Assembly (NCBI GenBank): GCA_017461625.1
Contig: JAFTXJ010000014.1
Location: 44,710 to 108,709 of the forward strand
Source: Clostridia bacterium
GTDB taxonomy: Bacteria; Bacillota; Clostridia; Oscillospirales; Acutalibacteraceae
Reading direction: 5' to 3'
DNA length: 64,000 nucleotides
Shown here: positions 1 to 64,000 of the stretch, in pieces
Layout of the letters: every line of letters starts with the position of its first letter
Position numbering within the stretch: position 1 is the first letter of the stretch
Translations under genes and position numbers: made by a program
Notes under the pieces: model-generated
Told to the model about the DNA's origin: nothing
Database searches by the model: none
What the model saw: the letters and a program-made list of their open reading frames with translations, nothing else

Positions 1-24
1 AGAAACCCGAATAATAACACAAAT

Positions 25-48
25 AACCCCCACCTGTGTGGGGGTTTT
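25..48 (+). terminator. Rho-independent terminator
   Basis: A short GC-rich hairpin (AACCCCCAC, loop TGT, GTGGGGGTT) is followed by TTTT. It probably ends a transcript entering from the left edge. Confidence 0.7.
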
Positions 49-114
49 ATGTATTCCATAAACTTGTTAGGGAGGGTCTCCGTACCCTCCTCAAAAAATT
101 AAAGGTGATTTAAT

Positions 115-951
115 ATGAAAATAAAATACTTAGGCTCAGGTGCATCAGAGGGCTTTCCTGCAATGTTCTGCACCTGTGATAACTGCAAAAGGGCAAAGCT
201 TGCCGGGGGTAAAAATCTTCGCACCCGATCACAAACCTTGATAAATAACGATTTATTGATAGATTTCAATCAAGATACATATTCCCACGTGCTTCATCAG
301 GGCCTTGATTTACTTAAGGTTAAAAACATCTTTATTACCCATTATCATGAAGACCATCTTTGTGGTCACGAGTTTATAAATCTTCGTCCACCCTTTGCTG
401 TTGAGGCAGATAATATGGTAAAGCCCGATGTTTTCGCATCAAAAGCAACCGTTGACTTTATGCAAAAGGATTTGGATTATGCTCTCGTTACCGATGAACA
501 TATATCGACTCACATCTTGACACCGTTTGAAAAAGTTAAAGCCGATGGTTACACGGTAACACCTCTCACCGCTAACCATGATCCTAAAACCGAGCCGCTG
601 ATTTTTATTGTTGATGACGGCAAAAATAAGCTGTTATATGCCCATGATACAGGCTGGTTTACAAAAGAAACCTGGGATTTCCTTAAAGAAAACAAGCCAT
701 ATTTCAGCCTTGTTTCTCTTGATTGCACCTGCACCTGTGATAAAATTTCCAAACCCGACGGTCATATGAATCTTATATCTTGCGACAATGCAAGAAATGA
801 GCTGATTAAAATGGGCTGTGCAGATGAAAATACGCGTTTTGTCCTCAACCACTTTTCACACAGTGGTGGATATACATATGATGAACTTGTGCCGGTAGCC
901 AAAGAAATGAACTTCACCGTTGCTTACGACGGAATGGAAATTGAAATTTAA
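115..951 (+). CDS. PhnP-like MBL-fold metal-dependent hydrolase
   Basis: This 278-residue protein belongs to the metallo-beta-lactamase fold. It has the hallmark HYHEDH metal-binding motif near residue 76, a later Asp in YAHDTGW and a C-terminal NHFSHSGG histidine motif. The N-terminal CTCDNC cluster (Cys19, Cys21, Cys24) is typical of the PhnP branch of cyclic phosphodiesterases, where it holds a structural zinc. Family members cleave cyclic phosphodiesters or nucleotides; the substrate here is unknown. No signal peptide is visible, so it is probably cytoplasmic. The start lies about 9 nt after an AAAGGTG ribosome binding site. No phn genes are nearby, so a role in phosphonate use is not supported. 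Confidence 0.8.
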   Translation: MKIKYLGSGASEGFPAMFCTCDNCKRAKLAGGKNLRTRSQTLINNDLLIDFNQDTYSHVLHQGLDLLKVKNIFITHYHEDHLCGHEFINLRPPFAVEADNMVKPDVFASKATVDFMQKDLDYALVTDEHISTHILTPFEKVKADGYTVTPLTANHDPKTEPLIFIVDDGKNKLLYAHDTGWFTKETWDFLKENKPYFSLVSLDCTCTCDKISKPDGHMNLISCDNARNELIKMGCADENTRFVLNHFSHSGGYTYDELVPVAKEMNFTVAYDGMEIEI

Positions 952-970
952 GTAAATCTCGCTTTTGTTA

Positions 971-998
971 TTGATTTATTCTAAAATAGTGATATAAT
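971..998 (+). promoter_or_regulatory. Promoter of the first EEP gene
   Basis: TTGATT (971-976), 16-bp spacer, TATAAT (993-998). It lies just upstream of the gene starting at 1031. Confidence 0.6.
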
Positions 999-1030
999 TA
1001 GTCGGTGAAATTTTCTAAAGGGGAATTATT

Positions 1031-1903
1031 ATGATTTTTGCATTCAGACAGCTTATGGCACTTATTCTTTCGGCTCTTTTCACTGCAGGTGTTTTTAACC
1101 CTGCTAATCTTACTATCAGAAATATTCCCGAAAAAGCCGAGGAAGCAACAAGAATTGTATCTTTCAATGTTCGTTATAAGGATGATGACTACGGTTCAGT
1201 TGAGGGCAGAAGCAAGCTTATTTGTGCCGCTTTGGAGCAATATGCACCCGATTCATTCGGCGTTCAGGAGGCAACACAGCAGTGGCTTGACATTTTTGCA
1301 GAAAACCTCGCAGATTACGCTTGTGTAAGTCAGCTTCGTGATGACACTGAAGGTGCTGAAGCCAACGCTGTGTATTATCTTAAAGATAAATACACTCTTC
1401 TTGACAGCGGTACAATCTGGCTTTCAGACACTCCCGATGTGTTTGGTTCAAAGTATGAGGATTCAGGCTGTGCAAGAATTGCAACCTGGGCTACGCTCAA
1501 AAGCAATTCAACAGGAAAAGTTTATACACATATCAACACTCACCTTGATTTTCAATATGAAACTGTTCAGGCTGCTCAGATTAAAGTTCTCAAAGCTAAA
1601 ATTGAAGAGCTTAAAGCTCAGGGCTATCCGGTTGTATGCACGGGTGATTTTAACTCACAGGAAGATTCGGCAGCATATAACGATATGATCGATTTTATGA
1701 ATGACACAAAATATCTTGCCAAAAAATCCGACAAAGGTGCAACCTACAAAGATTATGGTCTGAATGCTTTTGCAACGAAGCCCATTGACTTCATATTTGT
1801 TTCAGAGGGCGTAGAGGTTGATACATATAAAATCATTGATGAAAGAATTAAAATGATGTATCTTTCAGACCACGCAGGTCTCTGTGCCGATGTAAGATTT
1901 TAA
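1031..1903 (+). CDS. Secreted endonuclease/exonuclease/phosphatase family protein (copy 1)
   Basis: A 290-residue EEP-superfamily (DNase I-like) enzyme. The motifs follow the family order: VSFNVR (Asn), GVQEAT (metal-binding Glu), HINTHLD, TGDFNS (Asp/Asn), PIDFIF and the terminal SDHAGL (Asp-His). The first 25 residues form a hydrophobic segment, which suggests a signal peptide or membrane anchor and so an exported enzyme. Such proteins hydrolyse phosphodiesters or phosphomonoesters in DNA, sphingomyelin or inositol phosphates; the substrate is not determined. The start follows AAAGGGGAA. A close paralogue lies at 7148-8017, and the two copies share similar downstream terminators. Confidence 0.85.
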   Translation: MIFAFRQLMALILSALFTAGVFNPANLTIRNIPEKAEEATRIVSFNVRYKDDDYGSVEGRSKLICAALEQYAPDSFGVQEATQQWLDIFAENLADYACVSQLRDDTEGAEANAVYYLKDKYTLLDSGTIWLSDTPDVFGSKYEDSGCARIATWATLKSNSTGKVYTHINTHLDFQYETVQAAQIKVLKAKIEELKAQGYPVVCTGDFNSQEDSAAYNDMIDFMNDTKYLAKKSDKGATYKDYGLNAFATKPIDFIFVSEGVEVDTYKIIDERIKMMYLSDHAGLCADVRF

Positions 1904-1922
1904 TAACAAATGAAATATAATT

Positions 1923-1951
1923 AAGCAGGAGGACAGCCCTCCTGCTTTTTT
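1923..1951 (+). terminator. Terminator of EEP copy 1
   Basis: Hairpin AGCAGGAGG-acagc-CCTCCTGCT followed by six T. A near-identical terminator follows copy 2 at 8037-8067. Confidence 0.9.
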
Positions 1952-1985
1952 GTTGAGAACAATCACAAAGATACCGCCAGCACAG

Positions 1986-2047
1986 TAGGGGCGCCCATCG
2001 GGCGTCAGTTGCTTCAAAAAAGCGGACCGCCAATGGCGGCCCCTACG
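1986..2047. repeat. Short palindromic intergenic repeat
   Basis: About 60 bp bounded by GTAGGGGC and GCCCCTAC, with internal inverted CCGCCAATGGCGG. It is non-coding and resembles a REP or MITE-like element. The rest of the 1904-2396 gap holds the EEP terminator and the leader RNA of the next gene. Confidence 0.5.
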
Positions 2048-2126
2048 GGATTGGTGCAAAAACTGACTCAGTCAGACCGCAAATAGCAGGGTAATGGGGG
2101 CGGTTTTAATACACCGAAAAAATGTA

Positions 2127-2155
2127 TTGAATTTTAACAATTATTATGTTATTCT
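2127..2155 (+). promoter_or_regulatory. Promoter of the structured leader RNA
   Basis: TTGAAT (2127-2132), 17-bp spacer, TATTCT (2150-2155). The expected start near 2162 is the first base of the leader's closing stem. Confidence 0.6.
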
Positions 2156-2161
2156 AATTAT

Positions 2162-2377
2162 GCCAAACAAAACTTAATAAGTAAATGCTGATAACATCTC
2201 CTGTGGGAGGTGTATCTTTCCATACGCAGTTGTGCACAATAATTCAGAATTTGTTAAAAACACAAATTCCCACGAGTTATTGTGTATGGCTTATCATGCG
2301 TTTACTTGTAGTTTTGTTTGGCGACAACGGGAGTTTGTGCTTTTTTAGTGCGATGACTTCGGTTGTCGCACTTTTTT
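2162..2377 (+). promoter_or_regulatory. Structured leader RNA with terminator, upstream of BspA-like gene
   Basis: About 216 nt. The closing stem pairs 2162-2174 with 2310-2322 (13 perfect bp) and continues as 2180-2188 with 2298-2306. Inside are CCATAC/GTATGG (2220-2225 with 2284-2289), CACAATAA/TTATTGTG (2235-2242 with 2277-2284), an apical stem (2247-2253 with 2263-2269) and a small side hairpin at 2195-2212. A strong terminator follows: 2348-2357 pairs with 2362-2371 around a TTCG loop, then six T. The ribosome binding site of the next gene comes directly after. GCGACAAC at 2321-2328 is perfectly complementary to the terminator's 3' arm (2362-2369), so a competing antiterminator is possible. 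I do not recognise a known riboswitch class. Confidence 0.55.
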
Positions 2378-2396
2378 ATTTTAGGAGGAAAAAACA

Positions 2397-4541
2397 ATGA
2401 AGAAAACGCAACAAATCTTATCAGTCTTTTTGGCATTGATGATGATTCTCTCAATCATCCCGATGTCAACAATCACAGCATCCGCCGAGATACCTGACAA
2501 GGGTGTTTGGGGAGAATGTGGAGAAAACCTGATATGGATAGTCGACTTTGAGGAAGAAACATTAACTATTTCAGGTACAGGTGATATGTATGATTACGGT
2601 GTAGTTGGCACTGAAAAAGCCCCTTGGAAAAATTATGATACAGATATTAAGAGTATAGAAATTGAATCCGGAATCACCCGTATCGGAGCTTACGCATTTT
2701 ACGGATGCACTCTTCCCGTTGTGTTGCCTAATACTGTTAAAACGATAGGTAGCGGTGCTTTTCATAGCTCTCTTGCTGATATAATAAAATTATCAGGTAG
2801 CTTAATTACAATAGAGCCGTATGCTTTTAAAGGCTGTTCAAACCTTAAAGGCATCACCTTACCAAACAGTGTTACATCAATCGGTGAAGGGGTTTTTCAA
2901 AACTGTTCAAGTCTTACGGGCATCGTCCTTCCTAACAACGTCACGTCAATTGGCGCATATGCGTTTGAAAACTGTAGCAACCTGACAAGTGTAATAATGG
3001 GTAACAAAGTTGCTTCAATCGGCACAGGTGCATTCAGAAATTGCACAAACCTTACTAATATAACCTTGCCGGATAGCATAACTACAATTGAAGATAAAAC
3101 TTTTGAAGGCTGTGTAAATCTTTCAAATGTAACAATACCTGATGGAGTAACATCAATTGGTACAACAGCGTTTCGCGGTTGTACAAGTTTGATGGATATA
3201 ACTATGCCTGATAGTTTAGAGGCAGTTTCCAACTGGGCATTCGAAAGCTGCACAAATCTTAAAAGTATATCAATTCCCGACGGTGTAACAACAATTGGTA
3301 CGGCAGCCTTTGAAAATTGTACAAGTCTTGCAAGCATTACATTGCCGGACAGTGTAAACACTATACGTAGCAGAGCATTTAACAACACTGCTTATTACAA
3401 TGATAAAAATAATTGGGAAAACAATGTTCTTTATATTTCAAAGCATCTGATTAAGGCAGACACAAGCTTGACCGGTGTTTATAAAATAAAAAATGATACC
3501 CTTACAATTGCAATGGATGCATTTGAAAATTGTTCGGCAGTTACAAACATTAAGATACCTAACAGTGTAGTATCAATTAATGCCTGGGCTTTCTCAGGTT
3601 GTTCAGGACTTACTGATATTATAATTCCTGATACAGTAATAAACATCAGTACGTATGCTTTGTTTTCATTATGCACAAATCTAAAAAGCGTTACAATCCC
3701 TACTACTGTAACCTTGATTGATTATGATGCATTTAAAAATTGTACAAGTCTTACAGACATATATTACACAGGTACAGAGGGGCAATGGAATAATGTTGTT
3801 TTAGACAACTATTTAAACCACAATGACCCTGTTCTAAATGCAACAATTCATTTTCTTGGCGCTGACCATATATGTTCATCAGATAATTGGACGGTTATCG
3901 TTCCTGCATCCTGCACTACAGAAGGTCTAGAATGTATGGTTTGTGAGGAATGCGGTGCGACAATCAGCGAGAGAGTTATTCCTGCAAAGGGTCATACAGC
4001 AGGCGATTGGACAGTAGCCGTTCTTGCAACCTGCACCGAAAACGGAGCAAAGGTTAAGAAATGTGTTGATTGCGGTGAATTTATGCAGTCAGAGCCTATT
4101 ATTTCCACAGGTCATATCCCTGGTGAATGGGTAATCATTAAGCCTGCAACCACCACAACCACAGGCATCAAGGCTCAGAGATGTGCAAACTGCAGTGAAG
4201 TTTTACTTTCAGAAGATATTCCCGTTCTTGTTGCGAAAGTTCACGATGTTTCAATGTCAGGCACTTCGCTTGATTATAAATCTTCAATCACAATCGCACC
4301 CGTAATTACTGTTGATGAAGGTGTTGAATACACTGTTACATATTCATCATCTGACCCGGATGTTGTTAATGTTGACGAGAACGGCAACCTTACCGCAACA
4401 GGTAAGGGTACGGCAGAAATTACAGTAACCGTAACAGACGAAAACGGCAACACAGTATCCGACACCTGCGAGGTTGAAGTTAAATACAACTGGTGGCAGT
4501 GGATTATTGTAATCGTTCTTTTCGGTTGGATTTGGTATTAA
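2397..4541 (+). CDS. BspA-type leucine-rich repeat surface protein with Big_2 domain
   Basis: 714 residues. An N-terminal signal peptide (about residues 1-31, ending ITASAE) is followed by BspA/LRR_5-type leucine-rich repeats (about 60-480; recurring 'IPDGVTSIGTTAFRGC'-like units). Then come three repeats with paired CxxC motifs (VCEECG, KCVDCG, RCANC; about 490-610), a Big_2/Ig-like domain (about 625-697) and a hydrophobic tail WWQWIIVIVLFGWIWY. BspA-type repeats usually mediate binding to host or community partners outside the cell. There is no LPxTG motif; the tail is shared with the protein at 45888-48812 and probably serves as anchor or export signal. The start follows TAGGAGGAAAAAACA, immediately after a terminator, so expression probably depends on read-through. 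Confidence 0.85.
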   Translation: MKKTQQILSVFLALMMILSIIPMSTITASAEIPDKGVWGECGENLIWIVDFEEETLTISGTGDMYDYGVVGTEKAPWKNYDTDIKSIEIESGITRIGAYAFYGCTLPVVLPNTVKTIGSGAFHSSLADIIKLSGSLITIEPYAFKGCSNLKGITLPNSVTSIGEGVFQNCSSLTGIVLPNNVTSIGAYAFENCSNLTSVIMGNKVASIGTGAFRNCTNLTNITLPDSITTIEDKTFEGCVNLSNVTIPDGVTSIGTTAFRGCTSLMDITMPDSLEAVSNWAFESCTNLKSISIPDGVTTIGTAAFENCTSLASITLPDSVNTIRSRAFNNTAYYNDKNNWENNVLYISKHLIKADTSLTGVYKIKNDTLTIAMDAFENCSAVTNIKIPNSVVSINAWAFSGCSGLTDIIIPDTVINISTYALFSLCTNLKSVTIPTTVTLIDYDAFKNCTSLTDIYYTGTEGQWNNVVLDNYLNHNDPVLNATIHFLGADHICSSDNWTVIVPASCTTEGLECMVCEECGATISERVIPAKGHTAGDWTVAVLATCTENGAKVKKCVDCGEFMQSEPIISTGHIPGEWVIIKPATTTTTGIKAQRCANCSEVLLSEDIPVLVAKVHDVSMSGTSLDYKSSITIAPVITVDEGVEYTVTYSSSDPDVVNVDENGNLTATGKGTAEITVTVTDENGNTVSDTCEVEVKYNWWQWIIVIVLFGWIWY

Positions 4542-4548
4542 AAAAACT

Positions 4549-4577
4549 TCAGGAGGGGAGACCCTCCTGATTTTTGT
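4549..4577 (+). terminator. Terminator of BspA-like gene
   Basis: TCAGGAGGG-gaga-CCCTCCTGA hairpin followed by TTTTTG. Confidence 0.85.
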
Positions 4578-4602
4578 TGTCAAATCCTTTATCAATTTTG
4601 CA

Positions 4603-4797
4603 GGGTCAATTCACGAATTGACCGCCTGTCAGGCTCCCACTATTGATATAGGGGGAGCTGTCACGAAGTGACTGAGGGGGTGAAGACGAAGTAATAAGCA
4701 AAAATAAGAGTGAAGAGGTGAGGGTCTGCGAGCAATTTATCAACCCCCACCGGTTCGCTACGTTCACAACTTCCACGAACTTCGGGTGAGGCAGTCA
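4603..4797. repeat. Dispersed intergenic repeat (modules D and A)
   Basis: It opens with the palindrome GGTCAATTCACGAATTGACC (module D). Module A follows: GGCTCCC-ctattgatata-GGGGGAGC, TGTCACGAAGTGACTGAGG, then GTGAAGAGGTGAGGG, and an inverted pair around CACCCGAAGTTCGTGG. Related copies occur at 9730-9845, 22343-22540 and 45249-45420. It is non-coding and fills most of the 4542-4846 gap. Confidence 0.7.
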
Positions 4798-4804
4798 AAA
4801 GAAG

Positions 4805-4842
4805 CAAAAAATATGCACTCCCTTTTGAGAGTGCATTTTGCA
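4805..4842 (-). terminator. Terminator of fhs
   Basis: On the minus strand ATGCACTCTC-aaaa-GGGAGTGCAT is followed by ATTTTTT. Confidence 0.85.
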
Positions 4843-4846
4843 TTTC

Positions 4847-6511
4847 TTAGAACAATCCTGAAATTGTGCCGTTTTCATCAACATCAATTTTCTCTGCTGC
4901 GGGGACTTTGGGAAGTCCGGGCATAGTCATAATGTCACCTGTCAGGGCAACAATGAAACCTGCACCGGCTGAAACCTTGATGTTCTTAACTGTAACTGTA
5001 AAGCCTTCAGGAGCTCCCATTTTTGCAGGGTCGTCTGAAAAGCTGTACTGTGTTTTTGCCATACATACGGGCAATTTATCATAACCAAGGTCAGTGAGCT
5101 GCTGAATCTGCTTTTTAACCTTCGGTAAGAAAGCTACGCCGTCACCACCGTAAATTCTCTTAATAATGGTGTCAATCTTTTCTTCAATGCTCAAATCAAG
5201 ATCGTAGCAGAATGAGAAATCGTTATCCTGTTCGCAAAGGCGAACAACTTCTTCAGCAAGCTCTACGCCACCGTTGCCGCCCTCTGCCCATACATTTGAG
5301 AGAACAACATTAACGCCCAATTCTTTGCATTTTTCAATGATGAGGTTGATTTCTGCATCTGTGTCGGTGGGGAAACGGTTAACTGCAACAACACTTGGAA
5401 GCTTATATACATTCTTGATATTAGAAACGTGGCGAAGAAGGTTCGGAATACCTTTTTCAAGAGCTTCAAGATTTTCTGTGCCAAGCTCTGTTTTGGCAAC
5501 ACCACCGTGCATTTTAAGAGCACGAACTGTTGCAACAATAACAACTGCTGAGGGGTTAAGACCTGCATAACGGCACTTGATGTCAAGGAACTTTTCTGCA
5601 CCGAGGTCTGCACCGAAACCTGCTTCGGTAACGGCATAATCGCCCAATTTCATTGCAAGCTTGGTTGCTGTAACAGAGTTACAGCCGTGAGCAATGTTGG
5701 CAAAAGGTCCGCCATGAACAAGTGCGGGTGTGCCTTCAAGGGTCTGAACAAGGTTAGGTTTAAGTGCATCTTTAAGAAGGGCAGTCATAGCACCGGCTGC
5801 GTTAAGCTGACCTGCTGTAACGGGCTCTTCATTATATGTGTAACCAACAATAATTCTTGAAAGTCTTTCTTTAAGGTCTGTGATTGAATTTGAAAGGCAA
5901 AGCACAGCCATAATTTCAGATGCAACAGTGATGTCATAACCGTCCTCACGTGGAACACCGTTGATTCTGCCGCCTAAGCCGTCAGTAACAAAACGGAGCT
6001 GGCGGTCGTTCATGTCAACGCAACGCTTCCAGGTAATTCTTCTTGGGTCGATGTTTAATTTGTTACCCTGATAAATGTGGTTGTCAAGCATAGCCGCAAG
6101 CAGATTGTTTGCTGCACCGATAGCATGGAAGTCACCTGTGAAGTGAAGATTAATATCTTCCATCGGTACAACCTGAGCGTAACCGCCGCCTGCTGCACCG
6201 CCTTTAACACCAAAAACAGGTCCCAATGAAGGCTCACGAAGAGCGATAACAACATTCTTGCCGATTTTCTTAAGTCCGTCAGCAAGTCCGATTGAAGTGG
6301 TGGTTTTACCCTCACCGGCAGGGGTAGGGGTGATAGCGGTAACAAGAATGAGCTTGCCTTCAGGCTTCTCATTTTCTTTAAGAATAGAAAGATCAACCTT
6401 TGCCTTGTATTTACCATACTGTTCAAGGTATTTGTCATCAATGCCTGCAGTTTTGGCAATTTCTGTAATCGGTAACATTTTCGCACTCTGAGCAATTTCA
6501 ATGTCGGTCAT
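4847..6511 (-). CDS. fhs: Formate--tetrahydrofolate ligase
   Basis: 554 residues, the usual full length for this enzyme. It makes 10-formyl-tetrahydrofolate from formate, ATP and tetrahydrofolate in one-carbon and purine metabolism in the cytoplasm. The P-loop-like [12 protein letters not shown] lies near residue 62, followed by [21 protein letters not shown] and HFTGDFHAI. The start follows an AAAGGAG ribosome binding site. A ZTP riboswitch lies directly upstream, a classic pairing because ZTP builds up when 10-formyl-THF runs low. Confidence 0.97.
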
Positions 6512-6530
6512 TTCAAAAACTCCTTTATTA

Positions 6531-6648
6531 TAAAAATAGGGCAGATTTCCCCAAGAGAAATCTGCCCAGACGGTCGGCTGAATGGGCGATTGCCCGAAAT
6601 TCCCGCTTCACAGCGTACTCGCTTAATCCGTCAGTCACGGGAACAATA
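6531..6648 (-). promoter_or_regulatory. ZTP (pfl) riboswitch with expression-platform terminator
   Basis: Read on the minus strand, the leader has the pfl-motif pattern: GTGACTGACGGATT near the 5' end and the conserved CCGACCGTCTGGGC near the 3' end. The CTGGGC runs directly into the 5' arm of a terminator (GGGCAGATTTC-tcttggg-GAAATCTGCCC then TATTTTT; 6531-6567 on +). Ligand binding should stabilise the aptamer pseudoknot, disrupt the terminator and switch on fhs. Identity rests on motif recognition plus gene context. Confidence 0.92.
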
Positions 6649-6684
6649 AGATAATAACATTATTTTAAAATTAAATCAAGTGTT

Positions 6685-6876
6685 TTATTCAATAATAATG
6701 TTATTAACCCCGTACTCAAGCATAATGTTAATCAGTTCATTTCGTGAGTGATGCGTTTCTGATGCGATTTTGTCCAGAGAAGTCAATATTTCTTCCCTTA
6801 ACCTTACTGAAATAACCCTGTTTCCGTCTTCACCTCTTCGTTTGATTTTTAGTGGAGTGCTGTTGAATTCGCTCAT
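6685..6876 (-). CDS. Small ribbon-helix-helix (Arc/CopG-like) DNA-binding protein
   Basis: 63 residues. The segment NRVISVRLREEILTSLDKIA followed by SRNELINIMLEYGV fits a beta-strand/helix/helix ribbon-helix-helix repressor, which dimerises and inserts a beta-ribbon into the DNA major groove. The start follows AAAGGAGATGTAACT. No toxin partner is adjacent, so a free-standing regulator is more likely than an antitoxin. The target is unknown; the divergent promoter at 6920 is one candidate. Confidence 0.7.
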   Translation of the reverse strand: MSEFNSTPLKIKRRGEDGNRVISVRLREEILTSLDKIASETHHSRNELINIMLEYGVNNIIIE

Positions 6877-6919
6877 AGTTACATCTCCTTTTATATTGGG
6901 TTACATAATAATTTTATAT

Positions 6920-7057
6920 TGACAAGGGTTCTTGATATATGCTACAATAAGACATCATTTATGATATTAAAAAATATTTTTTGGTTTCGTATGGTCCACA
7001 GAGGGCATATGATATACCTTATGAAGGCGTCCGGTAATAACCGGGCGCTTTCGCTTT
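6920..7057 (+). ncRNA. Candidate small RNA with own promoter and terminator
   Basis: TTGACA (6920-6925), 18-bp spacer, TACAAT (6944-6949). About 100 nt later a hairpin GCGTCCGGT-aata-ACCGGGCGC (7028-7049) is followed by a weak TTTCGCTTT tract. Between them, TCGTATG pairs with CATATGA around GTCCACAGAGGG. There is no convincing ORF. A separate promoter (7093-7120) serves the next gene, so this looks like an independent transcript. No family recognised. Confidence 0.4.
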
Positions 7058-7092
7058 AATAAAATTAGTTTATGTCATATATAAAGGATATT

Positions 7093-7120
7093 GCAGTTTT
7101 GGAAATCGGTGTTATAATAA
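7093..7120 (+). promoter_or_regulatory. Promoter of EEP copy 2
   Basis: TTGCAG, 16-bp spacer, TATAAT, shortly before the AAAGGAG ribosome binding site of the gene at 7148. Confidence 0.6.
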
Positions 7121-7147
7121 AGTTACATTAACAAAAGGAGATTTTGT

Positions 7148-8017
7148 ATGTATATTATTAATCAGCTTACAGCACTTATTCTTTCAATTATGTTTACATT
7201 GGGTTCGTATACCCCTGATAGCTTTGTTATCTCTGATGTTCCCCAAAAATCAGCCGACACTGTGAGAATCGTATCTTTCAATGTCCGTTGTAAGGATGAC
7301 ACCTTCGGCTCCGTTGAGGGCAGAAGTCAGCTTATCTGTGCCGCTTTGGAGCAGTATGCACCTGATTCCTTCGGCGTTCAGGAGGCAACACAGGAATGGC
7401 TTGATATCCTCGGTGAGAATCTTACTGATTACGCATATATTAGTCAGATGCGTGACGGTAAAAAGAGCTCAGAGGCTTCTGCTGTGTTTTATCTCAAAGA
7501 TAAATATAATCTCATTGAAAGCGGAACAATCTGGCTTTCAGACACTCCCGATGAATTTGCGTCAAAGTTTACTTTCTCGTTCTGCCCAAGAATTGCAACA
7601 TGGGCAACGCTTCAGAATAAAGCAACAGGTGAAGTTTATACCCACATCAACACTCACCTTGACCATGTGCTTGAATCTGTTCGTGTTAAGCAGATAAATG
7701 TTCTCAAAACTAAGATTGAAGAGCTCAAGACAAATGGCTATCCCGTAGTCTGCACAGGCGATTTTAACACAAAAGAGGGTGCAGACGCTTATAACGAAAT
7801 GAAAAACTGTTTGCTTGATTCAAAATACCTTGCCAAAAATTCAGACGACGGCGCAACATTTTTAAATTACGGCAAGAATATTTTTGAATCAAGACCCATC
7901 GACTTTATCTTTGTGTCTGAGGGAACAGAGGTTGAAACTTATAAAATCATCGACGAAAAAATCGGTGATATGTACCTTTCCGACCACGCCGCCCTCTGCG
8001 CAGATGTGAGATTTTAG
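7148..8017 (+). CDS. Secreted endonuclease/exonuclease/phosphatase family protein (copy 2)
   Basis: 289 residues, strongly similar along its whole length to the protein at 1031-1903. It keeps the EEP motifs VSFNVR, GVQEAT, HINTHLD, TGDFNT, PIDFIF and SDHAAL. The hydrophobic N-terminus (about residues 1-22) again suggests export. The start follows AAAGGAGATTTTGT. It is probably a phosphodiesterase or phosphatase acting outside the membrane; the substrate is unknown. The two copies also share their terminators, which indicates duplication of a gene-plus-terminator unit. Confidence 0.85.
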   Translation: MYIINQLTALILSIMFTLGSYTPDSFVISDVPQKSADTVRIVSFNVRCKDDTFGSVEGRSQLICAALEQYAPDSFGVQEATQEWLDILGENLTDYAYISQMRDGKKSSEASAVFYLKDKYNLIESGTIWLSDTPDEFASKFTFSFCPRIATWATLQNKATGEVYTHINTHLDHVLESVRVKQINVLKTKIEELKTNGYPVVCTGDFNTKEGADAYNEMKNCLLDSKYLAKNSDDGATFLNYGKNIFESRPIDFIFVSEGTEVETYKIIDEKIGDMYLSDHAALCADVRF

Positions 8018-8036
8018 TAACAAAACAAAATATAGT

Positions 8037-8067
8037 TTAGCAGGAGGATAGCCCTCCAGCTTTTTTG
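8037..8067 (+). terminator. Terminator of EEP copy 2
   Basis: AGCAGGAGG-atagc-CCTCCAGCT followed by TTTTTT; homologous to 1923-1951. Confidence 0.85.
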
Positions 8068-8087
8068 TTGAAATTTAACCTAAAAGC

Positions 8088-8218
8088 CTTCTCATTGAGG
8101 AGAAGGGGGGCCGCTTGACGGTGGATGAGGTGGAAAGTGTAATTCAGCAGTGAATGTAGTGACCAATGCCCACATCGGTCATAGGGATGATGTAGGCATC
8201 ATCCCTTACAAACCATCG
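8088..8218. repeat. Dispersed intergenic repeat (modules B and C)
   Basis: Module B (8088-8140): AAGCCTTCTC-attga-GGAGAAGG, then GGATGAGGTGGAAAG. Module C (8153-8218): AATGTAGTGACC, then GATGCCCACATC and its inverted partner GATGTAGGCATC. Both modules recur at 10108-10421 and 45160-45470. Bases 8219-8354 hold no gene I can support. Confidence 0.65.
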
Positions 8219-8354
8219 TCGCAAGTTTACAAATTGACTGCTTCTTGACTCCTCATATTGACGCAAAACCCAAGCCTTCATTACCTCAAGGTGGGAGGAT
8301 AAATAATAGCTGACAAGCTTGTTCAACCTTAAATAACTTGACATTTAATTTTGA

Positions 8355-9224
8355 ATGCACTATACTCAAGGTAGAATCAACGGTGCTGCTACAACCGGTC
8401 AATCAATCATCAGATATCTTTATAATGAAGATAATTCTATGTCGCAAGACGGAATTGATGAGACTTTGCGTGATGTTTTGGCTTTGGTAGAGTTCTTATG
8501 GAATTGTTACCTTGACTCAACCCTTATATATAAGGACTATTCCTATGACAGCGATACAGGCATGTATTACCTCCAGTCACGCTACTATGACCCTGAGGTC
8601 GGTAGATTCATAAACTGTGATGATACGGAAATCCTTAAGCTTACACAAGGCACTCTCAACGGCGCTAACTTATTCGCTTACTGCAACAATGACCCGGTGC
8701 TAAATAGTGATCCGAGTGGTAGAAGTCCCTGGACTCGAAAATTAAGCTTAAGGGATTATCGAAAAATTCATAATAAGGTAGCAGATTTGATTTGGTGGTC
8801 AATGCTAAAATGGGGAGCTGTTAGAGAAAAGTATGTACAAGGCTCAAAAGGTAAAGGCTTTTTGGATATTTATGTTCTATCAAGCAATTGTTACTATGAA
8901 GTTAAAAGTATTGGTTCTGCCGATAAACAAAGCACAAAAAATCAAATGGCTAAGTATGATTGTGCAAAACCGAAGGGCTCAAATTTGGGAAATGTAAAAA
9001 GGGGTAACCATAAAGTTAAGGGCTCGTTTTATTATGGTGCTTGGTTTATAAGTTACTATCTATTGAAACCTGGTTTAGTGGTTTACTCTTGTTCTTGGAG
9101 CCAAGCACGATTGAATCAAGCGGTTAAAATTGGAGTTGCTGTGACAGCAATAACTGTAATAACGATAGCAACTTTTGCTACTGGTGGAGCTGCTGTCCCG
9201 GCATATGGACTTTTAGTGATTTGA
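8355..9224 (+). CDS. Orphan RHS-repeat C-terminal tip with predicted nuclease toxin domain
   Basis: Residues about 60-124 match the RHS-associated core (SYDSDTGMYYLQSRYYDPEVGRF, then ANLFAYCNNDPVLNSDPSG), the conserved junction before polymorphic toxin tips. The following 165 residues contain GFLDIYVLSSNCYYEVKS, resembling the D-(n)-ExK core of PD-(D/E)xK nucleases, and end in a hydrophobic stretch. The thousands of residues of YD repeats and any export signal expected upstream are missing, and there is no good ribosome binding site before 8355. It therefore looks like a silent cassette or remnant. The small gene behind it is probably its immunity gene. Toxin type is inferred from a short motif. 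Confidence 0.6.
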   Translation: MHYTQGRINGAATTGQSIIRYLYNEDNSMSQDGIDETLRDVLALVEFLWNCYLDSTLIYKDYSYDSDTGMYYLQSRYYDPEVGRFINCDDTEILKLTQGTLNGANLFAYCNNDPVLNSDPSGRSPWTRKLSLRDYRKIHNKVADLIWWSMLKWGAVREKYVQGSKGKGFLDIYVLSSNCYYEVKSIGSADKQSTKNQMAKYDCAKPKGSNLGNVKRGNHKVKGSFYYGAWFISYYLLKPGLVVYSCSWSQARLNQAVKIGVAVTAITVITIATFATGGAAVPAYGLLVI

Positions 9225-9233
9225 GGTGTAGAA

Positions 9234-9692
9234 ATGAAAAGTATGCAAATAAATTTTATAATACCAAGCGAAATGGAATGTGATTTTTTTAACTATATTA
9301 TCAATAGATGTGATTGCAAAATATATCGAAGGTTAATTAATGAACATAACAAGACATTTATGTTAGGTGAAAGAATTGAAGATTTTTGCTATTTCATAAA
9401 ACCAAACTCAGTTTTAGATGAGGTCGTTTATAAAAAAAGTGAGGAAAGCATGGATGTTATGGAAATATATCCATTTGATGAGAATTTTAATTTGTTCCCT
9501 TTTATTCAATATGAACGTTCAATGGGCGAAGATATCAAAATTCCGTTTAGATTATATGTATCACAAAACATTGAAAAAAAACATAAAACAATTCTCAAAG
9601 AAACATATAAAAAATTGTGCGAGTGGATAAAATTGAACTCTGTAATGGTTGAAAAAGATGATGGTTATAGGTTGTATCATCTATCAAATTAA
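9234..9692 (+). CDS. Putative immunity protein of the RHS toxin tip
   Basis: 152 residues, no recognised family. It starts 9 nt after the toxin stop codon and has its own GAGGTG ribosome binding site, so the pair is probably co-transcribed and translationally coupled. Single small genes directly downstream of RHS tips usually encode the cognate immunity protein; this function is inferred from position. The region is AT-richer than its neighbours, which fits horizontal transfer. Confidence 0.5.
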   Translation: MKSMQINFIIPSEMECDFFNYIINRCDCKIYRRLINEHNKTFMLGERIEDFCYFIKPNSVLDEVVYKKSEESMDVMEIYPFDENFNLFPFIQYERSMGEDIKIPFRLYVSQNIEKKHKTILKETYKKLCEWIKLNSVMVEKDDGYRLYHLSN

Positions 9693-9729
9693 CACACAAG
9701 GGGACGGTTAGCGTGAAAACCTAATTTTC

Positions 9730-9845
9730 GGCGGCTCCCTCTATTGTAATAGGGTATTCACCTGTTAGGGGAAATGTCGCGTAGCGACAAAGGGGTGCCC
9801 GTTTTCGGAGAAAAAGCTGTCACGAAGTGACTGAGGGGGTAAAAA
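9730..9845. repeat. Dispersed intergenic repeat (module A copy)
   Basis: CGGCTCCCTCTATTGTAATAGGG, later GAGAAAAAGCTGTCACG and AAGTGACTGAGGGGG; related to 4603-4797. At 9701 and 9971, copies of a GGGACGGTTAGCGTGAAAACC unit flank the region. Confidence 0.55.
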
Positions 9846-9854
9846 ATCTCCTCC

Positions 9855-9920
9855 TATAATGGTCAGGCTATCACCTATGATTCATTAGGAAATCCTTTGT
9901 CATATAAGGGCGCAACCCGA
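9855..9920 (+). pseudogene. RHS YD-repeat relic
   Basis: Conceptual translation gives 22 codons containing ITYDSLGNPLSYKG, a textbook RHS YD-repeat unit, with no start codon or surrounding frame. It is a stranded fragment of an RHS gene about 160 bp downstream of the toxin/immunity pair. It supports the view that an RHS locus once stood here and decayed or recombined. Confidence 0.65.
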
Positions 9921-10056
9921 AAGACAGGGGACGGTTCTGTGTCTTGAACAAATAATAATCTCCCAAAATACAGGGACAGTTAGCGTGAAAACCTAAATTA
10001 ACCTCCCTCACACAAAAGTATCCCAGTTCAATCCATTTAATATTTTACTCCACCCA

Positions 10057-10086
10057 GCCCCGATGGCCTACCCATCGGGGCATTTT
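10057..10086 (+). terminator. Rho-independent terminator-like hairpin
   Basis: GCCCCGATGG-cctac-CCATCGGGGC followed by ATTTTG. No intact gene ends directly before it. Confidence 0.5.
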
Positions 10087-10107
10087 GCATAATGCGTCCG
10101 TCACTCC

Positions 10108-10425
10108 TCTACAAAGCCTTCTCCTCTGAGGAGAAGGTGCCGAGGAACGAGGCGGATGAGGTGGAAAGATGAAGTAATAAGTAATAAGAACCTCACGAAA
10201 CAAAACGAAATCAAAGATTTCTTTGTTTCGGAGAACCTTGTTACTCGCAAGCTCGTAATAGTGAAGAAGTGTGGGCTTGCGACGCATTTTATCAACCCCC
10301 ACCGTCTTTTACTACGCAAAATCCACCTCCCCGAGCTTCGGGTGAGGTTAAGGTTATGTAATGTAGTGACTGATGCCCACATCGGTCATAGGGATGATGT
10401 GGGCATCATCCCCTATGAAACACCA
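10108..10425. repeat. Dispersed intergenic repeat (modules B, A-like, C in tandem)
   Basis: Module B (10108-10166), a diverged module A (10168-10345, containing AACCCCCACCGTC and CCCGAGCTTCGGGTGAGG) and module C (10358-10421, GATGCCCACATC with GATGTGGGCATC). The same order is seen at 45160-45470. Open frames crossing this stretch are not considered genes. Bases 10426-10490 hold nothing I can identify. Confidence 0.65.
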
Positions 10426-10491
10426 CTGTCTACCGTTGTAAGGTGCGGCGATTTTGACGTACCGCAAGTACATTTCACCGAAAATTCATAC

Positions 10492-10526
10492 AAAAATCCC
10501 TCTTACGATTTGCTCGCAAGAGGGAT
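10492..10526 (-). terminator. Terminator of leuA
   Basis: On the minus strand ATCCCTCTT-(13 nt loop)-AAGAGGGAT followed by five T. Confidence 0.8.
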
Positions 10527-10530
10527 AATT

Positions 10531-12525
10531 TTATTTATTCTGATTTCTGTACTGAACAGGAGTAAGACCGTGCATCTTTTTAAATCTTCTGTTAAAATGC
10601 TCAACGCTTGGGTAGCCTGCACTTTCTGCAACCTTTTCAACGGTCATATTGGTTGTTGTAAGAAGCTCTTCGGCTTTCTTCATTCTTACCTTTTTAACAT
10701 TATCGCAGAAGGTCATACCTGACTTTTCTTTGATATATTTTGAAATATACTGCTTTGAAAGGAAGAACTTTGAAGCAAGCTCATCGAGGGTAACTGTTTT
10801 ATAGTTATCTCTGATGTAGTCAATCATTTCAATAATTCTCGGGTCAATGTTTACCTGAAAATTTTTAACCTTTTCAATTTGGTTAACGGCAACAACAAGA
10901 GCGTCAATAGAGGACTTGATAATATCTTCATCAATTCCAACGCCCCAGAACACATTTTCACCGCTGTTGATGCTTACATAAGAAACAGCCTTTGAAGTTG
11001 AACCGGTTGTGAGAGCGTGCTGCTCGTAGATGTCAATATCAAACTCAACGTCAAAGTATTTCTGCAATGCCTTAGCAACAGCATCCAGACGGCCGTTACC
11101 CTCAGACTTAACATTGAACACATTGCCTGATGAAAGCTCGATGTTAATTTCTGCCTTAACACTTGAATCGTGCTGGAAAAAGCTTTTAACAATCTTGAAA
11201 ATAGGAGTATTGGTGATGTATTTTTCGCTGAATACACCGTAAACAAGGTCGGGAGTAAGCTCCTTATGCTCGTGGTCAGAAACTGATTTAACGGTATAGC
11301 CCAATTCCTCACGCATTTTGTCGGGAATCTGAAGACCGAAGCTTCTGTTGAGAATGTATGCAACGCCGCCCTTACCTGACTGGCTGTTGATACGGATAAC
11401 GTCTGAATCGTATGTTCTGCCAACATCCATCGGGTCGATAGGGAGGTAGGGCACATTCCAGATGTCAAGCTTCTTTTCTTCCCTGAATTTCATACCCTTT
11501 GCAATTGCATCCTGATGTGAGCCTGAGAAAGCAGAGAAAACAAGTGAGCCTGCATAAGGAGAACGCTCGTAAACATGCATACCTGTAAAACGCTCATATT
11601 TCTGAACGATTTCAGGGATATTTGAAAAATCAAGTCCCGGGTCAACACCGTGAGAGAACATATTCATCGCAAGGGTGATGATGTCAACATTACCTGTTCT
11701 TTCACCGTTGCCGAAAAGTGTGCCTTCAATTCTGTCAGCACCTGCAAGCATTGCAAACTCAGCATCACAAACACCGCAGCCTCTGTCATTATGAGGGTGA
11801 ATGCAAAGTGTAACAGCGTCTCTGTATTTAAGGTTTTTGCTCATAAATTCAACCTGTGAAGCAAAAACATGAGGCATTGAATTTTCAACAGTTGTGGGAA
11901 GGTTGATGATAGCCTTGTTGTCTTTAGTGGGCTGCCATATATCAAGCACAGCGTTGCACACATCAAGTGCATAGTCTACCTCTGTACCGGGGAAGCTCTC
12001 AGGGCTATACTGGAAAGAGAAGTTGCCGTCAGTTTCACTCGCAATATCTTTAAGGAGCTTTGCACCCTTAATTGCAATTTCTTTAACTTCTTCCTTGCTC
12101 TTACGGAACACCTGCTCACGCTGAGCAACAGAAGTTGAGTTGTAAAGATGAATTACTGCGTGGGGAGCACCTTTAACAGCTTCAAATGTTTTGCGGATAA
12201 TATGCTCTCTTGACTGAGTAAGAACCTGAACGGTAACATCATCGGGGATAAGTCCGTCATCAATAAGGCGGCGCATAAATGTGTATTCGGTTTCAGAAGC
12301 GGCAGGGAAGCCGACTTCAATCTCTTTAAATCCGATTTCAACAAGAAGCTTAAAGAATTCAAGCTTTTCTTCAAGGCTCATCGGCTCAATAAGTGCCTGA
12401 TTGCCGTCACGAAGGTCAACACTGCACCAGATTGGGGGAGCATCAATATGGTCTTTTTTAACCCAATCGTATGTCACGATGGGGGGCATAAAATACTGGG
12501 GTTCATATTTCTGATAGTTTTTCAT
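10531..12525 (-). CDS. leuA: 2-isopropylmalate synthase fused to an AraC-type DNA-binding domain
   Basis: 664 residues, about 100 longer than ordinary enzymes of this branch. Residues 1-430 are the HMGL-like TIM barrel that condenses acetyl-CoA with 2-oxoisovalerate, the first step of leucine synthesis (WCSVDLRDGNQAL, then IHPHNDRGCGV and GTLFGNGERTGN). Residues about 430-560 are the LeuA dimerisation/leucine-sensing domain. Residues about 565-664 are a complete AraC/XylS double helix-turn-helix (VTLDELASKFFLSKQYISKY and AESAGYPSVEHFNRRFKKM, ending GLTPVQYR). The frame is continuous with no break. This suggests an enzyme that also binds DNA, possibly reading leucine through its regulatory domain; that role is inference. 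A leucine-type T-box leader precedes it. Confidence 0.93.
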   Translation of the reverse strand: MKNYQKYEPQYFMPPIVTYDWVKKDHIDAPPIWCSVDLRDGNQALIEPMSLEEKLEFFKLLVEIGFKEIEVGFPAASETEYTFMRRLIDDGLIPDDVTVQVLTQSREHIIRKTFEAVKGAPHAVIHLYNSTSVAQREQVFRKSKEEVKEIAIKGAKLLKDIASETDGNFSFQYSPESFPGTEVDYALDVCNAVLDIWQPTKDNKAIINLPTTVENSMPHVFASQVEFMSKNLKYRDAVTLCIHPHNDRGCGVCDAEFAMLAGADRIEGTLFGNGERTGNVDIITLAMNMFSHGVDPGLDFSNIPEIVQKYERFTGMHVYERSPYAGSLVFSAFSGSHQDAIAKGMKFREEKKLDIWNVPYLPIDPMDVGRTYDSDVIRINSQSGKGGVAYILNRSFGLQIPDKMREELGYTVKSVSDHEHKELTPDLVYGVFSEKYITNTPIFKIVKSFFQHDSSVKAEINIELSSGNVFNVKSEGNGRLDAVAKALQKYFDVEFDIDIYEQHALTTGSTSKAVSYVSINSGENVFWGVGIDEDIIKSSIDALVVAVNQIEKVKNFQVNIDPRIIEMIDYIRDNYKTVTLDELASKFFLSKQYISKYIKEKSGMTFCDNVKKVRMKKAEELLTTTNMTVEKVAESAGYPSVEHFNRRFKKMHGLTPVQYRNQNK

Positions 12526-12558
12526 AGCTTTCTCCTTTTTGCGTTAAGACAATTAAAT

Positions 12559-12842
12559 CGCCCCTGTTCATGGCAGGGACAGCCACGAACAGAGACGAAA
12601 GATTAAATCTTACGCGGTACCACTCTGTTTCACGCTCAAGCGTGCACTCCGGGCACAGCCGTTGGGCTTATGCCTTGCTCAGGTAACGGTGAGCCTCCGA
12701 CTACGTCTACTCTTTTCATTTCGGGCAGTAGCTCCGAGGTGAGTTCGCCGCAAATACTCTGCTGTTTCACACCTGCCAACAGCTCTCTGAAAGGGGGATA
12801 TACGGTTACTGCTCCTCTTCACAGCATTTTTGATTTATTTAC
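12559..12842 (-). promoter_or_regulatory. T-box leader (probably tRNA-Leu) of leuA
   Basis: On the minus strand the leader carries the invariant T-box TGGTACCGCG (12613-12622 on +). A terminator follows: 12583-12597 pairs with 12559-12573, then an AT-rich tract. Stem I is closed by GCAGTA and TACTGC. The specifier region reads GCGAACTCACC, so the specifier is probably CUC (leucine), which fits leuA. Uncharged tRNA should stabilise the antiterminator and turn expression on. A TATAAT -10 lies at 12849-12854 (on +). The specifier assignment is by eye. Confidence 0.88.
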
Positions 12843-12952
12843 TCCAACATTATATCATACAAAACATTTTACTTAAGTGAGTTTTTTAACCAAAACATTG
12901 ATTTAATTTAATATAAACACTGTTTTTGATTTAGTATACTAAAGGATTCCGT

Positions 12953-15286
12953 CTATTTTAATTTTATTGCCGTAATTTCGGTAACTGTTTTTAATTCCAC
13001 AAATTTCAAGGCATTGAGCTTTCTATTGTCAGATTTAACAACCCAATTTTCAGGTAAAATCAAATAACCGTGGCAATTATCGGGGATATTGATTTTTATC
13101 GTTGCGGTGTCACCGTCTTTATCCCAACGGACAAAAATCTTGCCATTGACCGAATTATGCCAACCTTCTGCAAAGGTGAGAGTGTCTATAAAGTTCGGTT
13201 TAATGTCAACTCTTTGAAGGTCATCTCTGTTGGGGTTAACTCTGATACCTGCAACCTGCTGAAGATACCAGGAAGAAACATCGCCCCAGAAGTGGTGATT
13301 GAGAGACTCAAAGCCTTTAAGGTGGAAGCTTTCGCACAAAGCGGTGTAACCCTGATCAATCCAGTAGCCGTAAGAGGGGAAGCCCGGTCCGCTGATCATC
13401 TTGTAAGCGAGGTCGGCATATCCGCAATCGGCAAGGGCATGGAAAACACATCTGCCGCCCAAAGCACCTGTGTCAAATAAATCGCCTGCCTGATGCACAA
13501 GCTCTGCAAGACGTTTAGCCGCAAGGGGGATTTCTGCTTTTTCAAGAACACCGTAGTAGATTGCCATTGCATAGGCAGTCTGAGTGTCACTGAAAACGGT
13601 CATTGTGTTAAAATCAATAAGATGTTTTCTGATAGCTTCTCTGAATTCGTTGTAAAGTGTGTTTGCAAATTCATACTGCGCTTTCATGTTAAGCTCGTTA
13701 AATATATATGCTGCCTTTTCACATATTGTCATGCAATAAATGCTGTCGGTTACAATAAGCGGGCAAGTGGGGTCGCCTGCATTCCTTTCGGGCTGAACCC
13801 AGTCACCGAGTCCGATTGCAACAAGCCCGTTCTTGTTACGGCGGGAAGATATGTAATTAAGGTATCTGAAAATTGCAGTTGCATTTTCTTCTATAATCTC
13901 TCTGTCGCCTGTGTAAACATATGTGTAATAGGGGAGGAATGTGAGCACAGCATCCCACGCAGGGCCGTTGCCCCATTCATAACCCCAGTCACCTGTAGGA
14001 ACAATGCCGGGTAAAGCTCCTTCTGCAGTCATAGCTTTTCTTATGTTACGAAGCCATTCTTTATAGCTGTTACCTACGCTGAAATTCAAAGTCATCTGCT
14101 CGGCAGATAGTGCGGCATCACCTGTCCACCCGTTTTTTTCGCGGTGAGGGCAGTCTGTGGGGAAGTAGAAGAAATTGGCAACGTCGGCAGTCAAAGTCAT
14201 TTTTTCAATGGTGTTTGCAGTTTCATCAGAACAGTAGAAATTTCCTGTCTGCTCAAGGCATGTATGGGCCTCAATGTATGTAATGGTGTCTTTACTTATT
14301 TGAGAATCTTCAAGTCCTGTAACAAGCAAATATCTGTATCCGTGGTATGTAAAGTCGGGGATAAAGCTTTCTTCGCCACCTTTACAAATATAAATATCAC
14401 GCTGACCGTAATATTTTGGGAAGAATTTTGCAAAATTATAAGTATCAAGGTCACCGTTTTCGTCAAGAGTTTCAGAGGTGAAAAATTCAACTCTTGTGCC
14501 GGGGGTTGCACCGCTGATTTTAAATTCAAACACACCTGCGGTATTGATACCAAAGTCAAAAATATGACCCTCGGTTGTTTCCGGTATTTCAAGGCTGGTC
14601 CAGTCAAGCTTTCTTTCGGGCTCATAATCAATAAGCTTGCCCTTGGTAATTGCAACAGGCTTCATTCTTTTGCTTGCAACAATGGGGTCCGCTTCGCAAA
14701 GGCGAGCTTCACCACGAGGAACTTCGCAATAAAATGCGTTTTCCCAATCGCTGTCATCAAAGTCAGATATGTTCCAGCCGTCTTGTTCTTTAAGTGCGTT
14801 GTAAAAAACTCCGCTTCTCAGGTCGTCAAACCAAATCGGGCTTTCGCTTACCTTAAAACTTTCATCAGATTCAAATTCAGCGTAATCTCCGTCAGCAAAA
14901 CGAAGCTCGGCAGTGAGTGCAACCTTGGGAGCACTGCGCCATCTTGCTTTTTCAAATTCCCACACAGCACCGCCGGGGCAGTTGAGCATACCGTTACCAA
15001 GCACAATGCCGATAACATTCTTGCCCTTTTTGAGAAGAGGAGCGATGTTGTAATTGTCATAATATAAAATATGGTCAGGGTTTGAAATGTACGGTGCAAG
15101 CATACCTTTTGTAATATCCTTGCCGTTTATATAAAGCTTGTAAAAGCCTAATCCGCAGATTGTGATTTCAGCTGAATCAATGTCCTTTTCAATTTCAAAT
15201 GCTTTTCTGAAAAGGGGAGCAGGTACGTGCTCAAAATATGTATTGTACTTTTTAGTGGCTGAAATAAATTTAGAAGAGAATTTCAT
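12953..15286 (-). CDS. GH78 alpha-L-rhamnosidase
   Basis: 777 residues. N-terminal beta-sandwich domains lead into an (alpha/alpha)6 barrel and a C-terminal beta domain. The GH78 signature DCPHREKNGWTGDA lies near residues 379-392 and carries acidic catalytic residues of the family. The enzyme releases terminal alpha-L-rhamnose from plant glycosides or polysaccharides. No signal peptide is present, so it acts on imported oligosaccharides in the cytoplasm. The start follows GGAGGTATGTT. Confidence 0.92.
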   Translation of the reverse strand: MKFSSKFISATKKYNTYFEHVPAPLFRKAFEIEKDIDSAEITICGLGFYKLYINGKDITKGMLAPYISNPDHILYYDNYNIAPLLKKGKNVIGIVLGNGMLNCPGGAVWEFEKARWRSAPKVALTAELRFADGDYAEFESDESFKVSESPIWFDDLRSGVFYNALKEQDGWNISDFDDSDWENAFYCEVPRGEARLCEADPIVASKRMKPVAITKGKLIDYEPERKLDWTSLEIPETTEGHIFDFGINTAGVFEFKISGATPGTRVEFFTSETLDENGDLDTYNFAKFFPKYYGQRDIYICKGGEESFIPDFTYHGYRYLLVTGLEDSQISKDTITYIEAHTCLEQTGNFYCSDETANTIEKMTLTADVANFFYFPTDCPHREKNGWTGDAALSAEQMTLNFSVGNSYKEWLRNIRKAMTAEGALPGIVPTGDWGYEWGNGPAWDAVLTFLPYYTYVYTGDREIIEENATAIFRYLNYISSRRNKNGLVAIGLGDWVQPERNAGDPTCPLIVTDSIYCMTICEKAAYIFNELNMKAQYEFANTLYNEFREAIRKHLIDFNTMTVFSDTQTAYAMAIYYGVLEKAEIPLAAKRLAELVHQAGDLFDTGALGGRCVFHALADCGYADLAYKMISGPGFPSYGYWIDQGYTALCESFHLKGFESLNHHFWGDVSSWYLQQVAGIRVNPNRDDLQRVDIKPNFIDTLTFAEGWHNSVNGKIFVRWDKDGDTATIKINIPDNCHGYLILPENWVVKSDNRKLNALKFVELKTVTEITAIKLK

Positions 15287-15313
15287 AACATACCTCCGAT
15301 AATTGTTAATTGC

Positions 15314-15342
15314 ATTATATATCGGTTTTCAAATAATTGCAA
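15314..15342 (-). promoter_or_regulatory. Promoter of the GH78 gene
   Basis: On the minus strand TTGCAA (15337-15342), 17-bp spacer, TATAAT (15314-15319). Confidence 0.65.
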
Positions 15343-15369
15343 TAATTTATAAAGAACCTGTAAATATTA

Positions 15370-15398
15370 TTGACTGAAAAATAATTCGGTGTTAGAAT
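15370..15398 (+). promoter_or_regulatory. Promoter of the polysaccharide deacetylase gene
   Basis: TTGACT (15370-15375), 17-bp spacer, TAGAAT (15393-15398), divergent from the GH78 promoter. Confidence 0.65.
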
Positions 15399-15435
15399 AA
15401 TAAGTACCATTGCGAAATAGGGAGATATAATTATA

Positions 15436-16386
15436 ATGATGTCGAAAAAGAAAAAAACATGGCTTGTGGTCGTGTCGTTTGCTTTGGTTCTGATAACCGT
15501 TTTAAGCTGTGCGGTCATTGCTAAAAAAATTCCGTTAACAGTGCAAGAGACAACGGCAACTACCACTCAGACAACAACTACGACTACAACCACAACAACT
15601 ACCACCACTACTGCCATAACGACAACTGAAACTACTACAACTTCAACAACAAAGCCAAAACCGACCACAACTAAAAAGAAAGTAACCACAACCGCTATGG
15701 AACAAAAAGTTACAACAACCAAACCAACCACAACTCAGGTTTATAATCCCGACAGAGAAGCTTATCTTAACTCAATCAAGGGCAACAAAAAGCTTATTGC
15801 TTTAACCTTTGATGACGGTCCTACCAATAACTACACAGTCAAGCTTCTTGATAACCTTGATAAATATAATGCACGTGTAACTTTCTTTGTTGTGGGTGAC
15901 AGGGTCAGCAAATACGCTTCAACCCTTAAGCGTGCCTATAGCATGGGCAATGAAATCGGCTCACACACTTACAGTCACAAAAATCTTGCCAAGCTCAAAC
16001 CTGCAGAAGTTAAGGAACAGGTAGAAAAAACCAACCAAGAGGTCAAAAAAGTTATTGGTGTCAACCCAACCCTTATGCGTCCGCCTTACGGCAGTTATAA
16101 TAACACAGTTAAATCATCTGCCGGTGTTCCTGTTATAATGTGGAACATTGATACTCTCGATTGGCAAAACAGAAATAAAGATAAAGTATGTGAAAACATT
16201 ATAAACAATGCTCACGACGGTGCAATAGTTTTAATGCATGATTTATACGGCTCAACCGTTGACGGTGCTATTATGGCTATGGACAAGCTTCAGCACGAAG
16301 GCTATGCTTTTGTTACTGTCAGCGAGCTTGCACGCTTAAAAGGAAAAAACCTTGAGGCAGGTAAAGTGTATAATTCTGTTAAATAA
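15436..16386 (+). CDS. Membrane-anchored polysaccharide deacetylase (CE4/NodB)
   Basis: 316 residues. A hydrophobic N-terminal segment (about residues 8-30) anchors or exports the protein. A threonine-rich linker (about 35-105, mostly ACN codons) spans the wall. The NodB domain (about 115-300) shows the TFDDGP motif, the zinc-binding SHTYSH motif, RPPYG and the C-terminal LMHD. Such enzymes remove acetyl groups from peptidoglycan or chitin-like N-acetylglucosamine. Either of two adjacent ATG codons after GGGAGA could be the start. It is monocistronic, with a terminator at 16401. Confidence 0.92.
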   Translation: MMSKKKKTWLVVVSFALVLITVLSCAVIAKKIPLTVQETTATTTQTTTTTTTTTTTTTTAITTTETTTTSTTKPKPTTTKKKVTTTAMEQKVTTTKPTTTQVYNPDREAYLNSIKGNKKLIALTFDDGPTNNYTVKLLDNLDKYNARVTFFVVGDRVSKYASTLKRAYSMGNEIGSHTYSHKNLAKLKPAEVKEQVEKTNQEVKKVIGVNPTLMRPPYGSYNNTVKSSAGVPVIMWNIDTLDWQNRNKDKVCENIINNAHDGAIVLMHDLYGSTVDGAIMAMDKLQHEGYAFVTVSELARLKGKNLEAGKVYNSVK

Positions 16387-16400
16387 CAGCAAAATTCACA

Positions 16401-16432
16401 ACCTCAGTCAAATGGCTGAGGTTATTTTATTT
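16401..16432 (+). terminator. Terminator of the deacetylase gene
   Basis: AACCTCAG-tcaaatgg-CTGAGGTT followed by ATTTTATTT. Confidence 0.8.
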
Positions 16433-16448
16433 AAAAATACCAAAAATA

Positions 16449-16477
16449 TTGACAAAAAATGATAACTGTGTTATCTT
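16449..16477 (+). promoter_or_regulatory. Promoter of the NhaC-family gene
   Basis: TTGACA (16449-16454), 17-bp spacer, TATCTT (16472-16477). Confidence 0.65.
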
Positions 16478-16530
16478 TTATTTGTATATTGAGGCGGTTG
16501 TCTCATATAATTTTCAGTAGGAGGATGTTT

Positions 16531-18213
16531 ATGACAAAGTCTAAAAAAATTATCCTTGCGGTAGCCATCGTTGCCATTATCAGTTTGTTGGCTTACATCG
16601 GCATTTCAGGTGTATCTCTCGATACTGTTCCTTGCTCCGATTGCGGTGCTACAGGTGTTATTGAAGAGGTTGCTTGTGAAACCTGCGGCGGCGAAGGTGC
16701 CGTCAGAGCTTCTTTGTGGGCATTGCTTCCACCGGTTATCGCTATTGGTCTTGCGCTTATCACCAAAGAAGTTTACTCTTCACTCTTTATCGGTATTTTA
16801 TCAGGTGCTTTACTTTCGTCAAACTTCTCATTTACAGGCACTATGGATGACCTCATCGGCACAGGCCTTCAGGAGGCTGTTGTCGGTAACGCAGGTATCT
16901 TTATTTTCCTTGTCCAGTTGGGTATAGTTGTTGCCCTTGTTAACAAAGCAGGTGGTTCTGCCGCCTTCGGTAAATGGGCACAGAAACATATCAAGACACG
17001 TGCAGGTGCAATCCTTGCCACAATGGCATTGGGTGTTCTCATTTTCATTGATGACTATTTCAACTGCCTTACAGTCGGCTCAGTTATGCGCCCGGTTACA
17101 GACGGACATAAGGTTTCAAGAGCTAAGCTTTCTTACCTTATCGATGCAACAGCAGCTCCCATTTGTATGATTGCTCCGATTTCAAGCTGGGCAGCAGCAG
17201 TTTCAAGCTACGCTCCCGAGGGTGATGGTCTCAAGCTTTTCATCAGTGCTATCCCTTACAACTTCTATTCAATTCTTTCAATCGTATTTATCATTGCCAT
17301 CACACTTATGAAGTTTGATTATGGTCCCATGCGTATTCACGAGTTTAACGCTATGACCAAAGGCGACCTTTACACTTCAGGTGAAAAGAATGAAGTTGAG
17401 GTTGAAAACGTTTCATCAAAGGGCAAGGTTATTGACCTTATTCTTCCTATTATCGTTTTAATTGCAGTGAGCGTATTTGCTCTTGTTTATGTAGGCGGAA
17501 TTATGGATGGTGTCGGCTTTATCGATGCTTTTGCAAATACAGATGCCACATTCGGCCTTCCCTGGGGCGGTATGATTGCTCTTGTTTTCATCATTCTCTA
17601 TCTTGTAGCAAGAAAGCTTATCACTTTCAAAGAAGCTATGGATGCAGTTCCAAAGGGCTTCATCGCTATGGTTCCTGCTATTTTGATTCTCACATTTGCA
17701 ACTGCTCTTAAAAATATGACATCTGCTCTTGGTGCAAAATATTTCGTTGCCGATGTTATGAGCAATGCCGCTGAAGGTCTTGATAAGCTCCTTCCCGCAA
17801 TCATCTTCCTTGTTGCTTGCTTCCTTGCTTTTGCAACAGGTACTTCTTGGGGAACATTCGGTATCCTTATTCCAATCGTTACCTATATCTTCACAGGAAA
17901 TGAAAACGCCGAGCTTATGATTATCGGTATCTCAGCTTGCCTTGCAGGTGCAGTTTGCGGTGACCACTGCTCACCGATTTCTGACACAACTATTATGTCA
18001 TCAGCAGGCGGTCAGTGTAACCACCTTAACCACGTTTCAACTCAGATGCCTTATGCTATAAGCGTTGCGGTTGTTTCATTTGTAATGTTTATAGTTGCAG
18101 GCTTTGTTCAGAACGCTTGGATTTGCTTGCCTTTGAGCATAGTTGTTATCGTAGCGTTCCTTCTTGTTGCAAAGATGGTTACGAACAAAAAATATTCAAA
18201 AGCGGCTAAATAA
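16531..18213 (+). CDS. NhaC-family Na+/H+ antiporter with N-terminal CxxCG pair
   Basis: 560 residues from the ATG at 16531, chosen because TAGGAGG sits 7 nt before it; an upstream in-frame ATG at 16459 lies inside the promoter. About a dozen membrane segments and motifs such as FIDDYFNCLTVG and GDHCSPISDTTIMSS fit the NhaC/ArsB-like superfamily of cation or amino-acid exchangers. Between the first and second membrane segments lies CSDCGATG...CETCGGEG (Cys35, 38, 49, 52), a DnaJ-like zinc-binding pair that is not usual for this family. The transported ion is not certain. Confidence 0.85.
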   Translation: MTKSKKIILAVAIVAIISLLAYIGISGVSLDTVPCSDCGATGVIEEVACETCGGEGAVRASLWALLPPVIAIGLALITKEVYSSLFIGILSGALLSSNFSFTGTMDDLIGTGLQEAVVGNAGIFIFLVQLGIVVALVNKAGGSAAFGKWAQKHIKTRAGAILATMALGVLIFIDDYFNCLTVGSVMRPVTDGHKVSRAKLSYLIDATAAPICMIAPISSWAAAVSSYAPEGDGLKLFISAIPYNFYSILSIVFIIAITLMKFDYGPMRIHEFNAMTKGDLYTSGEKNEVEVENVSSKGKVIDLILPIIVLIAVSVFALVYVGGIMDGVGFIDAFANTDATFGLPWGGMIALVFIILYLVARKLITFKEAMDAVPKGFIAMVPAILILTFATALKNMTSALGAKYFVADVMSNAAEGLDKLLPAIIFLVACFLAFATGTSWGTFGILIPIVTYIFTGNENAELMIIGISACLAGAVCGDHCSPISDTTIMSSAGGQCNHLNHVSTQMPYAISVAVVSFVMFIVAGFVQNAWICLPLSIVVIVAFLLVAKMVTNKKYSKAAK

Positions 18214-18228
18214 AACACGTTTTTTAAG

Positions 18229-18260
18229 CCGATGGCAGCAGTGTCATCGGCTTGATTTTT
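18229..18260 (+). terminator. Terminator between antiporter and sugar transporter
   Basis: AAGCCGATG-gcagcagtgt-CATCGGCTT followed by GATTTTT. It lies only 3 nt before the ribosome binding site of the next gene, so the next gene may depend on read-through or a leader promoter I cannot see. Confidence 0.8.
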
Positions 18261-18276
18261 ATAAGGAGGTAATGGA

Positions 18277-20790
18277 TTGGAACTCAAGAAAAAGGTTACA
18301 ACCTTAATTGATCAGGTCAGATTATATTGGAACACTCCGCCTGAGGGCAGACATATGGCTTTTAAAGAAATCGCTGCTTATTCTGGTGGCGGTATCGGTG
18401 CTTATATGATCATCACTATGGGCACAGCCTGTTTGCTTGCAACAGGTAACACGCTCATTTCAAGTGCTTTGGGTGTTGATGCGATGGATATGTATATAAT
18501 GTATGTTATCGCTGTTCTTGCTAACATTCCGCTGACCGGTATCAGGGCCAACATAATAGACAATACTCGAAATAAAGCAGGTAAATACCGACCATACATA
18601 GTTACAATGGCAATCCCTAGTGCAATTATCTGTATAGCTATGGTGTGGTTCCCGTATTCATGGCTTGAAAGTCTTTTTGGTGATAGGGTTATTTTTGGCG
18701 AAAGTGCAGGTTATGTTGCAAAGTGTGCGTTGATACTTCTATTTAACCTTATCTTGCATTTCTTCTATTACTTCTTTTATGACGGATATGAAAATCTCAT
18801 TCATGTTCTTTCTCCCAATACTCAGGAACGTGCTGATGTAGCTTCTGTAAAGAGCATTGTATATTCCTTTGCTCCAACGGTTGTTAATCTCATTACTCCT
18901 CTTATTGCTCAGCACATTTTTCACACTAACTCAACAGATATAAGAGTTTACCGTTTGCTTTATCCTATTCTTGCTGTTTTGGGCATTCTTCTTTGTATTG
19001 TTGTTTATAAATACACTGAAGAAAAAATTGTTCAGGCAAAATCTCACGTTGTTCAGATCAAATTCATTGATGCTCTTCGTGCTGTTGCAGGCAACAAGTA
19101 TTTCTGGATTATTTCATTAGCGGGCTGGATAAGCTTCCTTGAGCTTGCATATGCCAATATTATGTATTGGCTTTACAACTACGGTGGTGCTTGCACGGGC
19201 ACTCAATACAGCTTGATTTACGCCCTTTACGGTAATGCCTCATTGTGGGGTATGCTTGCAGCCCCCTTCTGTATCAGAAAGTGGGGTAAAAAGGCGGTTC
19301 TTGTTGTTACCAATATGTTTAATATTGTATTTATTCTTGCAATATTACCTTTTGTTCAGGAGCTTAATTCATCAACTATATGGATGGTTCTGCTTTGCCT
19401 TTGGTTCAATGCTCTTATGGGCTCTTTTGCCCATATTCTCAATCCGTCAATTCAGGCGGACATCAGAGATTATCAGCAATATAAAACAGGTGAAAGAATT
19501 GACGGTATGTTTGCAACCGTTACATCAATCGGCACAATCATTACTCTCATTACTTCATCAGTTCTTCCGTTTATTTACGAAAAAGGCGGTATTACCAAAG
19601 AAAATGCCGCAGCAGTTACTTCAAACCCCGAAATCCTCGGCAGAGTTCTTGCTGACGGTAAAACAGTAGGCGAGCTTCTTTCAGAGCAGTTGGCAAAGGG
19701 TCAGAATAACTACGCAAATGCTTATTCTGCTCTTTATGACCCGGATGTTCTTTTAAATCTTTTGCAGGTTTTAGTCATTGTTGCAGGTGTGGGTGCATTC
19801 TTAAATGTTGTGCCGTATTTCTGGTATGACTTCAACGAGCGTAAGCAAAAATCAGTTGTCCGTGTGCTTCAGGTTCGTATGCTTTTTGAAGACTATGGTA
19901 ACGGTGTTCTTAATGATAACAGAATTGTTGAAGCTGTTGAAATTGTTAAAAACGCTCGTGAAACAGCAGTGCTTACTCCAAAGGAAGTTTCCAAGAAAGA
20001 CTATAAATCAATTAAAGATAAAGCAGAACGCAAAAAAGCTAAAAAGGCTTATACCGAAGCTATTGCCCTTAATGAAGAAATTGAAATTTCAAAATTCGTT
20101 TGCCGTGAGCTTGATAAGTTCTCATCGGACACTGTTAAGGCTCAGCTTGAATATAGCCGAAAGATTTGCTCCGAAGGTCTTGACGGTATGCTCAACATTG
20201 ACCTTGCTCAGGCTAAAGCGGAACTTAAAGCTGCAAAGGCATTGCCTAAGGGCAACGATGATGAAAAAGAATACCGCACTTTTATGGTAAATATGGCTCG
20301 TAATAAAATCAGAGCACATAAAACTGTTGCGAAGTATTATAAAGACACTCAGCTTGTTCAGCCTGATTTCAGTGTTGTTGACGGATTGTTTGAACTTGAA
20401 GATGAGCTCGATTCAAAGCTGAAAGCACTTTATATTGAGCTTTCACAGGCAAGAAAAGAAAAGGACTCTGCAAGAGCATCTGAAATCAAGTCTGAAATTA
20501 AAGCATTCAAAGAAAAGAAAGAAGACTGCAGAAAACAGCAGAAAGCTGAAATGGATAAGCATGCTCAGTTTAACAGAGCCGCAAAGCCATATCTTGATGC
20601 TAAAAAGCTTCTTACTGACGAAGAGAACTACACTCATTATGAAGATATTCTGGCGAAATATGAAGCCTCAAAAGCAAACATTGAACTTGCAAGACAACAA
20701 CGCCTTGCTCAGCAGGAGCGTGAACAGGCAGAAAAAGAGGCGCGCATAGCAAAGCTTAAGGAAGAAAAAAAGGCCGCCAAGCGTAAATAA
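18277..20790 (+). CDS. GPH-family (MFS) glycoside transporter with long charged C-terminal tail
   Basis: 837 residues from a TTG start placed 6 nt after AAGGAGGT; the nearby ATG is out of frame. Residues about 20-515 form twelve or so membrane segments of the glycoside-pentoside-hexuronide cation symporter type, importing oligosaccharides. Residues about 516-837 form an unusual 320-residue cytoplasmic tail, rich in Lys, Glu and Ala and predicted by eye to be coiled coil (ending with LARQQRLAQQEREQAEKEAR). Ordinary GPH transporters are 450-500 residues. The downstream GH5 gene follows after 10 nt, so the pair probably imports and cleaves one glycoside. Confidence 0.85.
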   Translation: MELKKKVTTLIDQVRLYWNTPPEGRHMAFKEIAAYSGGGIGAYMIITMGTACLLATGNTLISSALGVDAMDMYIMYVIAVLANIPLTGIRANIIDNTRNKAGKYRPYIVTMAIPSAIICIAMVWFPYSWLESLFGDRVIFGESAGYVAKCALILLFNLILHFFYYFFYDGYENLIHVLSPNTQERADVASVKSIVYSFAPTVVNLITPLIAQHIFHTNSTDIRVYRLLYPILAVLGILLCIVVYKYTEEKIVQAKSHVVQIKFIDALRAVAGNKYFWIISLAGWISFLELAYANIMYWLYNYGGACTGTQYSLIYALYGNASLWGMLAAPFCIRKWGKKAVLVVTNMFNIVFILAILPFVQELNSSTIWMVLLCLWFNALMGSFAHILNPSIQADIRDYQQYKTGERIDGMFATVTSIGTIITLITSSVLPFIYEKGGITKENAAAVTSNPEILGRVLADGKTVGELLSEQLAKGQNNYANAYSALYDPDVLLNLLQVLVIVAGVGAFLNVVPYFWYDFNERKQKSVVRVLQVRMLFEDYGNGVLNDNRIVEAVEIVKNARETAVLTPKEVSKKDYKSIKDKAERKKAKKAYTEAIALNEEIEISKFVCRELDKFSSDTVKAQLEYSRKICSEGLDGMLNIDLAQAKAELKAAKALPKGNDDEKEYRTFMVNMARNKIRAHKTVAKYYKDTQLVQPDFSVVDGLFELEDELDSKLKALYIELSQARKEKDSARASEIKSEIKAFKEKKEDCRKQQKAEMDKHAQFNRAAKPYLDAKKLLTDEENYTHYEDILAKYEASKANIELARQQRLAQQEREQAEKEARIAKLKEEKKAAKRK

Positions 20791-20800
20791 GGAGGCTCTT

Positions 20801-22282
20801 ATGGAAAAAATATACACAAAGGGTGTAAAAATACTCGACTCTTACGGCAGAGAACGTATTTTTAACGGTATGAATGTCTGCGACAAGGGTCGAGCAAATA
20901 AAGATACAGGCAAGCATGACTATGACCTTGCGTGGGACAGCACCTTGGCAGATACACTTTATACCCATGGTTTCAATATGATTCGTATGGGTATAACCTG
21001 GGATGCTGTTGAGCCTGAGCCGGGTAAATATAATACCGATTATTTAAATAAAATACGTACCTATCTTGATGAATGTGAAAAGAAGGGTATATATGTTTAC
21101 CTGGATATGCATCAGGACTTGTTCTCACATTACGGTGAAAGTGTCGGTGACGGTGCACCGGATTGGGCAACAGACACAGGCAAATACAAGCCTGTTCCCA
21201 CTCGTTTTGTGTGGGCAGAGGGTTATTTCTGGCGTCGATTTGTTCATAAGGCTTTTGACAATTTCTGGGAAAATAAACAAGTTCACGGCAAAGGTCTTCA
21301 GGATTGGTTCAGCGATATGTGGCAGTTCGTTGTCAGCGAATTAGGCTCACATCCTGCTGTAATCGGTTATGATATGTTCAATGAGCCGTTTCCCGGGAAA
21401 TCGGGTGGTAAGGTATTCCGCAGTCTTATTAAAAAGCTGGTTGTAACCACTTTGACGGACTCATCAGTGAGTAAAGCTCAATTGATAAAAAGGGCTTTAA
21501 GCAAAGAAAAAGCAACCGTGCTCAATTTATACAATTCTGAGGTATTCCGCAAAATCACCTCAGCAGGGGATGCCATAATCAAAGATTTTGACCTTAACAG
21601 ATATTTTCCGTTTATTTCAAAGGTTTCTTCAGCTATCAGAGAGGCAGATAAGGAAAAAATCCTTATTATGGAAAACAGCTATTACTCAAATCTCGGTATT
21701 CCTTATTCCTGCCCTGTGCCTGAGGTAGGCGGTAAGCCCGACGGCAATGTAATTTTTACGCCTCACGCTTACGATTTAATGGTAGATACCCCTGCTTACA
21801 AATACGCAAGCAATGATCGTGTAGGCTCAATTTTTGCCGAGCATAAACGCTCTCAGGAAAGGCTTGGTATTCCTGTTATAGTAGGTGAGTGGGGCGGCTT
21901 TTCAGAGGGCGACGAATGGTTCCCACACGTAAAATTCCTCCTCGGTCTTTTTGACAACTATAAGTGGAGTAATACTTACTGGGCGCACTTCGGCGGTCTT
22001 TTTGAAACAGAGCTTTTTAAAGATGTTCTTACAAGACCTTACCCGCGTGCCGTTACAGGTGAAATCACAAGCTATTGCCATAACAGAGAGGAAGAATCAT
22101 TCACTCTTACTTATAATCAGAACAGAACGTATGAGGCCCCCACCGAAATTTTTGCTCATAAGCCCATTAAGAGCATTGAAACAGACGGCGAATATACAAT
22201 TACCCCCATCGAAAACAGCCAAGGCTCAGTGGTAACTCTCAACACAGGAATAGGCGAACATACAATAAAAATAATGTTTTAA
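20801..22282 (+). CDS. GH5 glycoside hydrolase, endoglycoceramidase-like
   Basis: 493 residues, no signal peptide. A TIM barrel with the acid/base Glu195 in YDMFNEPF and the nucleophile Glu363 in VIVGEWGGF. The N-terminal strand 'IFNGMNVCDKG' and LDMHQDLFSHYG resemble the endoglycoceramidase-related part of GH5, with a small C-terminal beta domain. Members cleave beta-glycosidic bonds in glycolipids or oligosaccharides. The gene shares an operon with the GPH transporter upstream, so its substrate is probably an imported glycoside rather than a membrane lipid. Confidence 0.88.
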   Translation: MEKIYTKGVKILDSYGRERIFNGMNVCDKGRANKDTGKHDYDLAWDSTLADTLYTHGFNMIRMGITWDAVEPEPGKYNTDYLNKIRTYLDECEKKGIYVYLDMHQDLFSHYGESVGDGAPDWATDTGKYKPVPTRFVWAEGYFWRRFVHKAFDNFWENKQVHGKGLQDWFSDMWQFVVSELGSHPAVIGYDMFNEPFPGKSGGKVFRSLIKKLVVTTLTDSSVSKAQLIKRALSKEKATVLNLYNSEVFRKITSAGDAIIKDFDLNRYFPFISKVSSAIREADKEKILIMENSYYSNLGIPYSCPVPEVGGKPDGNVIFTPHAYDLMVDTPAYKYASNDRVGSIFAEHKRSQERLGIPVIVGEWGGFSEGDEWFPHVKFLLGLFDNYKWSNTYWAHFGGLFETELFKDVLTRPYPRAVTGEITSYCHNREEESFTLTYNQNRTYEAPTEIFAHKPIKSIETDGEYTITPIENSQGSVVTLNTGIGEHTIKIMF

Positions 22283-22284
22283 TC

Positions 22285-22320
22285 AAAACATCCTCAACCT
22301 CGGTTGGGGATGTTTTTTGC
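22285..22320 (+). terminator. Terminator of the transporter-GH5 operon
   Basis: AAACATCCTCAACC-tc-GGTTGGGGATGTTT followed by a T run. Confidence 0.9.
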
Positions 22321-22342
22321 TTCTTTGTGTAATGTAACTTGT

Positions 22343-22545
22343 TGGGTCAATTCACGAATTGAACGAAATGTAGTGGCCGATGCCCACATCGGCCAAAGAG
22401 AACCCAAAAAAATCCTCCGTTTTCAGGCTCCCCATACTTCAGGGGGAACTGTCACGAAGTGACTGAGGGGGATGAAGACGAAGTAATAAGCAGAAGCTCA
22501 AGTGAAGAGGTGAGGGCGTGCGATGCATTTTGTTCCTACCGGTTC
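22343..22545. repeat. Dispersed intergenic repeat (modules D, C, A)
   Basis: GGTCAATTCACGAATTGA (module D), AATGTAGTGGCCGATGCCCA (module C, shortened), then CAGGCTCCCCATACTTCAGG and TGTCACGAAGTGACTGAGG (module A) through GTGAAGAGGTGAGGG. Confidence 0.65.
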
Positions 22546-22583
22546 GGCCTGAAATGACTTTACACAATGGAGCCGAAAAAATA

Positions 22584-22760
22584 TTGCTTTTTGATTTTTT
22601 TGTGATATAATAATTGTGCGACACAGTTTAATATTGGTCCAAATAGACATACTGTTGGTAAAAACGTATGTCTTGGTGTTTATCTCTATTTGGGCTAACT
22701 GTGTCGCAACAGAAATCAAGCATCGTTTTTCAGTGCGTGGTTTCGGCTGCGCACTTTTTT
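22584..22760 (+). ncRNA. Candidate structured small RNA with own promoter and terminator
   Basis: TTGCTT (22584-22589), 16-bp spacer, TATAAT (22606-22611). The predicted start near 22617 begins a perfect 12-bp closing stem (22617-22628 with 22697-22708). Inside are CCAAATAG/CTATTTGG (22639-22646 with 22686-22693) and ACATAC/GTATGT (22647-22652 with 22666-22671). After a 23-nt linker comes the terminator AGTGCGTGG-tttcgg-CTGCGCACT and six T. Architecture and terminator sequence match the leader at 2162-2377. No ORF with a ribosome binding site is present. Confidence 0.55.
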
Positions 22761-22861
22761 ATTTTTTGTATCTTATTTTGACCCTGTCACACGCACATTT
22801 TAAGCCAAAGAGGCATTGTCTGAAAGGATTTACAAGTGGGCAGTAAGTCAAATAAGTGAAG

Positions 22862-22894
22862 CCGACGGATTTGAAAAAGTCTGTCGGTGTTTTT
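22862..22894 (+). terminator. Second hairpin terminator downstream of the small RNA
   Basis: CCGACGGAT-ttgaaaaa-GTCTGTCGG followed by TGTTTTT. Bases 22761-22861 hold no ORF I can support. Confidence 0.6.
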
Positions 22895-22913
22895 ATGTGT
22901 AAGTCTTTTTGGT

Positions 22914-22943
22914 GAAAAAACCCCCGACTTCGGTCGAGGGCTT
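22914..22943 (-). terminator. Terminator of the GH2 gene
   Basis: On the minus strand CCCTCGACC-gaa-GTCGGGGG followed by six T. Confidence 0.85.
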
Positions 22944-22949
22944 TAATGT

Positions 22950-25946
<2,997 letters not shown>

Positions 25947-25975
25947 CTAACATAAAACTTCACACAAATCAACAA

Positions 25976-26011
25976 AAAATCCCACCGATTGCTCGGTGGG
26001 ATGATTTTTAT
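25976..26011 (-). terminator. Terminator of the aldolase-aminotransferase operon
   Basis: On the minus strand AATCATCCCACCGA-gcaa-TCGGTGGGAT followed by a T run. Confidence 0.85.
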
Positions 26012-27102
26012 TTATCAGCCTGTTTTGAGTATTTAAGTTTATACACAATTCTCATAAGCAAGCATTCATGAAGCTTAATAGGCTTGATTTTGCCGATGTT
26101 CTGGGTATCGAGCATTGCCTTGCAGTTCTTTTTCATAACAATTTCAACAGCAGTTGCATTGTATTCATCGTTAGCACAGCAATAACCGCCCTTGTCTTTA
26201 AGAAGAACACCGTTTCTGAATCTGAGCTTTTTGATAAGCTGCTTTTCTTCACTTGCACACTTAAGGTTGATGCCCACAAGCTGAGCAAAGTCATCAAGAT
26301 ATGGCTTAACCTTTTTGCCTGTTGAAGAAGCTTCAACAACATCGTCATCAGCACAGTGAATGATATATTTAACCTTCGGATAAGCGTTATAAATATCTCT
26401 GTGAATGCACTGTTCCGGTGGCATTGTAAGGCTTTCGGGGTCAAAATCAGTGTCCCAAAAATCATCGGTGAAGTGAATTACACCGTCTTTGAACTCACTC
26501 TTGGAAGCAACAACATTGTGCTTATATTTGGGGCGTTTATATTTTGAATCAATATATTCGCCGCAAACTCTTTCAAGCTCGTTGGCAACGGCAAAAGCTT
26601 CAGCATAGTCAGCACCCATGCACACTGCACCGTGGTGAGCCATAAGAATTGCCTTTGAGTCACTTCTTGCCAAAACATCGTTTACTCCCTGACGGAGCTT
26701 AGGCTGACCGGGAAGACCGTACTCGGCACATGGGATAACCATGTCGAGCAGATCTGATCCAACGTCGTTAATAATGTCTTTTTTGAGAATTGAAACTGCA
26801 GAAGCATTTGACTGATGAGTATGTATAACAAAGTTAACATCATTTCTTGCCTTGTAGCAGTCAGCGTGAATGCCTTTTTCGCTTGATGGCTTAATGTTGC
26901 CTTCGTAGCTCAAATCTTCAATATTTACAACAACAATGTCGTCAGGGGTAAGGCCTTCATAAGGCTTTCCGCTTGGGGTGATAACAAACTGAGTGTCATT
27001 GATTCTGCAGCTGATGTTACCCCATGTTCTTACAATCAGTCCGCAAGCAAGAAGCTCTTTGCCGGCATCAATAACTGTCTGTTTAGCTTGTAAAATATCC
27101 AT
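26008..27102 (-). CDS. Class II aldolase/adducin-family protein with two aldolase-like halves
   Basis: 364 residues from the ATG at 27102, chosen because GGAGAA lies 9 nt upstream; an upstream ATG at 27141 would overlap the preceding gene. The N-terminal half (about 1-205) has the class II aldolase pattern: TWGNISCRI, TPSGKPYE, VIHTHQSNA (zinc-binding HxH) and AHHGAV. The C-terminal half (about 225-350) looks like a second, degenerate copy (VKYIIHCADDDVVEAS). Relatives cleave or epimerise phosphorylated sugars such as fuculose- or ribulose-phosphate. It is co-transcribed with the aminotransferase and faces a sugar-kinase operon, so it probably acts on a phosphorylated sugar; the exact substrate is unknown. 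Confidence 0.8.
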   Translation of the reverse strand: MDILQAKQTVIDAGKELLACGLIVRTWGNISCRINDTQFVITPSGKPYEGLTPDDIVVVNIEDLSYEGNIKPSSEKGIHADCYKARNDVNFVIHTHQSNASAVSILKKDIINDVGSDLLDMVIPCAEYGLPGQPKLRQGVNDVLARSDSKAILMAHHGAVCMGADYAEAFAVANELERVCGEYIDSKYKRPKYKHNVVASKSEFKDGVIHFTDDFWDTDFDPESLTMPPEQCIHRDIYNAYPKVKYIIHCADDDVVEASSTGKKVKPYLDDFAQLVGINLKCASEEKQLIKKLRFRNGVLLKDKGGYCCANDEYNATAVEIVMKKNCKAMLDTQNIGKIKPIKLHECLLMRIVYKLKYSKQADK

Positions 27103-27125
27103 AATGATTATTTCTCCGCTTAAAA

Positions 27126-28595
27126 TTAAAGTTGTCTGCACTTGCTGAATACTCTGTCAAATCTTGAAAGAGCATCGTCAATGTCTTCCTTAGTGTAAGC
27201 AGCGCTTGTGTAAAGACGGCTGCCTGCAAGGGTAACAAGGCCTTCTGCCATATATGCAGCACCCATGTGGGTCATTTCTTTCTTTCTTACGTTTGTGGCA
27301 TCAAGAACACCCGGAATCTGCCATACCTTTGACCAGTCGATTGAGAAGTGCATTGTACCTACTGTATCAAGGTGGCAGATTGAACCCTGGTTGAATGCAA
27401 CGAAGGGAAGGTTATATTTCTTAATAATATCCTGAAGTCCCTTTGTAAGGTAATCGCCCATTTCACCGGCCTTTTCGCAAGCCTTCTGCTTTTCGATTTC
27501 GCAAAGGGTGTAATAACCTGCAACACAAGAGATAGGTGTAGCAGCAAGTGTACCGCCCATAAATGCTTTCTTAACCTTAACTGCACCGTCAAGACCTGCA
27601 CCAAGATATTTCATATATTCTCTCTTACCGCCGATACCGCCTGCACCGGGGTAACCGCCTGCGATAACTTTACCGAAGATTGTAAGGTCTGGTGAAACAC
27701 CGTAGAAGCCCTGAGCACCTGCCATACCGATACGGAAACCTGTAACAACTTCATCAAAGATAAGAAGTGCACCGTATTTACGGCAAAGTCTTTCAACACC
27801 CTTGTTAAAGTCGAAGTCAACAGGGCGAGTACCGCTTTCAGGACCAACAGGCTCAATGAAAACAGCAGCTGTGCCACCTGTGAGCTGGTTTAACTTAAGC
27901 TTCTTTTCAAGGTCATTAAGGTCGTTGGGGAAGAACTCCTGAGTATGTCTGAACATATAAAGGGGAACACCGTGAGCCTGAGTGAACTTTGAGCCGGGGA
28001 TACGGATACCGTAACCTAACTGATCACTCCAGCCGTGGTAAGCACCGCCCATTTTAAGGATGTTCTTTTTCTTTGTGGCAAGTCTTGCAACACGGATAGC
28101 TGCCATGCAAGCTTCAGTACCTGAACCGAGCATACGGAACATATCAACTGATTCAATGCTGTCAGAAATCTTCTTTGCAAGCTTATATTCATATTCGTGG
28201 AAAAGACCTGTTGAAGGGCCGCAGGTGTTAAGAAGGTCAATAACCTTTTCTCTTACCTCGGGAGGGTTACTGCCCAAAACTGTGGGGCCGCCTGCCTGAA
28301 GGAAGTCATAGTATTCATTGCCGTCAGCGTCATAGAGCTTGTTGCCCTCAGCCTTTGTGAATACAAGGGGGAAAGGATGGTTGAATGCAAGGTTATGCTG
28401 AACACCGCCGGGGATAATCTGCTTGGCTTCTTCAATCATTGCCTTACTTTTTGAACACTTTGCATCGAAGTATTCTTTTTCGTACTTGGCAAGCTCATCA
28501 GGGTCAATTGAATAAACCGGCTTTTTGATAAGCTCATCAAGCTGATGGGTGACTTCCTTGGCATCAAGGTAGTCTTTGATTGCGTAATCTGACAT
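27126..28595 (-). CDS. Class III aminotransferase, glutamate-1-semialdehyde aminomutase-like
   Basis: 489 residues. A PLP fold type I enzyme: GSGTEACMAAIRVAR, YHGWSD, IFDEVVTGFRIG, and the PLP lysine in FGKVIAGGYP. Similar to HemL but with about 50 extra N-terminal residues and no heme genes nearby. It heads an operon with the aldolase (23-nt gap), so an amino-sugar or keto-sugar transamination is more likely than heme synthesis. Substrate unknown. The start follows AAAGGAGAGA. Confidence 0.85.
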   Translation of the reverse strand: MSDYAIKDYLDAKEVTHQLDELIKKPVYSIDPDELAKYEKEYFDAKCSKSKAMIEEAKQIIPGGVQHNLAFNHPFPLVFTKAEGNKLYDADGNEYYDFLQAGGPTVLGSNPPEVREKVIDLLNTCGPSTGLFHEYEYKLAKKISDSIESVDMFRMLGSGTEACMAAIRVARLATKKKNILKMGGAYHGWSDQLGYGIRIPGSKFTQAHGVPLYMFRHTQEFFPNDLNDLEKKLKLNQLTGGTAAVFIEPVGPESGTRPVDFDFNKGVERLCRKYGALLIFDEVVTGFRIGMAGAQGFYGVSPDLTIFGKVIAGGYPGAGGIGGKREYMKYLGAGLDGAVKVKKAFMGGTLAATPISCVAGYYTLCEIEKQKACEKAGEMGDYLTKGLQDIIKKYNLPFVAFNQGSICHLDTVGTMHFSIDWSKVWQIPGVLDATNVRKKEMTHMGAAYMAEGLVTLAGSRLYTSAAYTKEDIDDALSRFDRVFSKCRQL

Positions 28596-28691
28596 AAAAA
28601 TCTCTCCTTTATTCAGAAAATGTAATTATGTTTTAGTTTTTCGTAACATTTGTATATTGAAAAAATACAAAAAGTTTGTTAAAATCTAACA

Positions 28692-28714
28692 TATAATGTA
28701 TCCAGTACATTATA
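28692..28714. promoter_or_regulatory. Palindromic operator in the divergent intergenic region
   Basis: A perfect inverted repeat TATAATGTA-tccag-TACATTATA lies midway between the divergent aminotransferase and kinase genes. Each half contains a TATAAT-like -10 reading in opposite directions. It is probably the binding site of a dimeric regulator controlling both operons; no regulator gene is adjacent. Confidence 0.5.
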
Positions 28715-28775
28715 CAATACTTTTTCTGAAAAATAAAGACATTTTTGTTAAATTTTTATTAAGGTAGGGTTTTTT

Positions 28776-30347
28776 ATGGGTAAACTCAGATATGCAATAT
28801 CCTATGACATCGGCACAACGGGTGTTAAAACCTGCATTTTTTCAATTAGTGATACGATTGAATTGGTTTCAGGTGCTTCTGCAGGCTATAATCTGTATGT
28901 TCTCGACGGTGGCGGAGCAGAGCAGGACCCGAGTGAATGGTGGCACGCAATGTGCAGAACAACAGGTGAAGTGCTTGCTGATTCAGGTATTTCACCTGAA
29001 CAGATAGAAGGTGTATCTTTCTGCTCACAGATGCAAGGTCTTGTTTTAACCGATAAAAACGGTGAGCCTGTCCGCAGAGCTATGAGCTATATGGACCAGC
29101 GTGCAACTGAACAGCTTAGAAAGGGTATAGCTCACGGTCCGCAGATTGCCGGCGCAAATATATTTAAGCTTCTGAAATCCCTTGCCATAACAGGTGCAGT
29201 TGCCGCAAGCGTTAAGGACCCGGTATGGAAATATAAATGGGTTGAAGAAAACGAGCCTGAAAATTTCAAGCGCGCTCATAAGTGGCTTGATGTTAAGGAG
29301 TTCCTTATCTGCAAAATGACAGGGGAGTTTGTTATGACTCCCGACTCAGCGTTTGCAACCCTTCTTTATGATATCAAAAAGGAATGCTGGAGCAAGCCTA
29401 TCTGCGATATGCTGGGTGTTAATATGGCACATCTGCCCGAAATTAAAGATTGCACAGCTAAAGTAGGCGAGCTCACAGCTAAGGCCGCGTCGGAGCTTGG
29501 CCTCAAGGCAGGCACGGCTGTTTTCGGCGGCGGCGGAGATGCTTCGCTTATAGGCGTTGCTTCAGGTGCAGTTGCTCCCGGTGAAACTCATCTTTATTGG
29601 GGCACTTCCGGCTGGGCAGGAACTGTTACAACCAAGAGTGTTGTTGACACCAATGCTATGATTGCCGCTATTGTCGGTGCTGATAAGGGCAGATTTTTAT
29701 ACTTTGCTGAGCTTGAAACAGCAGGCAAATGCTATGAATGGGTCAAAAACAATGTTGTAAGTGACCGCCTTGGTCTTTATGCTTCTCACGAAACTGCTCT
29801 TGATACCTTTGATTGTATGGGTAAGGCGGCAAGTGAGGTTAATGTGGGCAGTGACGGTGTTATTTTTGCTCCGTGGCTTCACGGTAACCGTTGCCCCTTT
29901 GAAGATCCCAAATCAAGAGGGATGTTCTTCAACCTCAATCTTGAAACAGGCAAAGCTGAACTTGTAAGAGCTGTTATTGAAGGTGTATCATACCATCTTC
30001 GCTGGTTTATTGAAACTCAGGATAAAAAGGTTGAAACTTCATCAGTTGTTCGTTTTGCAGGCGGTGGTGCAAGAAGTGATGTTGTATGTCAGATTCTTGC
30101 TGATATTTTAGGCAGAAAGGTTGAGGTTCCATTTGAACCACATAATGTCGGTGCTGCAGGTGCTGCCGTTGTAACAGCCGTAGGTCTCGGTGTTGTAAAA
30201 GACATTCAGTCTGCCAAAAAGCTTATCGCTATCGAAAAATCTTTTAAACCCGATATGAAAAAGCATGAGGAGTATAATAAATTCTATAATGTATATACTC
30301 AGCTTTATAAAACTAATAAAAAGCTCTTCCACCAGCTTAATAAATAA
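28776..30347 (+). CDS. FGGY-family carbohydrate kinase (xylulokinase-like)
   Basis: 523 residues, normal for the family. The two actin-like domains show the phosphate-binding DIGTTGVKTCIF near the N-terminus, FGGGGDASLIG in the middle and FAGGGARSDVVCQILAD in the C-terminal ATP-binding domain. FGGY kinases phosphorylate pentuloses, hexuloses or glycerol. The gene starts an operon with a GPH transporter and a metallophosphoesterase, so imported sugar is probably phosphorylated here and passed to the divergent aldolase. Confidence 0.9.
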   Translation: MGKLRYAISYDIGTTGVKTCIFSISDTIELVSGASAGYNLYVLDGGGAEQDPSEWWHAMCRTTGEVLADSGISPEQIEGVSFCSQMQGLVLTDKNGEPVRRAMSYMDQRATEQLRKGIAHGPQIAGANIFKLLKSLAITGAVAASVKDPVWKYKWVEENEPENFKRAHKWLDVKEFLICKMTGEFVMTPDSAFATLLYDIKKECWSKPICDMLGVNMAHLPEIKDCTAKVGELTAKAASELGLKAGTAVFGGGGDASLIGVASGAVAPGETHLYWGTSGWAGTVTTKSVVDTNAMIAAIVGADKGRFLYFAELETAGKCYEWVKNNVVSDRLGLYASHETALDTFDCMGKAASEVNVGSDGVIFAPWLHGNRCPFEDPKSRGMFFNLNLETGKAELVRAVIEGVSYHLRWFIETQDKKVETSSVVRFAGGGARSDVVCQILADILGRKVEVPFEPHNVGAAGAAVVTAVGLGVVKDIQSAKKLIAIEKSFKPDMKKHEEYNKFYNVYTQLYKTNKKLFHQLNK

Positions 30348-30358
30348 GGAGTTACATA

Positions 30359-31816
30359 ATGAAAAAGTATCTTGATAAAAAAGAAATTTTTGCCTATGGT
30401 ATAGGTCTTTTCGGTCTTGCTCTTCTCACAGGCTGGATGCCTGACTACGCAAGCACATATTTTAAGGATTTTGCATTTAAAGGCACAAGCCTTTCACCTG
30501 ATTTTATTTCAGGAGCAATTACCACAGTTATGTTCGTTGCAGGTATTGTGGGTGCAGTTATGGAAATTATTGTCGGTTTCCGTGTTGACAGAACAAAAAG
30601 CAAATGGGGCAAAATCCGCCCGTGGATTATTTACGGTATTGTTCCCATGTCAATTGCATCTGTTCTTGTTTTCTTCGCTCCCAAGGTTTCAAGCGAGTTT
30701 TCAGCCATAGCTTGGATGATGGTTACATATTGCCTTTATACCGCAATTGCCGTTTGCGTTGAAAGCCCTGCGGGTTGTTTCGGCTCTGTTATTACACCTA
30801 ACCCTAAAGAGCGTGGCGATGCCATTTCTGTTGCCAGCATTTTCAAATCTGTCGGTCAGTCCGGTGGTATGGTGGTGCTTCTTGTTGTGGGTCTTATTTT
30901 AAAAGCGATAATGGGTGAAGAAAGATTTGAAACTGCAGAAGCAAGTGGTATGGACCTTCAGGTTTCAACCTTCGTCTGTGTTGCAGGTGCATTGATTTTC
31001 CTCTTCGTTATGGCTTTCAACACAAAAGAGCGTGTGCCTTACACCCAGGAAAAGGTTAGCATCAGAGAAAGTATAAAGATTGTTTTCACCAACAAAAACC
31101 TTCTTATGGTTGCTCTCATTAAATTAGCTGGCTTCGGCAGAGGCGTTTATTCAACCGTAAGCCTTTATATTGCAATTTATCTCCTTGGCGATAAGGACCT
31201 TAAAATCGGTCTTCTCCTTCCGATGGGTATCGGAACGGCTGTGGGTATGCTTTTTGTTAAAGCTCTTCTTAAAAAATATGATACAAAGCGTACATTTATC
31301 ATCTGTTGTGTTTACGGTGCATCAATGCTTGCAATCCTTTTTGCAGTTACAAAGGTTGTTGGCTTCTCAAGTGCACTTGTTATTCCTTTCCTTATTATCA
31401 ACTTCTTCGTTGGTCTTCAGCACGGTAATACCAACATCACACCGAATGTTATGATTGCCGACTGTATTGACGAAATTGAATACAACACAGGCAAGCGTCA
31501 GGAAGGCCTTTGCTATGCCGGTATCGGCCTCTTTGCGAAAATTGCCGCCGCATTCACTAAATCCCTCGGTGCATTCCTTGTGTTCACCTGGTCAGGATAT
31601 GTTGCATCAACCGATGCAAATGTTGCTTATGTTGACCAAAGCCCTGAAACTCTCGATAAATTCCTTATGATTTATACAATTATTCCTGCTATTTTCGTTC
31701 TCGGTCAGGCTGTTCCGATTATTTTCTACGACCTTGTAGGTAAGAAAAAGGAACATATCACAGCCGAGCTTATGAAGCGTCGTGAAGAGGCAGGCACACT
31801 TGCTCAGGCTAAATAA
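30359..31816 (+). CDS. GPH-family MFS sugar transporter
   Basis: 485 residues with about twelve membrane segments, a standard length for glycoside-pentoside-hexuronide symporters. The cytoplasmic loop motif GFRVDRTKSKWGKIRPWI (D-R-x-x-x-x-W-G-x-x-R-P) is characteristic. It starts 11 nt after the kinase gene behind AAGGAG and lacks the long tail of the paralogue at 18277. It probably imports the sugar phosphorylated by the kinase. Confidence 0.9.
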   Translation: MKKYLDKKEIFAYGIGLFGLALLTGWMPDYASTYFKDFAFKGTSLSPDFISGAITTVMFVAGIVGAVMEIIVGFRVDRTKSKWGKIRPWIIYGIVPMSIASVLVFFAPKVSSEFSAIAWMMVTYCLYTAIAVCVESPAGCFGSVITPNPKERGDAISVASIFKSVGQSGGMVVLLVVGLILKAIMGEERFETAEASGMDLQVSTFVCVAGALIFLFVMAFNTKERVPYTQEKVSIRESIKIVFTNKNLLMVALIKLAGFGRGVYSTVSLYIAIYLLGDKDLKIGLLLPMGIGTAVGMLFVKALLKKYDTKRTFIICCVYGASMLAILFAVTKVVGFSSALVIPFLIINFFVGLQHGNTNITPNVMIADCIDEIEYNTGKRQEGLCYAGIGLFAKIAAAFTKSLGAFLVFTWSGYVASTDANVAYVDQSPETLDKFLMIYTIIPAIFVLGQAVPIIFYDLVGKKKEHITAELMKRREEAGTLAQAK

Positions 31817-31828
31817 TCGGAGGTTATT

Positions 31829-33436
31829 ATGTCAAAAGCTCCACTTACTTTTACGGTTATAACCGACCTTCATTATTACGCAAAAGAAAATGGTGTTGAC
31901 ACAAAGTCATATAACTATGCCAACTCCAAAAGCCAGCTCCTGATGAAAGATAGTCCCAAGGTGCTTGCCGCCGCCTTTGCACAGATGGCTAAGGACGATA
32001 AAAGCGACATCATTCTCATGGGCGGTGATACCACTTCAAACGGTGAATATTCTTCCCACGAGGGCTTTATTAACCTTTGCAGAGCATTAAAAGCGGCAGG
32101 TAAAAGGGTTTACACAATCACCGCCACTCACGATTATCAGGATGACGGCAAAACCAACTGCTACACAGAGGACGAGGTCTTTAAAATTGACTGTGCCAAG
32201 CGTGAAGAGCTTTATGAAATGTACCGTGAATTCGGTATGGATGAGGCTATCGCTCTTCATAAACAAAGCATGTCTTATGTTGTTCAGCTTGAAGATGGCT
32301 ACCGTCTGTTTGCCCTTAATGATGATAAAAACTTAAGGGGTGCAAGCGGATTTTCTGACGAGCTTTTTATGTGGATTGCTCTTCAGCTGAAGGATGCAAG
32401 GGAAAATGACCAGCAGGTTATTATGATGACACATCACCCCATAATTTCACCGTCAGAGTTTTATTCAATTATCGGCAAAAATGATATGATGGGTGAGCAT
32501 GCCCTTCGCCGTGAACAGCTTGCGGATTTGGGCGTCAGCTTCATATTTACGGGTCACTCCCATGTTCATGACATTTCATATATGTTTAGTGAAAAGGGCA
32601 ATCCGTTTTACGCAATCAGCACCACTTCTCCTGTAGGTTATCCGGGCTATTACCGTCGCGTTACTCTTGACCCTGAGGCAGAAACCCTGGATATTCAAAC
32701 TGTCAGAGTTGATGAAGATAATAATCTCTCCTTTAACGGTAAGGCACTTCCTCAGCACCTTGAAGATCAATTCTTCGGTATGATAAGAAATGTTATTGAT
32801 GCCGCCGCAACTGACATGGACGATTTAGCCGAAAAGGTGCAGGCATTTTCAGTTAAGAAAAAGCTGATTTACAAAATCGGATGGCTTATCAAGCCTTTTG
32901 CAAAATGGTTCAGAAATCTTAAGGTGGGTACGGTTGCAAAATGGACTAAAAAAGAAACAGGCTTACACCCTGAGGATTATGCTCATATTAAGGACGAAAG
33001 GGTAGTGGACTTTGCAATCACTCTGCCTATGAATCTTTACGCAGGTGACGGTGTATACACCCCCGACACACCTTATTACAAAATCACAATGGGCTTGCTT
33101 GCGATTATCGATTCTTTCCTTGAAACAATCGGTATGCCTGTGAGCAAGTTCCTTAAAGGTACTCAAAGCATCCGTTCAATGGTTGAGCCTCTTCTTTATA
33201 AGCAGGGTATCCCGTCAAAAGATGCTGTTTTGCCACTTTATCCAACCAAGGAACAGCTTCTTGAAATGTTCCCTGTTGAAAAATCTACCATTGAAAGCAA
33301 AAAGGGAATGGGTGTTCTTATTGCTCTTATTCTCCTTGTGCTTGTTGCAATACCGTTACTCCCGGCAATAGCTGTGTTGCTTTTGCTTGGCTTTGTTGTC
33401 AATCAGCTTAAATACGGTAAAAAAATGAATGATTAA
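31829..33436 (+). CDS. Membrane-associated calcineurin-like metallophosphoesterase
   Basis: 535 residues. The five metallophosphoesterase motifs are TDLHYY (DxH), MGGDTTSNG (GD), TATHDY (in place of GNHD), MMTHHP and FTGHSHVHD. Residues about 490-528 form two hydrophobic segments at the C-terminus (IALILLVLVAIPLLP, then AIAVLLLLGFVVN), which probably anchor it in the membrane. It follows the transporter by 12 nt behind CGGAGG, so it belongs to the operon. Substrate unknown. Confidence 0.85.
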   Translation: MSKAPLTFTVITDLHYYAKENGVDTKSYNYANSKSQLLMKDSPKVLAAAFAQMAKDDKSDIILMGGDTTSNGEYSSHEGFINLCRALKAAGKRVYTITATHDYQDDGKTNCYTEDEVFKIDCAKREELYEMYREFGMDEAIALHKQSMSYVVQLEDGYRLFALNDDKNLRGASGFSDELFMWIALQLKDARENDQQVIMMTHHPIISPSEFYSIIGKNDMMGEHALRREQLADLGVSFIFTGHSHVHDISYMFSEKGNPFYAISTTSPVGYPGYYRRVTLDPEAETLDIQTVRVDEDNNLSFNGKALPQHLEDQFFGMIRNVIDAAATDMDDLAEKVQAFSVKKKLIYKIGWLIKPFAKWFRNLKVGTVAKWTKKETGLHPEDYAHIKDERVVDFAITLPMNLYAGDGVYTPDTPYYKITMGLLAIIDSFLETIGMPVSKFLKGTQSIRSMVEPLLYKQGIPSKDAVLPLYPTKEQLLEMFPVEKSTIESKKGMGVLIALILLVLVAIPLLPAIAVLLLLGFVVNQLKYGKKMND

Positions 33437-33473
33437 AATTTTATAAAGATTTTGTTAAGTCCCTTGTTAGTTG

Positions 33474-33502
33474 TCTTTTTCTGTTGTAAAATGGAAAAAA
33501 CA
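33474..33502 (+). promoter_or_regulatory. Promoter of the YdcF-like gene
   Basis: TTGTTA, 17-bp spacer, TAAAAT, about 20 nt before the translation start. Confidence 0.45.
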
Positions 33503-33520
33503 AAACAGGGGGCTTGTCTT

Positions 33521-34189
33521 ATGAAGTTAAAAAAGATTGTAGCTGTTTTTCTTGTAATTTGTATTTTGATTGGTGCATTTGTCGTTGGTGTTAATGCTTT
33601 GATGGTATGTTCAGCCAAAAAGAAAATTCTCACCGTGGAAGAAGCAGCAAAATTAGAGGATGTGGACTGCATTCTCGTTCTCGGTTGCCTTGTGTGGAGT
33701 GAAACCACACCGAGCCATATGCTTGAGGACAGGCTATCGGTAGGCATTGACCTTTATAGTAACGGAGCTGCACCTAAAATCCTTATGTCCGGCGACCACG
33801 GCAGAAAAGACTATGATGAAGTTAATGTTATGAAAAACTTCGCCATTGAGCAGGGGGTCGAGAGTGAAAACATATTCATGGATCACGCAGGTTTTTCTAC
33901 CTATGAGAGTATGTACCGAGCCAAAGAGGTCTTTGGTGCAACCAAAATTATAATTGTAACTCAGGGTTATCATCTGTCAAGGGCAATTTACTGTGCCGAA
34001 TCGTTGGGGCTTGAAGCCTACGGTGTTTCATCCGATTTACGCAATTACGGCAAAGCAATTTATAATAATGTTAGGGAGTTTGCCGCAAGGGTCAAAGATT
34101 TTGGTTATTGTATTATAAAGCCCGAGCCGACTTATCTCGGTGAAGCAATCCCGATAAATGGTGACGGTAATATCACCAACGACAAATAA
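33521..34189 (+). CDS. DUF218/YdcF-SanA-like membrane protein
   Basis: 222 residues from the ATG at 33521, preceded by CAGGGGG; an in-frame upstream ATG at 33452 overlaps the promoter. One N-terminal membrane segment (about 5-27) is followed by a DUF218 domain: ILVLGCLVW, MLEDRLSVGIDLY, ILMSGDHG and TQGYHLSRA. SanA/YdcF relatives are linked to envelope integrity in other bacteria; the reaction is not established. Confidence 0.85.
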   Translation: MKLKKIVAVFLVICILIGAFVVGVNALMVCSAKKKILTVEEAAKLEDVDCILVLGCLVWSETTPSHMLEDRLSVGIDLYSNGAAPKILMSGDHGRKDYDEVNVMKNFAIEQGVESENIFMDHAGFSTYESMYRAKEVFGATKIIIVTQGYHLSRAIYCAESLGLEAYGVSSDLRNYGKAIYNNVREFAARVKDFGYCIIKPEPTYLGEAIPINGDGNITNDK

Positions 34190-34192
34190 TCC

Positions 34193-34221
34193 TTGCTAAA
34201 ACCAATGATATGGTGTAAACT
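34193..34221 (+). promoter_or_regulatory. Promoter of the GT2 gene
   Basis: TTGCTA (34193-34198), 17-bp spacer, TAAACT (34216-34221). A TATAAT also lies at 34229 without a clear -35. Confidence 0.4.
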
Positions 34222-34257
34222 GTAATTATATAATACTCATTCCGAGGGGAGATTCCA

Positions 34258-35202
34258 ATGAAATTATCACTTGTTGTTCCTTGCTATAATGAACAGGATA
34301 ATGTAGAAAAATTTTATACCGAAACCGTCAAAGCATTTTCAGGCTCAGATTTTTCTTATGAATTTGTTTTTGTAAACGACGGCAGCAAAGATAACACTCT
34401 GAAACAGCTCAAAAAACTGTACGATGAGCATAAGGAGTCCAACATTAAGGTTATCGGCTTTTCACGCAATTTTGGTAAAGAGGCGGCTATGTATGCAGGC
34501 CTTTCCAATGCCAAGGGTGACTATGTCTGCGTGATTGATGCCGATTTGCAGCAGCGCCCCGAGGTAGCTTTGCAGATGGTAAATATCCTCGATGAAAACG
34601 AAGAATATGACTGCGTAGCCGCATATCAGGAAGAGCGTAAAGAATCAAAAATGATGATAACTCTTAAAAACGCTTTTTATAAGCTCATCAATAAAGTAAC
34701 TGAGGTTGACTTTGTATCAGGTGCAAGTGATTTCAGAACCTTCCGCCGTTCAATGGTCGAAGCCATTCTTAATATGACCGAGTATCATCGTTTTTCAAAA
34801 GGCATTTTCTCCTGGGTAGGCTTTAACACAAAGTTTATTCCCTACGAAGTGCAGGAGCGTGAAAGCGGAGTATCTAACTGGAATGTGTGGAAGCTGTTTA
34901 AGTATGCTATGGAAGGTATAATTTCATTTACCACAGCACCACTTAAATTTGCAACAGGTATCGGTACACTTGCCTTTTTTGCCTCAATAATTTACACATT
35001 GATTATCATTATCAAGCATTTTGTCTGGGGTGTGGATGTTGCCGGTTATGATAGCATCGTGGCCTTAATTCTTATGTTCGGCGGACTTCAGCTTCTTTGT
35101 ATTGGTATTCTCGGTGAATACCTGGCAAAAGTCTATGTTCAGGTAAAAAACCGCCCCGTTTATATCATCAGCAAAATGTATTCTTATGAGGAAGATAAAT
35201 AG
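34258..35202 (+). CDS. Family 2 glycosyltransferase, polyprenyl-phosphate type (GtrB/DPM1-like)
   Basis: 314 residues. The GT-A catalytic domain (about 1-225) shows VVPCYNEQDNV, VFVNDGSKDNT and the metal-binding DADLQQRPE. Two membrane helices follow (about 232-255 and 265-290). This is the layout of enzymes that move a hexose from a nucleotide sugar to undecaprenyl phosphate on the inner membrane face, for later wall or teichoic-acid decoration. The partner GtrA/flippase is not in this window. The start follows GAGGGGAG. Confidence 0.88.
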   Translation: MKLSLVVPCYNEQDNVEKFYTETVKAFSGSDFSYEFVFVNDGSKDNTLKQLKKLYDEHKESNIKVIGFSRNFGKEAAMYAGLSNAKGDYVCVIDADLQQRPEVALQMVNILDENEEYDCVAAYQEERKESKMMITLKNAFYKLINKVTEVDFVSGASDFRTFRRSMVEAILNMTEYHRFSKGIFSWVGFNTKFIPYEVQERESGVSNWNVWKLFKYAMEGIISFTTAPLKFATGIGTLAFFASIIYTLIIIIKHFVWGVDVAGYDSIVALILMFGGLQLLCIGILGEYLAKVYVQVKNRPVYIISKMYSYEEDK

Positions 35203-35222
35203 CAGAATAAACTGTAACCAGT

Positions 35223-35250
35223 GCCCTCCTTGCCTAAAGGAGGATGTTTA
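35223..35250. terminator. Hairpin between GT2 and the small membrane protein
   Basis: CCCTCCTT-gcct-AAAGGAGG followed by ATGTTT; a modest terminator, followed by a fragment of the dispersed repeat (AAGTGAAGAGCTGAGG). Confidence 0.45.
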
Positions 35251-35343
35251 AGTGAAGAGCTGAGGATTTGTGAAAACTTTGTAACGTTTATTGAAAATTC
35301 TTATCTAATAATTAAATGACAGATATTGTAAGGAGAGTTTTCA

Positions 35344-35823
35344 ATGAAAAAGTCAAAGCAAATTATTTTAGGTCTTGCTTGTGTATTTACGGTTTTTGTG
35401 TTAATTCCGATTATCGGCGCCGTTTTATACGTGAATGTTCCTCAAAAGGTGACTGATGTTGAAGAAGTGAAATACCTGATGCCATATTTTGAGGATGTAC
35501 CTATTGTTTCGGCTGATTGTGAATGGTGCGTTGAAGCCGGTACGGTGGGCTTTGTGTTGGAATCAAGTATGTCCGGCAAGTTAATTGTCAGTGAGGAATA
35601 TTGCGATTATCTGCTTGAAAATTTTCAGTGGAGAGAAAGTAAGGGTAACCCGTATTACTATGATGTGAATGTGTCAGATACTATGAAAAATTTTCTTGCA
35701 AACAACAAGTATTTCGTTTCTGATGAGTATTTTCAGAAAATGACTCAAGGATATTCAGAACCGTTTGATTTATACTTTGCTCCTGACAAAAATGCAGTTT
35801 ATTTTTACTACTATAACTTGTAA
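35344..35823 (+). CDS. Hypothetical single-pass membrane or exported protein
   Basis: 159 residues, family not recognised. A hydrophobic N-terminal segment (about 6-28, IILGLACVFTVFVLIPIIGAV) is followed by an acidic, aromatic-rich domain. The start follows AAGGAGAG, so translation is credible. It is monocistronic, ending in a strong bidirectional terminator. Confidence 0.7.
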   Translation: MKKSKQIILGLACVFTVFVLIPIIGAVLYVNVPQKVTDVEEVKYLMPYFEDVPIVSADCEWCVEAGTVGFVLESSMSGKLIVSEEYCDYLLENFQWRESKGNPYYYDVNVSDTMKNFLANNKYFVSDEYFQKMTQGYSEPFDLYFAPDKNAVYFYYYNL

Positions 35824-35866
35824 ACGGTAATGCACGGTCTGAGTACCTGCCCTTAAATAAAAATTA

Positions 35867-35900
35867 ACAAGCAGGATTGAGTTCAATCCTGCTTGTTTTT
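35867..35900. terminator. Bidirectional terminator
   Basis: AACAAGCAGGATTGA-gt-TCAATCCTGCTTGTT with T on one side and A on the other; serves the convergent genes at 35344 and 35900. Confidence 0.9.
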
Positions 35901-37252
35901 TAATACACTTCAAATGTCTTGATTGTTGCAAACTCTCTTGTTTTCACAATTTCCAGCTTAATTCTTCTTGCATTCATTTCGGGCAGGTTGCAGATTTTCT
36001 TTCTGCCGATTGTGTTGCCCGAATAAATCTTTTTCCACTTTTTGTCAAAATAATAGTAAAGGTTAAACTTTTCAATCTGTTGACCTGTTGCAGTGTTTTC
36101 ACCAAGTACAACCTTGTTGATAAACTTAACCTCGCCCATATCAACCTCTAAAACGGTCTTTTTGTTCACTTCTCCGCTGTGCCAATAACCGTTTTCCTTT
36201 TTTATCATATGCGCACCGTGAAGATCGTCACGCTCGCTTGTGGCTGAAAATTCACCGTCTTCAGCATGATTTGTCTTGAATTCAATGTTAAGCTGTGCGC
36301 CGAGAGTTCTCAATGACTCAACATCCTTTTTGTCAATAACTCCCAGGTGTGACGGGGGAATGCTCAAAATCATTGTGCCGTTGTTACCCACCGAACGGAA
36401 GTATATATCAAGAATGTTAGAAAGCATCTTCAAATCGGTTTCATCCTCTTTGTGATAAAACCATCTCGGTCTGATAGAAGTGAGGGTAACAGGAGGGAGC
36501 CATACAAGCTCTTTTGCTTTTTTCAGCCTTTTAAGGCTGCCTAAATCAGGTTCAACAAGTTTTTGTAACGGGGCATTGTTAAGTAAATCGAAAGGTACAA
36601 CACTCCATTCCTGACTCCTCATAACATTGCCCTTGTTGCCCACCCAACGGAAGTCAGGTCCGCAGGAGCAGATAACGGCATCGGGCTGAAGATTTCTGAT
36701 GGTTTCATAATATGAAGCCCAGTTGTAATGAAAATCTGTGCTTGTGTCACGAGGGAACCACACGCAAAAAATCTCACCGTAATTTGTCATAAGCTCTGTG
36801 AGAATGTTTTTGAAAAATGTGTTATATTCTTCTGTGCCGAATGTTTTTTCGTGCTTATCCTGAGGGTTAATGTAAATGCCGAATTTCAAGCCTTGCTCAC
36901 AGCATTCATCACTCACCATTTTTACAAGGTCACCTTCACCATCAAGCCAAGGGCTGTTTTTAACGGTGTGCTCAGTAAAAGCGGACGGCCAGATGCAAAA
37001 TCCGTCAGAGTGTTTAACGGTTAATATAAGTCCCTTCATTCCGGCATTTTTGCAGGTGCGTACCCACTGTTTAACATCAAGCTCAGGGGGATTAAAATAC
37101 TTTTCAGGCTCTCTGCCTGTTCCTTCTTCTGAGTTAGTGTATGTATTCATTCCGTAATGAATAAGCCCGATGAATTCCATATCAGCGAACTCAAGCTGTT
37201 GCTTTGACGGAACTATTGAATTGGCTTTTTTAATTAAATCTGCTTTTTTCAT
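35900..37252 (-). CDS. GH29-family protein (alpha-L-fucosidase-like), nucleophile position altered
   Basis: 450 residues, no signal peptide. The TIM barrel matches GH29: IHYGMNTYTN, WVRTCKNAGMKGLILTVKHS, DGFCIWPSAFTEHT and FGIYINPQD, followed by a C-terminal beta-sandwich. At the site where the paralogue (48871-50226) reads HVWFDG, this protein reads CVWFPRD. The Asp normally acting as nucleophile in this family is thus replaced or displaced. It may be inactive, or use the nearby Asp two residues later. The start follows AAAGAGGTTTTGAA. Confidence 0.85.
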   Translation of the reverse strand: MKKADLIKKANSIVPSKQQLEFADMEFIGLIHYGMNTYTNSEEGTGREPEKYFNPPELDVKQWVRTCKNAGMKGLILTVKHSDGFCIWPSAFTEHTVKNSPWLDGEGDLVKMVSDECCEQGLKFGIYINPQDKHEKTFGTEEYNTFFKNILTELMTNYGEIFCVWFPRDTSTDFHYNWASYYETIRNLQPDAVICSCGPDFRWVGNKGNVMRSQEWSVVPFDLLNNAPLQKLVEPDLGSLKRLKKAKELVWLPPVTLTSIRPRWFYHKEDETDLKMLSNILDIYFRSVGNNGTMILSIPPSHLGVIDKKDVESLRTLGAQLNIEFKTNHAEDGEFSATSERDDLHGAHMIKKENGYWHSGEVNKKTVLEVDMGEVKFINKVVLGENTATGQQIEKFNLYYYFDKKWKKIYSGNTIGRKKICNLPEMNARRIKLEIVKTREFATIKTFEVY

Positions 37253-37313
37253 TTCAAAACCTCTTTTTAACTGCTTTAATCATTCTAACACTTTTTTAAA
37301 ACTTATTCAACAG

Positions 37314-37736
37314 TTATTTGATTTTTACTCCTTTGCGTTTGTTGGCAGCAACAATTCCGCCCACTGCTCCTGATACAAGCATTATTCCCAATGCAATCCA
37401 ACCGAAAAGACCTACGCCCGTACGACTCACTACCGATGATACAGCAATTATTATAAGAAATACCGGCAACACACTTAAAAGTCCCAACACAAGTCCGTTG
37501 CGTTTAACTGGTAACACTGCCGCAAAACCGCTTACAAATGCACTCACACCGCTTGAAAAAAGTATAAGTGCCGTGTAATAATTATCTTCAAAATCTTGTT
37601 TATATGCCAATAAAGCCAAAATAGCAGTCAGGGCAAAAAAGCTTACAATCCCTGCCACAGAGCCTGTAAGAATTGCTTTTATCAGATTTGTGTTTCCGTT
37701 TTTTGATACGGAACGCTTCTTTTTATTCTTTTTCAT
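37314..37736 (-). CDS. TIGR04086-type four-helix membrane protein
   Basis: 140 residues. A basic N-terminus (KKNKKKRSVSKNG) precedes four hydrophobic segments (about 20-45, 55-75, 82-103 and 108-130). Length and layout fit the TIGR04086/YrzE group of clostridial membrane proteins of unknown function. Its ribosome binding site lies in the 3' arm of a hairpin (37742-37771). Confidence 0.75.
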   Translation of the reverse strand: MKKNKKKRSVSKNGNTNLIKAILTGSVAGIVSFFALTAILALLAYKQDFEDNYYTALILFSSGVSAFVSGFAAVLPVKRNGLVLGLLSVLPVFLIIIAVSSVVSRTGVGLFGWIALGIMLVSGAVGGIVAANKRKGVKIK

Positions 37737-37741
37737 AAAAC

Positions 37742-37771
37742 AACCTCCTCATTTAAAAATATGAGGAGGTT
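37742..37771 (-). promoter_or_regulatory. Hairpin that sequesters the ribosome binding site of the TIGR04086 gene
   Basis: On the minus strand AACCTCCTCAT-atttttaa-ATGAGGAGGTT forms a perfect 11-bp stem. Its 3' arm contains GAGGAGG, the ribosome binding site 7 nt before the ATG at 37736. It may both terminate the upstream gene (weak T tract) and restrain translation. Confidence 0.55.
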
Positions 37772-37774
37772 AAC

Positions 37775-39295
37775 TTATTTATTACGGATGATTTTGTATG
37801 ATGTGTTTTTAGGTAATTCTTCGCATATTTCAAAGCCTTTGATAGCTTTGTACGGTGCGTTTTTGCTGTTAACTTTTTTAATGATTTTTTGCACCTTTGC
37901 ACTGTCTGCTTTGGTAACAACCTTAACGCATACAGCGGCAGAGCCACGTTGGTCAACACCCTCATAAACCATAGCTTCGGTAATTTCTTTAAATTCACCA
38001 AGCTGTAATTCAAGCTCTTCGGGGTAAATGTTTTTGCCGTTGGGTGTAACTATAATGTTTTTGAGTCTGCCTGTGATATGGTAGTTACCTTTTTTGTCGC
38101 AAAATCCAAGGTCACCTGTGTGAAACCAGCCGTCGCTGTCACGCACATCGTTGATGGTTTCACCGTCATAATAGCCAATCATTACCATATCGCCCTTGAC
38201 ACAGATTTCACCCGTTCCGTTTTCATCGGGGTTTAGGATTTTTACCTGAGTTCCGGGCAAAGGCTTGCCCACAGAATCCATTGTAAAATCAAAATCAGGG
38301 TTACAAAGTGCAATGGGCGAACATTCAGTAAGTCCGTAGCCCTGAATGATTGTCGGAATAAATCTTGAAACCTCTTTTAATACATCACTTTCAATTGGTG
38401 CAGCACCACAGACCACAAGGCGAAGGTTGCCTCCGAAAAAGTCAAGTACTCTCTTTTTGAGCATTTTATCGGGGAGAGAGGGGAGTTTTTTAAATTTTGA
38501 AGCAAATCCCTTTAAAATCAACGGAACAAGCACCAATGCGTGTGGAGCAAAAAGCTTAAAATCTTTATAAATATCTTTTATTCCTCCGCCAAAGCAAATG
38601 TTTACCCCTGCATAAAAGCAGCAGAGGAAAGATATTGAGCATTCGTAAGTATGATGTAACGGAAGAAGTGATAAAACTCTTTCTCCATGGTTAATTTTAA
38701 CTATTTTCATTACAGCCGAAATATCAAAACAGATATTTTCTTGGCTCAATATAACTGCCTTGGACTTTCCGGTTGTGCCTGAGGTAAAAAGCATAACTGA
38801 AGGAGCACCTGTTTCTTTCACCGGCATAGGAAATACGTCGTTTTTATTAAGAAATTCACTCAATGGCTTTACCGTTTCATTTTCAAAGTCAATTCCGATA
38901 ACGGTTAATCCTTCACAACAGGGGAGCTTTTTACAAGTTTTTAAATCAGTTATTAAAACTTTGGCATCTGCCTTTTTTATGGTTGAAATAATGTTTTCAC
39001 CTGTCAGCTCTTTATCAATAGGAACGATTGAACGGCAATAAATTGCACCTGCCATATATGATATGCACCAATTTATGCTGTTTGCTGCACAAAGGGCAAT
39101 CCTGCTGTCTGCAAAGCCCATTTTTCGTAGCGATGACCCTAAAGACATAACGGCTGCTTTAAACTGTTTATAGGTAAAGTCAACAACAGCATCGCCCTTT
39201 TTTTGAGAAAAGGCAACGCTGTTACCAAAACAGTCGACACTTGAATTAATAAGCTCGGGGAAGTTATTAAATTGTCGTACTTCGTAAAGTGACAA
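37775..39295 (-). CDS. AMP-binding acyl-CoA synthetase / ligase
   Basis: 506 residues. An ANL-superfamily adenylating enzyme with the P-loop-like VMLFTSGTTGKSKAVIL, IQGYGLTECSP, GWFHTGDLGF and the C-terminal ITGRLKNIIVTPNGKNIYPEE followed by a catalytic lysine region (NTSYKIIRNK). It activates a carboxylic acid, probably a fatty acid, to acyl-AMP and acyl-CoA. It follows the aminotransferase gene by 17 nt, so the two may be co-transcribed. Confidence 0.88.
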   Translation of the reverse strand: MSLYEVRQFNNFPELINSSVDCFGNSVAFSQKKGDAVVDFTYKQFKAAVMSLGSSLRKMGFADSRIALCAANSINWCISYMAGAIYCRSIVPIDKELTGENIISTIKKADAKVLITDLKTCKKLPCCEGLTVIGIDFENETVKPLSEFLNKNDVFPMPVKETGAPSVMLFTSGTTGKSKAVILSQENICFDISAVMKIVKINHGERVLSLLPLHHTYECSISFLCCFYAGVNICFGGGIKDIYKDFKLFAPHALVLVPLILKGFASKFKKLPSLPDKMLKKRVLDFFGGNLRLVVCGAAPIESDVLKEVSRFIPTIIQGYGLTECSPIALCNPDFDFTMDSVGKPLPGTQVKILNPDENGTGEICVKGDMVMIGYYDGETINDVRDSDGWFHTGDLGFCDKKGNYHITGRLKNIIVTPNGKNIYPEELELQLGEFKEITEAMVYEGVDQRGSAAVCVKVVTKADSAKVQKIIKKVNSKNAPYKAIKGFEICEELPKNTSYKIIRNK

Positions 39296-39312
39296 ATCAA
39301 TTCTCCTAAAAA

Positions 39313-40584
39313 TTATTCACCCAAAAGAGCATTTACTGCTGCAAGCTTGATGCAGACACAAAGAATCTCAACTGCTTTGTTGAGCTCGTCAACCTCAGGG
39401 AATGTGGGTGCAATGCGGATGTTGCTGTTGTCAGGGTCAATGCCGTAAGGATAAGTTGCACCAACACAGGTGAGTACAACACCTGCTTCTTTGCAAAGTC
39501 TGCCAACTTCTTTTGCAGTGCCGGGCATAACGTAAAGGCTTATGAAATATCCGCCGTTGGGATTCTTCCAGTTTGCAATTCCAAGCCCGTCAAGCTCGCT
39601 GTGAAAAGCGTTAAGAACGGCCTCAAACTTGGGGCGAACTATCTCAGCGTGCTTTTTCATATGTTCACGGATACCGTCAACATTTTTAAAGTATCTCGCA
39701 TGGCGAAGCTGGTTAATTTTATCGTGACCGATAATCTGAATTGTCATACGCTTTTTAATGCCTGCTATATTATTATCTGATGCGGCGAGGGCAGAAATAC
39801 CTGCACCGGGGAAAGAAATTTTTGAAGTTGAGGTAACCTCAATAAACATATCTTCACTGCCATATTCTTTGGCTGCTTCAAAAATATTAAGAAGCTTATC
39901 GGGAGTGTCGTTAATATCGTGAATAATATAAGCATTGTCCCAGATAACTCTGAAATCTTTTGCTGCAGGCTTCATAGCGGCAAAACGGCGGACAACCTCG
40001 TCAGAAAAAGTAATACCTTCAGGGTTAGTATATTTAGGCACACAGAAAATACCTTTTACTTTTTCATCTTTGATAAGCTCGTCAATCATATCCATATCGG
40101 GCCCGTCTGCCTTCATGGGAACAGTAATCATCTTGATACCGAAATGCTCAAGAATGCCGAAGTGTCTGTCATAACCGGGGGCAGGGCAGAGGAATTTGAT
40201 TTCCTGTGATGCCCAAGGCTTGTCGCCTGCACCGAAAATCATACACTGAGCAATGTAGTCATACATTATATTAAGGCTTGATGAACCGAAAACAATAACG
40301 TTTTTATCTTCAACCTCAAGAAGCTCGGCAAAAAGACGCTTTGCTTCAGGGATACCGTCAAGAATACCGTAATTGCGAACATCCATACCGTTTTCACATT
40401 TATAATCGCTGTCAGCAACCAAAACGTTATTAATTTCGTTTGATAAATCAAGCTGGTCTTTGCCGGGCTTGCCTCTTGACATATCAAGGCTCAGACCTTG
40501 AGCTTTGAAGCCTTCATAAGCTGCAAGCAATTCTTCTTTAAGCTGTGAAAGCTCACTTTTTGATAAATCTTTATATTGTGTCAT
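39313..40584 (-). CDS. PLP-dependent aminotransferase, Asp_aminotransf (AspT) type
   Basis: 423 residues, fold type I. It starts with the characteristic SRGKPGKDQLDLS and contains VFGSSSLNIMYDY, CPAPGYDRHF, VPKYTNPEG, VIWDNAYIIHD and the PLP lysine region TSTSKISFPGAG. This matches the aspartate aminotransferase subgroup first known from actinobacteria and clostridia. It moves amino groups between aspartate or related amino acids and 2-oxoglutarate. The start follows GGAGGAATAT. Confidence 0.88.
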   Translation of the reverse strand: MTQYKDLSKSELSQLKEELLAAYEGFKAQGLSLDMSRGKPGKDQLDLSNEINNVLVADSDYKCENGMDVRNYGILDGIPEAKRLFAELLEVEDKNVIVFGSSSLNIMYDYIAQCMIFGAGDKPWASQEIKFLCPAPGYDRHFGILEHFGIKMITVPMKADGPDMDMIDELIKDEKVKGIFCVPKYTNPEGITFSDEVVRRFAAMKPAAKDFRVIWDNAYIIHDINDTPDKLLNIFEAAKEYGSEDMFIEVTSTSKISFPGAGISALAASDNNIAGIKKRMTIQIIGHDKINQLRHARYFKNVDGIREHMKKHAEIVRPKFEAVLNAFHSELDGLGIANWKNPNGGYFISLYVMPGTAKEVGRLCKEAGVVLTCVGATYPYGIDPDNSNIRIAPTFPEVDELNKAVEILCVCIKLAAVNALLGE

Positions 40585-40595
40585 ATATTCCTCCG

Positions 40596-40632
40596 AAAAT
40601 CAGGGCGTGTTAAAATTATAACCCGCCCTATG
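40596..40632 (-). terminator. Terminator of the nrdR-hydrolase operon
   Basis: On the minus strand AGGGCGGGTTA-taatt-TTAACACGCCCT followed by GATTTT. Confidence 0.6.
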
Positions 40633-40638
40633 TATATG

Positions 40639-41601
40639 TTATTTAGTTTCAGCAGTTTTTTTATCAAGGTGCTTTTTGATAAAGCTTTTAACCTTTTCTT
40701 CATACGGATCTTTTGCTTTGTAATAGCTGTCAGCATGGTTTGCGTCGGGAGCCCAGTAAAAATCTTTTTCAACCGTTGTACAGGCCTCGTAAAGACGCTT
40801 TCCAAACTCAAACGGAACAAAATCATCATCTTCACCGTGAATGAACAGAATGGGATTTTTGGCTTTGCTCATATTTCCTGCCGGGTCAGATTCCTGAAGT
40901 CTGTAGCCTGCGAATATTTTGCATAAAGCATTGGTTGAAGCAAGCAGATGCTTACACTCAAAGCCCAACATATTCTTTGCAGTGTGATAAACCTGGTCGT
41001 AAGCGCTGGTAAATCCGCAGTCTTCAATAACTATTTTAACCTGATCAGGCGGATTCATTTCATTCACGTTCATAACCGTTGCCGCACCCATTGAGATGCC
41101 GTGAAGAATAATTTCAATATCTTCACCGAATCGTTCTATAAGATAATCAATCCAAAGAAGAATGTTTTTTGCATCAAATGAACCAAAGCCGATGAAATAC
41201 CCTTTGCTTCTTCCGTGGGCTGTAAGGTCAGGAATGAGATAGTTATAACCCATTTCTTCATTATAAAACGGAAACATATGGCTGAATTCATTAGGTCCGG
41301 TGCTGCCATAGCCGTGAACGCAGATAACAAACCGTTTATCGTTTTTGCCGGGAACAAACCACGCTTTCATCGTCTGCCCTTTGCAGCTCTTTAAAGTCAG
41401 ATCTTCAGGGTTTTTAGACATAAGGTAGTCATTGTTTTTGGCTTTTTGTTCATTTTTATACTGTTGCCATTCATTTTCAGGCGGTTTTTGCTTTTTCTTT
41501 CTGCCGACAACAAGCCTGAGGCAACAGAAGCATGCAATGGTGTATGCAACCAAGAGCACAGCAAAGATTGCTGCAAGAATGATAAGAGTTATCTTGGTCA
41601 T
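40639..41601 (-). CDS. Membrane-anchored alpha/beta hydrolase
   Basis: 320 residues. An N-terminal membrane segment (about 4-27) is followed by an alpha/beta-hydrolase fold with the oxyanion motif CVHGYGSTG, the nucleophile elbow HGISMGAA, the acid in GEDDDFVP and the final His in DANHADSYY. Probably an esterase or peptidase; the substrate is unknown. It lies 11 nt behind nrdR and shares its transcript. Confidence 0.85.
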   Translation of the reverse strand: MTKITLIILAAIFAVLLVAYTIACFCCLRLVVGRKKKQKPPENEWQQYKNEQKAKNNDYLMSKNPEDLTLKSCKGQTMKAWFVPGKNDKRFVICVHGYGSTGPNEFSHMFPFYNEEMGYNYLIPDLTAHGRSKGYFIGFGSFDAKNILLWIDYLIERFGEDIEIILHGISMGAATVMNVNEMNPPDQVKIVIEDCGFTSAYDQVYHTAKNMLGFECKHLLASTNALCKIFAGYRLQESDPAGNMSKAKNPILFIHGEDDDFVPFEFGKRLYEACTTVEKDFYWAPDANHADSYYKAKDPYEEKVKSFIKKHLDKKTAETK

Positions 41602-41612
41602 GAGATTTCTCC

Positions 41613-42068
41613 TTATTTTTCACTCAGAAGCTTTGCGAGCTCATCCATAAAGGTATTAATATCTTTAAACTGGCGGTAAACAGATGCAAAGCGAACATAA
41701 GCAACTTCGTCAACGCCCTTGAGCTTATCCATAACCATTTCACCAATGTGAACAGATGTAACCTCACGGTCAAGTGAATTCTGCAAAGCGGCCTCAATGC
41801 TGTCAACCATTTTGTCAATAGTTTCAATAGAAACAGGTCTCTTTTCACAAGCTCTGAGAATACCGTTAAACAGCTTGTTGCGGTCAAAGGTTTCGCGAGA
41901 TTTATCTTTCTTAACCACAATAACCGGAACGTTCTCAATTATTTCATAAGTGGTAAAGCGTTTACCGCAGCTTGTGCATTCTCTGCGGCGGCGGATTCTT
42001 TCACCCTCGTCGGTGGGGCGTGAGTCGATAACCTTGCTTTCTTCAATTCCGCAAAACGGACATTTCAT
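41613..42068 (-). CDS. nrdR: Transcriptional repressor NrdR
   Basis: 151 residues, full length. The zinc ribbon ([18 protein letters not shown]...[12 protein letters not shown]; Cys3, 6, 31, 34) is followed by the ATP-cone domain ([18 protein letters not shown]). NrdR senses ATP/dATP and represses ribonucleotide reductase genes. No nrd genes lie in this window. Confidence 0.96.
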
Positions 42069-42147
42069 GAAATCACATCCTTATTTTTAGTATATATAAA
42101 TACACATATTACATATTATCACATGAATGTATATAATTTCAACATTT

Positions 42148-42924
42148 TTACCCAATTTTTTCTAAATATTCAACGGATTTTTCAATCTGCGAGGTGTTTT
42201 CCCAGCTCCAGGCATAGAGTTCTATCAGTGCACTCTTATCATATTCGTTGTTCTTCAGGGCTTCAAACAGCTTTTTAAAATCGTATTTTCCCTCTCCGGG
42301 AGGAATACAATCCTTGCTTTTATCATAATCACTTATATGAAGCTGAATTATGTCTTTGCCAAAAAGTCGGATAAGCTCAAACTCATCAACGTCACATCTT
42401 CTTGATTGCTTAATGTCAAGCACAAGCTTAAAATCATCACCAAGATAATGCTTTAATCTTTTTAAAAATCCAACGTCACTTCCGGCTCTCATATAAACAT
42501 TTTCGTGGGCGGGGAGCACGCCGAATTTGTTACCCTCTTCACAAAGTCTTGCAAACACTTCAAAATAATTAAGCTCATCCTTTTGATGAATCGGTTTGCC
42601 ACCGTGTATAACAACAGCCTCTGCTCCGAGATAAGCGGCAGCTTCAAAATAACGCTTGTAAAAGTCGATGCCCTCGTTTGTTCTTCTTTCATATCCGCCA
42701 AAGAGCATAAATGGCTCGGCAAAAGATGTGTAAGGATGAATTGTCCTGATTGGTACGCAATAACATTCTTTTATTTCTTTTATTTCACTTATAATAGGTT
42801 TTTGCATTTCTTCAGAACAATTAAAAAAGATTTCAGCAGTTTTAGCACCGAGCTTGCACGCTTTTTCAAATGCTTTTTCAGTATTGCCGGGGTAAAAGCA
42901 TGATGATGAAATTCCGATATCCAC
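42148..42924 (-). CDS. Sugar phosphate isomerase/epimerase-like TIM barrel
   Basis: 258 residues. An AP-endonuclease-2-type TIM barrel with metal ligands visible in VVIHGGKPIH, LPAHENVY, LVLDIKQSRR, QLHISDYDKS and ALIELYAW. Relatives include xylose isomerase-like enzymes and endonuclease IV. Lack of the endonuclease IV-specific motifs favours a sugar isomerase or epimerase. Monocistronic; substrate unknown. Confidence 0.82.
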   Translation of the reverse strand: MDIGISSSCFYPGNTEKAFEKACKLGAKTAEIFFNCSEEMQKPIISEIKEIKECYCVPIRTIHPYTSFAEPFMLFGGYERRTNEGIDFYKRYFEAAAYLGAEAVVIHGGKPIHQKDELNYFEVFARLCEEGNKFGVLPAHENVYMRAGSDVGFLKRLKHYLGDDFKLVLDIKQSRRCDVDEFELIRLFGKDIIQLHISDYDKSKDCIPPGEGKYDFKKLFEALKNNEYDKSALIELYAWSWENTSQIEKSVEYLEKIG

Positions 42925-43033
42925 TAAAACACCTCACTAAGGATTAGTTCTTCATTATTATTTTATCATATTTTGATAAAAAGGTAAATAACCGAATAAA
43001 ATGTTATAAATTTGTGAATTTTTAATATAAGTA

Positions 43034-43092
43034 TTGACTTTTTCCAAAAAGTGGTTACAATAGATTTAGCACTCGCAACCAAAGAGTGCTAA
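43034..43092 (+). promoter_or_regulatory. groESL promoter with CIRCE operator
   Basis: TTGACT (43034-43039), 16-bp spacer, TACAAT (43056-43061), then the canonical CIRCE inverted repeat TTAGCACTC-N9-GAGTGCTAA (43066-43092). It is bound by the HrcA repressor; hrcA itself is not in this window. Confidence 0.97.
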
Positions 43093-43125
43093 AAACTTAA
43101 AATCTTTCTAAGGAGGAAATTATAT

Positions 43126-43410
43126 ATGAAACTCAGACCACTTGCTGACAGAGTTGTAGTAAAGCTCACCGAGGTTGAAGAAACAACCTCAAGCGGAATC
43201 ATTCTTGCAGCTTCTGCTCAGGAGAAGCCACAGATTGCAGAGGTGCTCGCAGTAGGCCCCGGCGGTATGGTAGACGGCAAAGAAGTTGAAATGTTTGTAA
43301 ATGTTGGCGACAAAGTCATCACAAGCAAATATTCAGGTACCGAGGTTAAGCTCGATAATGAAGAGTACATCATCGTTCGTCAGAACGACATTCTCGCAGT
43401 AGTAGAATAA
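43126..43410 (+). CDS. groES: Co-chaperonin GroES
   Basis: 94 residues, full length. PLADRVVVKLTEVEETTSSGI at the N-terminus and the mobile loop and GDKVITSKYSGTEVKL motif are canonical. It caps the GroEL ring during ATP-driven folding. The start follows AAGGAGGAAATTATAT; groEL follows after 21 nt. Confidence 0.98.
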   Translation: MKLRPLADRVVVKLTEVEETTSSGIILAASAQEKPQIAEVLAVGPGGMVDGKEVEMFVNVGDKVITSKYSGTEVKLDNEEYIIVRQNDILAVVE

Positions 43411-43416
43411 AATTAG

Positions 43417-45069
<1,653 letters not shown>

Positions 45070-45080
45070 TAGACAGTTTT

Positions 45081-45112
45081 AAAGGTGTGCTTCGGCACAC
45101 CTTTAATTTTTT
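45081..45112 (+). terminator. groESL terminator
   Basis: AAAGGTGTGC-ttcg-GCACACCTTT followed by a T run. Confidence 0.92.
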
Positions 45113-45159
45113 AGTGAAAAAGTAATAGTGAAAAGTGAAGAAGTGAGTGACATCAACCA

Positions 45160-45470
45160 CAAAGCCTTCTCCTCGAGGAGAAGGTGTCACGAAGTGACGG
45201 ATGAGGTGGAAAGTATAATTCAAGCAGCAAAATGTAGTGACCGCTTAAGGCTCCCACTATTGATATAGGGGGAGCTGTCACGCAGTGACTGAGGGGGTGA
45301 AGATAATAAGTAAAAAATCAAGAGTGAAGAGGTGAGGGACTGCGAGCGATTTATCAACCCACACCGTCTTTTGCTACGCAAAATCCACCTACCCCGAGCT
45401 TCGGGTGAGGCTAAGGTTATGTAATGTAGTGACCGATGCCCACATCGACCAAAGGAATGATGTGAGAGAT
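45160..45470. repeat. Dispersed intergenic repeat (modules B, A, C in tandem)
   Basis: Module B (45160-45214, AAGCCTTCTC-ctcga-GGAGAAGG), module A (45249-45420, CTCCCACTATTGATATAGGG, TGTCACGCAGTGACTGAGG, CCCGAGCTTCGGGTGAGG) and module C (45421-45470). The order is the same as at 10108-10425. Bases 45113-45159 and 45471-45535 hold nothing else recognisable. Confidence 0.7.
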
Positions 45471-45531
45471 TATAAAATAAATCAATCGTTAATTCAAAAA
45501 AGATAATTGGACAACACAATCAAATATTGCA

Positions 45532-45561
45532 AAAAAAATAACAGAAGGGAAGACCTTCTGT
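45532..45561 (-). terminator. Terminator of the XRE regulator
   Basis: On the minus strand ACAGAAGG-tctt-CCCTTCTGT followed by a long T run. Confidence 0.85.
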
Positions 45562-45774
45562 TTATCTATATCGCTCTTTGATTTCGGTTTGTTTTAAAAT
45601 GTAGTCGGTGCTGGTGTCATAAAGGAGTGAAAGCTTAACAAGAATTTCATCTGTGAGGGGTTGCACGCCTGTCTCAATGTAACTGTACTTACGCTGAGTA
45701 ATGCCGATTTTATCAGCAACTTGTTGTTGAGTAAGGTCATTGTTTTCACGCAAATCCTTAATTCTATTATCCAT
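45562..45774 (-). CDS. Small XRE-family transcriptional regulator
   Basis: 70 residues from the ATG at 45774 (GGTGA upstream). It is a single Cro/CI-type helix-turn-helix: RENNDLTQQQVADKIGITQRKYSYIETG. It is divergent from the BspA-like gene, and the promoter between them carries AGAT-n-ATCT palindromes, so it probably represses that gene and perhaps itself. Confidence 0.85.
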   Translation of the reverse strand: MDNRIKDLRENNDLTQQQVADKIGITQRKYSYIETGVQPLTDEILVKLSLLYDTSTDYILKQTEIKERYR

Positions 45775-45800
45775 TTTAATCACCAATAATATTTTACGAT

Positions 45801-45869
45801 AGATATTATTTATTATTGACTTTCAGATAAAAATCATCTAAAATTATTATCTGTAGATATATTTTATCT
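45801..45869 (+). promoter_or_regulatory. BspA-like gene promoter with repeated AGAT/ATCT operators
   Basis: TTGACT (45816-45821), 17-bp spacer, TAAAAT (45839-45844). AGATAAAAATCATCT (45825-45839) lies between -35 and -10, ATCTGTAGAT (45849-45858) and AGATATATTTTATCT (45855-45869) lie downstream, and a further AGATA is at 45801. The arrangement suggests cooperative binding by the adjacent XRE regulator. Confidence 0.6.
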
Positions 45870-45887
45870 AAATTTGGAGGAAATAAT

Positions 45888-48812
45888 ATGAAAAATAAGT
45901 TAAAAAAAGCATTGTCATTTGTTTTAGTGACAATTATTCTCTTCTCAGCCATACCTTTTGGTGGCTTGACTGTTTTTGCAGCAGAAGAAACCTACAGTGG
46001 CACATGCGGTGATAACCTCACATGGAAATTTAATGACTCCACCGGCGAATTAAAAATCACCGGCTCAGGTGCTATGGATGATTATAGCCCCGATAATCGC
46101 CCGTGGGAATCATATGTGAACACAATCAAAACCGTAACAATCGGTGACAGTGTAACAACCATCGGTAAATTTGCATTCCTTTGTTGCTCCAGTATTAAGT
46201 GCGTAACAATCGGCAATAGTATAACAAGCATAGGCTATATGGCGTTCCGTTATTGTGGAAACCTTATAAACATAACGATTCCTGACAGTATAACAAGCAT
46301 AGGCGAGAGTGCGTTCGAACATTGTTCTAGTCTCACAAGCATAACAATCCCCGACAGTGTAACAAACATAGAAGAATATGCGTTTTCTAACACCGCATAC
46401 TATAACGATACGAACAATTGGGAAAATGATGTTCTTTATATTGACAATCATCTTATTGATGCAAAGGATACAATAAAAGATTCATATGAAGTAAAAGAAG
46501 GAACATTAACAATTGCAGAACAGGCGATCGACCATTGTCCTTGTCTCACAAGCATAACAATCCCCGACAGTGTAACAAACATAGGCAATTATGCGTTCTG
46601 GGATTGTAAGGATCTCGCAAGCGTAATAATCGGTAACGGTGTAACAAGCATAAGTAGTTCTGTGTTCTCCGGTTGCGGAAGTCTCACAAGTGTAACAATC
46701 CCCGACAGTGTAATAACCATCGGTGATGATGCATTCTCTTGGTGCGACAGTCTAACAAACATAACGATTCCAGAAAGTGTCACAAACATCGGTTCTTATG
46801 CATTCGCTGGTTGCGGCCTTACAAGCGTAGCAATCGGCGACAGTGTTACAACCATCAGTGATCATGCATTCTATTCTTGCGACAGCCTTGCCGATATATA
46901 TTATTCAGGTACACATGAGCAATGGGATAATATTTCAATTGGCTCATATAATGATCCTTTGTTTAATGCAACAATTCACTTCCTTGGAGAGGTTGCTGTT
47001 CCTATTTTCGAAGTTTATCAGGTAAGCAAAAATGGGGATATCTTAACAGTAAATATTGATTTAACAAAAAATACATTTCATGCATTAGATCTTGCTTTTG
47101 AAATGGAAGGTCTTAAATGCACAGAAATTGAACCGGGCGATGCTCTTTTACGACTCTCCCCATATGAGTATTCGTACAATCCTGATGCTGCTGAACCTTA
47201 TTCTAACTTAGCTGTTGCTGCTTTGGATGGAGTCACTCCCGGAACTCTTATAACTGTAACACTTGAAATAATTGATGAAGAGTTTAGTTTCACAGCTAAA
47301 GCAACAAGTTGCGTAGTATCGGATGATAATTCTAACGATATCACCGTTCAGCCAATAATAAATGGTGTAGTTTTTGGAAAAAATAATGAAGAACCAGAAA
47401 AGTATACAATAACCTACGATGCAAACGGTGGTTCTAATGCCCCTGCTTCTCAGACGAAAACAGTTGGAGTTGATTTGGTACTTTCTGATTCTACACCAAA
47501 CAGAAGTGGTTATAACTTCCTTGGTTGGTCAACTGATAAAAACGCAACAGTTGCCCAATATCTGCCCGGCAGCATTTTCTCTACAGATGCAGATACAACG
47601 CTGTACGCTGTTTGGAAGTCAAACAACATTTACAATCTCGGCGAAGAAACATATAGTTTTGACAATTTTGGTGACAGTTATAGTAATGGTCACTGTTTCG
47701 GTATGTCTATAACAAGTTCAGGTTATTATACCGAAAATCTGGACAGAAGCATAATCGGTTTAAGTAATTATAATCTTTACGGTCAAGGTTATTCTGAAAC
47801 AATCAAAAAACCAATATGCCATTATCAGCACATACAGGGTAATTTTACAAGGCGCGCTCTTGTTGCAGGCTCTATTACATATTATCATGATGGAAAAACA
47901 TCCGCTCAATGCTGGAATGAAGTGTTAAACTATGTTAAATCGCATGAGTATGATCATAAAGGAAATCTTCAGATTCAAATTTGGAAAAGCGATACCAGCG
48001 GACATGCCGTAAATTTCCTGTACTACAAAAACGAAAATGGTCAAGACAGACTCTATGCGTACGACAACAATTTCCCAAATACGGAAGTATATTTCTATTT
48101 GGGAAGCGACGGAAAAATATATGAAGCACCGAAGTCTACTTATGGAAATTCATATACGGAAACAATATGTTTAGTCGATATGAACCGATATTTTGAAGTT
48201 GCCCAAGACTACAAGCCGGATGACTATGCTTATGCAGAAAACGGTGAGGTTGATATCGAATCAGCAAAAGCTTTTCCGATGGCTTGCTCCGACACCATGG
48301 AAGGCATGTTAATGTATGAATTACCGGAGAATTCAAACAAGATCATTATTACGCCTAAAGTTGATAATGCGACCTTTGAGTATATGGAACAAACCTATAG
48401 CTTTGGCGATATTGATGAGGATACCTACGGAATACTTACTCTGTCTGACTCGGAAAATATTGATGGCGCAAATTTCATTATCAAAAATGAGCCCGGTTCA
48501 GGCAAAGTCAACTCCGTCTCAATCGGCAACATTGAGATGAACTATAAAGATTCAACAACAATCAGACCTGAAATCAATGTTGATGATGGCGTTGAATACA
48601 CAGTTACATATTCATCATCAGACACAGATGTTGCATATGTTGACGAAAACGGCAACGTTACCGCAACAGGTAAGGGTAATGCAGAAATCACTGTAACTGT
48701 TACCGATGGATACGGTAATGTTGTAACAGATACCTGCGATGTGGAAGTTAAATACACATTCGGTCAGTGGCTGATTATAATTCTTCTTTTCGGTTGGATT
48801 TGGTACATTTAA
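45888..48812 (+). CDS. BspA-type LRR surface protein with cohesin-like, InlB-repeat, putative cysteine-peptidase and Big_2 domains
   Basis: 974 residues. Signal peptide (about 1-32), BspA/LRR_5 repeats (about 60-370), a cohesin-like beta domain (about 375-500), an InlB/Listeria-Bacteroides repeat (about 505-575, YTITYDANGG to TTLYAVWK), then an approximately 250-residue region with GHCFGMS, SGHAVNF and AYDNNFP. Cys603, His706 and Asp726 have the order expected of a papain-like peptidase. A Big_2 domain (about 885-955) and the tail FGQWLIIILLFGWIWYI follow. It is secreted and probably surface-retained. Peptidase assignment is by motif only. The start follows TTGGAGGAAATAAT. Confidence 0.85.
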   Translation: MKNKLKKALSFVLVTIILFSAIPFGGLTVFAAEETYSGTCGDNLTWKFNDSTGELKITGSGAMDDYSPDNRPWESYVNTIKTVTIGDSVTTIGKFAFLCCSSIKCVTIGNSITSIGYMAFRYCGNLINITIPDSITSIGESAFEHCSSLTSITIPDSVTNIEEYAFSNTAYYNDTNNWENDVLYIDNHLIDAKDTIKDSYEVKEGTLTIAEQAIDHCPCLTSITIPDSVTNIGNYAFWDCKDLASVIIGNGVTSISSSVFSGCGSLTSVTIPDSVITIGDDAFSWCDSLTNITIPESVTNIGSYAFAGCGLTSVAIGDSVTTISDHAFYSCDSLADIYYSGTHEQWDNISIGSYNDPLFNATIHFLGEVAVPIFEVYQVSKNGDILTVNIDLTKNTFHALDLAFEMEGLKCTEIEPGDALLRLSPYEYSYNPDAAEPYSNLAVAALDGVTPGTLITVTLEIIDEEFSFTAKATSCVVSDDNSNDITVQPIINGVVFGKNNEEPEKYTITYDANGGSNAPASQTKTVGVDLVLSDSTPNRSGYNFLGWSTDKNATVAQYLPGSIFSTDADTTLYAVWKSNNIYNLGEETYSFDNFGDSYSNGHCFGMSITSSGYYTENLDRSIIGLSNYNLYGQGYSETIKKPICHYQHIQGNFTRRALVAGSITYYHDGKTSAQCWNEVLNYVKSHEYDHKGNLQIQIWKSDTSGHAVNFLYYKNENGQDRLYAYDNNFPNTEVYFYLGSDGKIYEAPKSTYGNSYTETICLVDMNRYFEVAQDYKPDDYAYAENGEVDIESAKAFPMACSDTMEGMLMYELPENSNKIIITPKVDNATFEYMEQTYSFGDIDEDTYGILTLSDSENIDGANFIIKNEPGSGKVNSVSIGNIEMNYKDSTTIRPEINVDDGVEYTVTYSSSDTDVAYVDENGNVTATGKGNAEITVTVTDGYGNVVTDTCDVEVKYTFGQWLIIILLFGWIWYI

Positions 48813-48837
48813 TTTGACCGCAGAGGGACGGATATTA

Positions 48838-48872
48838 AAATAGGGAGGGCAGCAAGCCCTCCCGAGTTTTTT
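48838..48872. terminator. Bidirectional terminator
   Basis: GGGAGGGC-agcaa-GCCCTCCC followed by GAGTTTTTTAG; between convergent genes. Confidence 0.85.
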
Positions 48873-50226
48873 AGTATGCTTTTATCCATTCAATCAAAAC
48901 AGTGTCTCTTGCTGATACGATTTTAACGTTAATTTCATCTGTTTCAAAAGGCTCGTCAAACATCACGATTTTTCTGCTGCCGATTGTGTTGTGCTGACAT
49001 TTTCGTTCCATAATGCCGTCACTGTTTTTGGCATAAATAATAAAAGATTCAACTCGCTGACCTTCTGCAATTTTTTCTGCAAGCTCAAGATATTTAAATT
49101 TACGCTTTTCAGGGAATTTTATCACAAAATCGCAAAGGTTGGTGTTTTCTTTTCTGATTTCTTCAATTTGTGCATCCTTTGCAAGGTCAACGGAAAATTC
49201 GTTTCTGATTTTTTCTCCCAATTCGTGAAGCCTTTGAACATCTCGTTCATCAAAGAGTCCCTCAGGTGTTGGCGGAACATTCAGATTGAATGTAGTGTTG
49301 CCACCGACTGTGTTAAGGTATGTGTTAAACAGCCTTTCAAGCGAATGAGGCTCTTCGTTTTTGTGATAAAACCAGCCGGGACGGATCGACATATCCGTTT
49401 CTGCAGGGGAGAAAACAAGACCTTTTGAATACACTATGTTTGACATTTCACCCACATTTGTGTCCCAGTTAAACATATAATCAAGGCTGTTGCCTGTTGC
49501 AAGGGGACCCGGGTCTGTCTGAACTTCGCAGAATTTACTGATTTCACTTGGAACAACTGCCCATTGAGCATAAGAGGGCTGACCCGCTTCGTTGCCGCAC
49601 CAACGCATTTCGCCGCCGTCCTGAAAAATAGATGCATTTGGCTGAAGAGTGTGAATAAGGTCAAAAAATCCGTCAAAGTCATAGATCTGCTTTTTGCCGT
49701 TCGGACCCTCGCCGCAAGCACCGTCAAACCACACGTGGAAAATTTCACCGTAGTTTGTCAGAAGCTCGGTGAGCTGATTTTTGTAGTATGTATTGTATTC
49801 GTCAGTTCCGTAGTATTTTGAATTTCTGTCCCACGGAGAAAGATAAAAACCGAATTTAAGACCGTACTTTTTACATGCTGCTGCAGCTTCTGCAACAATG
49901 TCACCTTTACCGTTTTTGTAAGGGCTGTTTTTCATACAATGCTCGGTATATTTACTCTGCCACAAGCAAAATCCGTCGTGATGCTTTGCCGTGAGCACCA
50001 TGCCTTTCATCCCGGCATCTTTAATGGCTTTTGCCCATTGTTCACAGTCAAGCTTTGTTGGGTTGAATATTGCGGGGTCTTCGTCGCCAAGACCCCATTC
50101 CAAATCAGTAAATGTGTTTGGGCTGAAATGAACAAAAGCATAAAACGGTGTTTCTCTTAGTATTCTCAACTGCCTTTCGTTTGGCTTAACATTTGCGGCT
50201 TGTTTTATAAAAGATAAAAATTCCAT
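48871..50226 (-). CDS. GH29 alpha-L-fucosidase
   Basis: 451 residues, no signal peptide. GH29 TIM barrel with VHFSPNTFTD, GMVLTAKHHDGFCLWQSKYT, FGFYLSPWD and the intact nucleophile motif HVWFDGACGEG, followed by a C-terminal beta domain. It removes terminal alpha-L-fucose from imported oligosaccharides. It is paralogous to 35900-37252, in which the nucleophile motif is changed. The start follows AAGGATGTGGTTAC. Confidence 0.9.
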   Translation of the reverse strand: MEFLSFIKQAANVKPNERQLRILRETPFYAFVHFSPNTFTDLEWGLGDEDPAIFNPTKLDCEQWAKAIKDAGMKGMVLTAKHHDGFCLWQSKYTEHCMKNSPYKNGKGDIVAEAAAACKKYGLKFGFYLSPWDRNSKYYGTDEYNTYYKNQLTELLTNYGEIFHVWFDGACGEGPNGKKQIYDFDGFFDLIHTLQPNASIFQDGGEMRWCGNEAGQPSYAQWAVVPSEISKFCEVQTDPGPLATGNSLDYMFNWDTNVGEMSNIVYSKGLVFSPAETDMSIRPGWFYHKNEEPHSLERLFNTYLNTVGGNTTFNLNVPPTPEGLFDERDVQRLHELGEKIRNEFSVDLAKDAQIEEIRKENTNLCDFVIKFPEKRKFKYLELAEKIAEGQRVESFIIYAKNSDGIMERKCQHNTIGSRKIVMFDEPFETDEINVKIVSARDTVLIEWIKAY

Positions 50227-50359
50227 GTAACCACATCCTTGGATTAATTATAATACAATTCTTAAATATTTCAATAGCTTTTTGTGGGGTTCAGTAATCT
50301 TGACAGTGTTGATATTGGAGTATATAATTATATTTATATTTTAAATCGTGGAGGTTAAT

Positions 50360-51433
50360 ATGCTCACTCCAAATGTTAATTTGAAGAATAAAACAATTCT
50401 TGTTACAGGTGCGGCAGGATTTATAGGCTCAAACCTTGTGCTTGAACTTATAAAAACGCTTGATGATGTAACGATTGTAGGTCTTGATAATATGAACGAC
50501 TATTATGACGTTTCAATCAAAGAATACCGTTTGAGCGAAATTGACAATTGTGCTTCTCAAAATCCGGGCTCAAAATGGATTTTCATTAAAGGCAATCTGG
50601 CGGATAAATCGCTTATAGATTCGCTTTTTGTTGAATATGGCTTTGACGTTGTGGTTAATCTTGCTGCTCAGGCAGGTGTGCGTTATTCCGTAACAAATCC
50701 TGATGTTTATATTGAGTCGAATATCATAGGCTTTTATAATATCCTTGAAGCGTGCCGTCATTATCCCGTTGAGCATCTTGTTTATGCTTCAAGCTCATCT
50801 GTGTACGGTTCAAACGCTAAAATTCCGTATTCCACCGACGACAAAGTTGATACCCCTGTAAGTCTTTATGCCGCCACCAAAAAAAGCAATGAGCTTATGG
50901 CACACTCATATTCAAAGCTTTACGATATACCGTCAACAGGTCTTCGTTTCTTTACGGTTTACGGTCCTGCAGGGCGCCCAGATATGGCATATTTCGGCTT
51001 TACAAATAAGCTTTTGAAAGGTGAAACCATTGAGATTTTTAATTTCGGCAACTGCAAACGTGACTTTACTTTTGTGGATGACATTGTAAATGGAGTAAAA
51101 CTCGTTATGCAAAACGCACCTGAAAAATCAAAAGGGGAGGATGGCTTACCGATTCCACCTTACAGAGTTTATAATATCGGCAACAGCAATCCCGAAAATC
51201 TTCTTGATTTTGTTGATATTCTTCAGCAGGAGCTGATTTCAGCAGGAGTTTTACCTGCAGATTATGACTTTGATGCCCATAAAAAGCTTGTTCCCATGCA
51301 GCAGGGCGATGTTGCTGTTACATTTGCCGATACAAGTGCACTTGAGCGTGATTTCGGCTTCAGACCGAATACTTCGCTTCGGGAGGGCCTTCGCAAATTC
51401 GCACAGTGGTACAAAGAATTTTATAAGGTGTAA
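50360..51433 (+). CDS. NAD-dependent nucleotide-sugar epimerase (UDP-glucuronate 4-epimerase-like)
   Basis: 357 residues from the ATG at 50360, since the upstream in-frame GTG overlaps the GGAGG ribosome binding site. Extended SDR fold: GAAGFIGSNLV (NAD binding), LAAQAGVRYS, ASSSSVYG and the catalytic SLYAATKKSNE (YxxxK). The AAQAGVRYS pattern favours the UDP-glucuronate 4-epimerase (GAE) branch, giving UDP-galacturonate for envelope polysaccharide. Confidence 0.88.
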   Translation: MLTPNVNLKNKTILVTGAAGFIGSNLVLELIKTLDDVTIVGLDNMNDYYDVSIKEYRLSEIDNCASQNPGSKWIFIKGNLADKSLIDSLFVEYGFDVVVNLAAQAGVRYSVTNPDVYIESNIIGFYNILEACRHYPVEHLVYASSSSVYGSNAKIPYSTDDKVDTPVSLYAATKKSNELMAHSYSKLYDIPSTGLRFFTVYGPAGRPDMAYFGFTNKLLKGETIEIFNFGNCKRDFTFVDDIVNGVKLVMQNAPEKSKGEDGLPIPPYRVYNIGNSNPENLLDFVDILQQELISAGVLPADYDFDAHKKLVPMQQGDVAVTFADTSALERDFGFRPNTSLREGLRKFAQWYKEFYKV

Positions 51434-51437
51434 ACTA

Positions 51438-51470
51438 AAAGAGCTTGTCTCAATATGAGGCAGGCTCTTT
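51438..51470 (+). terminator. Terminator of the epimerase gene
   Basis: AGAGCTTGTCTC-aatat-GAGGCAGGCTCT followed by TTCT. Confidence 0.65.
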
Positions 51471-51505
51471 CTATTAGGTTTTTCTGATGTTTTAATAATT
51501 TGGTG

Positions 51506-52372
51506 TTAAAAAAGAGAAACTATAAAATTAACAGTAACTTTGATGATGCTTACTAAATCTGCAATAAAATTAAATGAATAACCCATTACCGTCATTGGTG
51601 TTGTAAATATCGGAGAAATTTCAATATCTGTTCCGGCGGTATTAATAATCGGTTGGGTGTTACTTCCTAATTTTAACTCATAAAGCTTTGCAAGAACGGC
51701 TTTTGCAATCTCTTCGTTGCCTTTGGCACTGGGGTGAATATCGTCACCGGCATAGTTTGCCATGTCGTCGCCAAGAGCTGTTGCAACATCTACTATAACT
51801 ATTTCACCCGGATGTTCTTTATTATAACGTTCAATAGCTGCGTTAATTCTGTCAGCTCCTTGCTGATAAGGGGCTCTGAGCGGTTCTGATTGAGGGTTAT
51901 AAAGAGTTTGCATAAGAACAACGGCATCGGGATTATGAGCGTTGATTATATCCATAACTTCGCAGAATTCATTGTAAAAATTCTCTGCAATTGCATCAAA
52001 CTCAGTGTAATCACCCATAACCATAGAGTCAAACATAAGTCCGATGAGGTTGCTCATAAGGAAGTTGTTTCCGCCGATTGAAATGCTGATGATATCAGCT
52101 CTTTTGAGGTCGGCAATAACAGCATCTTCGTTAAGCCTTGAGATAAGGTTTGATGTTGTGTGACCGGGAACTGAGTGGTTAACGTAGTCATAGCCGTTAG
52201 TGTCAGCAACAATTCTGCCGTAGCAAGCTTCGCGGGGATTATCAAGCCCTGAACCGTAGGCAATGGAATCGCCAAGAACAAGGTAAACCGGTCTGTCTGC
52301 AGCGACAGCTCCGACACTGATAACAGTGATTAAAAGAATTACGCTGACAACGAAGGATATAATTTTTTTCAT
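51506..52372 (-). CDS. Secreted SGNH/GDSL hydrolase
   Basis: 288 residues from the ATG at 52372, 9 nt after AAAGGA. A signal peptide (about 1-25, ending VGAVAA) precedes the SGNH blocks: LVLGDSIAYGSG (Ser), SIGGNNF (Gly-Asn) and DDIHPSAKGNEEIA (Asp-His). A hydrophobic C-terminus may retain it at the membrane. Relatives deacylate lipids, carbohydrates or wall polymers; the substrate is unknown. Confidence 0.88.
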   Translation of the reverse strand: MKKIISFVVSVILLITVISVGAVAADRPVYLVLGDSIAYGSGLDNPREACYGRIVADTNGYDYVNHSVPGHTTSNLISRLNEDAVIADLKRADIISISIGGNNFLMSNLIGLMFDSMVMGDYTEFDAIAENFYNEFCEVMDIINAHNPDAVVLMQTLYNPQSEPLRAPYQQGADRINAAIERYNKEHPGEIVIVDVATALGDDMANYAGDDIHPSAKGNEEIAKAVLAKLYELKLGSNTQPIINTAGTDIEISPIFTTPMTVMGYSFNFIADLVSIIKVTVNFIVSLF

Positions 52373-52461
52373 ACACATCGTTCCTTTCTTCTGTTTTAGA
52401 ACAATATATCACGATGTTAAAACTAAGTCAATGCTTAAGCTAAAAAAACTATAATTCTATA

Positions 52462-52489
52462 TTGACAATAAAAAGCATGTGAGTATAAT
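52462..52489 (+). promoter_or_regulatory. Promoter of the esterase gene
   Basis: TTGACA (52462-52467), 16-bp spacer, TATAAT (52484-52489). Confidence 0.7.
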
Positions 52490-52516
52490 TAATTAAAAAT
52501 TAAATGAGGTGTTTTT

Positions 52517-53392
52517 ATGTTGCAAAGAATCATTGCGTTGTTATTGTCTTCTGTAAACATTGTTTTTACTTTTCTCGGAGGAATCTCTTTTGAACAGTAT
52601 GATGTGTTTGAAAATGTTGTTTACGGCGAAGCTGAAAGAAACATAATGGATATCTACGTGCCTGATTCAGCTTACAAAAATGAATATAACGGCATTATTC
52701 TTTATATTCACGGTGGCTCGTGGACATCAGGGGATAAAGACGATATGGCAGACAAATGTAAACAGTTTGCACGTAAAGGTTATATAACCGCAACTATGAA
52801 TTACACACTTTATACTCAAGAAAACTTTGGTAAAGTAACGGCATTAACAATGTGTGACGAAATCGGTATGGCTGTTGACAGAATAAAAGCTTTTTCTGAA
52901 GAAAAAGAATTTAATATAACAAAGCTGGCTGTTTCAGGTTATTCGGCAGGGGCTCATCTTTCAATGCTTTACGGTTTTTCAAGGGCAGATGAGTCCTCAA
53001 TCGAGCTTGTGTTTACTGCAAATCAGGTTGGGCCTTCAGATTTTCACAAAGAGGTATGGGGTAGCGAAAGCCTTGCAAGTATGCTCTCCGGTGTTGAATT
53101 TACCGATGAAATGATTGCATCCGGTGAAGCAGAAAAATATATAAACCTTGTTTCACCAACGGCATATGTAACTAAAGATACCGTTCCGTCAATTCTTGCT
53201 TATGGCGGTACAGATATGATCGTTCCGTCGGGTAATGCCAAACGAATTAAAGAAGCTTTTGAAAATAGCGGTGCAGTTCATTCTTACATACTTTATCCGC
53301 TTTCAAATCACGGTCTTAAGCTTGACCCTTTGTGCGAAATGGAATATGTTAATACTGTTGTACAGTACTGTCAGCAGTATTTCGGATATTAA
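52517..53392 (+). CDS. Alpha/beta-hydrolase, carboxylesterase/BD-FAE-like
   Basis: 291 residues. The N-terminal hydrophobic stretch suggests export or anchoring. Esterase motifs: LYIHGGSW (HGG oxyanion hole), VSGYSAGAHLS (GxSxG nucleophile), Asp in GGTDMIVP and His in LSNHGLKL. This layout is seen in hormone-sensitive-lipase-like and feruloyl/acetyl esterases that deacylate plant polysaccharides. Starts after GAGGTG. Confidence 0.85.
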   Translation: MLQRIIALLLSSVNIVFTFLGGISFEQYDVFENVVYGEAERNIMDIYVPDSAYKNEYNGIILYIHGGSWTSGDKDDMADKCKQFARKGYITATMNYTLYTQENFGKVTALTMCDEIGMAVDRIKAFSEEKEFNITKLAVSGYSAGAHLSMLYGFSRADESSIELVFTANQVGPSDFHKEVWGSESLASMLSGVEFTDEMIASGEAEKYINLVSPTAYVTKDTVPSILAYGGTDMIVPSGNAKRIKEAFENSGAVHSYILYPLSNHGLKLDPLCEMEYVNTVVQYCQQYFGY

Positions 53393-53398
53393 ATAATT

Positions 53399-53436
53399 AC
53401 GGCTTGTGCAGAAAACTGCACAGGCCGTTTTAACAA
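53399..53436. terminator. Bidirectional terminator
   Basis: ACGGCTTGTGCAG-aaaa-CTGCACAGGCCGT followed by TTTT; ends the esterase gene and the cotJ operon. Confidence 0.85.
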
Positions 53437-53443
53437 AATATGA

Positions 53444-53956
53444 TTATTTATCAAAGCTTGGGTTAAATGCGTAAAAGTTCTTGCAATCAAGTCTGTCTGT
53501 TGCAAGTCGCAGTCCTTCTCCGAATCGCTGATAATGAACAATTTCTCTTGCTCTGAGGAATTTGATAGGTTCTCTAACATCAGGGTCATCCACAAGGCGA
53601 AGAATATTGTCGTAGGTAGTTCTGGCTTTTTGTTCAGCTGCAAGGTTTTCGTGAAGGTCCGTAATCAGATCTCCCTTTGACTGCATACTTGAAGCACTCC
53701 ATGGGAATCCGCTTGCTGCTGTAGGATAAACTCCTGTTGTGTGGTCAACAAAATATGTGTCAAACCCCGACTTTTTGATTTCATCGGGAGATAAATTTCT
53801 TGTTAACTGATAAACAATAGCACCAATCATTTCAAGATGTGAAAGCTCTTCTGTACCGATATCGGTAAGAAGACCTTTAAGCTCGGCAAAAGGCATCGAA
53901 TAACGTTGGCTGAGATACCTCAGCGATGCTCCCAACTCACCATCCGGCCCACCATA
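53444..53956 (-). pseudogene. cotJC: cotJC, C-terminal part (split by the intervening element)
   Basis: 170 codons plus stop, beginning at the att core with YGGPDGELGASLRYLSQRY and ending AFNPSFDK. It matches CotJC, a spore-coat protein with a manganese-catalase fold (metal-ligand segments TEELSHLEMIG and LRAREIVHYQRFGE are visible). The usual first 28 or so residues are missing. A TTG at 53962 could give an ORF but has no ribosome binding site and lies in element DNA. The missing N-terminus is at 63838-63951. Joining the parts at the shared core restores one frame of about 198 residues. Confidence 0.92.
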
Positions 53957-53972
53957 CCGCAAAAGGATATAA
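53949..53972. other. attL junction of the intervening element
   Basis: Core CCACCATA (53949-53956) shared with 63860-63867, followed by CCGC and the arm AAAAGGATATAA (53961-53972), which is the inverted complement of the arm at 63838-63849. Confidence 0.88.
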
Positions 53973-53973
53973 C

Positions 53974-55410
53974 TTATACATAAAAAAATAAAGCGAAGTT
54001 ATTTTGGGGTTTTTGGAAGACAATTTTTGTTAAAATCGAGCGTAATGCTTGATTTTTTGCTAATTCTGATATGTCGGGGTTGGTGATTGTATCAAGCACG
54101 CCCTGCACCTTATCCGAGAATGCACCCATATCCACCGGGGGCGGAGCTTGCTCCTTTGCCTTTTCGGCTTCAAGGGCATCAATGGTCCTTTGGATATACA
54201 CCTTATTCTCCTTGTATTCATCGGCCGTATCAATACCCGAAAGATATGCCTCTTTTGCTCGGTCAAACTTAATACGCTCCTTCTTAATCAGAGCATCATA
54301 GTCAATTCCGCTTTTCTGCTCTTCTCTGGGGGTGATATTAAATTCAGCCTTCCTCACGCACTCCTGCAACGCTTCAATCACAATCTTATTAGCCTTTGCG
54401 ATTGAGATACAGTGTGACACCCTGCAGATGTCGCCTTTGGTGTAACGGTAACACTGCATCGACGGGCATTTAGTTGAAAGGTGGGTGAGGGTAGAGCCAC
54501 AGTCACACCTCATTATGCCTTTGAGCATCCATTCCACAGGCTGCTCACTTCTCTGATATTTGCCGTACATCTTTTCACCATCCCCGAGCTTGCTCTGAAC
54601 TTTATCCCACAGCTCATTGTCAATAATCGGCTCATGCTTGCCGTCAACAATCATTGTGTTGGGGTTGTGCCAATCTCTTTTGGCTGAAATTCTGCCCTCA
54701 GTGGACCAACGGATTTTGCCCACATAAACAGGGTTGTAAAGCATATACCGAATATTCCTTGCCTCAAACATATTACCTCTGTGGGTGCGGTAGCCCTTTG
54801 AATTGAGCTTCATCGCAATCTGCCTCATAGGAACTCCGTTGAGGTAGTCTGTAAAAATCTCACGCACTGCAGGAGCTTCGTAATTGTTGGGGGTATATAC
54901 CTTATTTTCAATGTCATAACCAAACGCAGGGTGGCACATTGCTTCACCGCGTGTTGCCTTTTCTGTCATACCACGCTTGACTTCCTGAGAAAGTCGGGTT
55001 GAATAGTATTCGTCAAAGAATTCAATGTTACGCTCAATCAGAGGGGCGAAAGGGGAATCGTCAATGCTCTCACTGATAGAAATAACCGAAACATTGTTTC
55101 TCTTAAGCAGAGCCTTGTAGATGATGCTTTCTTCTTGATTTCGTGCAAATCGTGAAAACTTCCACACCAGTATAGCATCGAAGGGGTGATCCTTTGACTT
55201 TGCGTGAGCAATCATATCGTTGAACGCCTTACGCTTTTTAACAGAACGACCGGAAATACCGTCGTCATAAAAAACATACTTTTTCGGCACAAAGTAGCCG
55301 TTGTTCTTTGCGTATTGCTGAATGAGCTTAAGCTGGCTGTCGGGGGAATATTCATCCTGCCTGTCGTCAGATACACGAAGATATGCAGCAGCGGTTCTCA
55401 AAGTTTCCAT
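53974..55410 (-). CDS. Large serine recombinase (element integrase/excisionase)
   Basis: 478 residues. The N-terminal resolvase domain (about 1-150) has the catalytic serine in AAYLRVSDDRQ and the arginine-rich VWKFSRFARN. The recombinase domain (about 160-270, with HPAFGYDIE and MLYNPVYVGKIRW), zinc-ribbon cysteines (MRCDCGSTLTHL ... CRVSHC) and a coiled-coil region (about 360-420) follow. It ends 17 bp from the attL core, the classic position. It should catalyse integration into and excision from cotJC; excision usually also needs a directionality factor, not identified here. Confidence 0.95.
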   Translation of the reverse strand: METLRTAAAYLRVSDDRQDEYSPDSQLKLIQQYAKNNGYFVPKKYVFYDDGISGRSVKKRKAFNDMIAHAKSKDHPFDAILVWKFSRFARNQEESIIYKALLKRNNVSVISISESIDDSPFAPLIERNIEFFDEYYSTRLSQEVKRGMTEKATRGEAMCHPAFGYDIENKVYTPNNYEAPAVREIFTDYLNGVPMRQIAMKLNSKGYRTHRGNMFEARNIRYMLYNPVYVGKIRWSTEGRISAKRDWHNPNTMIVDGKHEPIIDNELWDKVQSKLGDGEKMYGKYQRSEQPVEWMLKGIMRCDCGSTLTHLSTKCPSMQCYRYTKGDICRVSHCISIAKANKIVIEALQECVRKAEFNITPREEQKSGIDYDALIKKERIKFDRAKEAYLSGIDTADEYKENKVYIQRTIDALEAEKAKEQAPPPVDMGAFSDKVQGVLDTITNPDISELAKNQALRSILTKIVFQKPQNNFALFFYV

Positions 55411-55479
55411 ATCTGCACCCCCTCAGTTAAGTTTATTCGGTTTTTGAGCATAAAAATAACCGCCCTTTCTAAAAAATGG

Positions 55480-55591
55480 TTGCAAAAACCTAAGAAAGGC
55501 GGTATAATACATATGCACCTTTCTTCTTCGGCTTATGAGATTGTGTGTGACTTTTCTCCCTCGGAGTTGCAGCTCCGGGGGAGATTTTTTT
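55480..55591 (+). ncRNA. Candidate small RNA in the element
   Basis: TTGCAA (55480-55485), 17-bp spacer, TATAAT (55503-55508), then about 75 nt ending in a terminator (CTCCC-TCGGAG-ttgca-GCTCCG-GGGAG and seven T, 55556-55591). An inverted repeat ACCGCC...GGCGGT (55459-55503) spans the promoter, perhaps an operator. It runs opposite to the recombinase and the genes upstream of it, so it would be antisense to any read-through between them. A 28-codon frame is open but has no ribosome binding site. Confidence 0.5.
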
Positions 55592-55595
55592 GTTT

Positions 55596-56324
55596 TTAGC
55601 TGATTTGAGGATTAACGAGGTAACATTCGGTGAACATTCCACCTGAATAGTTTGTGTAGGTGTAAATTCTTTCAAAAGAGAATGAACCATCTGAACCAAT
55701 CATACCGGTATCGTTGTTGACGGATTCTCCCGATATGGGTCGTTGGGTGGTAGGTTTAAAGTTACTTGTTTTGTCGTATATTAAATCGAAGTTTATATTT
55801 TTACCTGCCAATTCAGGTGAAGTATTACCAGTGAGTATAACCTTAATTTTAACTTGGTCACCATATTTGATAGAAGTAGTGTATTGTTCTTTTTGACTAT
55901 ATTCGACTGTATTTGTTGACTCAACAATGAATGAAAGGTCGGTTAAATTCACTTTGTAATCTTTTTCTACAATAACATCGGAAAACCAATAGTATGTGTT
56001 GTACTCATTATCGTAGTATTCTTCACATTCGTAACCGTAGTCAGCATGGCGATATTTAACATAACGAATATTAAACTGCATCTTTTGGGTTTTAGCGGTT
56101 TCAATCTTTTCGCCTACAGAATATTTTTTTACAGTAGTGTTGTATGTTGTCAAAACTGGATTATATTTAAGTGTGTGCTTATCTTCCAATGAAGACACAA
56201 CACCGTTCAGAGATTCAACCTGGCTTTCAAGAACGCCGACTCTGTCTTCAATAGTGTGGTCTACGATAACATAACCGGTAGAACCGAGAAGAATGGTTAA
56301 TGCTAATGCAATTATTCTTTTCAT
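55596..56324 (-). CDS. Hypothetical exported protein of the element
   Basis: 242 residues from the ATG at 56324 (8 nt after AAGGAG; an ATG 6 nt earlier is too close). An N-terminal signal or anchor (about 1-20) is followed by a short coiled-coil (RVGVLESQVESLNGVVSSLEDK) and a beta-rich domain. Family not recognised. It overlaps the end of the gene upstream, forming an operon with it and the repressor. Confidence 0.7.
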   Translation of the reverse strand: MKRIIALALTILLGSTGYVIVDHTIEDRVGVLESQVESLNGVVSSLEDKHTLKYNPVLTTYNTTVKKYSVGEKIETAKTQKMQFNIRYVKYRHADYGYECEEYYDNEYNTYYWFSDVIVEKDYKVNLTDLSFIVESTNTVEYSQKEQYTTSIKYGDQVKIKVILTGNTSPELAGKNINFDLIYDKTSNFKPTTQRPISGESVNNDTGMIGSDGSFSFERIYTYTNYSGGMFTECYLVNPQIS

Positions 56325-56326
56325 AA

Positions 56327-57655
56327 TCATATCTCCTTAGTGATATTTTCATTTTCTGCAAAGTGTGGATAACCGTTATTTCGCATTGCTTCAACTATTT
56401 TTTGGTAGTTCTTTGTGTTTCCTGTTTTCATTCGCCTGTATCCAGTCAGGGTTTTGGGTGCGATGTTTGGTAAAACAGCTTCAACGAGCTTGTATTCCTG
56501 TGAACTTTGCCACTGTGATTTATAGCGACTCTTTTGCAACTCATAAGAATCAAGCAATGAATGAGGAGACGAAAGATATCTTTGATGAAGCCTCTTTTCA
56601 TAATCATCCCTTGTATCTATAAATGGTCTGTTGCTGTATTTGATGGCATCAAAACTAATTGTTTTATAAAGACCGGTATCTTCATCAAAAACAGTGTCTT
56701 CAATAGTGCAGCCTTCAAAATAAAAGAAGGCAAAAAATCGGTGACGGCATCCGGAGTGGAATTTACCTGTTTTAATGACTTCTACAGGTAGCTTGGGAAA
56801 TCTTTTATCGCGGCCACTAACAGAGTAAACCCTATTTTGGTATTTTGAACAGATACCACAGGTGGAATTATGACTAGGTGTAAAGACTAAATCGTGGTCG
56901 GAAATCAAATCTTTAAAATATTTATATTCATTTTCTTTTAGGCGGTCTTCTACTTTTTGTGCTTCCAAATATATTTTGTCGGCAGTTTCAAATTCACCTA
57001 TTTTCATAAGTGAATTTGATAGAGATAAGTAATCTCGGGAATACCACTGAGATTTTGATTTCTTCATTAATTCAATTGCTTTGAAAGCAGTGGTAACACG
57101 CATCTTGTTATCATCAATTAAGTCAACTCTATTTTTGATTACAAATGATAAATCGTAAGAAATATCTCTGACTGGATTGAATTGCTGAATATCAATTGAT
57201 TTCACATCGTAAGGGTTGTTCAAATCAAATATGTTACCCTCAATAATGAAATAATCGACTTCAGAAGCGGAATTACGATTGTATTCACCCGTACGAGGAT
57301 AAACGCTTTGCAACACACCATCCCTGCTAAAAAAAGCAATTCTTTTACCTTTTAATTCTATTGGAAGTGTTTGCTTGTAGTCTGGTTCAGTGCAATTATA
57401 GGTGGTGTGTTTTTTAACGGTTTTGGTTATTTCTTCTTGCTTAGTTTTGGCTGGATGTGGAGTTTTTCTTATCTTTATGATTTTCTTAATGGTGAAAAAC
57501 AGGGGGACAGCAAACAATGCGACACCGATAAGCCACCAAGGTCCCTCGAACATCATAACCAGGAGCATAAACAAACAACCCGAGCCGAGAAGAACAGAGC
57601 ATAGAATCAATATTATTAACATCAATATTGTTTTTATCTCTTTTTTGGAAGACAT
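56327..57655 (-). CDS. Element membrane protein with phage minor-capsid-like cysteine motif
   Basis: 442 residues. Two N-terminal membrane segments (about 8-30 and 36-58) precede a cytoplasmic region with TPR-like helices. A Cys/His segment follows (CGICSKYQNRVYSVSG, RFPKLP, HSGCRHRF) that resembles the C-terminal motif of phage minor head (MuF/SPP1 gp7-like) proteins. No other head genes are present, so this may be a captured domain in a membrane protein. Exact role unknown. It starts 16 nt after the repressor gene and is probably lysogenically expressed. Confidence 0.65.
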   Translation of the reverse strand: MSSKKEIKTILMLIILILCSVLLGSGCLFMLLVMMFEGPWWLIGVALFAVPLFFTIKKIIKIRKTPHPAKTKQEEITKTVKKHTTYNCTEPDYKQTLPIELKGKRIAFFSRDGVLQSVYPRTGEYNRNSASEVDYFIIEGNIFDLNNPYDVKSIDIQQFNPVRDISYDLSFVIKNRVDLIDDNKMRVTTAFKAIELMKKSKSQWYSRDYLSLSNSLMKIGEFETADKIYLEAQKVEDRLKENEYKYFKDLISDHDLVFTPSHNSTCGICSKYQNRVYSVSGRDKRFPKLPVEVIKTGKFHSGCRHRFFAFFYFEGCTIEDTVFDEDTGLYKTISFDAIKYSNRPFIDTRDDYEKRLHQRYLSSPHSLLDSYELQKSRYKSQWQSSQEYKLVEAVLPNIAPKTLTGYRRMKTGNTKNYQKIVEAMRNNGYPHFAENENITKEI

Positions 57656-57671
57656 ATAATCATCCTTTTAT

Positions 57672-58301
57672 TTAAAACTTAGCTCTGAGCTCAACAACTC
57701 TGCCGATGACCTGAACGGGGAGGGAGTTAACCTCATCAGGGGTATAGAAAAACGGGTCATAGGTAGGATTGGTTGATACGAGCTTGATACCGTTATCTGA
57801 ACGGTAGAATTTTTTAACTGTTGCATCGTCACCGTTTACAAGCACAACGGCAATTTCACCATTCTCAACTGTTTCCTGCTTGCGAACGATAACAACATCG
57901 CCCTCTGCAAATCTTGGCTCCATGCTATCACCTTTGATAACAAGGCCGAAGTGTTCGCCTTTGGCGGCATCTTCTTTGCTGATTTCCTCGTAATCAATAA
58001 TATTCTCAACAGCAGTCATAGGAACACCGGCACGAACATAACCGAGAACAGGAATCATAACACCTGTTGTTGCTGCAGGGATGTCGATAAGACCTTCAAT
58101 TTCTTCTCTACGGATGAGATTATCCATATTAACATTGAAAAAATCTGCAATAATTTCCGCAGTTTCAAAATTAGGCTGTCGCTTGCCGTTTTCATACATA
58201 CTAATTGTACTTTTCGCAATACCGATTTGTTGAGCCAACTCTTCTTGTGTGAGCTTGTGTTGAACCCTTAATTTCTTTAAATTTTCATTAAACATTTTCA
58301 T
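57672..58301 (-). CDS. CI/LexA-like phage repressor with S24 peptidase domain
   Basis: 209 residues from 58301 (58295 is an alternative start). The N-terminal helix-turn-helix (LTQEELAQQIGIAKSTISMYENG) is followed by an S24/LexA self-cleavage domain: cleavage site region YVRAGVP (Ala-Gly), catalytic Ser in GDSMEP and Lys in TVKKFYR. It should keep the element's early genes off and be inactivated by RecA-dependent cleavage after DNA damage. Its own promoter (TTGACT-N17-TATTAT on the minus strand) contains an operator. Confidence 0.93.
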   Translation of the reverse strand: MKMFNENLKKLRVQHKLTQEELAQQIGIAKSTISMYENGKRQPNFETAEIIADFFNVNMDNLIRREEIEGLIDIPAATTGVMIPVLGYVRAGVPMTAVENIIDYEEISKEDAAKGEHFGLVIKGDSMEPRFAEGDVVIVRKQETVENGEIAVVLVNGDDATVKKFYRSDNGIKLVSTNPTYDPFFYTPDEVNSLPVQVIGRVVELRAKF

Positions 58302-58318
58302 CACCTGTGACGATAATA

Positions 58319-58406
58319 TCACGAAATGTGAAAAAAGTCAATAAAAAATTCACAAAATGTGTTGACAAAGTGAAAAAAGGGTGCTATCATAAGTACACAG
58401 TTCGTG
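58319..58406. promoter_or_regulatory. Divergent CI/Cro control region with three CAC-N5-GTG operators
   Basis: Operators: O1 TCACGAAATGTGA (58319-58331) inside the repressor promoter spacer; O2 CACAAAATGTG (58351-58361) next to the -35 of the rightward promoter; O3 CACAGTTCGTG (58396-58406) just after it. The rightward promoter is TTGACA (58362-58367), 17-bp spacer, TATCAT (58385-58390). The layout is that of a phage immunity switch. Confidence 0.75.
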
Positions 58407-58426
58407 AACAGAAGGGAGGTTTTACG

Positions 58427-58642
58427 ATGAATAAAATGATTATGGCTAAGCGATTGACCGATGCAAGAGGTGACAGGAGCAGGGAAACCGTTGCTTCTGA
58501 AGTAAAAATCAGCGTTTCAGCGCTTGCAATGTATGAAACAGGTCAGCGTGTGCCAAGGGATGAAATTAAGGTGGCTCTTGCAGAATATTATGGTTTAAGC
58601 ATAGAGTTTCTTTTTTTTGCCTCACAAGTACACAGTCCGTGA
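58427..58642 (+). CDS. Cro-like XRE helix-turn-helix protein
   Basis: 71 residues from the ATG at 58427 (GGGAGGT upstream). KRLTDARGDRSRETVASEVKISVSALAMYETG is a Cro/CI-type helix-turn-helix. As the first rightward gene opposite the repressor it is positioned as Cro. Its last codons contain a fourth operator (58631-58641). Confidence 0.85.
   Translation: MNKMIMAKRLTDARGDRSRETVASEVKISVSALAMYETGQRVPRDEIKVALAEYYGLSIEFLFFASQVHSP
58631..58641. promoter_or_regulatory. Fourth CAC-N5-GTG operator overlapping the end of the Cro-like gene
   Basis: CACAGTCCGTG lies within a 21-bp near-copy (one mismatch in the first 20) of the O3 region at 58391-58410. Confidence 0.6.
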
Positions 58643-58679
58643 ACAATCCCACACCAAAATCAACAGGAGGTGAGAAAAG

Positions 58680-59003
58680 TTGTTTAGAGAAAGATTACCA
58701 CGTATCGAAATATACGGGCATCAAACCGGAGATAAAGGCACGGTTACTGATGTTTATATTGATGGTAAAAAAATAGACCAGGTTTCAGCTGTTAGATACG
58801 AATGTCAAGCCGGGAAATTTACGACTGTTTCGATCGACTTCTTGACAGACGATGTGACTATTGTTGAGCCGGATATGGAACTTAGAGAAAATAATTCTGG
58901 AGGTTTTGCAAAATATCATCGAGATTGGATAGTACCGCTACCGACAATGATAGGACCGATGCAAAGATTGAGAGAATTATTGAGACGTTGGCTTTCAGAT
59001 TAG
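58680..59003 (+). CDS. Hypothetical element protein
   Basis: 107 residues from a TTG start behind AGGAGGTGAGAAAAG. The N-terminal two-thirds is beta-rich (DKGTVTDVYIDGKKIDQVSAVRYE). No family recognised; likely a phage accessory protein. Its last 120 bp overlap the end of an oppositely oriented gene. Confidence 0.65.
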   Translation: MFRERLPRIEIYGHQTGDKGTVTDVYIDGKKIDQVSAVRYECQAGKFTTVSIDFLTDDVTIVEPDMELRENNSGGFAKYHRDWIVPLPTMIGPMQRLRELLRRWLSD

Positions 59004-59232
59004 GGTGTCTGAATTCATAAAACTTTAGTCCTTCGTAGGTTACAACTGGATTTGAAATATCCATGATAATGGCGTTAGTTATAGAACGATTAACTTTTAA
59101 GCCGAGTACATATCCGTTGCTGTCGCAAGCTGCGGCGTGTTCTAAAAGGTTATTCGGAATTGGTTTGTTGTGAAGAATACACTTTATGACTTTACGCATA
59201 CCTTTTTCAAATAACCAAGTTCTAATGTACAT
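58882..59232 (-). CDS. Hypothetical small membrane protein of the element
   Basis: 116 residues, credible ribosome binding site (AAGGATGTGAAATT). The N-terminal part (VIKCILHNKPIPNN, GLKVNR, VVTYEGLKFYEF) vaguely resembles YjcQ-like winged-helix phage proteins; the C-terminal part has one membrane helix (VSIILSIFASVLSLSVAVL). Convergent and overlapping with the gene at 58680. Confidence 0.5.
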   Translation of the reverse strand: MYIRTWLFEKGMRKVIKCILHNKPIPNNLLEHAAACDSNGYVLGLKVNRSITNAIIMDISNPVVTYEGLKFYEFRHPNLKANVSIILSIFASVLSLSVAVLSNLDDILQNLQNYFL

Positions 59233-59297
59233 AATTTCACATCCTTAGTTTTTTCACAATTATAAACAAACGAAAGGGCAAAATGCAACACCAAAGT

Positions 59298-59398
59298 AAA
59301 AAACCGCCTGAAGCTGGCACTTCAGACGGCAGAAAGGAGATTTGAACATCAATAGTTCAACCACAATCATATTGTAATTCAATTCTCCGACTTTGTCA
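59298..59398 (-). ncRNA. Candidate minus-strand small RNA in the element
   Basis: On the minus strand TTGACA (about 59393-59398), 17-bp spacer, TACAAT (about 59370-59375), then about 70 nt with a hairpin TTGAAC-tattgat-GTTCAA and a terminator CCGTCTGAAG-tgccag-CTTCAGGCGG plus six T (59298-59329). A 35-codon frame starts near the transcription start but has no ribosome binding site. Confidence 0.5.
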
Positions 59399-59448
59399 AG
59401 TATAGGACAAATCTAAATGTTCATATCGTAAAACAAGGAGGAGATGAT

Positions 59449-59640
59449 ATGGCAAACAAAATTACATACACTTGCTTTGTTGAGTATCACGACACAGGCG
59501 AGGTCAAGCCGTTGGCAGACCTGCCGCAAAAAGAGCGAGACCGTCTCGGAACACTTTGGGGAGAGCGAATGGCAAAAACCTTTTCAGAGTATTTTTCACA
59601 GCATCCTCAGGAATTTGAACGGCTCTGCAGTAACAGTTAA
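59449..59640 (+). CDS. Small hypothetical phage-type protein
   Basis: 63 residues behind a strong AAGGAGGAGATGAT site. Composition and position fit small early phage genes; family not recognised. Confidence 0.65.
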   Translation: MANKITYTCFVEYHDTGEVKPLADLPQKERDRLGTLWGERMAKTFSEYFSQHPQEFERLCSNS

Positions 59641-59652
59641 ACCCATCCTTCG

Positions 59653-59764
59653 TCCTGCTCGATGTGCTTCGGGGTCGTTTCCCCCGATTGCTTCACATTA
59701 ATTACAAAAAATAAAATATCAGATTCCATTCTTTAACACCGACCCCGAGGTGCTTCAGGCAGGA
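59653..59764. repeat. Long-range inverted repeat between small element genes
   Basis: TCCTGC (59653-59658) pairs with GCAGGA (59759-59764) and CGGGGTCG (59670-59677) with CGACCCCG (59740-59747), leaving a 62-nt AT-rich loop. Possible RNA structure in the rightward transcript. Confidence 0.5.
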
Positions 59765-59783
59765 TGAGGAGAAAGGACAAGCT

Positions 59784-59978
59784 ATGCCAAAGAATAATAA
59801 TAACGAAAAGCCGGAACATTTCCCGGCACGGTGCAGAAAGTGCATATATCACACCACTTATCCAACAGAGATGTGTGAATACATCATAATAACGGGCGAA
59901 CCGAGAATTGACCCCATAGACAACCACTGCACCAAATACAAAGGAAGGAAGAGAAAACGCAAAAATGAACTACAGTGA
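59784..59978 (+). CDS. Small cysteine-rich phage protein
   Basis: 64 residues. CRKCIYHTTYPTEMCEYI...DNHCTKYKG has four spaced Cys that could bind zinc, a common type in clostridial phages. It follows GAAAGGA and overlaps the helicase gene by 14 bp. Confidence 0.65.
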   Translation: MPKNNNNEKPEHFPARCRKCIYHTTYPTEMCEYIIITGEPRIDPIDNHCTKYKGRKRKRKNELQ

Positions 59979-61470
59979 CTTCTTAGATACAAAGATATGT
60001 GTTGCTGAAGATAGCGGATTTGAAGTTTCTGATGATGAGATAAGTGAAGCCCTGAAACCGCATCAGCGTGAAGCAGTCAAATGGGCTTGTAAAGGCGGTC
60101 GCAGGGCATTGTTTGAAAAGTTCGGCTTAGGCAAAACAATTCAGGAGCTTGAATATTGCCGCCTTGTTTTAAAACATAACGGCGGTCGTGCTTTGCTGAT
60201 TTTGCCGTTAGGTGTAAGACAGGAATTTACACACGATGCAGTTGAGCTTTTGCATATCGACCCACCTCAATATGTCAGAAATATGAAAGAGATTGAAGAA
60301 TCATCGGCAGATATATGTATGACAAACTATGAGCGAGTGAGAGACGGTGATATTAACCCTCAGTTTTTCACCTGTGTTTGTCTTGATGAAGCGGCCGTGC
60401 TTCGCTCTTTTGGTAGCAAAACATATCAGACTTTTTTGCCAAAATTCAAAGGTATTAAATACAAGCTTGTTGCAACGGCAACACCTGACCCTAACAAATA
60501 CAAAGAAATTATACATTATGCCGGATATCTTGAAGTAATGGACACGGGACAGGCTTTAACGAGATTCTTCAAGCGTGACAGCACAAAAGCAAACAACCTG
60601 ACTTTATACCCTCATAAAGAAGAGGAGTTTTGGCTATGGGTGTCATCGTGGGCTCTTTTTCTGTCAACTCCGTCTGATTTAGGATTTCCTGATGAAGGTT
60701 ACAAGTTGCCTGAAATGGATATCAGGTATCACAAGCTCAGTTCGGATATCACACAAACCGAAGACCGAAAGACAGGACAGTTAGCTATTGAAATGGATGT
60801 TGCACAAGGGCTTACTTCTGCTGCAAGAGAGAAAAGAAACAGTCTTGATATGAGAATTGCAAAGATGAAAGAGATTGTTGATTCTTCACCTGATGACCAT
60901 TTTATTTTATGGCACGATCTTGAAGATGAACGCCGGGCAATTAAAAAGGCATTGCCCGAGGCTGTGGAGGTTTACGGTACACAGGACCTTGAGCTCAGAG
61001 AAAAGAATGTTATTGACTTTGCAAACGGCAAAATCAGATTGCTTGCCACTAAAAAGGAAATCAGCGGACAGGGTTGCAATTTTCAGAAATACTGTCACAG
61101 GGCAATTTTTGTTGGAATCGATTACAGATTTAATGATTTTATACAGGCAATCCACAGAATATATCGTTTCTTGCAAACAAAACAGGTAATTATCGACATT
61201 ATTTACACAGAGAATGAAAAAAGCATTCTTGACGAACTTCTCGCAAAATGGGAACGATTTAATTATCAGTCTGAAAAAATGTCCGAGCTTGTTCGAAAGA
61301 ACGGTATCAGCACAACAACTATTATTGAAAAAATGCAGAGAAGTAAAGGAGTTGAGAGAGTGAAGGTTCAAGGAACTAATTATACGGCTGTGCTCAATGA
61401 CTGTGTTTTAGAAACACAGCAAATGGAAAGTAACTCCGTTGATTTAATTCACACATCAATGCCTTTATAG
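59965..61470 (+). CDS. SF2 DEAD-type helicase, truncated at the start of a methyltransferase domain
   Basis: 501 residues. Helicase domain 1: LKPHQREAVKWA, Walker A FEKFGLGKT, Walker B-like VCLDEAA, and TATPDP. Helicase domain 2: HFILWHDLEDE, EISGQGCNFQ and a Q-x-x-H-R-I-Y-R motif. The C-terminus reads TAVLNDCVLETQQMESNSVD and then HTSMPL-stop. In related phage proteins this segment opens a DNA methyltransferase domain, which is missing here. The following bases (61469-61552) are the in-frame tail of another lost ORF, suggesting a deletion. Helicase activity may persist. Confidence 0.85.
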   Translation: MNYSDFLDTKICVAEDSGFEVSDDEISEALKPHQREAVKWACKGGRRALFEKFGLGKTIQELEYCRLVLKHNGGRALLILPLGVRQEFTHDAVELLHIDPPQYVRNMKEIEESSADICMTNYERVRDGDINPQFFTCVCLDEAAVLRSFGSKTYQTFLPKFKGIKYKLVATATPDPNKYKEIIHYAGYLEVMDTGQALTRFFKRDSTKANNLTLYPHKEEEFWLWVSSWALFLSTPSDLGFPDEGYKLPEMDIRYHKLSSDITQTEDRKTGQLAIEMDVAQGLTSAAREKRNSLDMRIAKMKEIVDSSPDDHFILWHDLEDERRAIKKALPEAVEVYGTQDLELREKNVIDFANGKIRLLATKKEISGQGCNFQKYCHRAIFVGIDYRFNDFIQAIHRIYRFLQTKQVIIDIIYTENEKSILDELLAKWERFNYQSEKMSELVRKNGISTTTIIEKMQRSKGVERVKVQGTNYTAVLNDCVLETQQMESNSVDLIHTSMPL

Positions 61471-61552
61471 TTAAGCAAGGCGATGAAATTATCGGCTTTT
61501 TCGATATAGGCGCTGTTCAGTTTATTTATTTAACAAAAAGCAAGGAGAAATA
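61469..61552 (+). pseudogene. Tail of a lost small ORF downstream of the helicase truncation
   Basis: The frame shifted relative to the helicase reads VKQGDEIIGFFDIGAVQF and runs to a stop just before parB-like gene's start, with no start codon of its own. It looks like the 3' remnant of a small protein joined to the cut helicase gene. Confidence 0.5.
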
Positions 61553-61555
61553 ACA

Positions 61556-62848
61556 ATGTCAAATATTCAGTATATCGCAGTAGAAAAAATAACACCGCAT
61601 CCCGGCAACCCACGCAGAGAGTTGGGGGACTTGACCGAGCTTGCGGCAAGCATTAAAGAATCGGGCATATTTCAAAATTTAACAGTCGTTCCCTTTGAAG
61701 ACGGTTACCGTGTTGTAATCGGACACCGCAGGTTGGCGGCTGCCAAGCTGGCAGGGTTAACGGAAGTTCCCTGCACCGTGTCTGATATGGATGAGCGCAA
61801 GCAGGCAGCAACAATGATTCTTGAAAATATGCAACGCTGTGATTTAACCGTGCGTGAACAGGCGGAAGGCTTTCAGATGATGCTTGATTTAGGACACACG
61901 AAGGATGAAATTTCAGAAAAAACAGGTCTTTCAGCATCAACAGTATACCGCAGATTGAAGCTCCTTGAACTCGACAGAGACGGATTTATTCAGGCGACGG
62001 ACAGGGGAGCAACACTTTCAGATTTTGCCGAGCTTGATAAAATCAAGGACACTAAAGTTAAAAACAAGCTTCTTGATTCTATCGGCACAAATAATTTCCG
62101 GTTTGACCTTAGACAAGCTATACAGAAGCAAGATGACGATGAACAGTTTGCAAAGTGGAAAACATACCTTGACAGCTTTGCAACTGAGGTCAAGTCACAG
62201 ATGGATTATGAAAGGGTTGAATGGCTGAGTGTATATTCAACTGACCCACCCGAAACAATCCCCGAAGATGCTGACAAGGTTGAATATTACTACTACCTCA
62301 GCAGATATGATTCGAGCTTGCTTAAAAAGCGTGTTGATAACGGTAAATCACCTGAACAGATAGAGCGTGAGCGTAAAGAACAGGAACGCAAGACCCTTAG
62401 TCAGAAGTTGAGCGATGTTTGCGAAACAGCAAGAGCGTTGCGCCGAAATTTCGTCAGAGAGTATACGGGCAAAAATGAACATTTGAAAATACTTATAGAA
62501 TACTACACCAAACATATAATGTTTAATTCACACTGGACTGATGTGGATGAGGAAGATATGGCAGAAATCTGCTCCATTGAGCTCCCGGAAGATGACGAAC
62601 AGTGGGAAGAGATACTTACTGCAGAGCTCAGTAAGCTCAAGCCGAGAACAATTCTCCTTGCATACATATTCTTATTGAGATTTGACGAGGGAAACGGAAT
62701 GAAACCATACGATTATTACAATAGATTCAGCAGTAGCAAAGACCTTGAAGATTGTTATTCACTTCTCAACGAGCTTGGTTATCAGATGTCTGATGAAGAG
62801 AAAAAACTGCTTGACGGTACCCACGAGCTTTATGTGAAAGGGGAGTAA
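61556..62848 (+). CDS. ParB/RepB-family nucleoid or partition-like protein of the element
   Basis: 430 residues. The N-terminal ParB domain shows ITPHPGNPRRELGDLTELA and VIGHRRLAAAKLAGL; a helix-turn-helix (LSASTVYRRLKLLEL) follows, then a helical C-terminal part. Phage and mobile-element ParB-like proteins bind DNA and may act as CTP-dependent clamps; no ParA is adjacent. The start follows AAGGAGAAATAAC. Confidence 0.88.
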   Translation: MSNIQYIAVEKITPHPGNPRRELGDLTELAASIKESGIFQNLTVVPFEDGYRVVIGHRRLAAAKLAGLTEVPCTVSDMDERKQAATMILENMQRCDLTVREQAEGFQMMLDLGHTKDEISEKTGLSASTVYRRLKLLELDRDGFIQATDRGATLSDFAELDKIKDTKVKNKLLDSIGTNNFRFDLRQAIQKQDDDEQFAKWKTYLDSFATEVKSQMDYERVEWLSVYSTDPPETIPEDADKVEYYYYLSRYDSSLLKKRVDNGKSPEQIERERKEQERKTLSQKLSDVCETARALRRNFVREYTGKNEHLKILIEYYTKHIMFNSHWTDVDEEDMAEICSIELPEDDEQWEEILTAELSKLKPRTILLAYIFLLRFDEGNGMKPYDYYNRFSSSKDLEDCYSLLNELGYQMSDEEKKLLDGTHELYVKGE

Positions 62849-62850
62849 TT

Positions 62851-63192
62851 ATGGCAGAGAAGATTATTATACTTGCCGAAATAGGCAAGCCGTACGCTCT
62901 TACAATTAAGGGTGAAACAATTCCGGTGCGAAATCTTGAGGCTCTTGTAATTGGCAAAATAAAAGAGCTGCCGGCATTGATTGACGGCACGGTCCTTGTG
63001 TTTGGTAAAGATGCCAAGCGTTACGGTATGGGCATCAACGACAAAGCAACAAATCTTGTTAAATCAGATGTAACAGAAGCAATTTACGGCAAAGCGATTT
63101 GGTGCAGAGTTGCAAACGGTCATTTTTGCGGCTTTGAAGAAAGTAGCACCGCCGAACTGCTTAAAACCCTCAACAAGGAGGATGTGCAATGA
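62851..63192 (+). CDS. Hypothetical element protein
   Basis: 113 residues, 2 nt after the ParB-like gene and behind AAAGGGGAG. Mixed alpha/beta protein (PYALTIKGETIPVRNLEALV); family not recognised. Translationally coupled to the next gene by an ATGA overlap. Confidence 0.6.
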   Translation: MAEKIIILAEIGKPYALTIKGETIPVRNLEALVIGKIKELPALIDGTVLVFGKDAKRYGMGINDKATNLVKSDVTEAIYGKAIWCRVANGHFCGFEESSTAELLKTLNKEDVQ

Positions 63193-63713
63193 GCAAGAGA
63201 GAAAAGAAAAAGCTTAAGAGAATTCGCAAGGTGTTTGACATTATTGAAGATATATCATTGTTAATATCTTTTTTAGGTGTCTTGGGTTTAATTACGGTTA
63301 GCGGCCTTTTAATGGGTTGCTGCTGTTCTTCTTGTGCTGAGGTTGAATTTTATAATCCCGACAAGACTTATAATTACTCAAATAAAGTGATGTTTGTTGA
63401 AAGTGGAATAAAGCTCTCTGACGGCACCTTTTATTATATTCCTTTGGGCTATTACAACACCGAACCTCCTGAAAGTGATAACGATTGGTACACAGTAAGA
63501 ATAAAAGCCTATGATGATATTTACAAAATGACATCAAAATGGACAACGTCTCTTACGTATCCTGCCTCAATTTTTTCGGTGCTGACCGAAACGGCAGAAA
63601 AATATAACCTTTCTTTGCATTGGGCAAACAACAACTATTACCCACTTACAAAACCACCCACACCCTCAGAGTTTATAGAAATTCTCTATAACTACACACA
63701 ACACCGGGAATAA
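63189..63713 (+). CDS. Hypothetical membrane protein of the element
   Basis: 174 residues. A basic N-terminus, one membrane segment (about 22-45, LLISFLGVLGLITVSGLLMG) and a CCCSSC cysteine cluster precede an extracytoplasmic domain. Family not recognised. Last rightward gene before the element's terminators. Confidence 0.65.
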   Translation: MSKREKKKLKRIRKVFDIIEDISLLISFLGVLGLITVSGLLMGCCCSSCAEVEFYNPDKTYNYSNKVMFVESGIKLSDGTFYYIPLGYYNTEPPESDNDWYTVRIKAYDDIYKMTSKWTTSLTYPASIFSVLTETAEKYNLSLHWANNNYYPLTKPPTPSEFIEILYNYTQHRE

Positions 63714-63719
63714 CCCGAA

Positions 63720-63757
63720 TCCCTCATCTGACCACAGGTGAGGGGGATTTTTTTGTC
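63720..63757 (+). terminator. Terminator of the rightward element operon
   Basis: CCCTCATCTG-acca-CAGGTGAGGG followed by GATTTTTTT. Confidence 0.85.
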
Positions 63758-63796
63758 GGTGCTTACAAATCTTTACAATGTGACAGTGATATTAAA

Positions 63797-63836
63797 ATAA
63801 AAGGAGCTGGCAGTTTTGATTCTGCCCGCTCCTTAT
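63797..63836 (-). terminator. Element-borne terminator facing cotJB-cotJC
   Basis: On the minus strand AAGGAGCGGGCAG-aatcaaaa-CTGCCAGCTCCTT followed by TTATTTT. It lies just inside the element and would stop transcripts coming from cotJB and the cut cotJC. Confidence 0.8.
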
Positions 63837-63837
63837 C

Positions 63838-63867
63838 TTATATCCTTTTACAACCCAGTCCACCATA
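63838..63867. other. attR junction of the intervening element
   Basis: Arm TTATATCCTTTT (63838-63849), 10 bp, then core CCACCATA (63860-63867). The arm is a perfect inverted complement of the arm at 53961-53972. Confidence 0.88.
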
Positions 63868-63951
63868 TTGACTGATAATTATCTGTGCATATTTGGGGTT
63901 GGGGTTAGAGATTTTAACAGGGAATTGAAGCTTTTTTTCATAAACAAACAT
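63838..63951 (-). pseudogene. cotJC: cotJC, N-terminal part (split by the intervening element)
   Basis: Starts at 63951 behind GAAGGAGG and gives MFVYEKKLQFPVKIS, then NPNPKYAQIIISQ (28 codons), before the core. This is the conserved N-terminus of CotJC. As it stands it continues nine codons into the element (YGGLGCKRI) and stops. Joined at the core to 53444-53956 it restores SQYGGPDGELG in frame. Confidence 0.92.
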
Positions 63952-64000
63952 CAGCAACCGCCTCCTTCATAATCCCACGGCCATGGATTTTTGAGCCATC
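63951..64000 (-). CDS. cotJB: cotJB, C-terminal end (partial, runs off the window)
   Basis: The last 15 codons read WLKNPWPWDYEGGGC and stop with TGA overlapping the cotJC ATG (TGATG). The PWPWDYEGG ending and the position before cotJC fit CotJB, a small spore-coat protein encoded with CotJC. Confidence 0.8.
   Translation of the reverse strand, partial: WLKNPWPWDYEGGGC

Follow-up and report, generated by a model that had tools for sequence, protein, structure and literature searches.

The coat catalase gene cotJC of this Acutalibacteraceae genome is split at its Tyr-Gly-Gly codons by an element 9.9 kb in length with an 8-bp core at both ends, situated at the right end of the 64,000-nucleotide stretch of DNA analyzed here (the window). 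The features of the locus are as follows, in window coordinates.

53444..53956, minus strand: 3′ part of cotJC including the core, ∼170 codons to the stop, with a Mn_catalase match above cut-off
53949..53956: left core copy, 8 bp, CCACCATA
53961..53972: left inner attP arm, AAAAGGATATAA, from the sequence and a symmetry test
53974..55410, minus strand: large serine recombinase (LSR), 478 aa, site-A clade, with Resolvase and Recombinase domains
55596..56330, minus strand: 244-aa protein with no family match
56327..57655, minus strand: 442-aa protein that matches phage minor-head proteins weakly, under the Pfam cut-off
57672..58322, minus strand: phage repressor, HTH and S24 peptidase
58430..58642, plus strand: small HTH protein, Cro-like by position
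59449..59640, plus strand: protein of 63 aa in PHROG 26314, a family of unknown function; candidate recombination directionality factor
59965..61470, plus strand: phage-type DNA helicase, 501 aa, apparently 3′-truncated as judged by eye
61556..62848, plus strand: ParB-like protein, 430 aa
63189..63713, plus strand: 174-aa piece with relatives among the long phage tail-type proteins that site-A elements carry in genomes G011, G012 and G014
63838..63849: right inner attP arm, TTATATCCTTTT, from the sequence and a symmetry test
63860..63867: right core copy, 8 bp, CCACCATA
63860..63951, minus strand: 5′ part of cotJC, about 28–31 codons, adjoining cotJB, with its ATG start at 63951

Fusion of the two parts at the core gives a single 198-aa CotJC frame; the frame of the C-terminal half begins with TTG at the attachment site and ends at 53444. 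That the gene encodes a CotJC manganese catalase is seen from its family match, its metal-ligand residues and its position after cotJB, and the same genome encodes a second CotJC-like catalase with 37% identity. The window ends at the end of its contig (C5), and a second contig (C21) overlaps the last 5037 bases with 1 mismatch and runs on into cotJB and a small gene placed where cotJA would lie, such that both cotJC halves lie on one chromosome. Mis-joining of contigs is ruled out by this overlap and by six single-contig assemblies in which cotJC is likewise split within the one contig (G024, G071, G168, G189, G262 and G293).

An uninterrupted cotJC is present in a congener, G007, whose protein is 99% identical; the 1149 bp aligned contain no gaps, the junction included, and the two cotJC genes differ at 70 synonymous and 3 nonsynonymous positions. 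The initial annotation, which had proposed an in-frame split of cotJC with the core within the Tyr-Gly-Gly codons and had called for an empty site in related genomes, is thus borne out by the frame, the shared core copies, the rejoined protein and the intact relative. An 8-bp repeat is weak evidence alone, but its agreement with the frame, the empty site, the recombinase and the attP symmetry makes chance very unlikely, and we reject a chance repeat as the explanation.

The recombinase is also located as first described, with its stop codon 17 bp from the left core; it is full length and retains the residues conserved within its clade. When the inner ends of the element are circularized they read TTATATCCTTTT-22 nt-AAAAGGATATAA, a perfect 12-bp inverted repeat flanking the core, and 16 of the 24 symmetric positions match, which 0.25% of shuffled arms from the site-A set do as well. 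The two domains and the symmetric attP together assign the enzyme to the large serine recombinases; its match to the NCBI XisF model is far below cut-off. A symmetric site also follows the 42% related recombinase of a complete 32-kb phage, and the cotJC core is absent from that site. Beside the other recombinases of the window's genome, looked over by eye, there are no evident sporulation-gene halves.

The initial description of the element as complete holds for its ends and recombination parts, but not for its phage content, which is decayed and comprises only early-region genes, the weak minor-head match and the 174-aa tail-type piece; the head, tail and lysis set of an intact prophage was not found within it. 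Jointly with the excision model described below, we regard the element as probably a decayed temperate phage. The search for a directionality factor called for initially yielded a conserved candidate at 59449–59640, small proteins like it being present in 97 of 160 loci, but its role is one that we infer, and we propose it as the directionality factor on that footing. The candidate proteins measure 63–73 aa.

Splitting of cotJC is widespread in the family, ruling out a single odd genome. Collinear pieces on one contig are found in at least 36 of 300 family genomes (a hand count), and a looser count among the matches listed gives signs of a split in 96 of 233 genomes, with 106 intact and 31 paralogue-only or unclear, although the 96 include genes stopping at contig ends and genomes with one piece only. 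The same-contig, split and intact lists were transcribed by hand, and 45 and 58 chosen genomes were re-searched. Four insertion sites, A–D, positioned by hand, lie near metal-ligand codons; a first junction search scored against the window protein was noisy and left the site-B pair of G014 unjoinable, and position displays served instead for reading the cores. In a tree of 27 LSRs the clades track the insertion site, and 26 of the 27 full-size enzymes lie no more than 65 bp from a junction; the tree omits G298 (frameshifted) and G195 (192 aa), as well as G006, G008 and G011, with no recombinase in the stretch fetched. Among the best 80 named LSR relatives, 73 adjoin a cotJC piece. In the cultured relative Ruminococcus flavefaciens SAb67 it is a recombinase of the site-A type that adjoins such a piece. 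Some cotJC genes hold three elements, and the elements range from prophage-like down to 2.3-kb units consisting of an LSR, a small protein proposed as directionality factor and one cargo gene (e.g. an amidase or a superoxide dismutase). Neither half contains a stop in 23 of 24 splits checked for frame; for genome G119 no stop was met in the stretch read past the C-terminal part. Splits at four sites of this one gene within the family make a stronger case for its reconstitution than the window alone does.

Three genomes of genus g119 share a 2.3-kb element without phage genes, which looks vertically inherited. Both cotJC halves in this genus are under purifying selection (dN/dS 0.030–0.062), as is the LSR (0.165–0.219), and this suggests that cotJC is regularly restored there.

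We favor, with some reserve, a model in which a decayed phage is excised precisely by its own recombinase in the mother cell, restoring CotJC. The recombinase would use the Tyr-Gly-Gly codons as its attachment site and, together with the small candidate directionality protein, would remove the element precisely, such that whole CotJC could be made; by analogy with skin, removal would occur in the mother cell, which is doomed anyway, and the germ line would retain the element. We infer excision, its timing and its cell type, and regard mother-cell excision during sporulation as the best explanation of the combined analysis; cotJC probably needs joining at the DNA level before use. A broader and more tentative proposal, to which we give somewhat less than an even chance, is that cotJC is a gene with DNA introns, in which up to three independent recombinase elements occupy four fixed sites and have to be removed before function, some having been reduced to 2.3-kb excision cassettes with cargo, which are inherited vertically and kept by the host.

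Ordinary lysogeny, with cotJC as a phage attachment gene, no CotJC made while the element is resident, and excision confined to phage induction or chance events, seems to us unlikely, although several observations suit it. Site-A recombinases occur on viral contigs (80 loci of 197 relatives were kept), with a cotJC piece in about 16 of the 80 (19 listed, 3 of them weak), and with the core TAYGGNGG no more than 90 bp from the recombinase stop in 12 of 48 loci lacking cotJC, compared to a 1.3% background. The elements of G011, G012 and G014 have prophage-like content, and the available part of PMC3533761 indicates that the catalase activity of B. subtilis CotJC seems unimportant for coat assembly. 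Against lysogeny are the phage-gene-free units of g119 and the strong selection on both halves after the apparent split.

Less probable again is that the element is stuck and cotJC dead in the species, the splits being young or neutral and tolerated through a second catalase or lost sporulation. The second CotJC-like gene and the decayed phage content would fit such a relic, as would two absences from the window's genome (86.6% complete) that we count against the excision model, with no SpoIVA found and no sigma-E match above cut-off; the two Spo0A_C matches there, which likewise count against that model, fall in short frames, one of 118 aa and one of 70 aa. Within the genus, SpoIVA is above cut-off in 9 of 18 genomes, and 15 of 18 have a sigma-E match of at least 322 bits, 9 of these above cut-off. 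Also counted against excision are the second CotJC-like catalase, the frameshifted site-A recombinase of G298 and the site-D element of G195 with only a 192-aa recombinase. However, a relic would not be expected to keep a full-length recombinase with its clade-conserved residues, nor cotJC halves free of decay, and cotJC goes together with SpoIVA in the family, just 7 of the 96 listed split-cotJC genomes being without it. The available part of PMC3416734 lists cotJC within the sigma-E regulon. In a scan for sigma-E-like promoters, at most 4 of 200 shuffles were as good for G293, G068, G131 and G034, compared to 93 of 200 upstream of the window candidate gene and 482 of 500 for cotJA, the latter two weighing against the excision model. 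The motif ATAGGAYR, noticed by eye ahead of several candidate genes, was dropped, since just 2 of the 23 regions upstream of cotJA contain it. That the two CotJC parts act as separate or complementing polypeptides with no need of excision is very improbable: selection on both halves would be expected from it too, but the C-terminal frame starts with TTG at the attachment site, the cuts fall near metal-ligand codons and the conserved recombinase is left unexplained.

The series from prophage-like elements to 2.3-kb units near metal-binding codons extends across a family of gut bacteria and, if excision is true, is a natural series bearing on why elements settle in mother-cell genes; it then also asks whether hosts domesticate such elements and how small an excision unit can be. 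It also provides sets of recombinases that differ in their sites, together with a family of candidate directionality factors, and it is a caution that genomes scored as having a broken or absent cotJC may only have it split.

Regulated excision restores host genes in the Listeria comK prophages and the heterocyst nif elements, with several elements in the nif region; these differ in hosts, genes and signals. Closer are the skin elements in sigK of B. subtilis and of C. difficile, the recombinase of the latter being CD1231 and its directionality factor the 72-aa CD1234 in the available part of PMC5025042. In common with skin, the window element is prophage-like, lies in a mother-cell sporulation gene, and has an LSR and a small protein (here a candidate for the directionality role), and we find an in-frame split with direct repeats, an empty site in a relative and a recombinase of its own at the end; the likeness to skin and SPbeta suggested at the outset fits precise insertion in cotJC. 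It differs from skin in that the target is a coat catalase gene, with several sites, several elements at once and a spread over many genera within one family. SPbeta in spsM, vfbin in spoVFB, gin in gerE and yin in yabG (PMC10747680, PMC5595907) likewise lie in sporulation genes between short direct repeats and have a serine recombinase, and gin is non-phage, as are the small units here; in the available parts of these two papers each is described as one element in one gene, and cotJC is not named among the split genes. The phi027 prophage of C. difficile adjoins cotG, a CotJC-like gene from this catalase family, although the available parts of PMC11222575 and PMC12122855 place this gene adjacent to or downstream of attR and do not describe it as split. 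In the family studied here one sporulation gene is split repeatedly, the known splits that we found described, in the available parts of these sources, being single elements in single genes.

The element at 53949..63867 in the window is real, and is one of many found in cotJC across the family Acutalibacteraceae. Its principal features, in window coordinates, are:

53949-53956 and 63860-63867, the 8-bp core CCACCATA, at both element ends
53974-55410, recombinase with both domains typical of large serine recombinases (LSRs), its stop 17 bp inside the left core
59449-59640 (+), 63-aa protein, candidate directionality factor

The initial annotation held that the element splits cotJC in frame, that excision would give about 198 residues, and that a serine recombinase lies 17 bp inside the left end. 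All of this is borne out: the cotJC halves joined at CCACCATA form a 198-aa frame with no stop, and the stop distance and both LSR domains agree. The joined inner ends read TTATATCCTTTT-22 nt-AAAAGGATATAA, with the symmetry centre on the GG of codon 31. This is the best centre in 10 of the 16 site-A elements tested (site A being the break position of the window element), with a modest mean symmetry over the 16 (13.4/24, where swapping the arms gives 11.4 and shuffling them 11.0). The element still encodes a repressor and a small HTH protein, along with a helicase, a ParB-like protein, a tail-type piece of 174 aa and a weak match to a minor-head protein; it is a decayed prophage.

The window is G000:C5:44710-108709, from an assembly of 1.85 Mb in 21 contigs (86.59% complete). 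Contig C5 ends 133 bp beyond the right core, and G000:C21:1-5037 matches the last 5037 bases of the window (58964-64000) with one mismatch, with cotJB next on C21; integrated and excised forms within the sample might have caused the contig break. Elsewhere in the window are two large secreted-looking proteins (2397-4541 and 45888-48812) with many similar 'ITIPDSVTSIG'-type repeats, as seen by eye.

An empty site was found within the genus. The uninterrupted cotJC of G007 shares 99% protein identity with the rejoined window gene and aligns without gaps over the junction; of the changes between the two genes, 70 are synonymous and 3 nonsynonymous. Among 18 genus genomes, the window's included, cotJC is whole in seven; in nine it shows up in pieces or passes into other sequence, and two are unclear (in G001 it stops at a contig end; G006 keeps the last codons only).

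Across the family there are four break sites in cotJC:

Site A, CDS nt about 85-92, Tyr-Gly-Gly
Site B, CDS nt 183-193, Asp-Ile-Gly-Thr
Site C, CDS nt 405, Ala-Ala-Glu (based on fragments from several genomes together with a single pair on the same contig, in G276)
Site D, CDS nt 513-525, Arg-Phe-Gly-Glu

CotJC was matched in 233 of 300 genomes drawn from the family; by a loose count, 96 of the 233 have any sign of a split, 106 are whole, and 31 are unclear or have a paralogue only. By hand count, 36 genomes, six of them single-contig assemblies, have collinear pieces on one contig, drawn from the genus genomes and two further sets, of 45 and 58 selected genomes:

G000, 014, 020, 024, 034, 038, 042, 045, 057, 068, 071, 083, 119, 131, 135, 141, 143, 168
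G189, 195, 201, 206, 221, 228, 230, 234, 238, 245, 249, 262, 269, 276, 285, 293, 298, 307

The pieces lie from 2.3 kb (G135, G228, G293) to about 99 kb (G249) apart. G038, G083 and G269 each have four pieces, and thus three breaks, with three of the four in order on one contig in G038. On G296:C50 the pieces share a contig out of gene order, as though a rearrangement had taken place between attachment sites.

In alignment, CotJC Glu35, Glu65/His68, Glu136 and His169 correspond to metal-ligand residues of manganese catalases. With site positions placed by us, A lies 4.0 codons from Glu35, B 3.0 from Glu65/His68, C 1.3 from Glu136 and D 5.5 from His169; four random sites were all equally near ligands in 0.4% of draws, and each by a different ligand group in 0.035%. 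The four site windows are jointly more conserved than random (P 0.02), although singly this is clear for A only. This could simply mean that phages aim at codons with no freedom to drift.

Selection was examined in genus g119, where G135, G228 and G293 carry an element at the same site with a common gene order. Synonymous divergence is alike for recombinase (pS 0.50–0.63) and cotJC (0.58–0.68); together these points suggest vertical inheritance, with repeated gain a possible alternative. dN/dS is 0.032–0.035 for the cotJC C-halves and 0.030–0.062 for the N-halves, compared to 0.165–0.219 for the recombinases and 0.083–0.122 for the amidases; G071 and G189 agree (0.016 and 0.130). Such constraint would not be expected of a cotJC that can never be made whole. 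The family keeps splitting cotJC and, judging from this test in one genus, seems to go on using it.

The elements range from phage-like to small. Long proteins common to the site-A elements of G011, G012 and G014 we read as of tail and capsid type; the g119 element holds an Amidase_6 protein, a 73–76-aa protein and the recombinase. Other cargo includes transporters or sugar genes, a GH25-LysM protein (G119) and two Fe/Mn superoxide dismutase genes:

L091:1112-1777, in the G298 element
L092:1404-2033, in the G234 element

Because SodA reportedly aids cross-linking of coat proteins (PMC3533761), this last cargo may be meaningful, which we offer as a suggestion only.

Of 27 full-size recombinases recovered, 26 end at most 65 bp from the junction (the exception, G015, is at 3.9 kb). 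They group by site: 15 site-A recombinases form one clade (98/98), six site-D recombinases another (100/99), and five of six from site B a third (100/100), with that of G016 separate on a long branch. The site-A recombinase of G298 (L091:2426-3905) lies in three overlapping frames, frameshifted in the assembly through either error or decay. Two copies of a 558-aa LSR occur on C6 and C18 of G000 (L269:107-1783 and L271:3804-5480), identical over the first 70 residues shown and with different surroundings.

Among the best 80 of 528 relatives in named genomes, 73 abut a site-A-break cotJC piece; going by title, most are Clostridia, Oscillospiraceae or Ruminococcus of gut and rumen origin, with one isolate, R. 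flavefaciens SAb67. There are also 197 viral relatives, and among the best 80 a convincing cotJC piece is present in 16. Of 48 that lack cotJC and offer enough sequence, 12 have TAYGGNGG at most 90 bp from the recombinase stop (1.3% of random stretches do) and 36 do not; the 12 look like attP sites carrying a cotJC-like core.

A family of small proteins supplies our candidate for the site-A recombination directionality factor. Iterated searching unites the 73–76-aa g119 protein, the window 63-aa protein and others, with members at 97 of the 160 site-A recombinase loci, both in phages and in genomes. The window member has a match to PHROG 26314, whose function is unknown, and its predicted fold (pLDDT 92.9) combines a hairpin with two helices. 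In the selection comparisons above, the candidate small protein is faster-evolving (pN/pS 0.42–0.55). A second small family (G071, G189, G262) was neither enlarged nor merged by its own search, and in three site-B elements and five of the seven at site D the recombinase has dissimilar proteins directly upstream of it.

CotJC co-occurs with SpoIVA, being present in 215 of 256 genomes with SpoIVA versus 18 of 44 without (P 7.5e-9). Within the 18 genus genomes, SpoIVA is over cut-off in nine, and 15 have a sigma-E match of at least 322 bits, nine over cut-off. The window's genome shows no SpoIVA and no sigma-E over cut-off, and its Spo0A_C matches fall in short frames. The long sigma-factor frame of most relatives, which we take for RpoD, is also absent, so the assembly probably lacks part of the genome, but this species may possibly have lost sporulation. 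Redundancy with CotJC is possible for a second CotJC/Mn-catalase-like gene in this genome:

G000:C10:44380-45048 (L001:1501-2169), 222 aa, 37% identical to CotJC

A literature search that covered mainly open-access journal articles turned up no description of an element intervening within cotJC. The likely mechanism is that the recombinase and its small partner protein would excise the element from cotJC. By analogy with skin, the element excised from sigK in the mother cell, excision would most likely occur in that same cell type.
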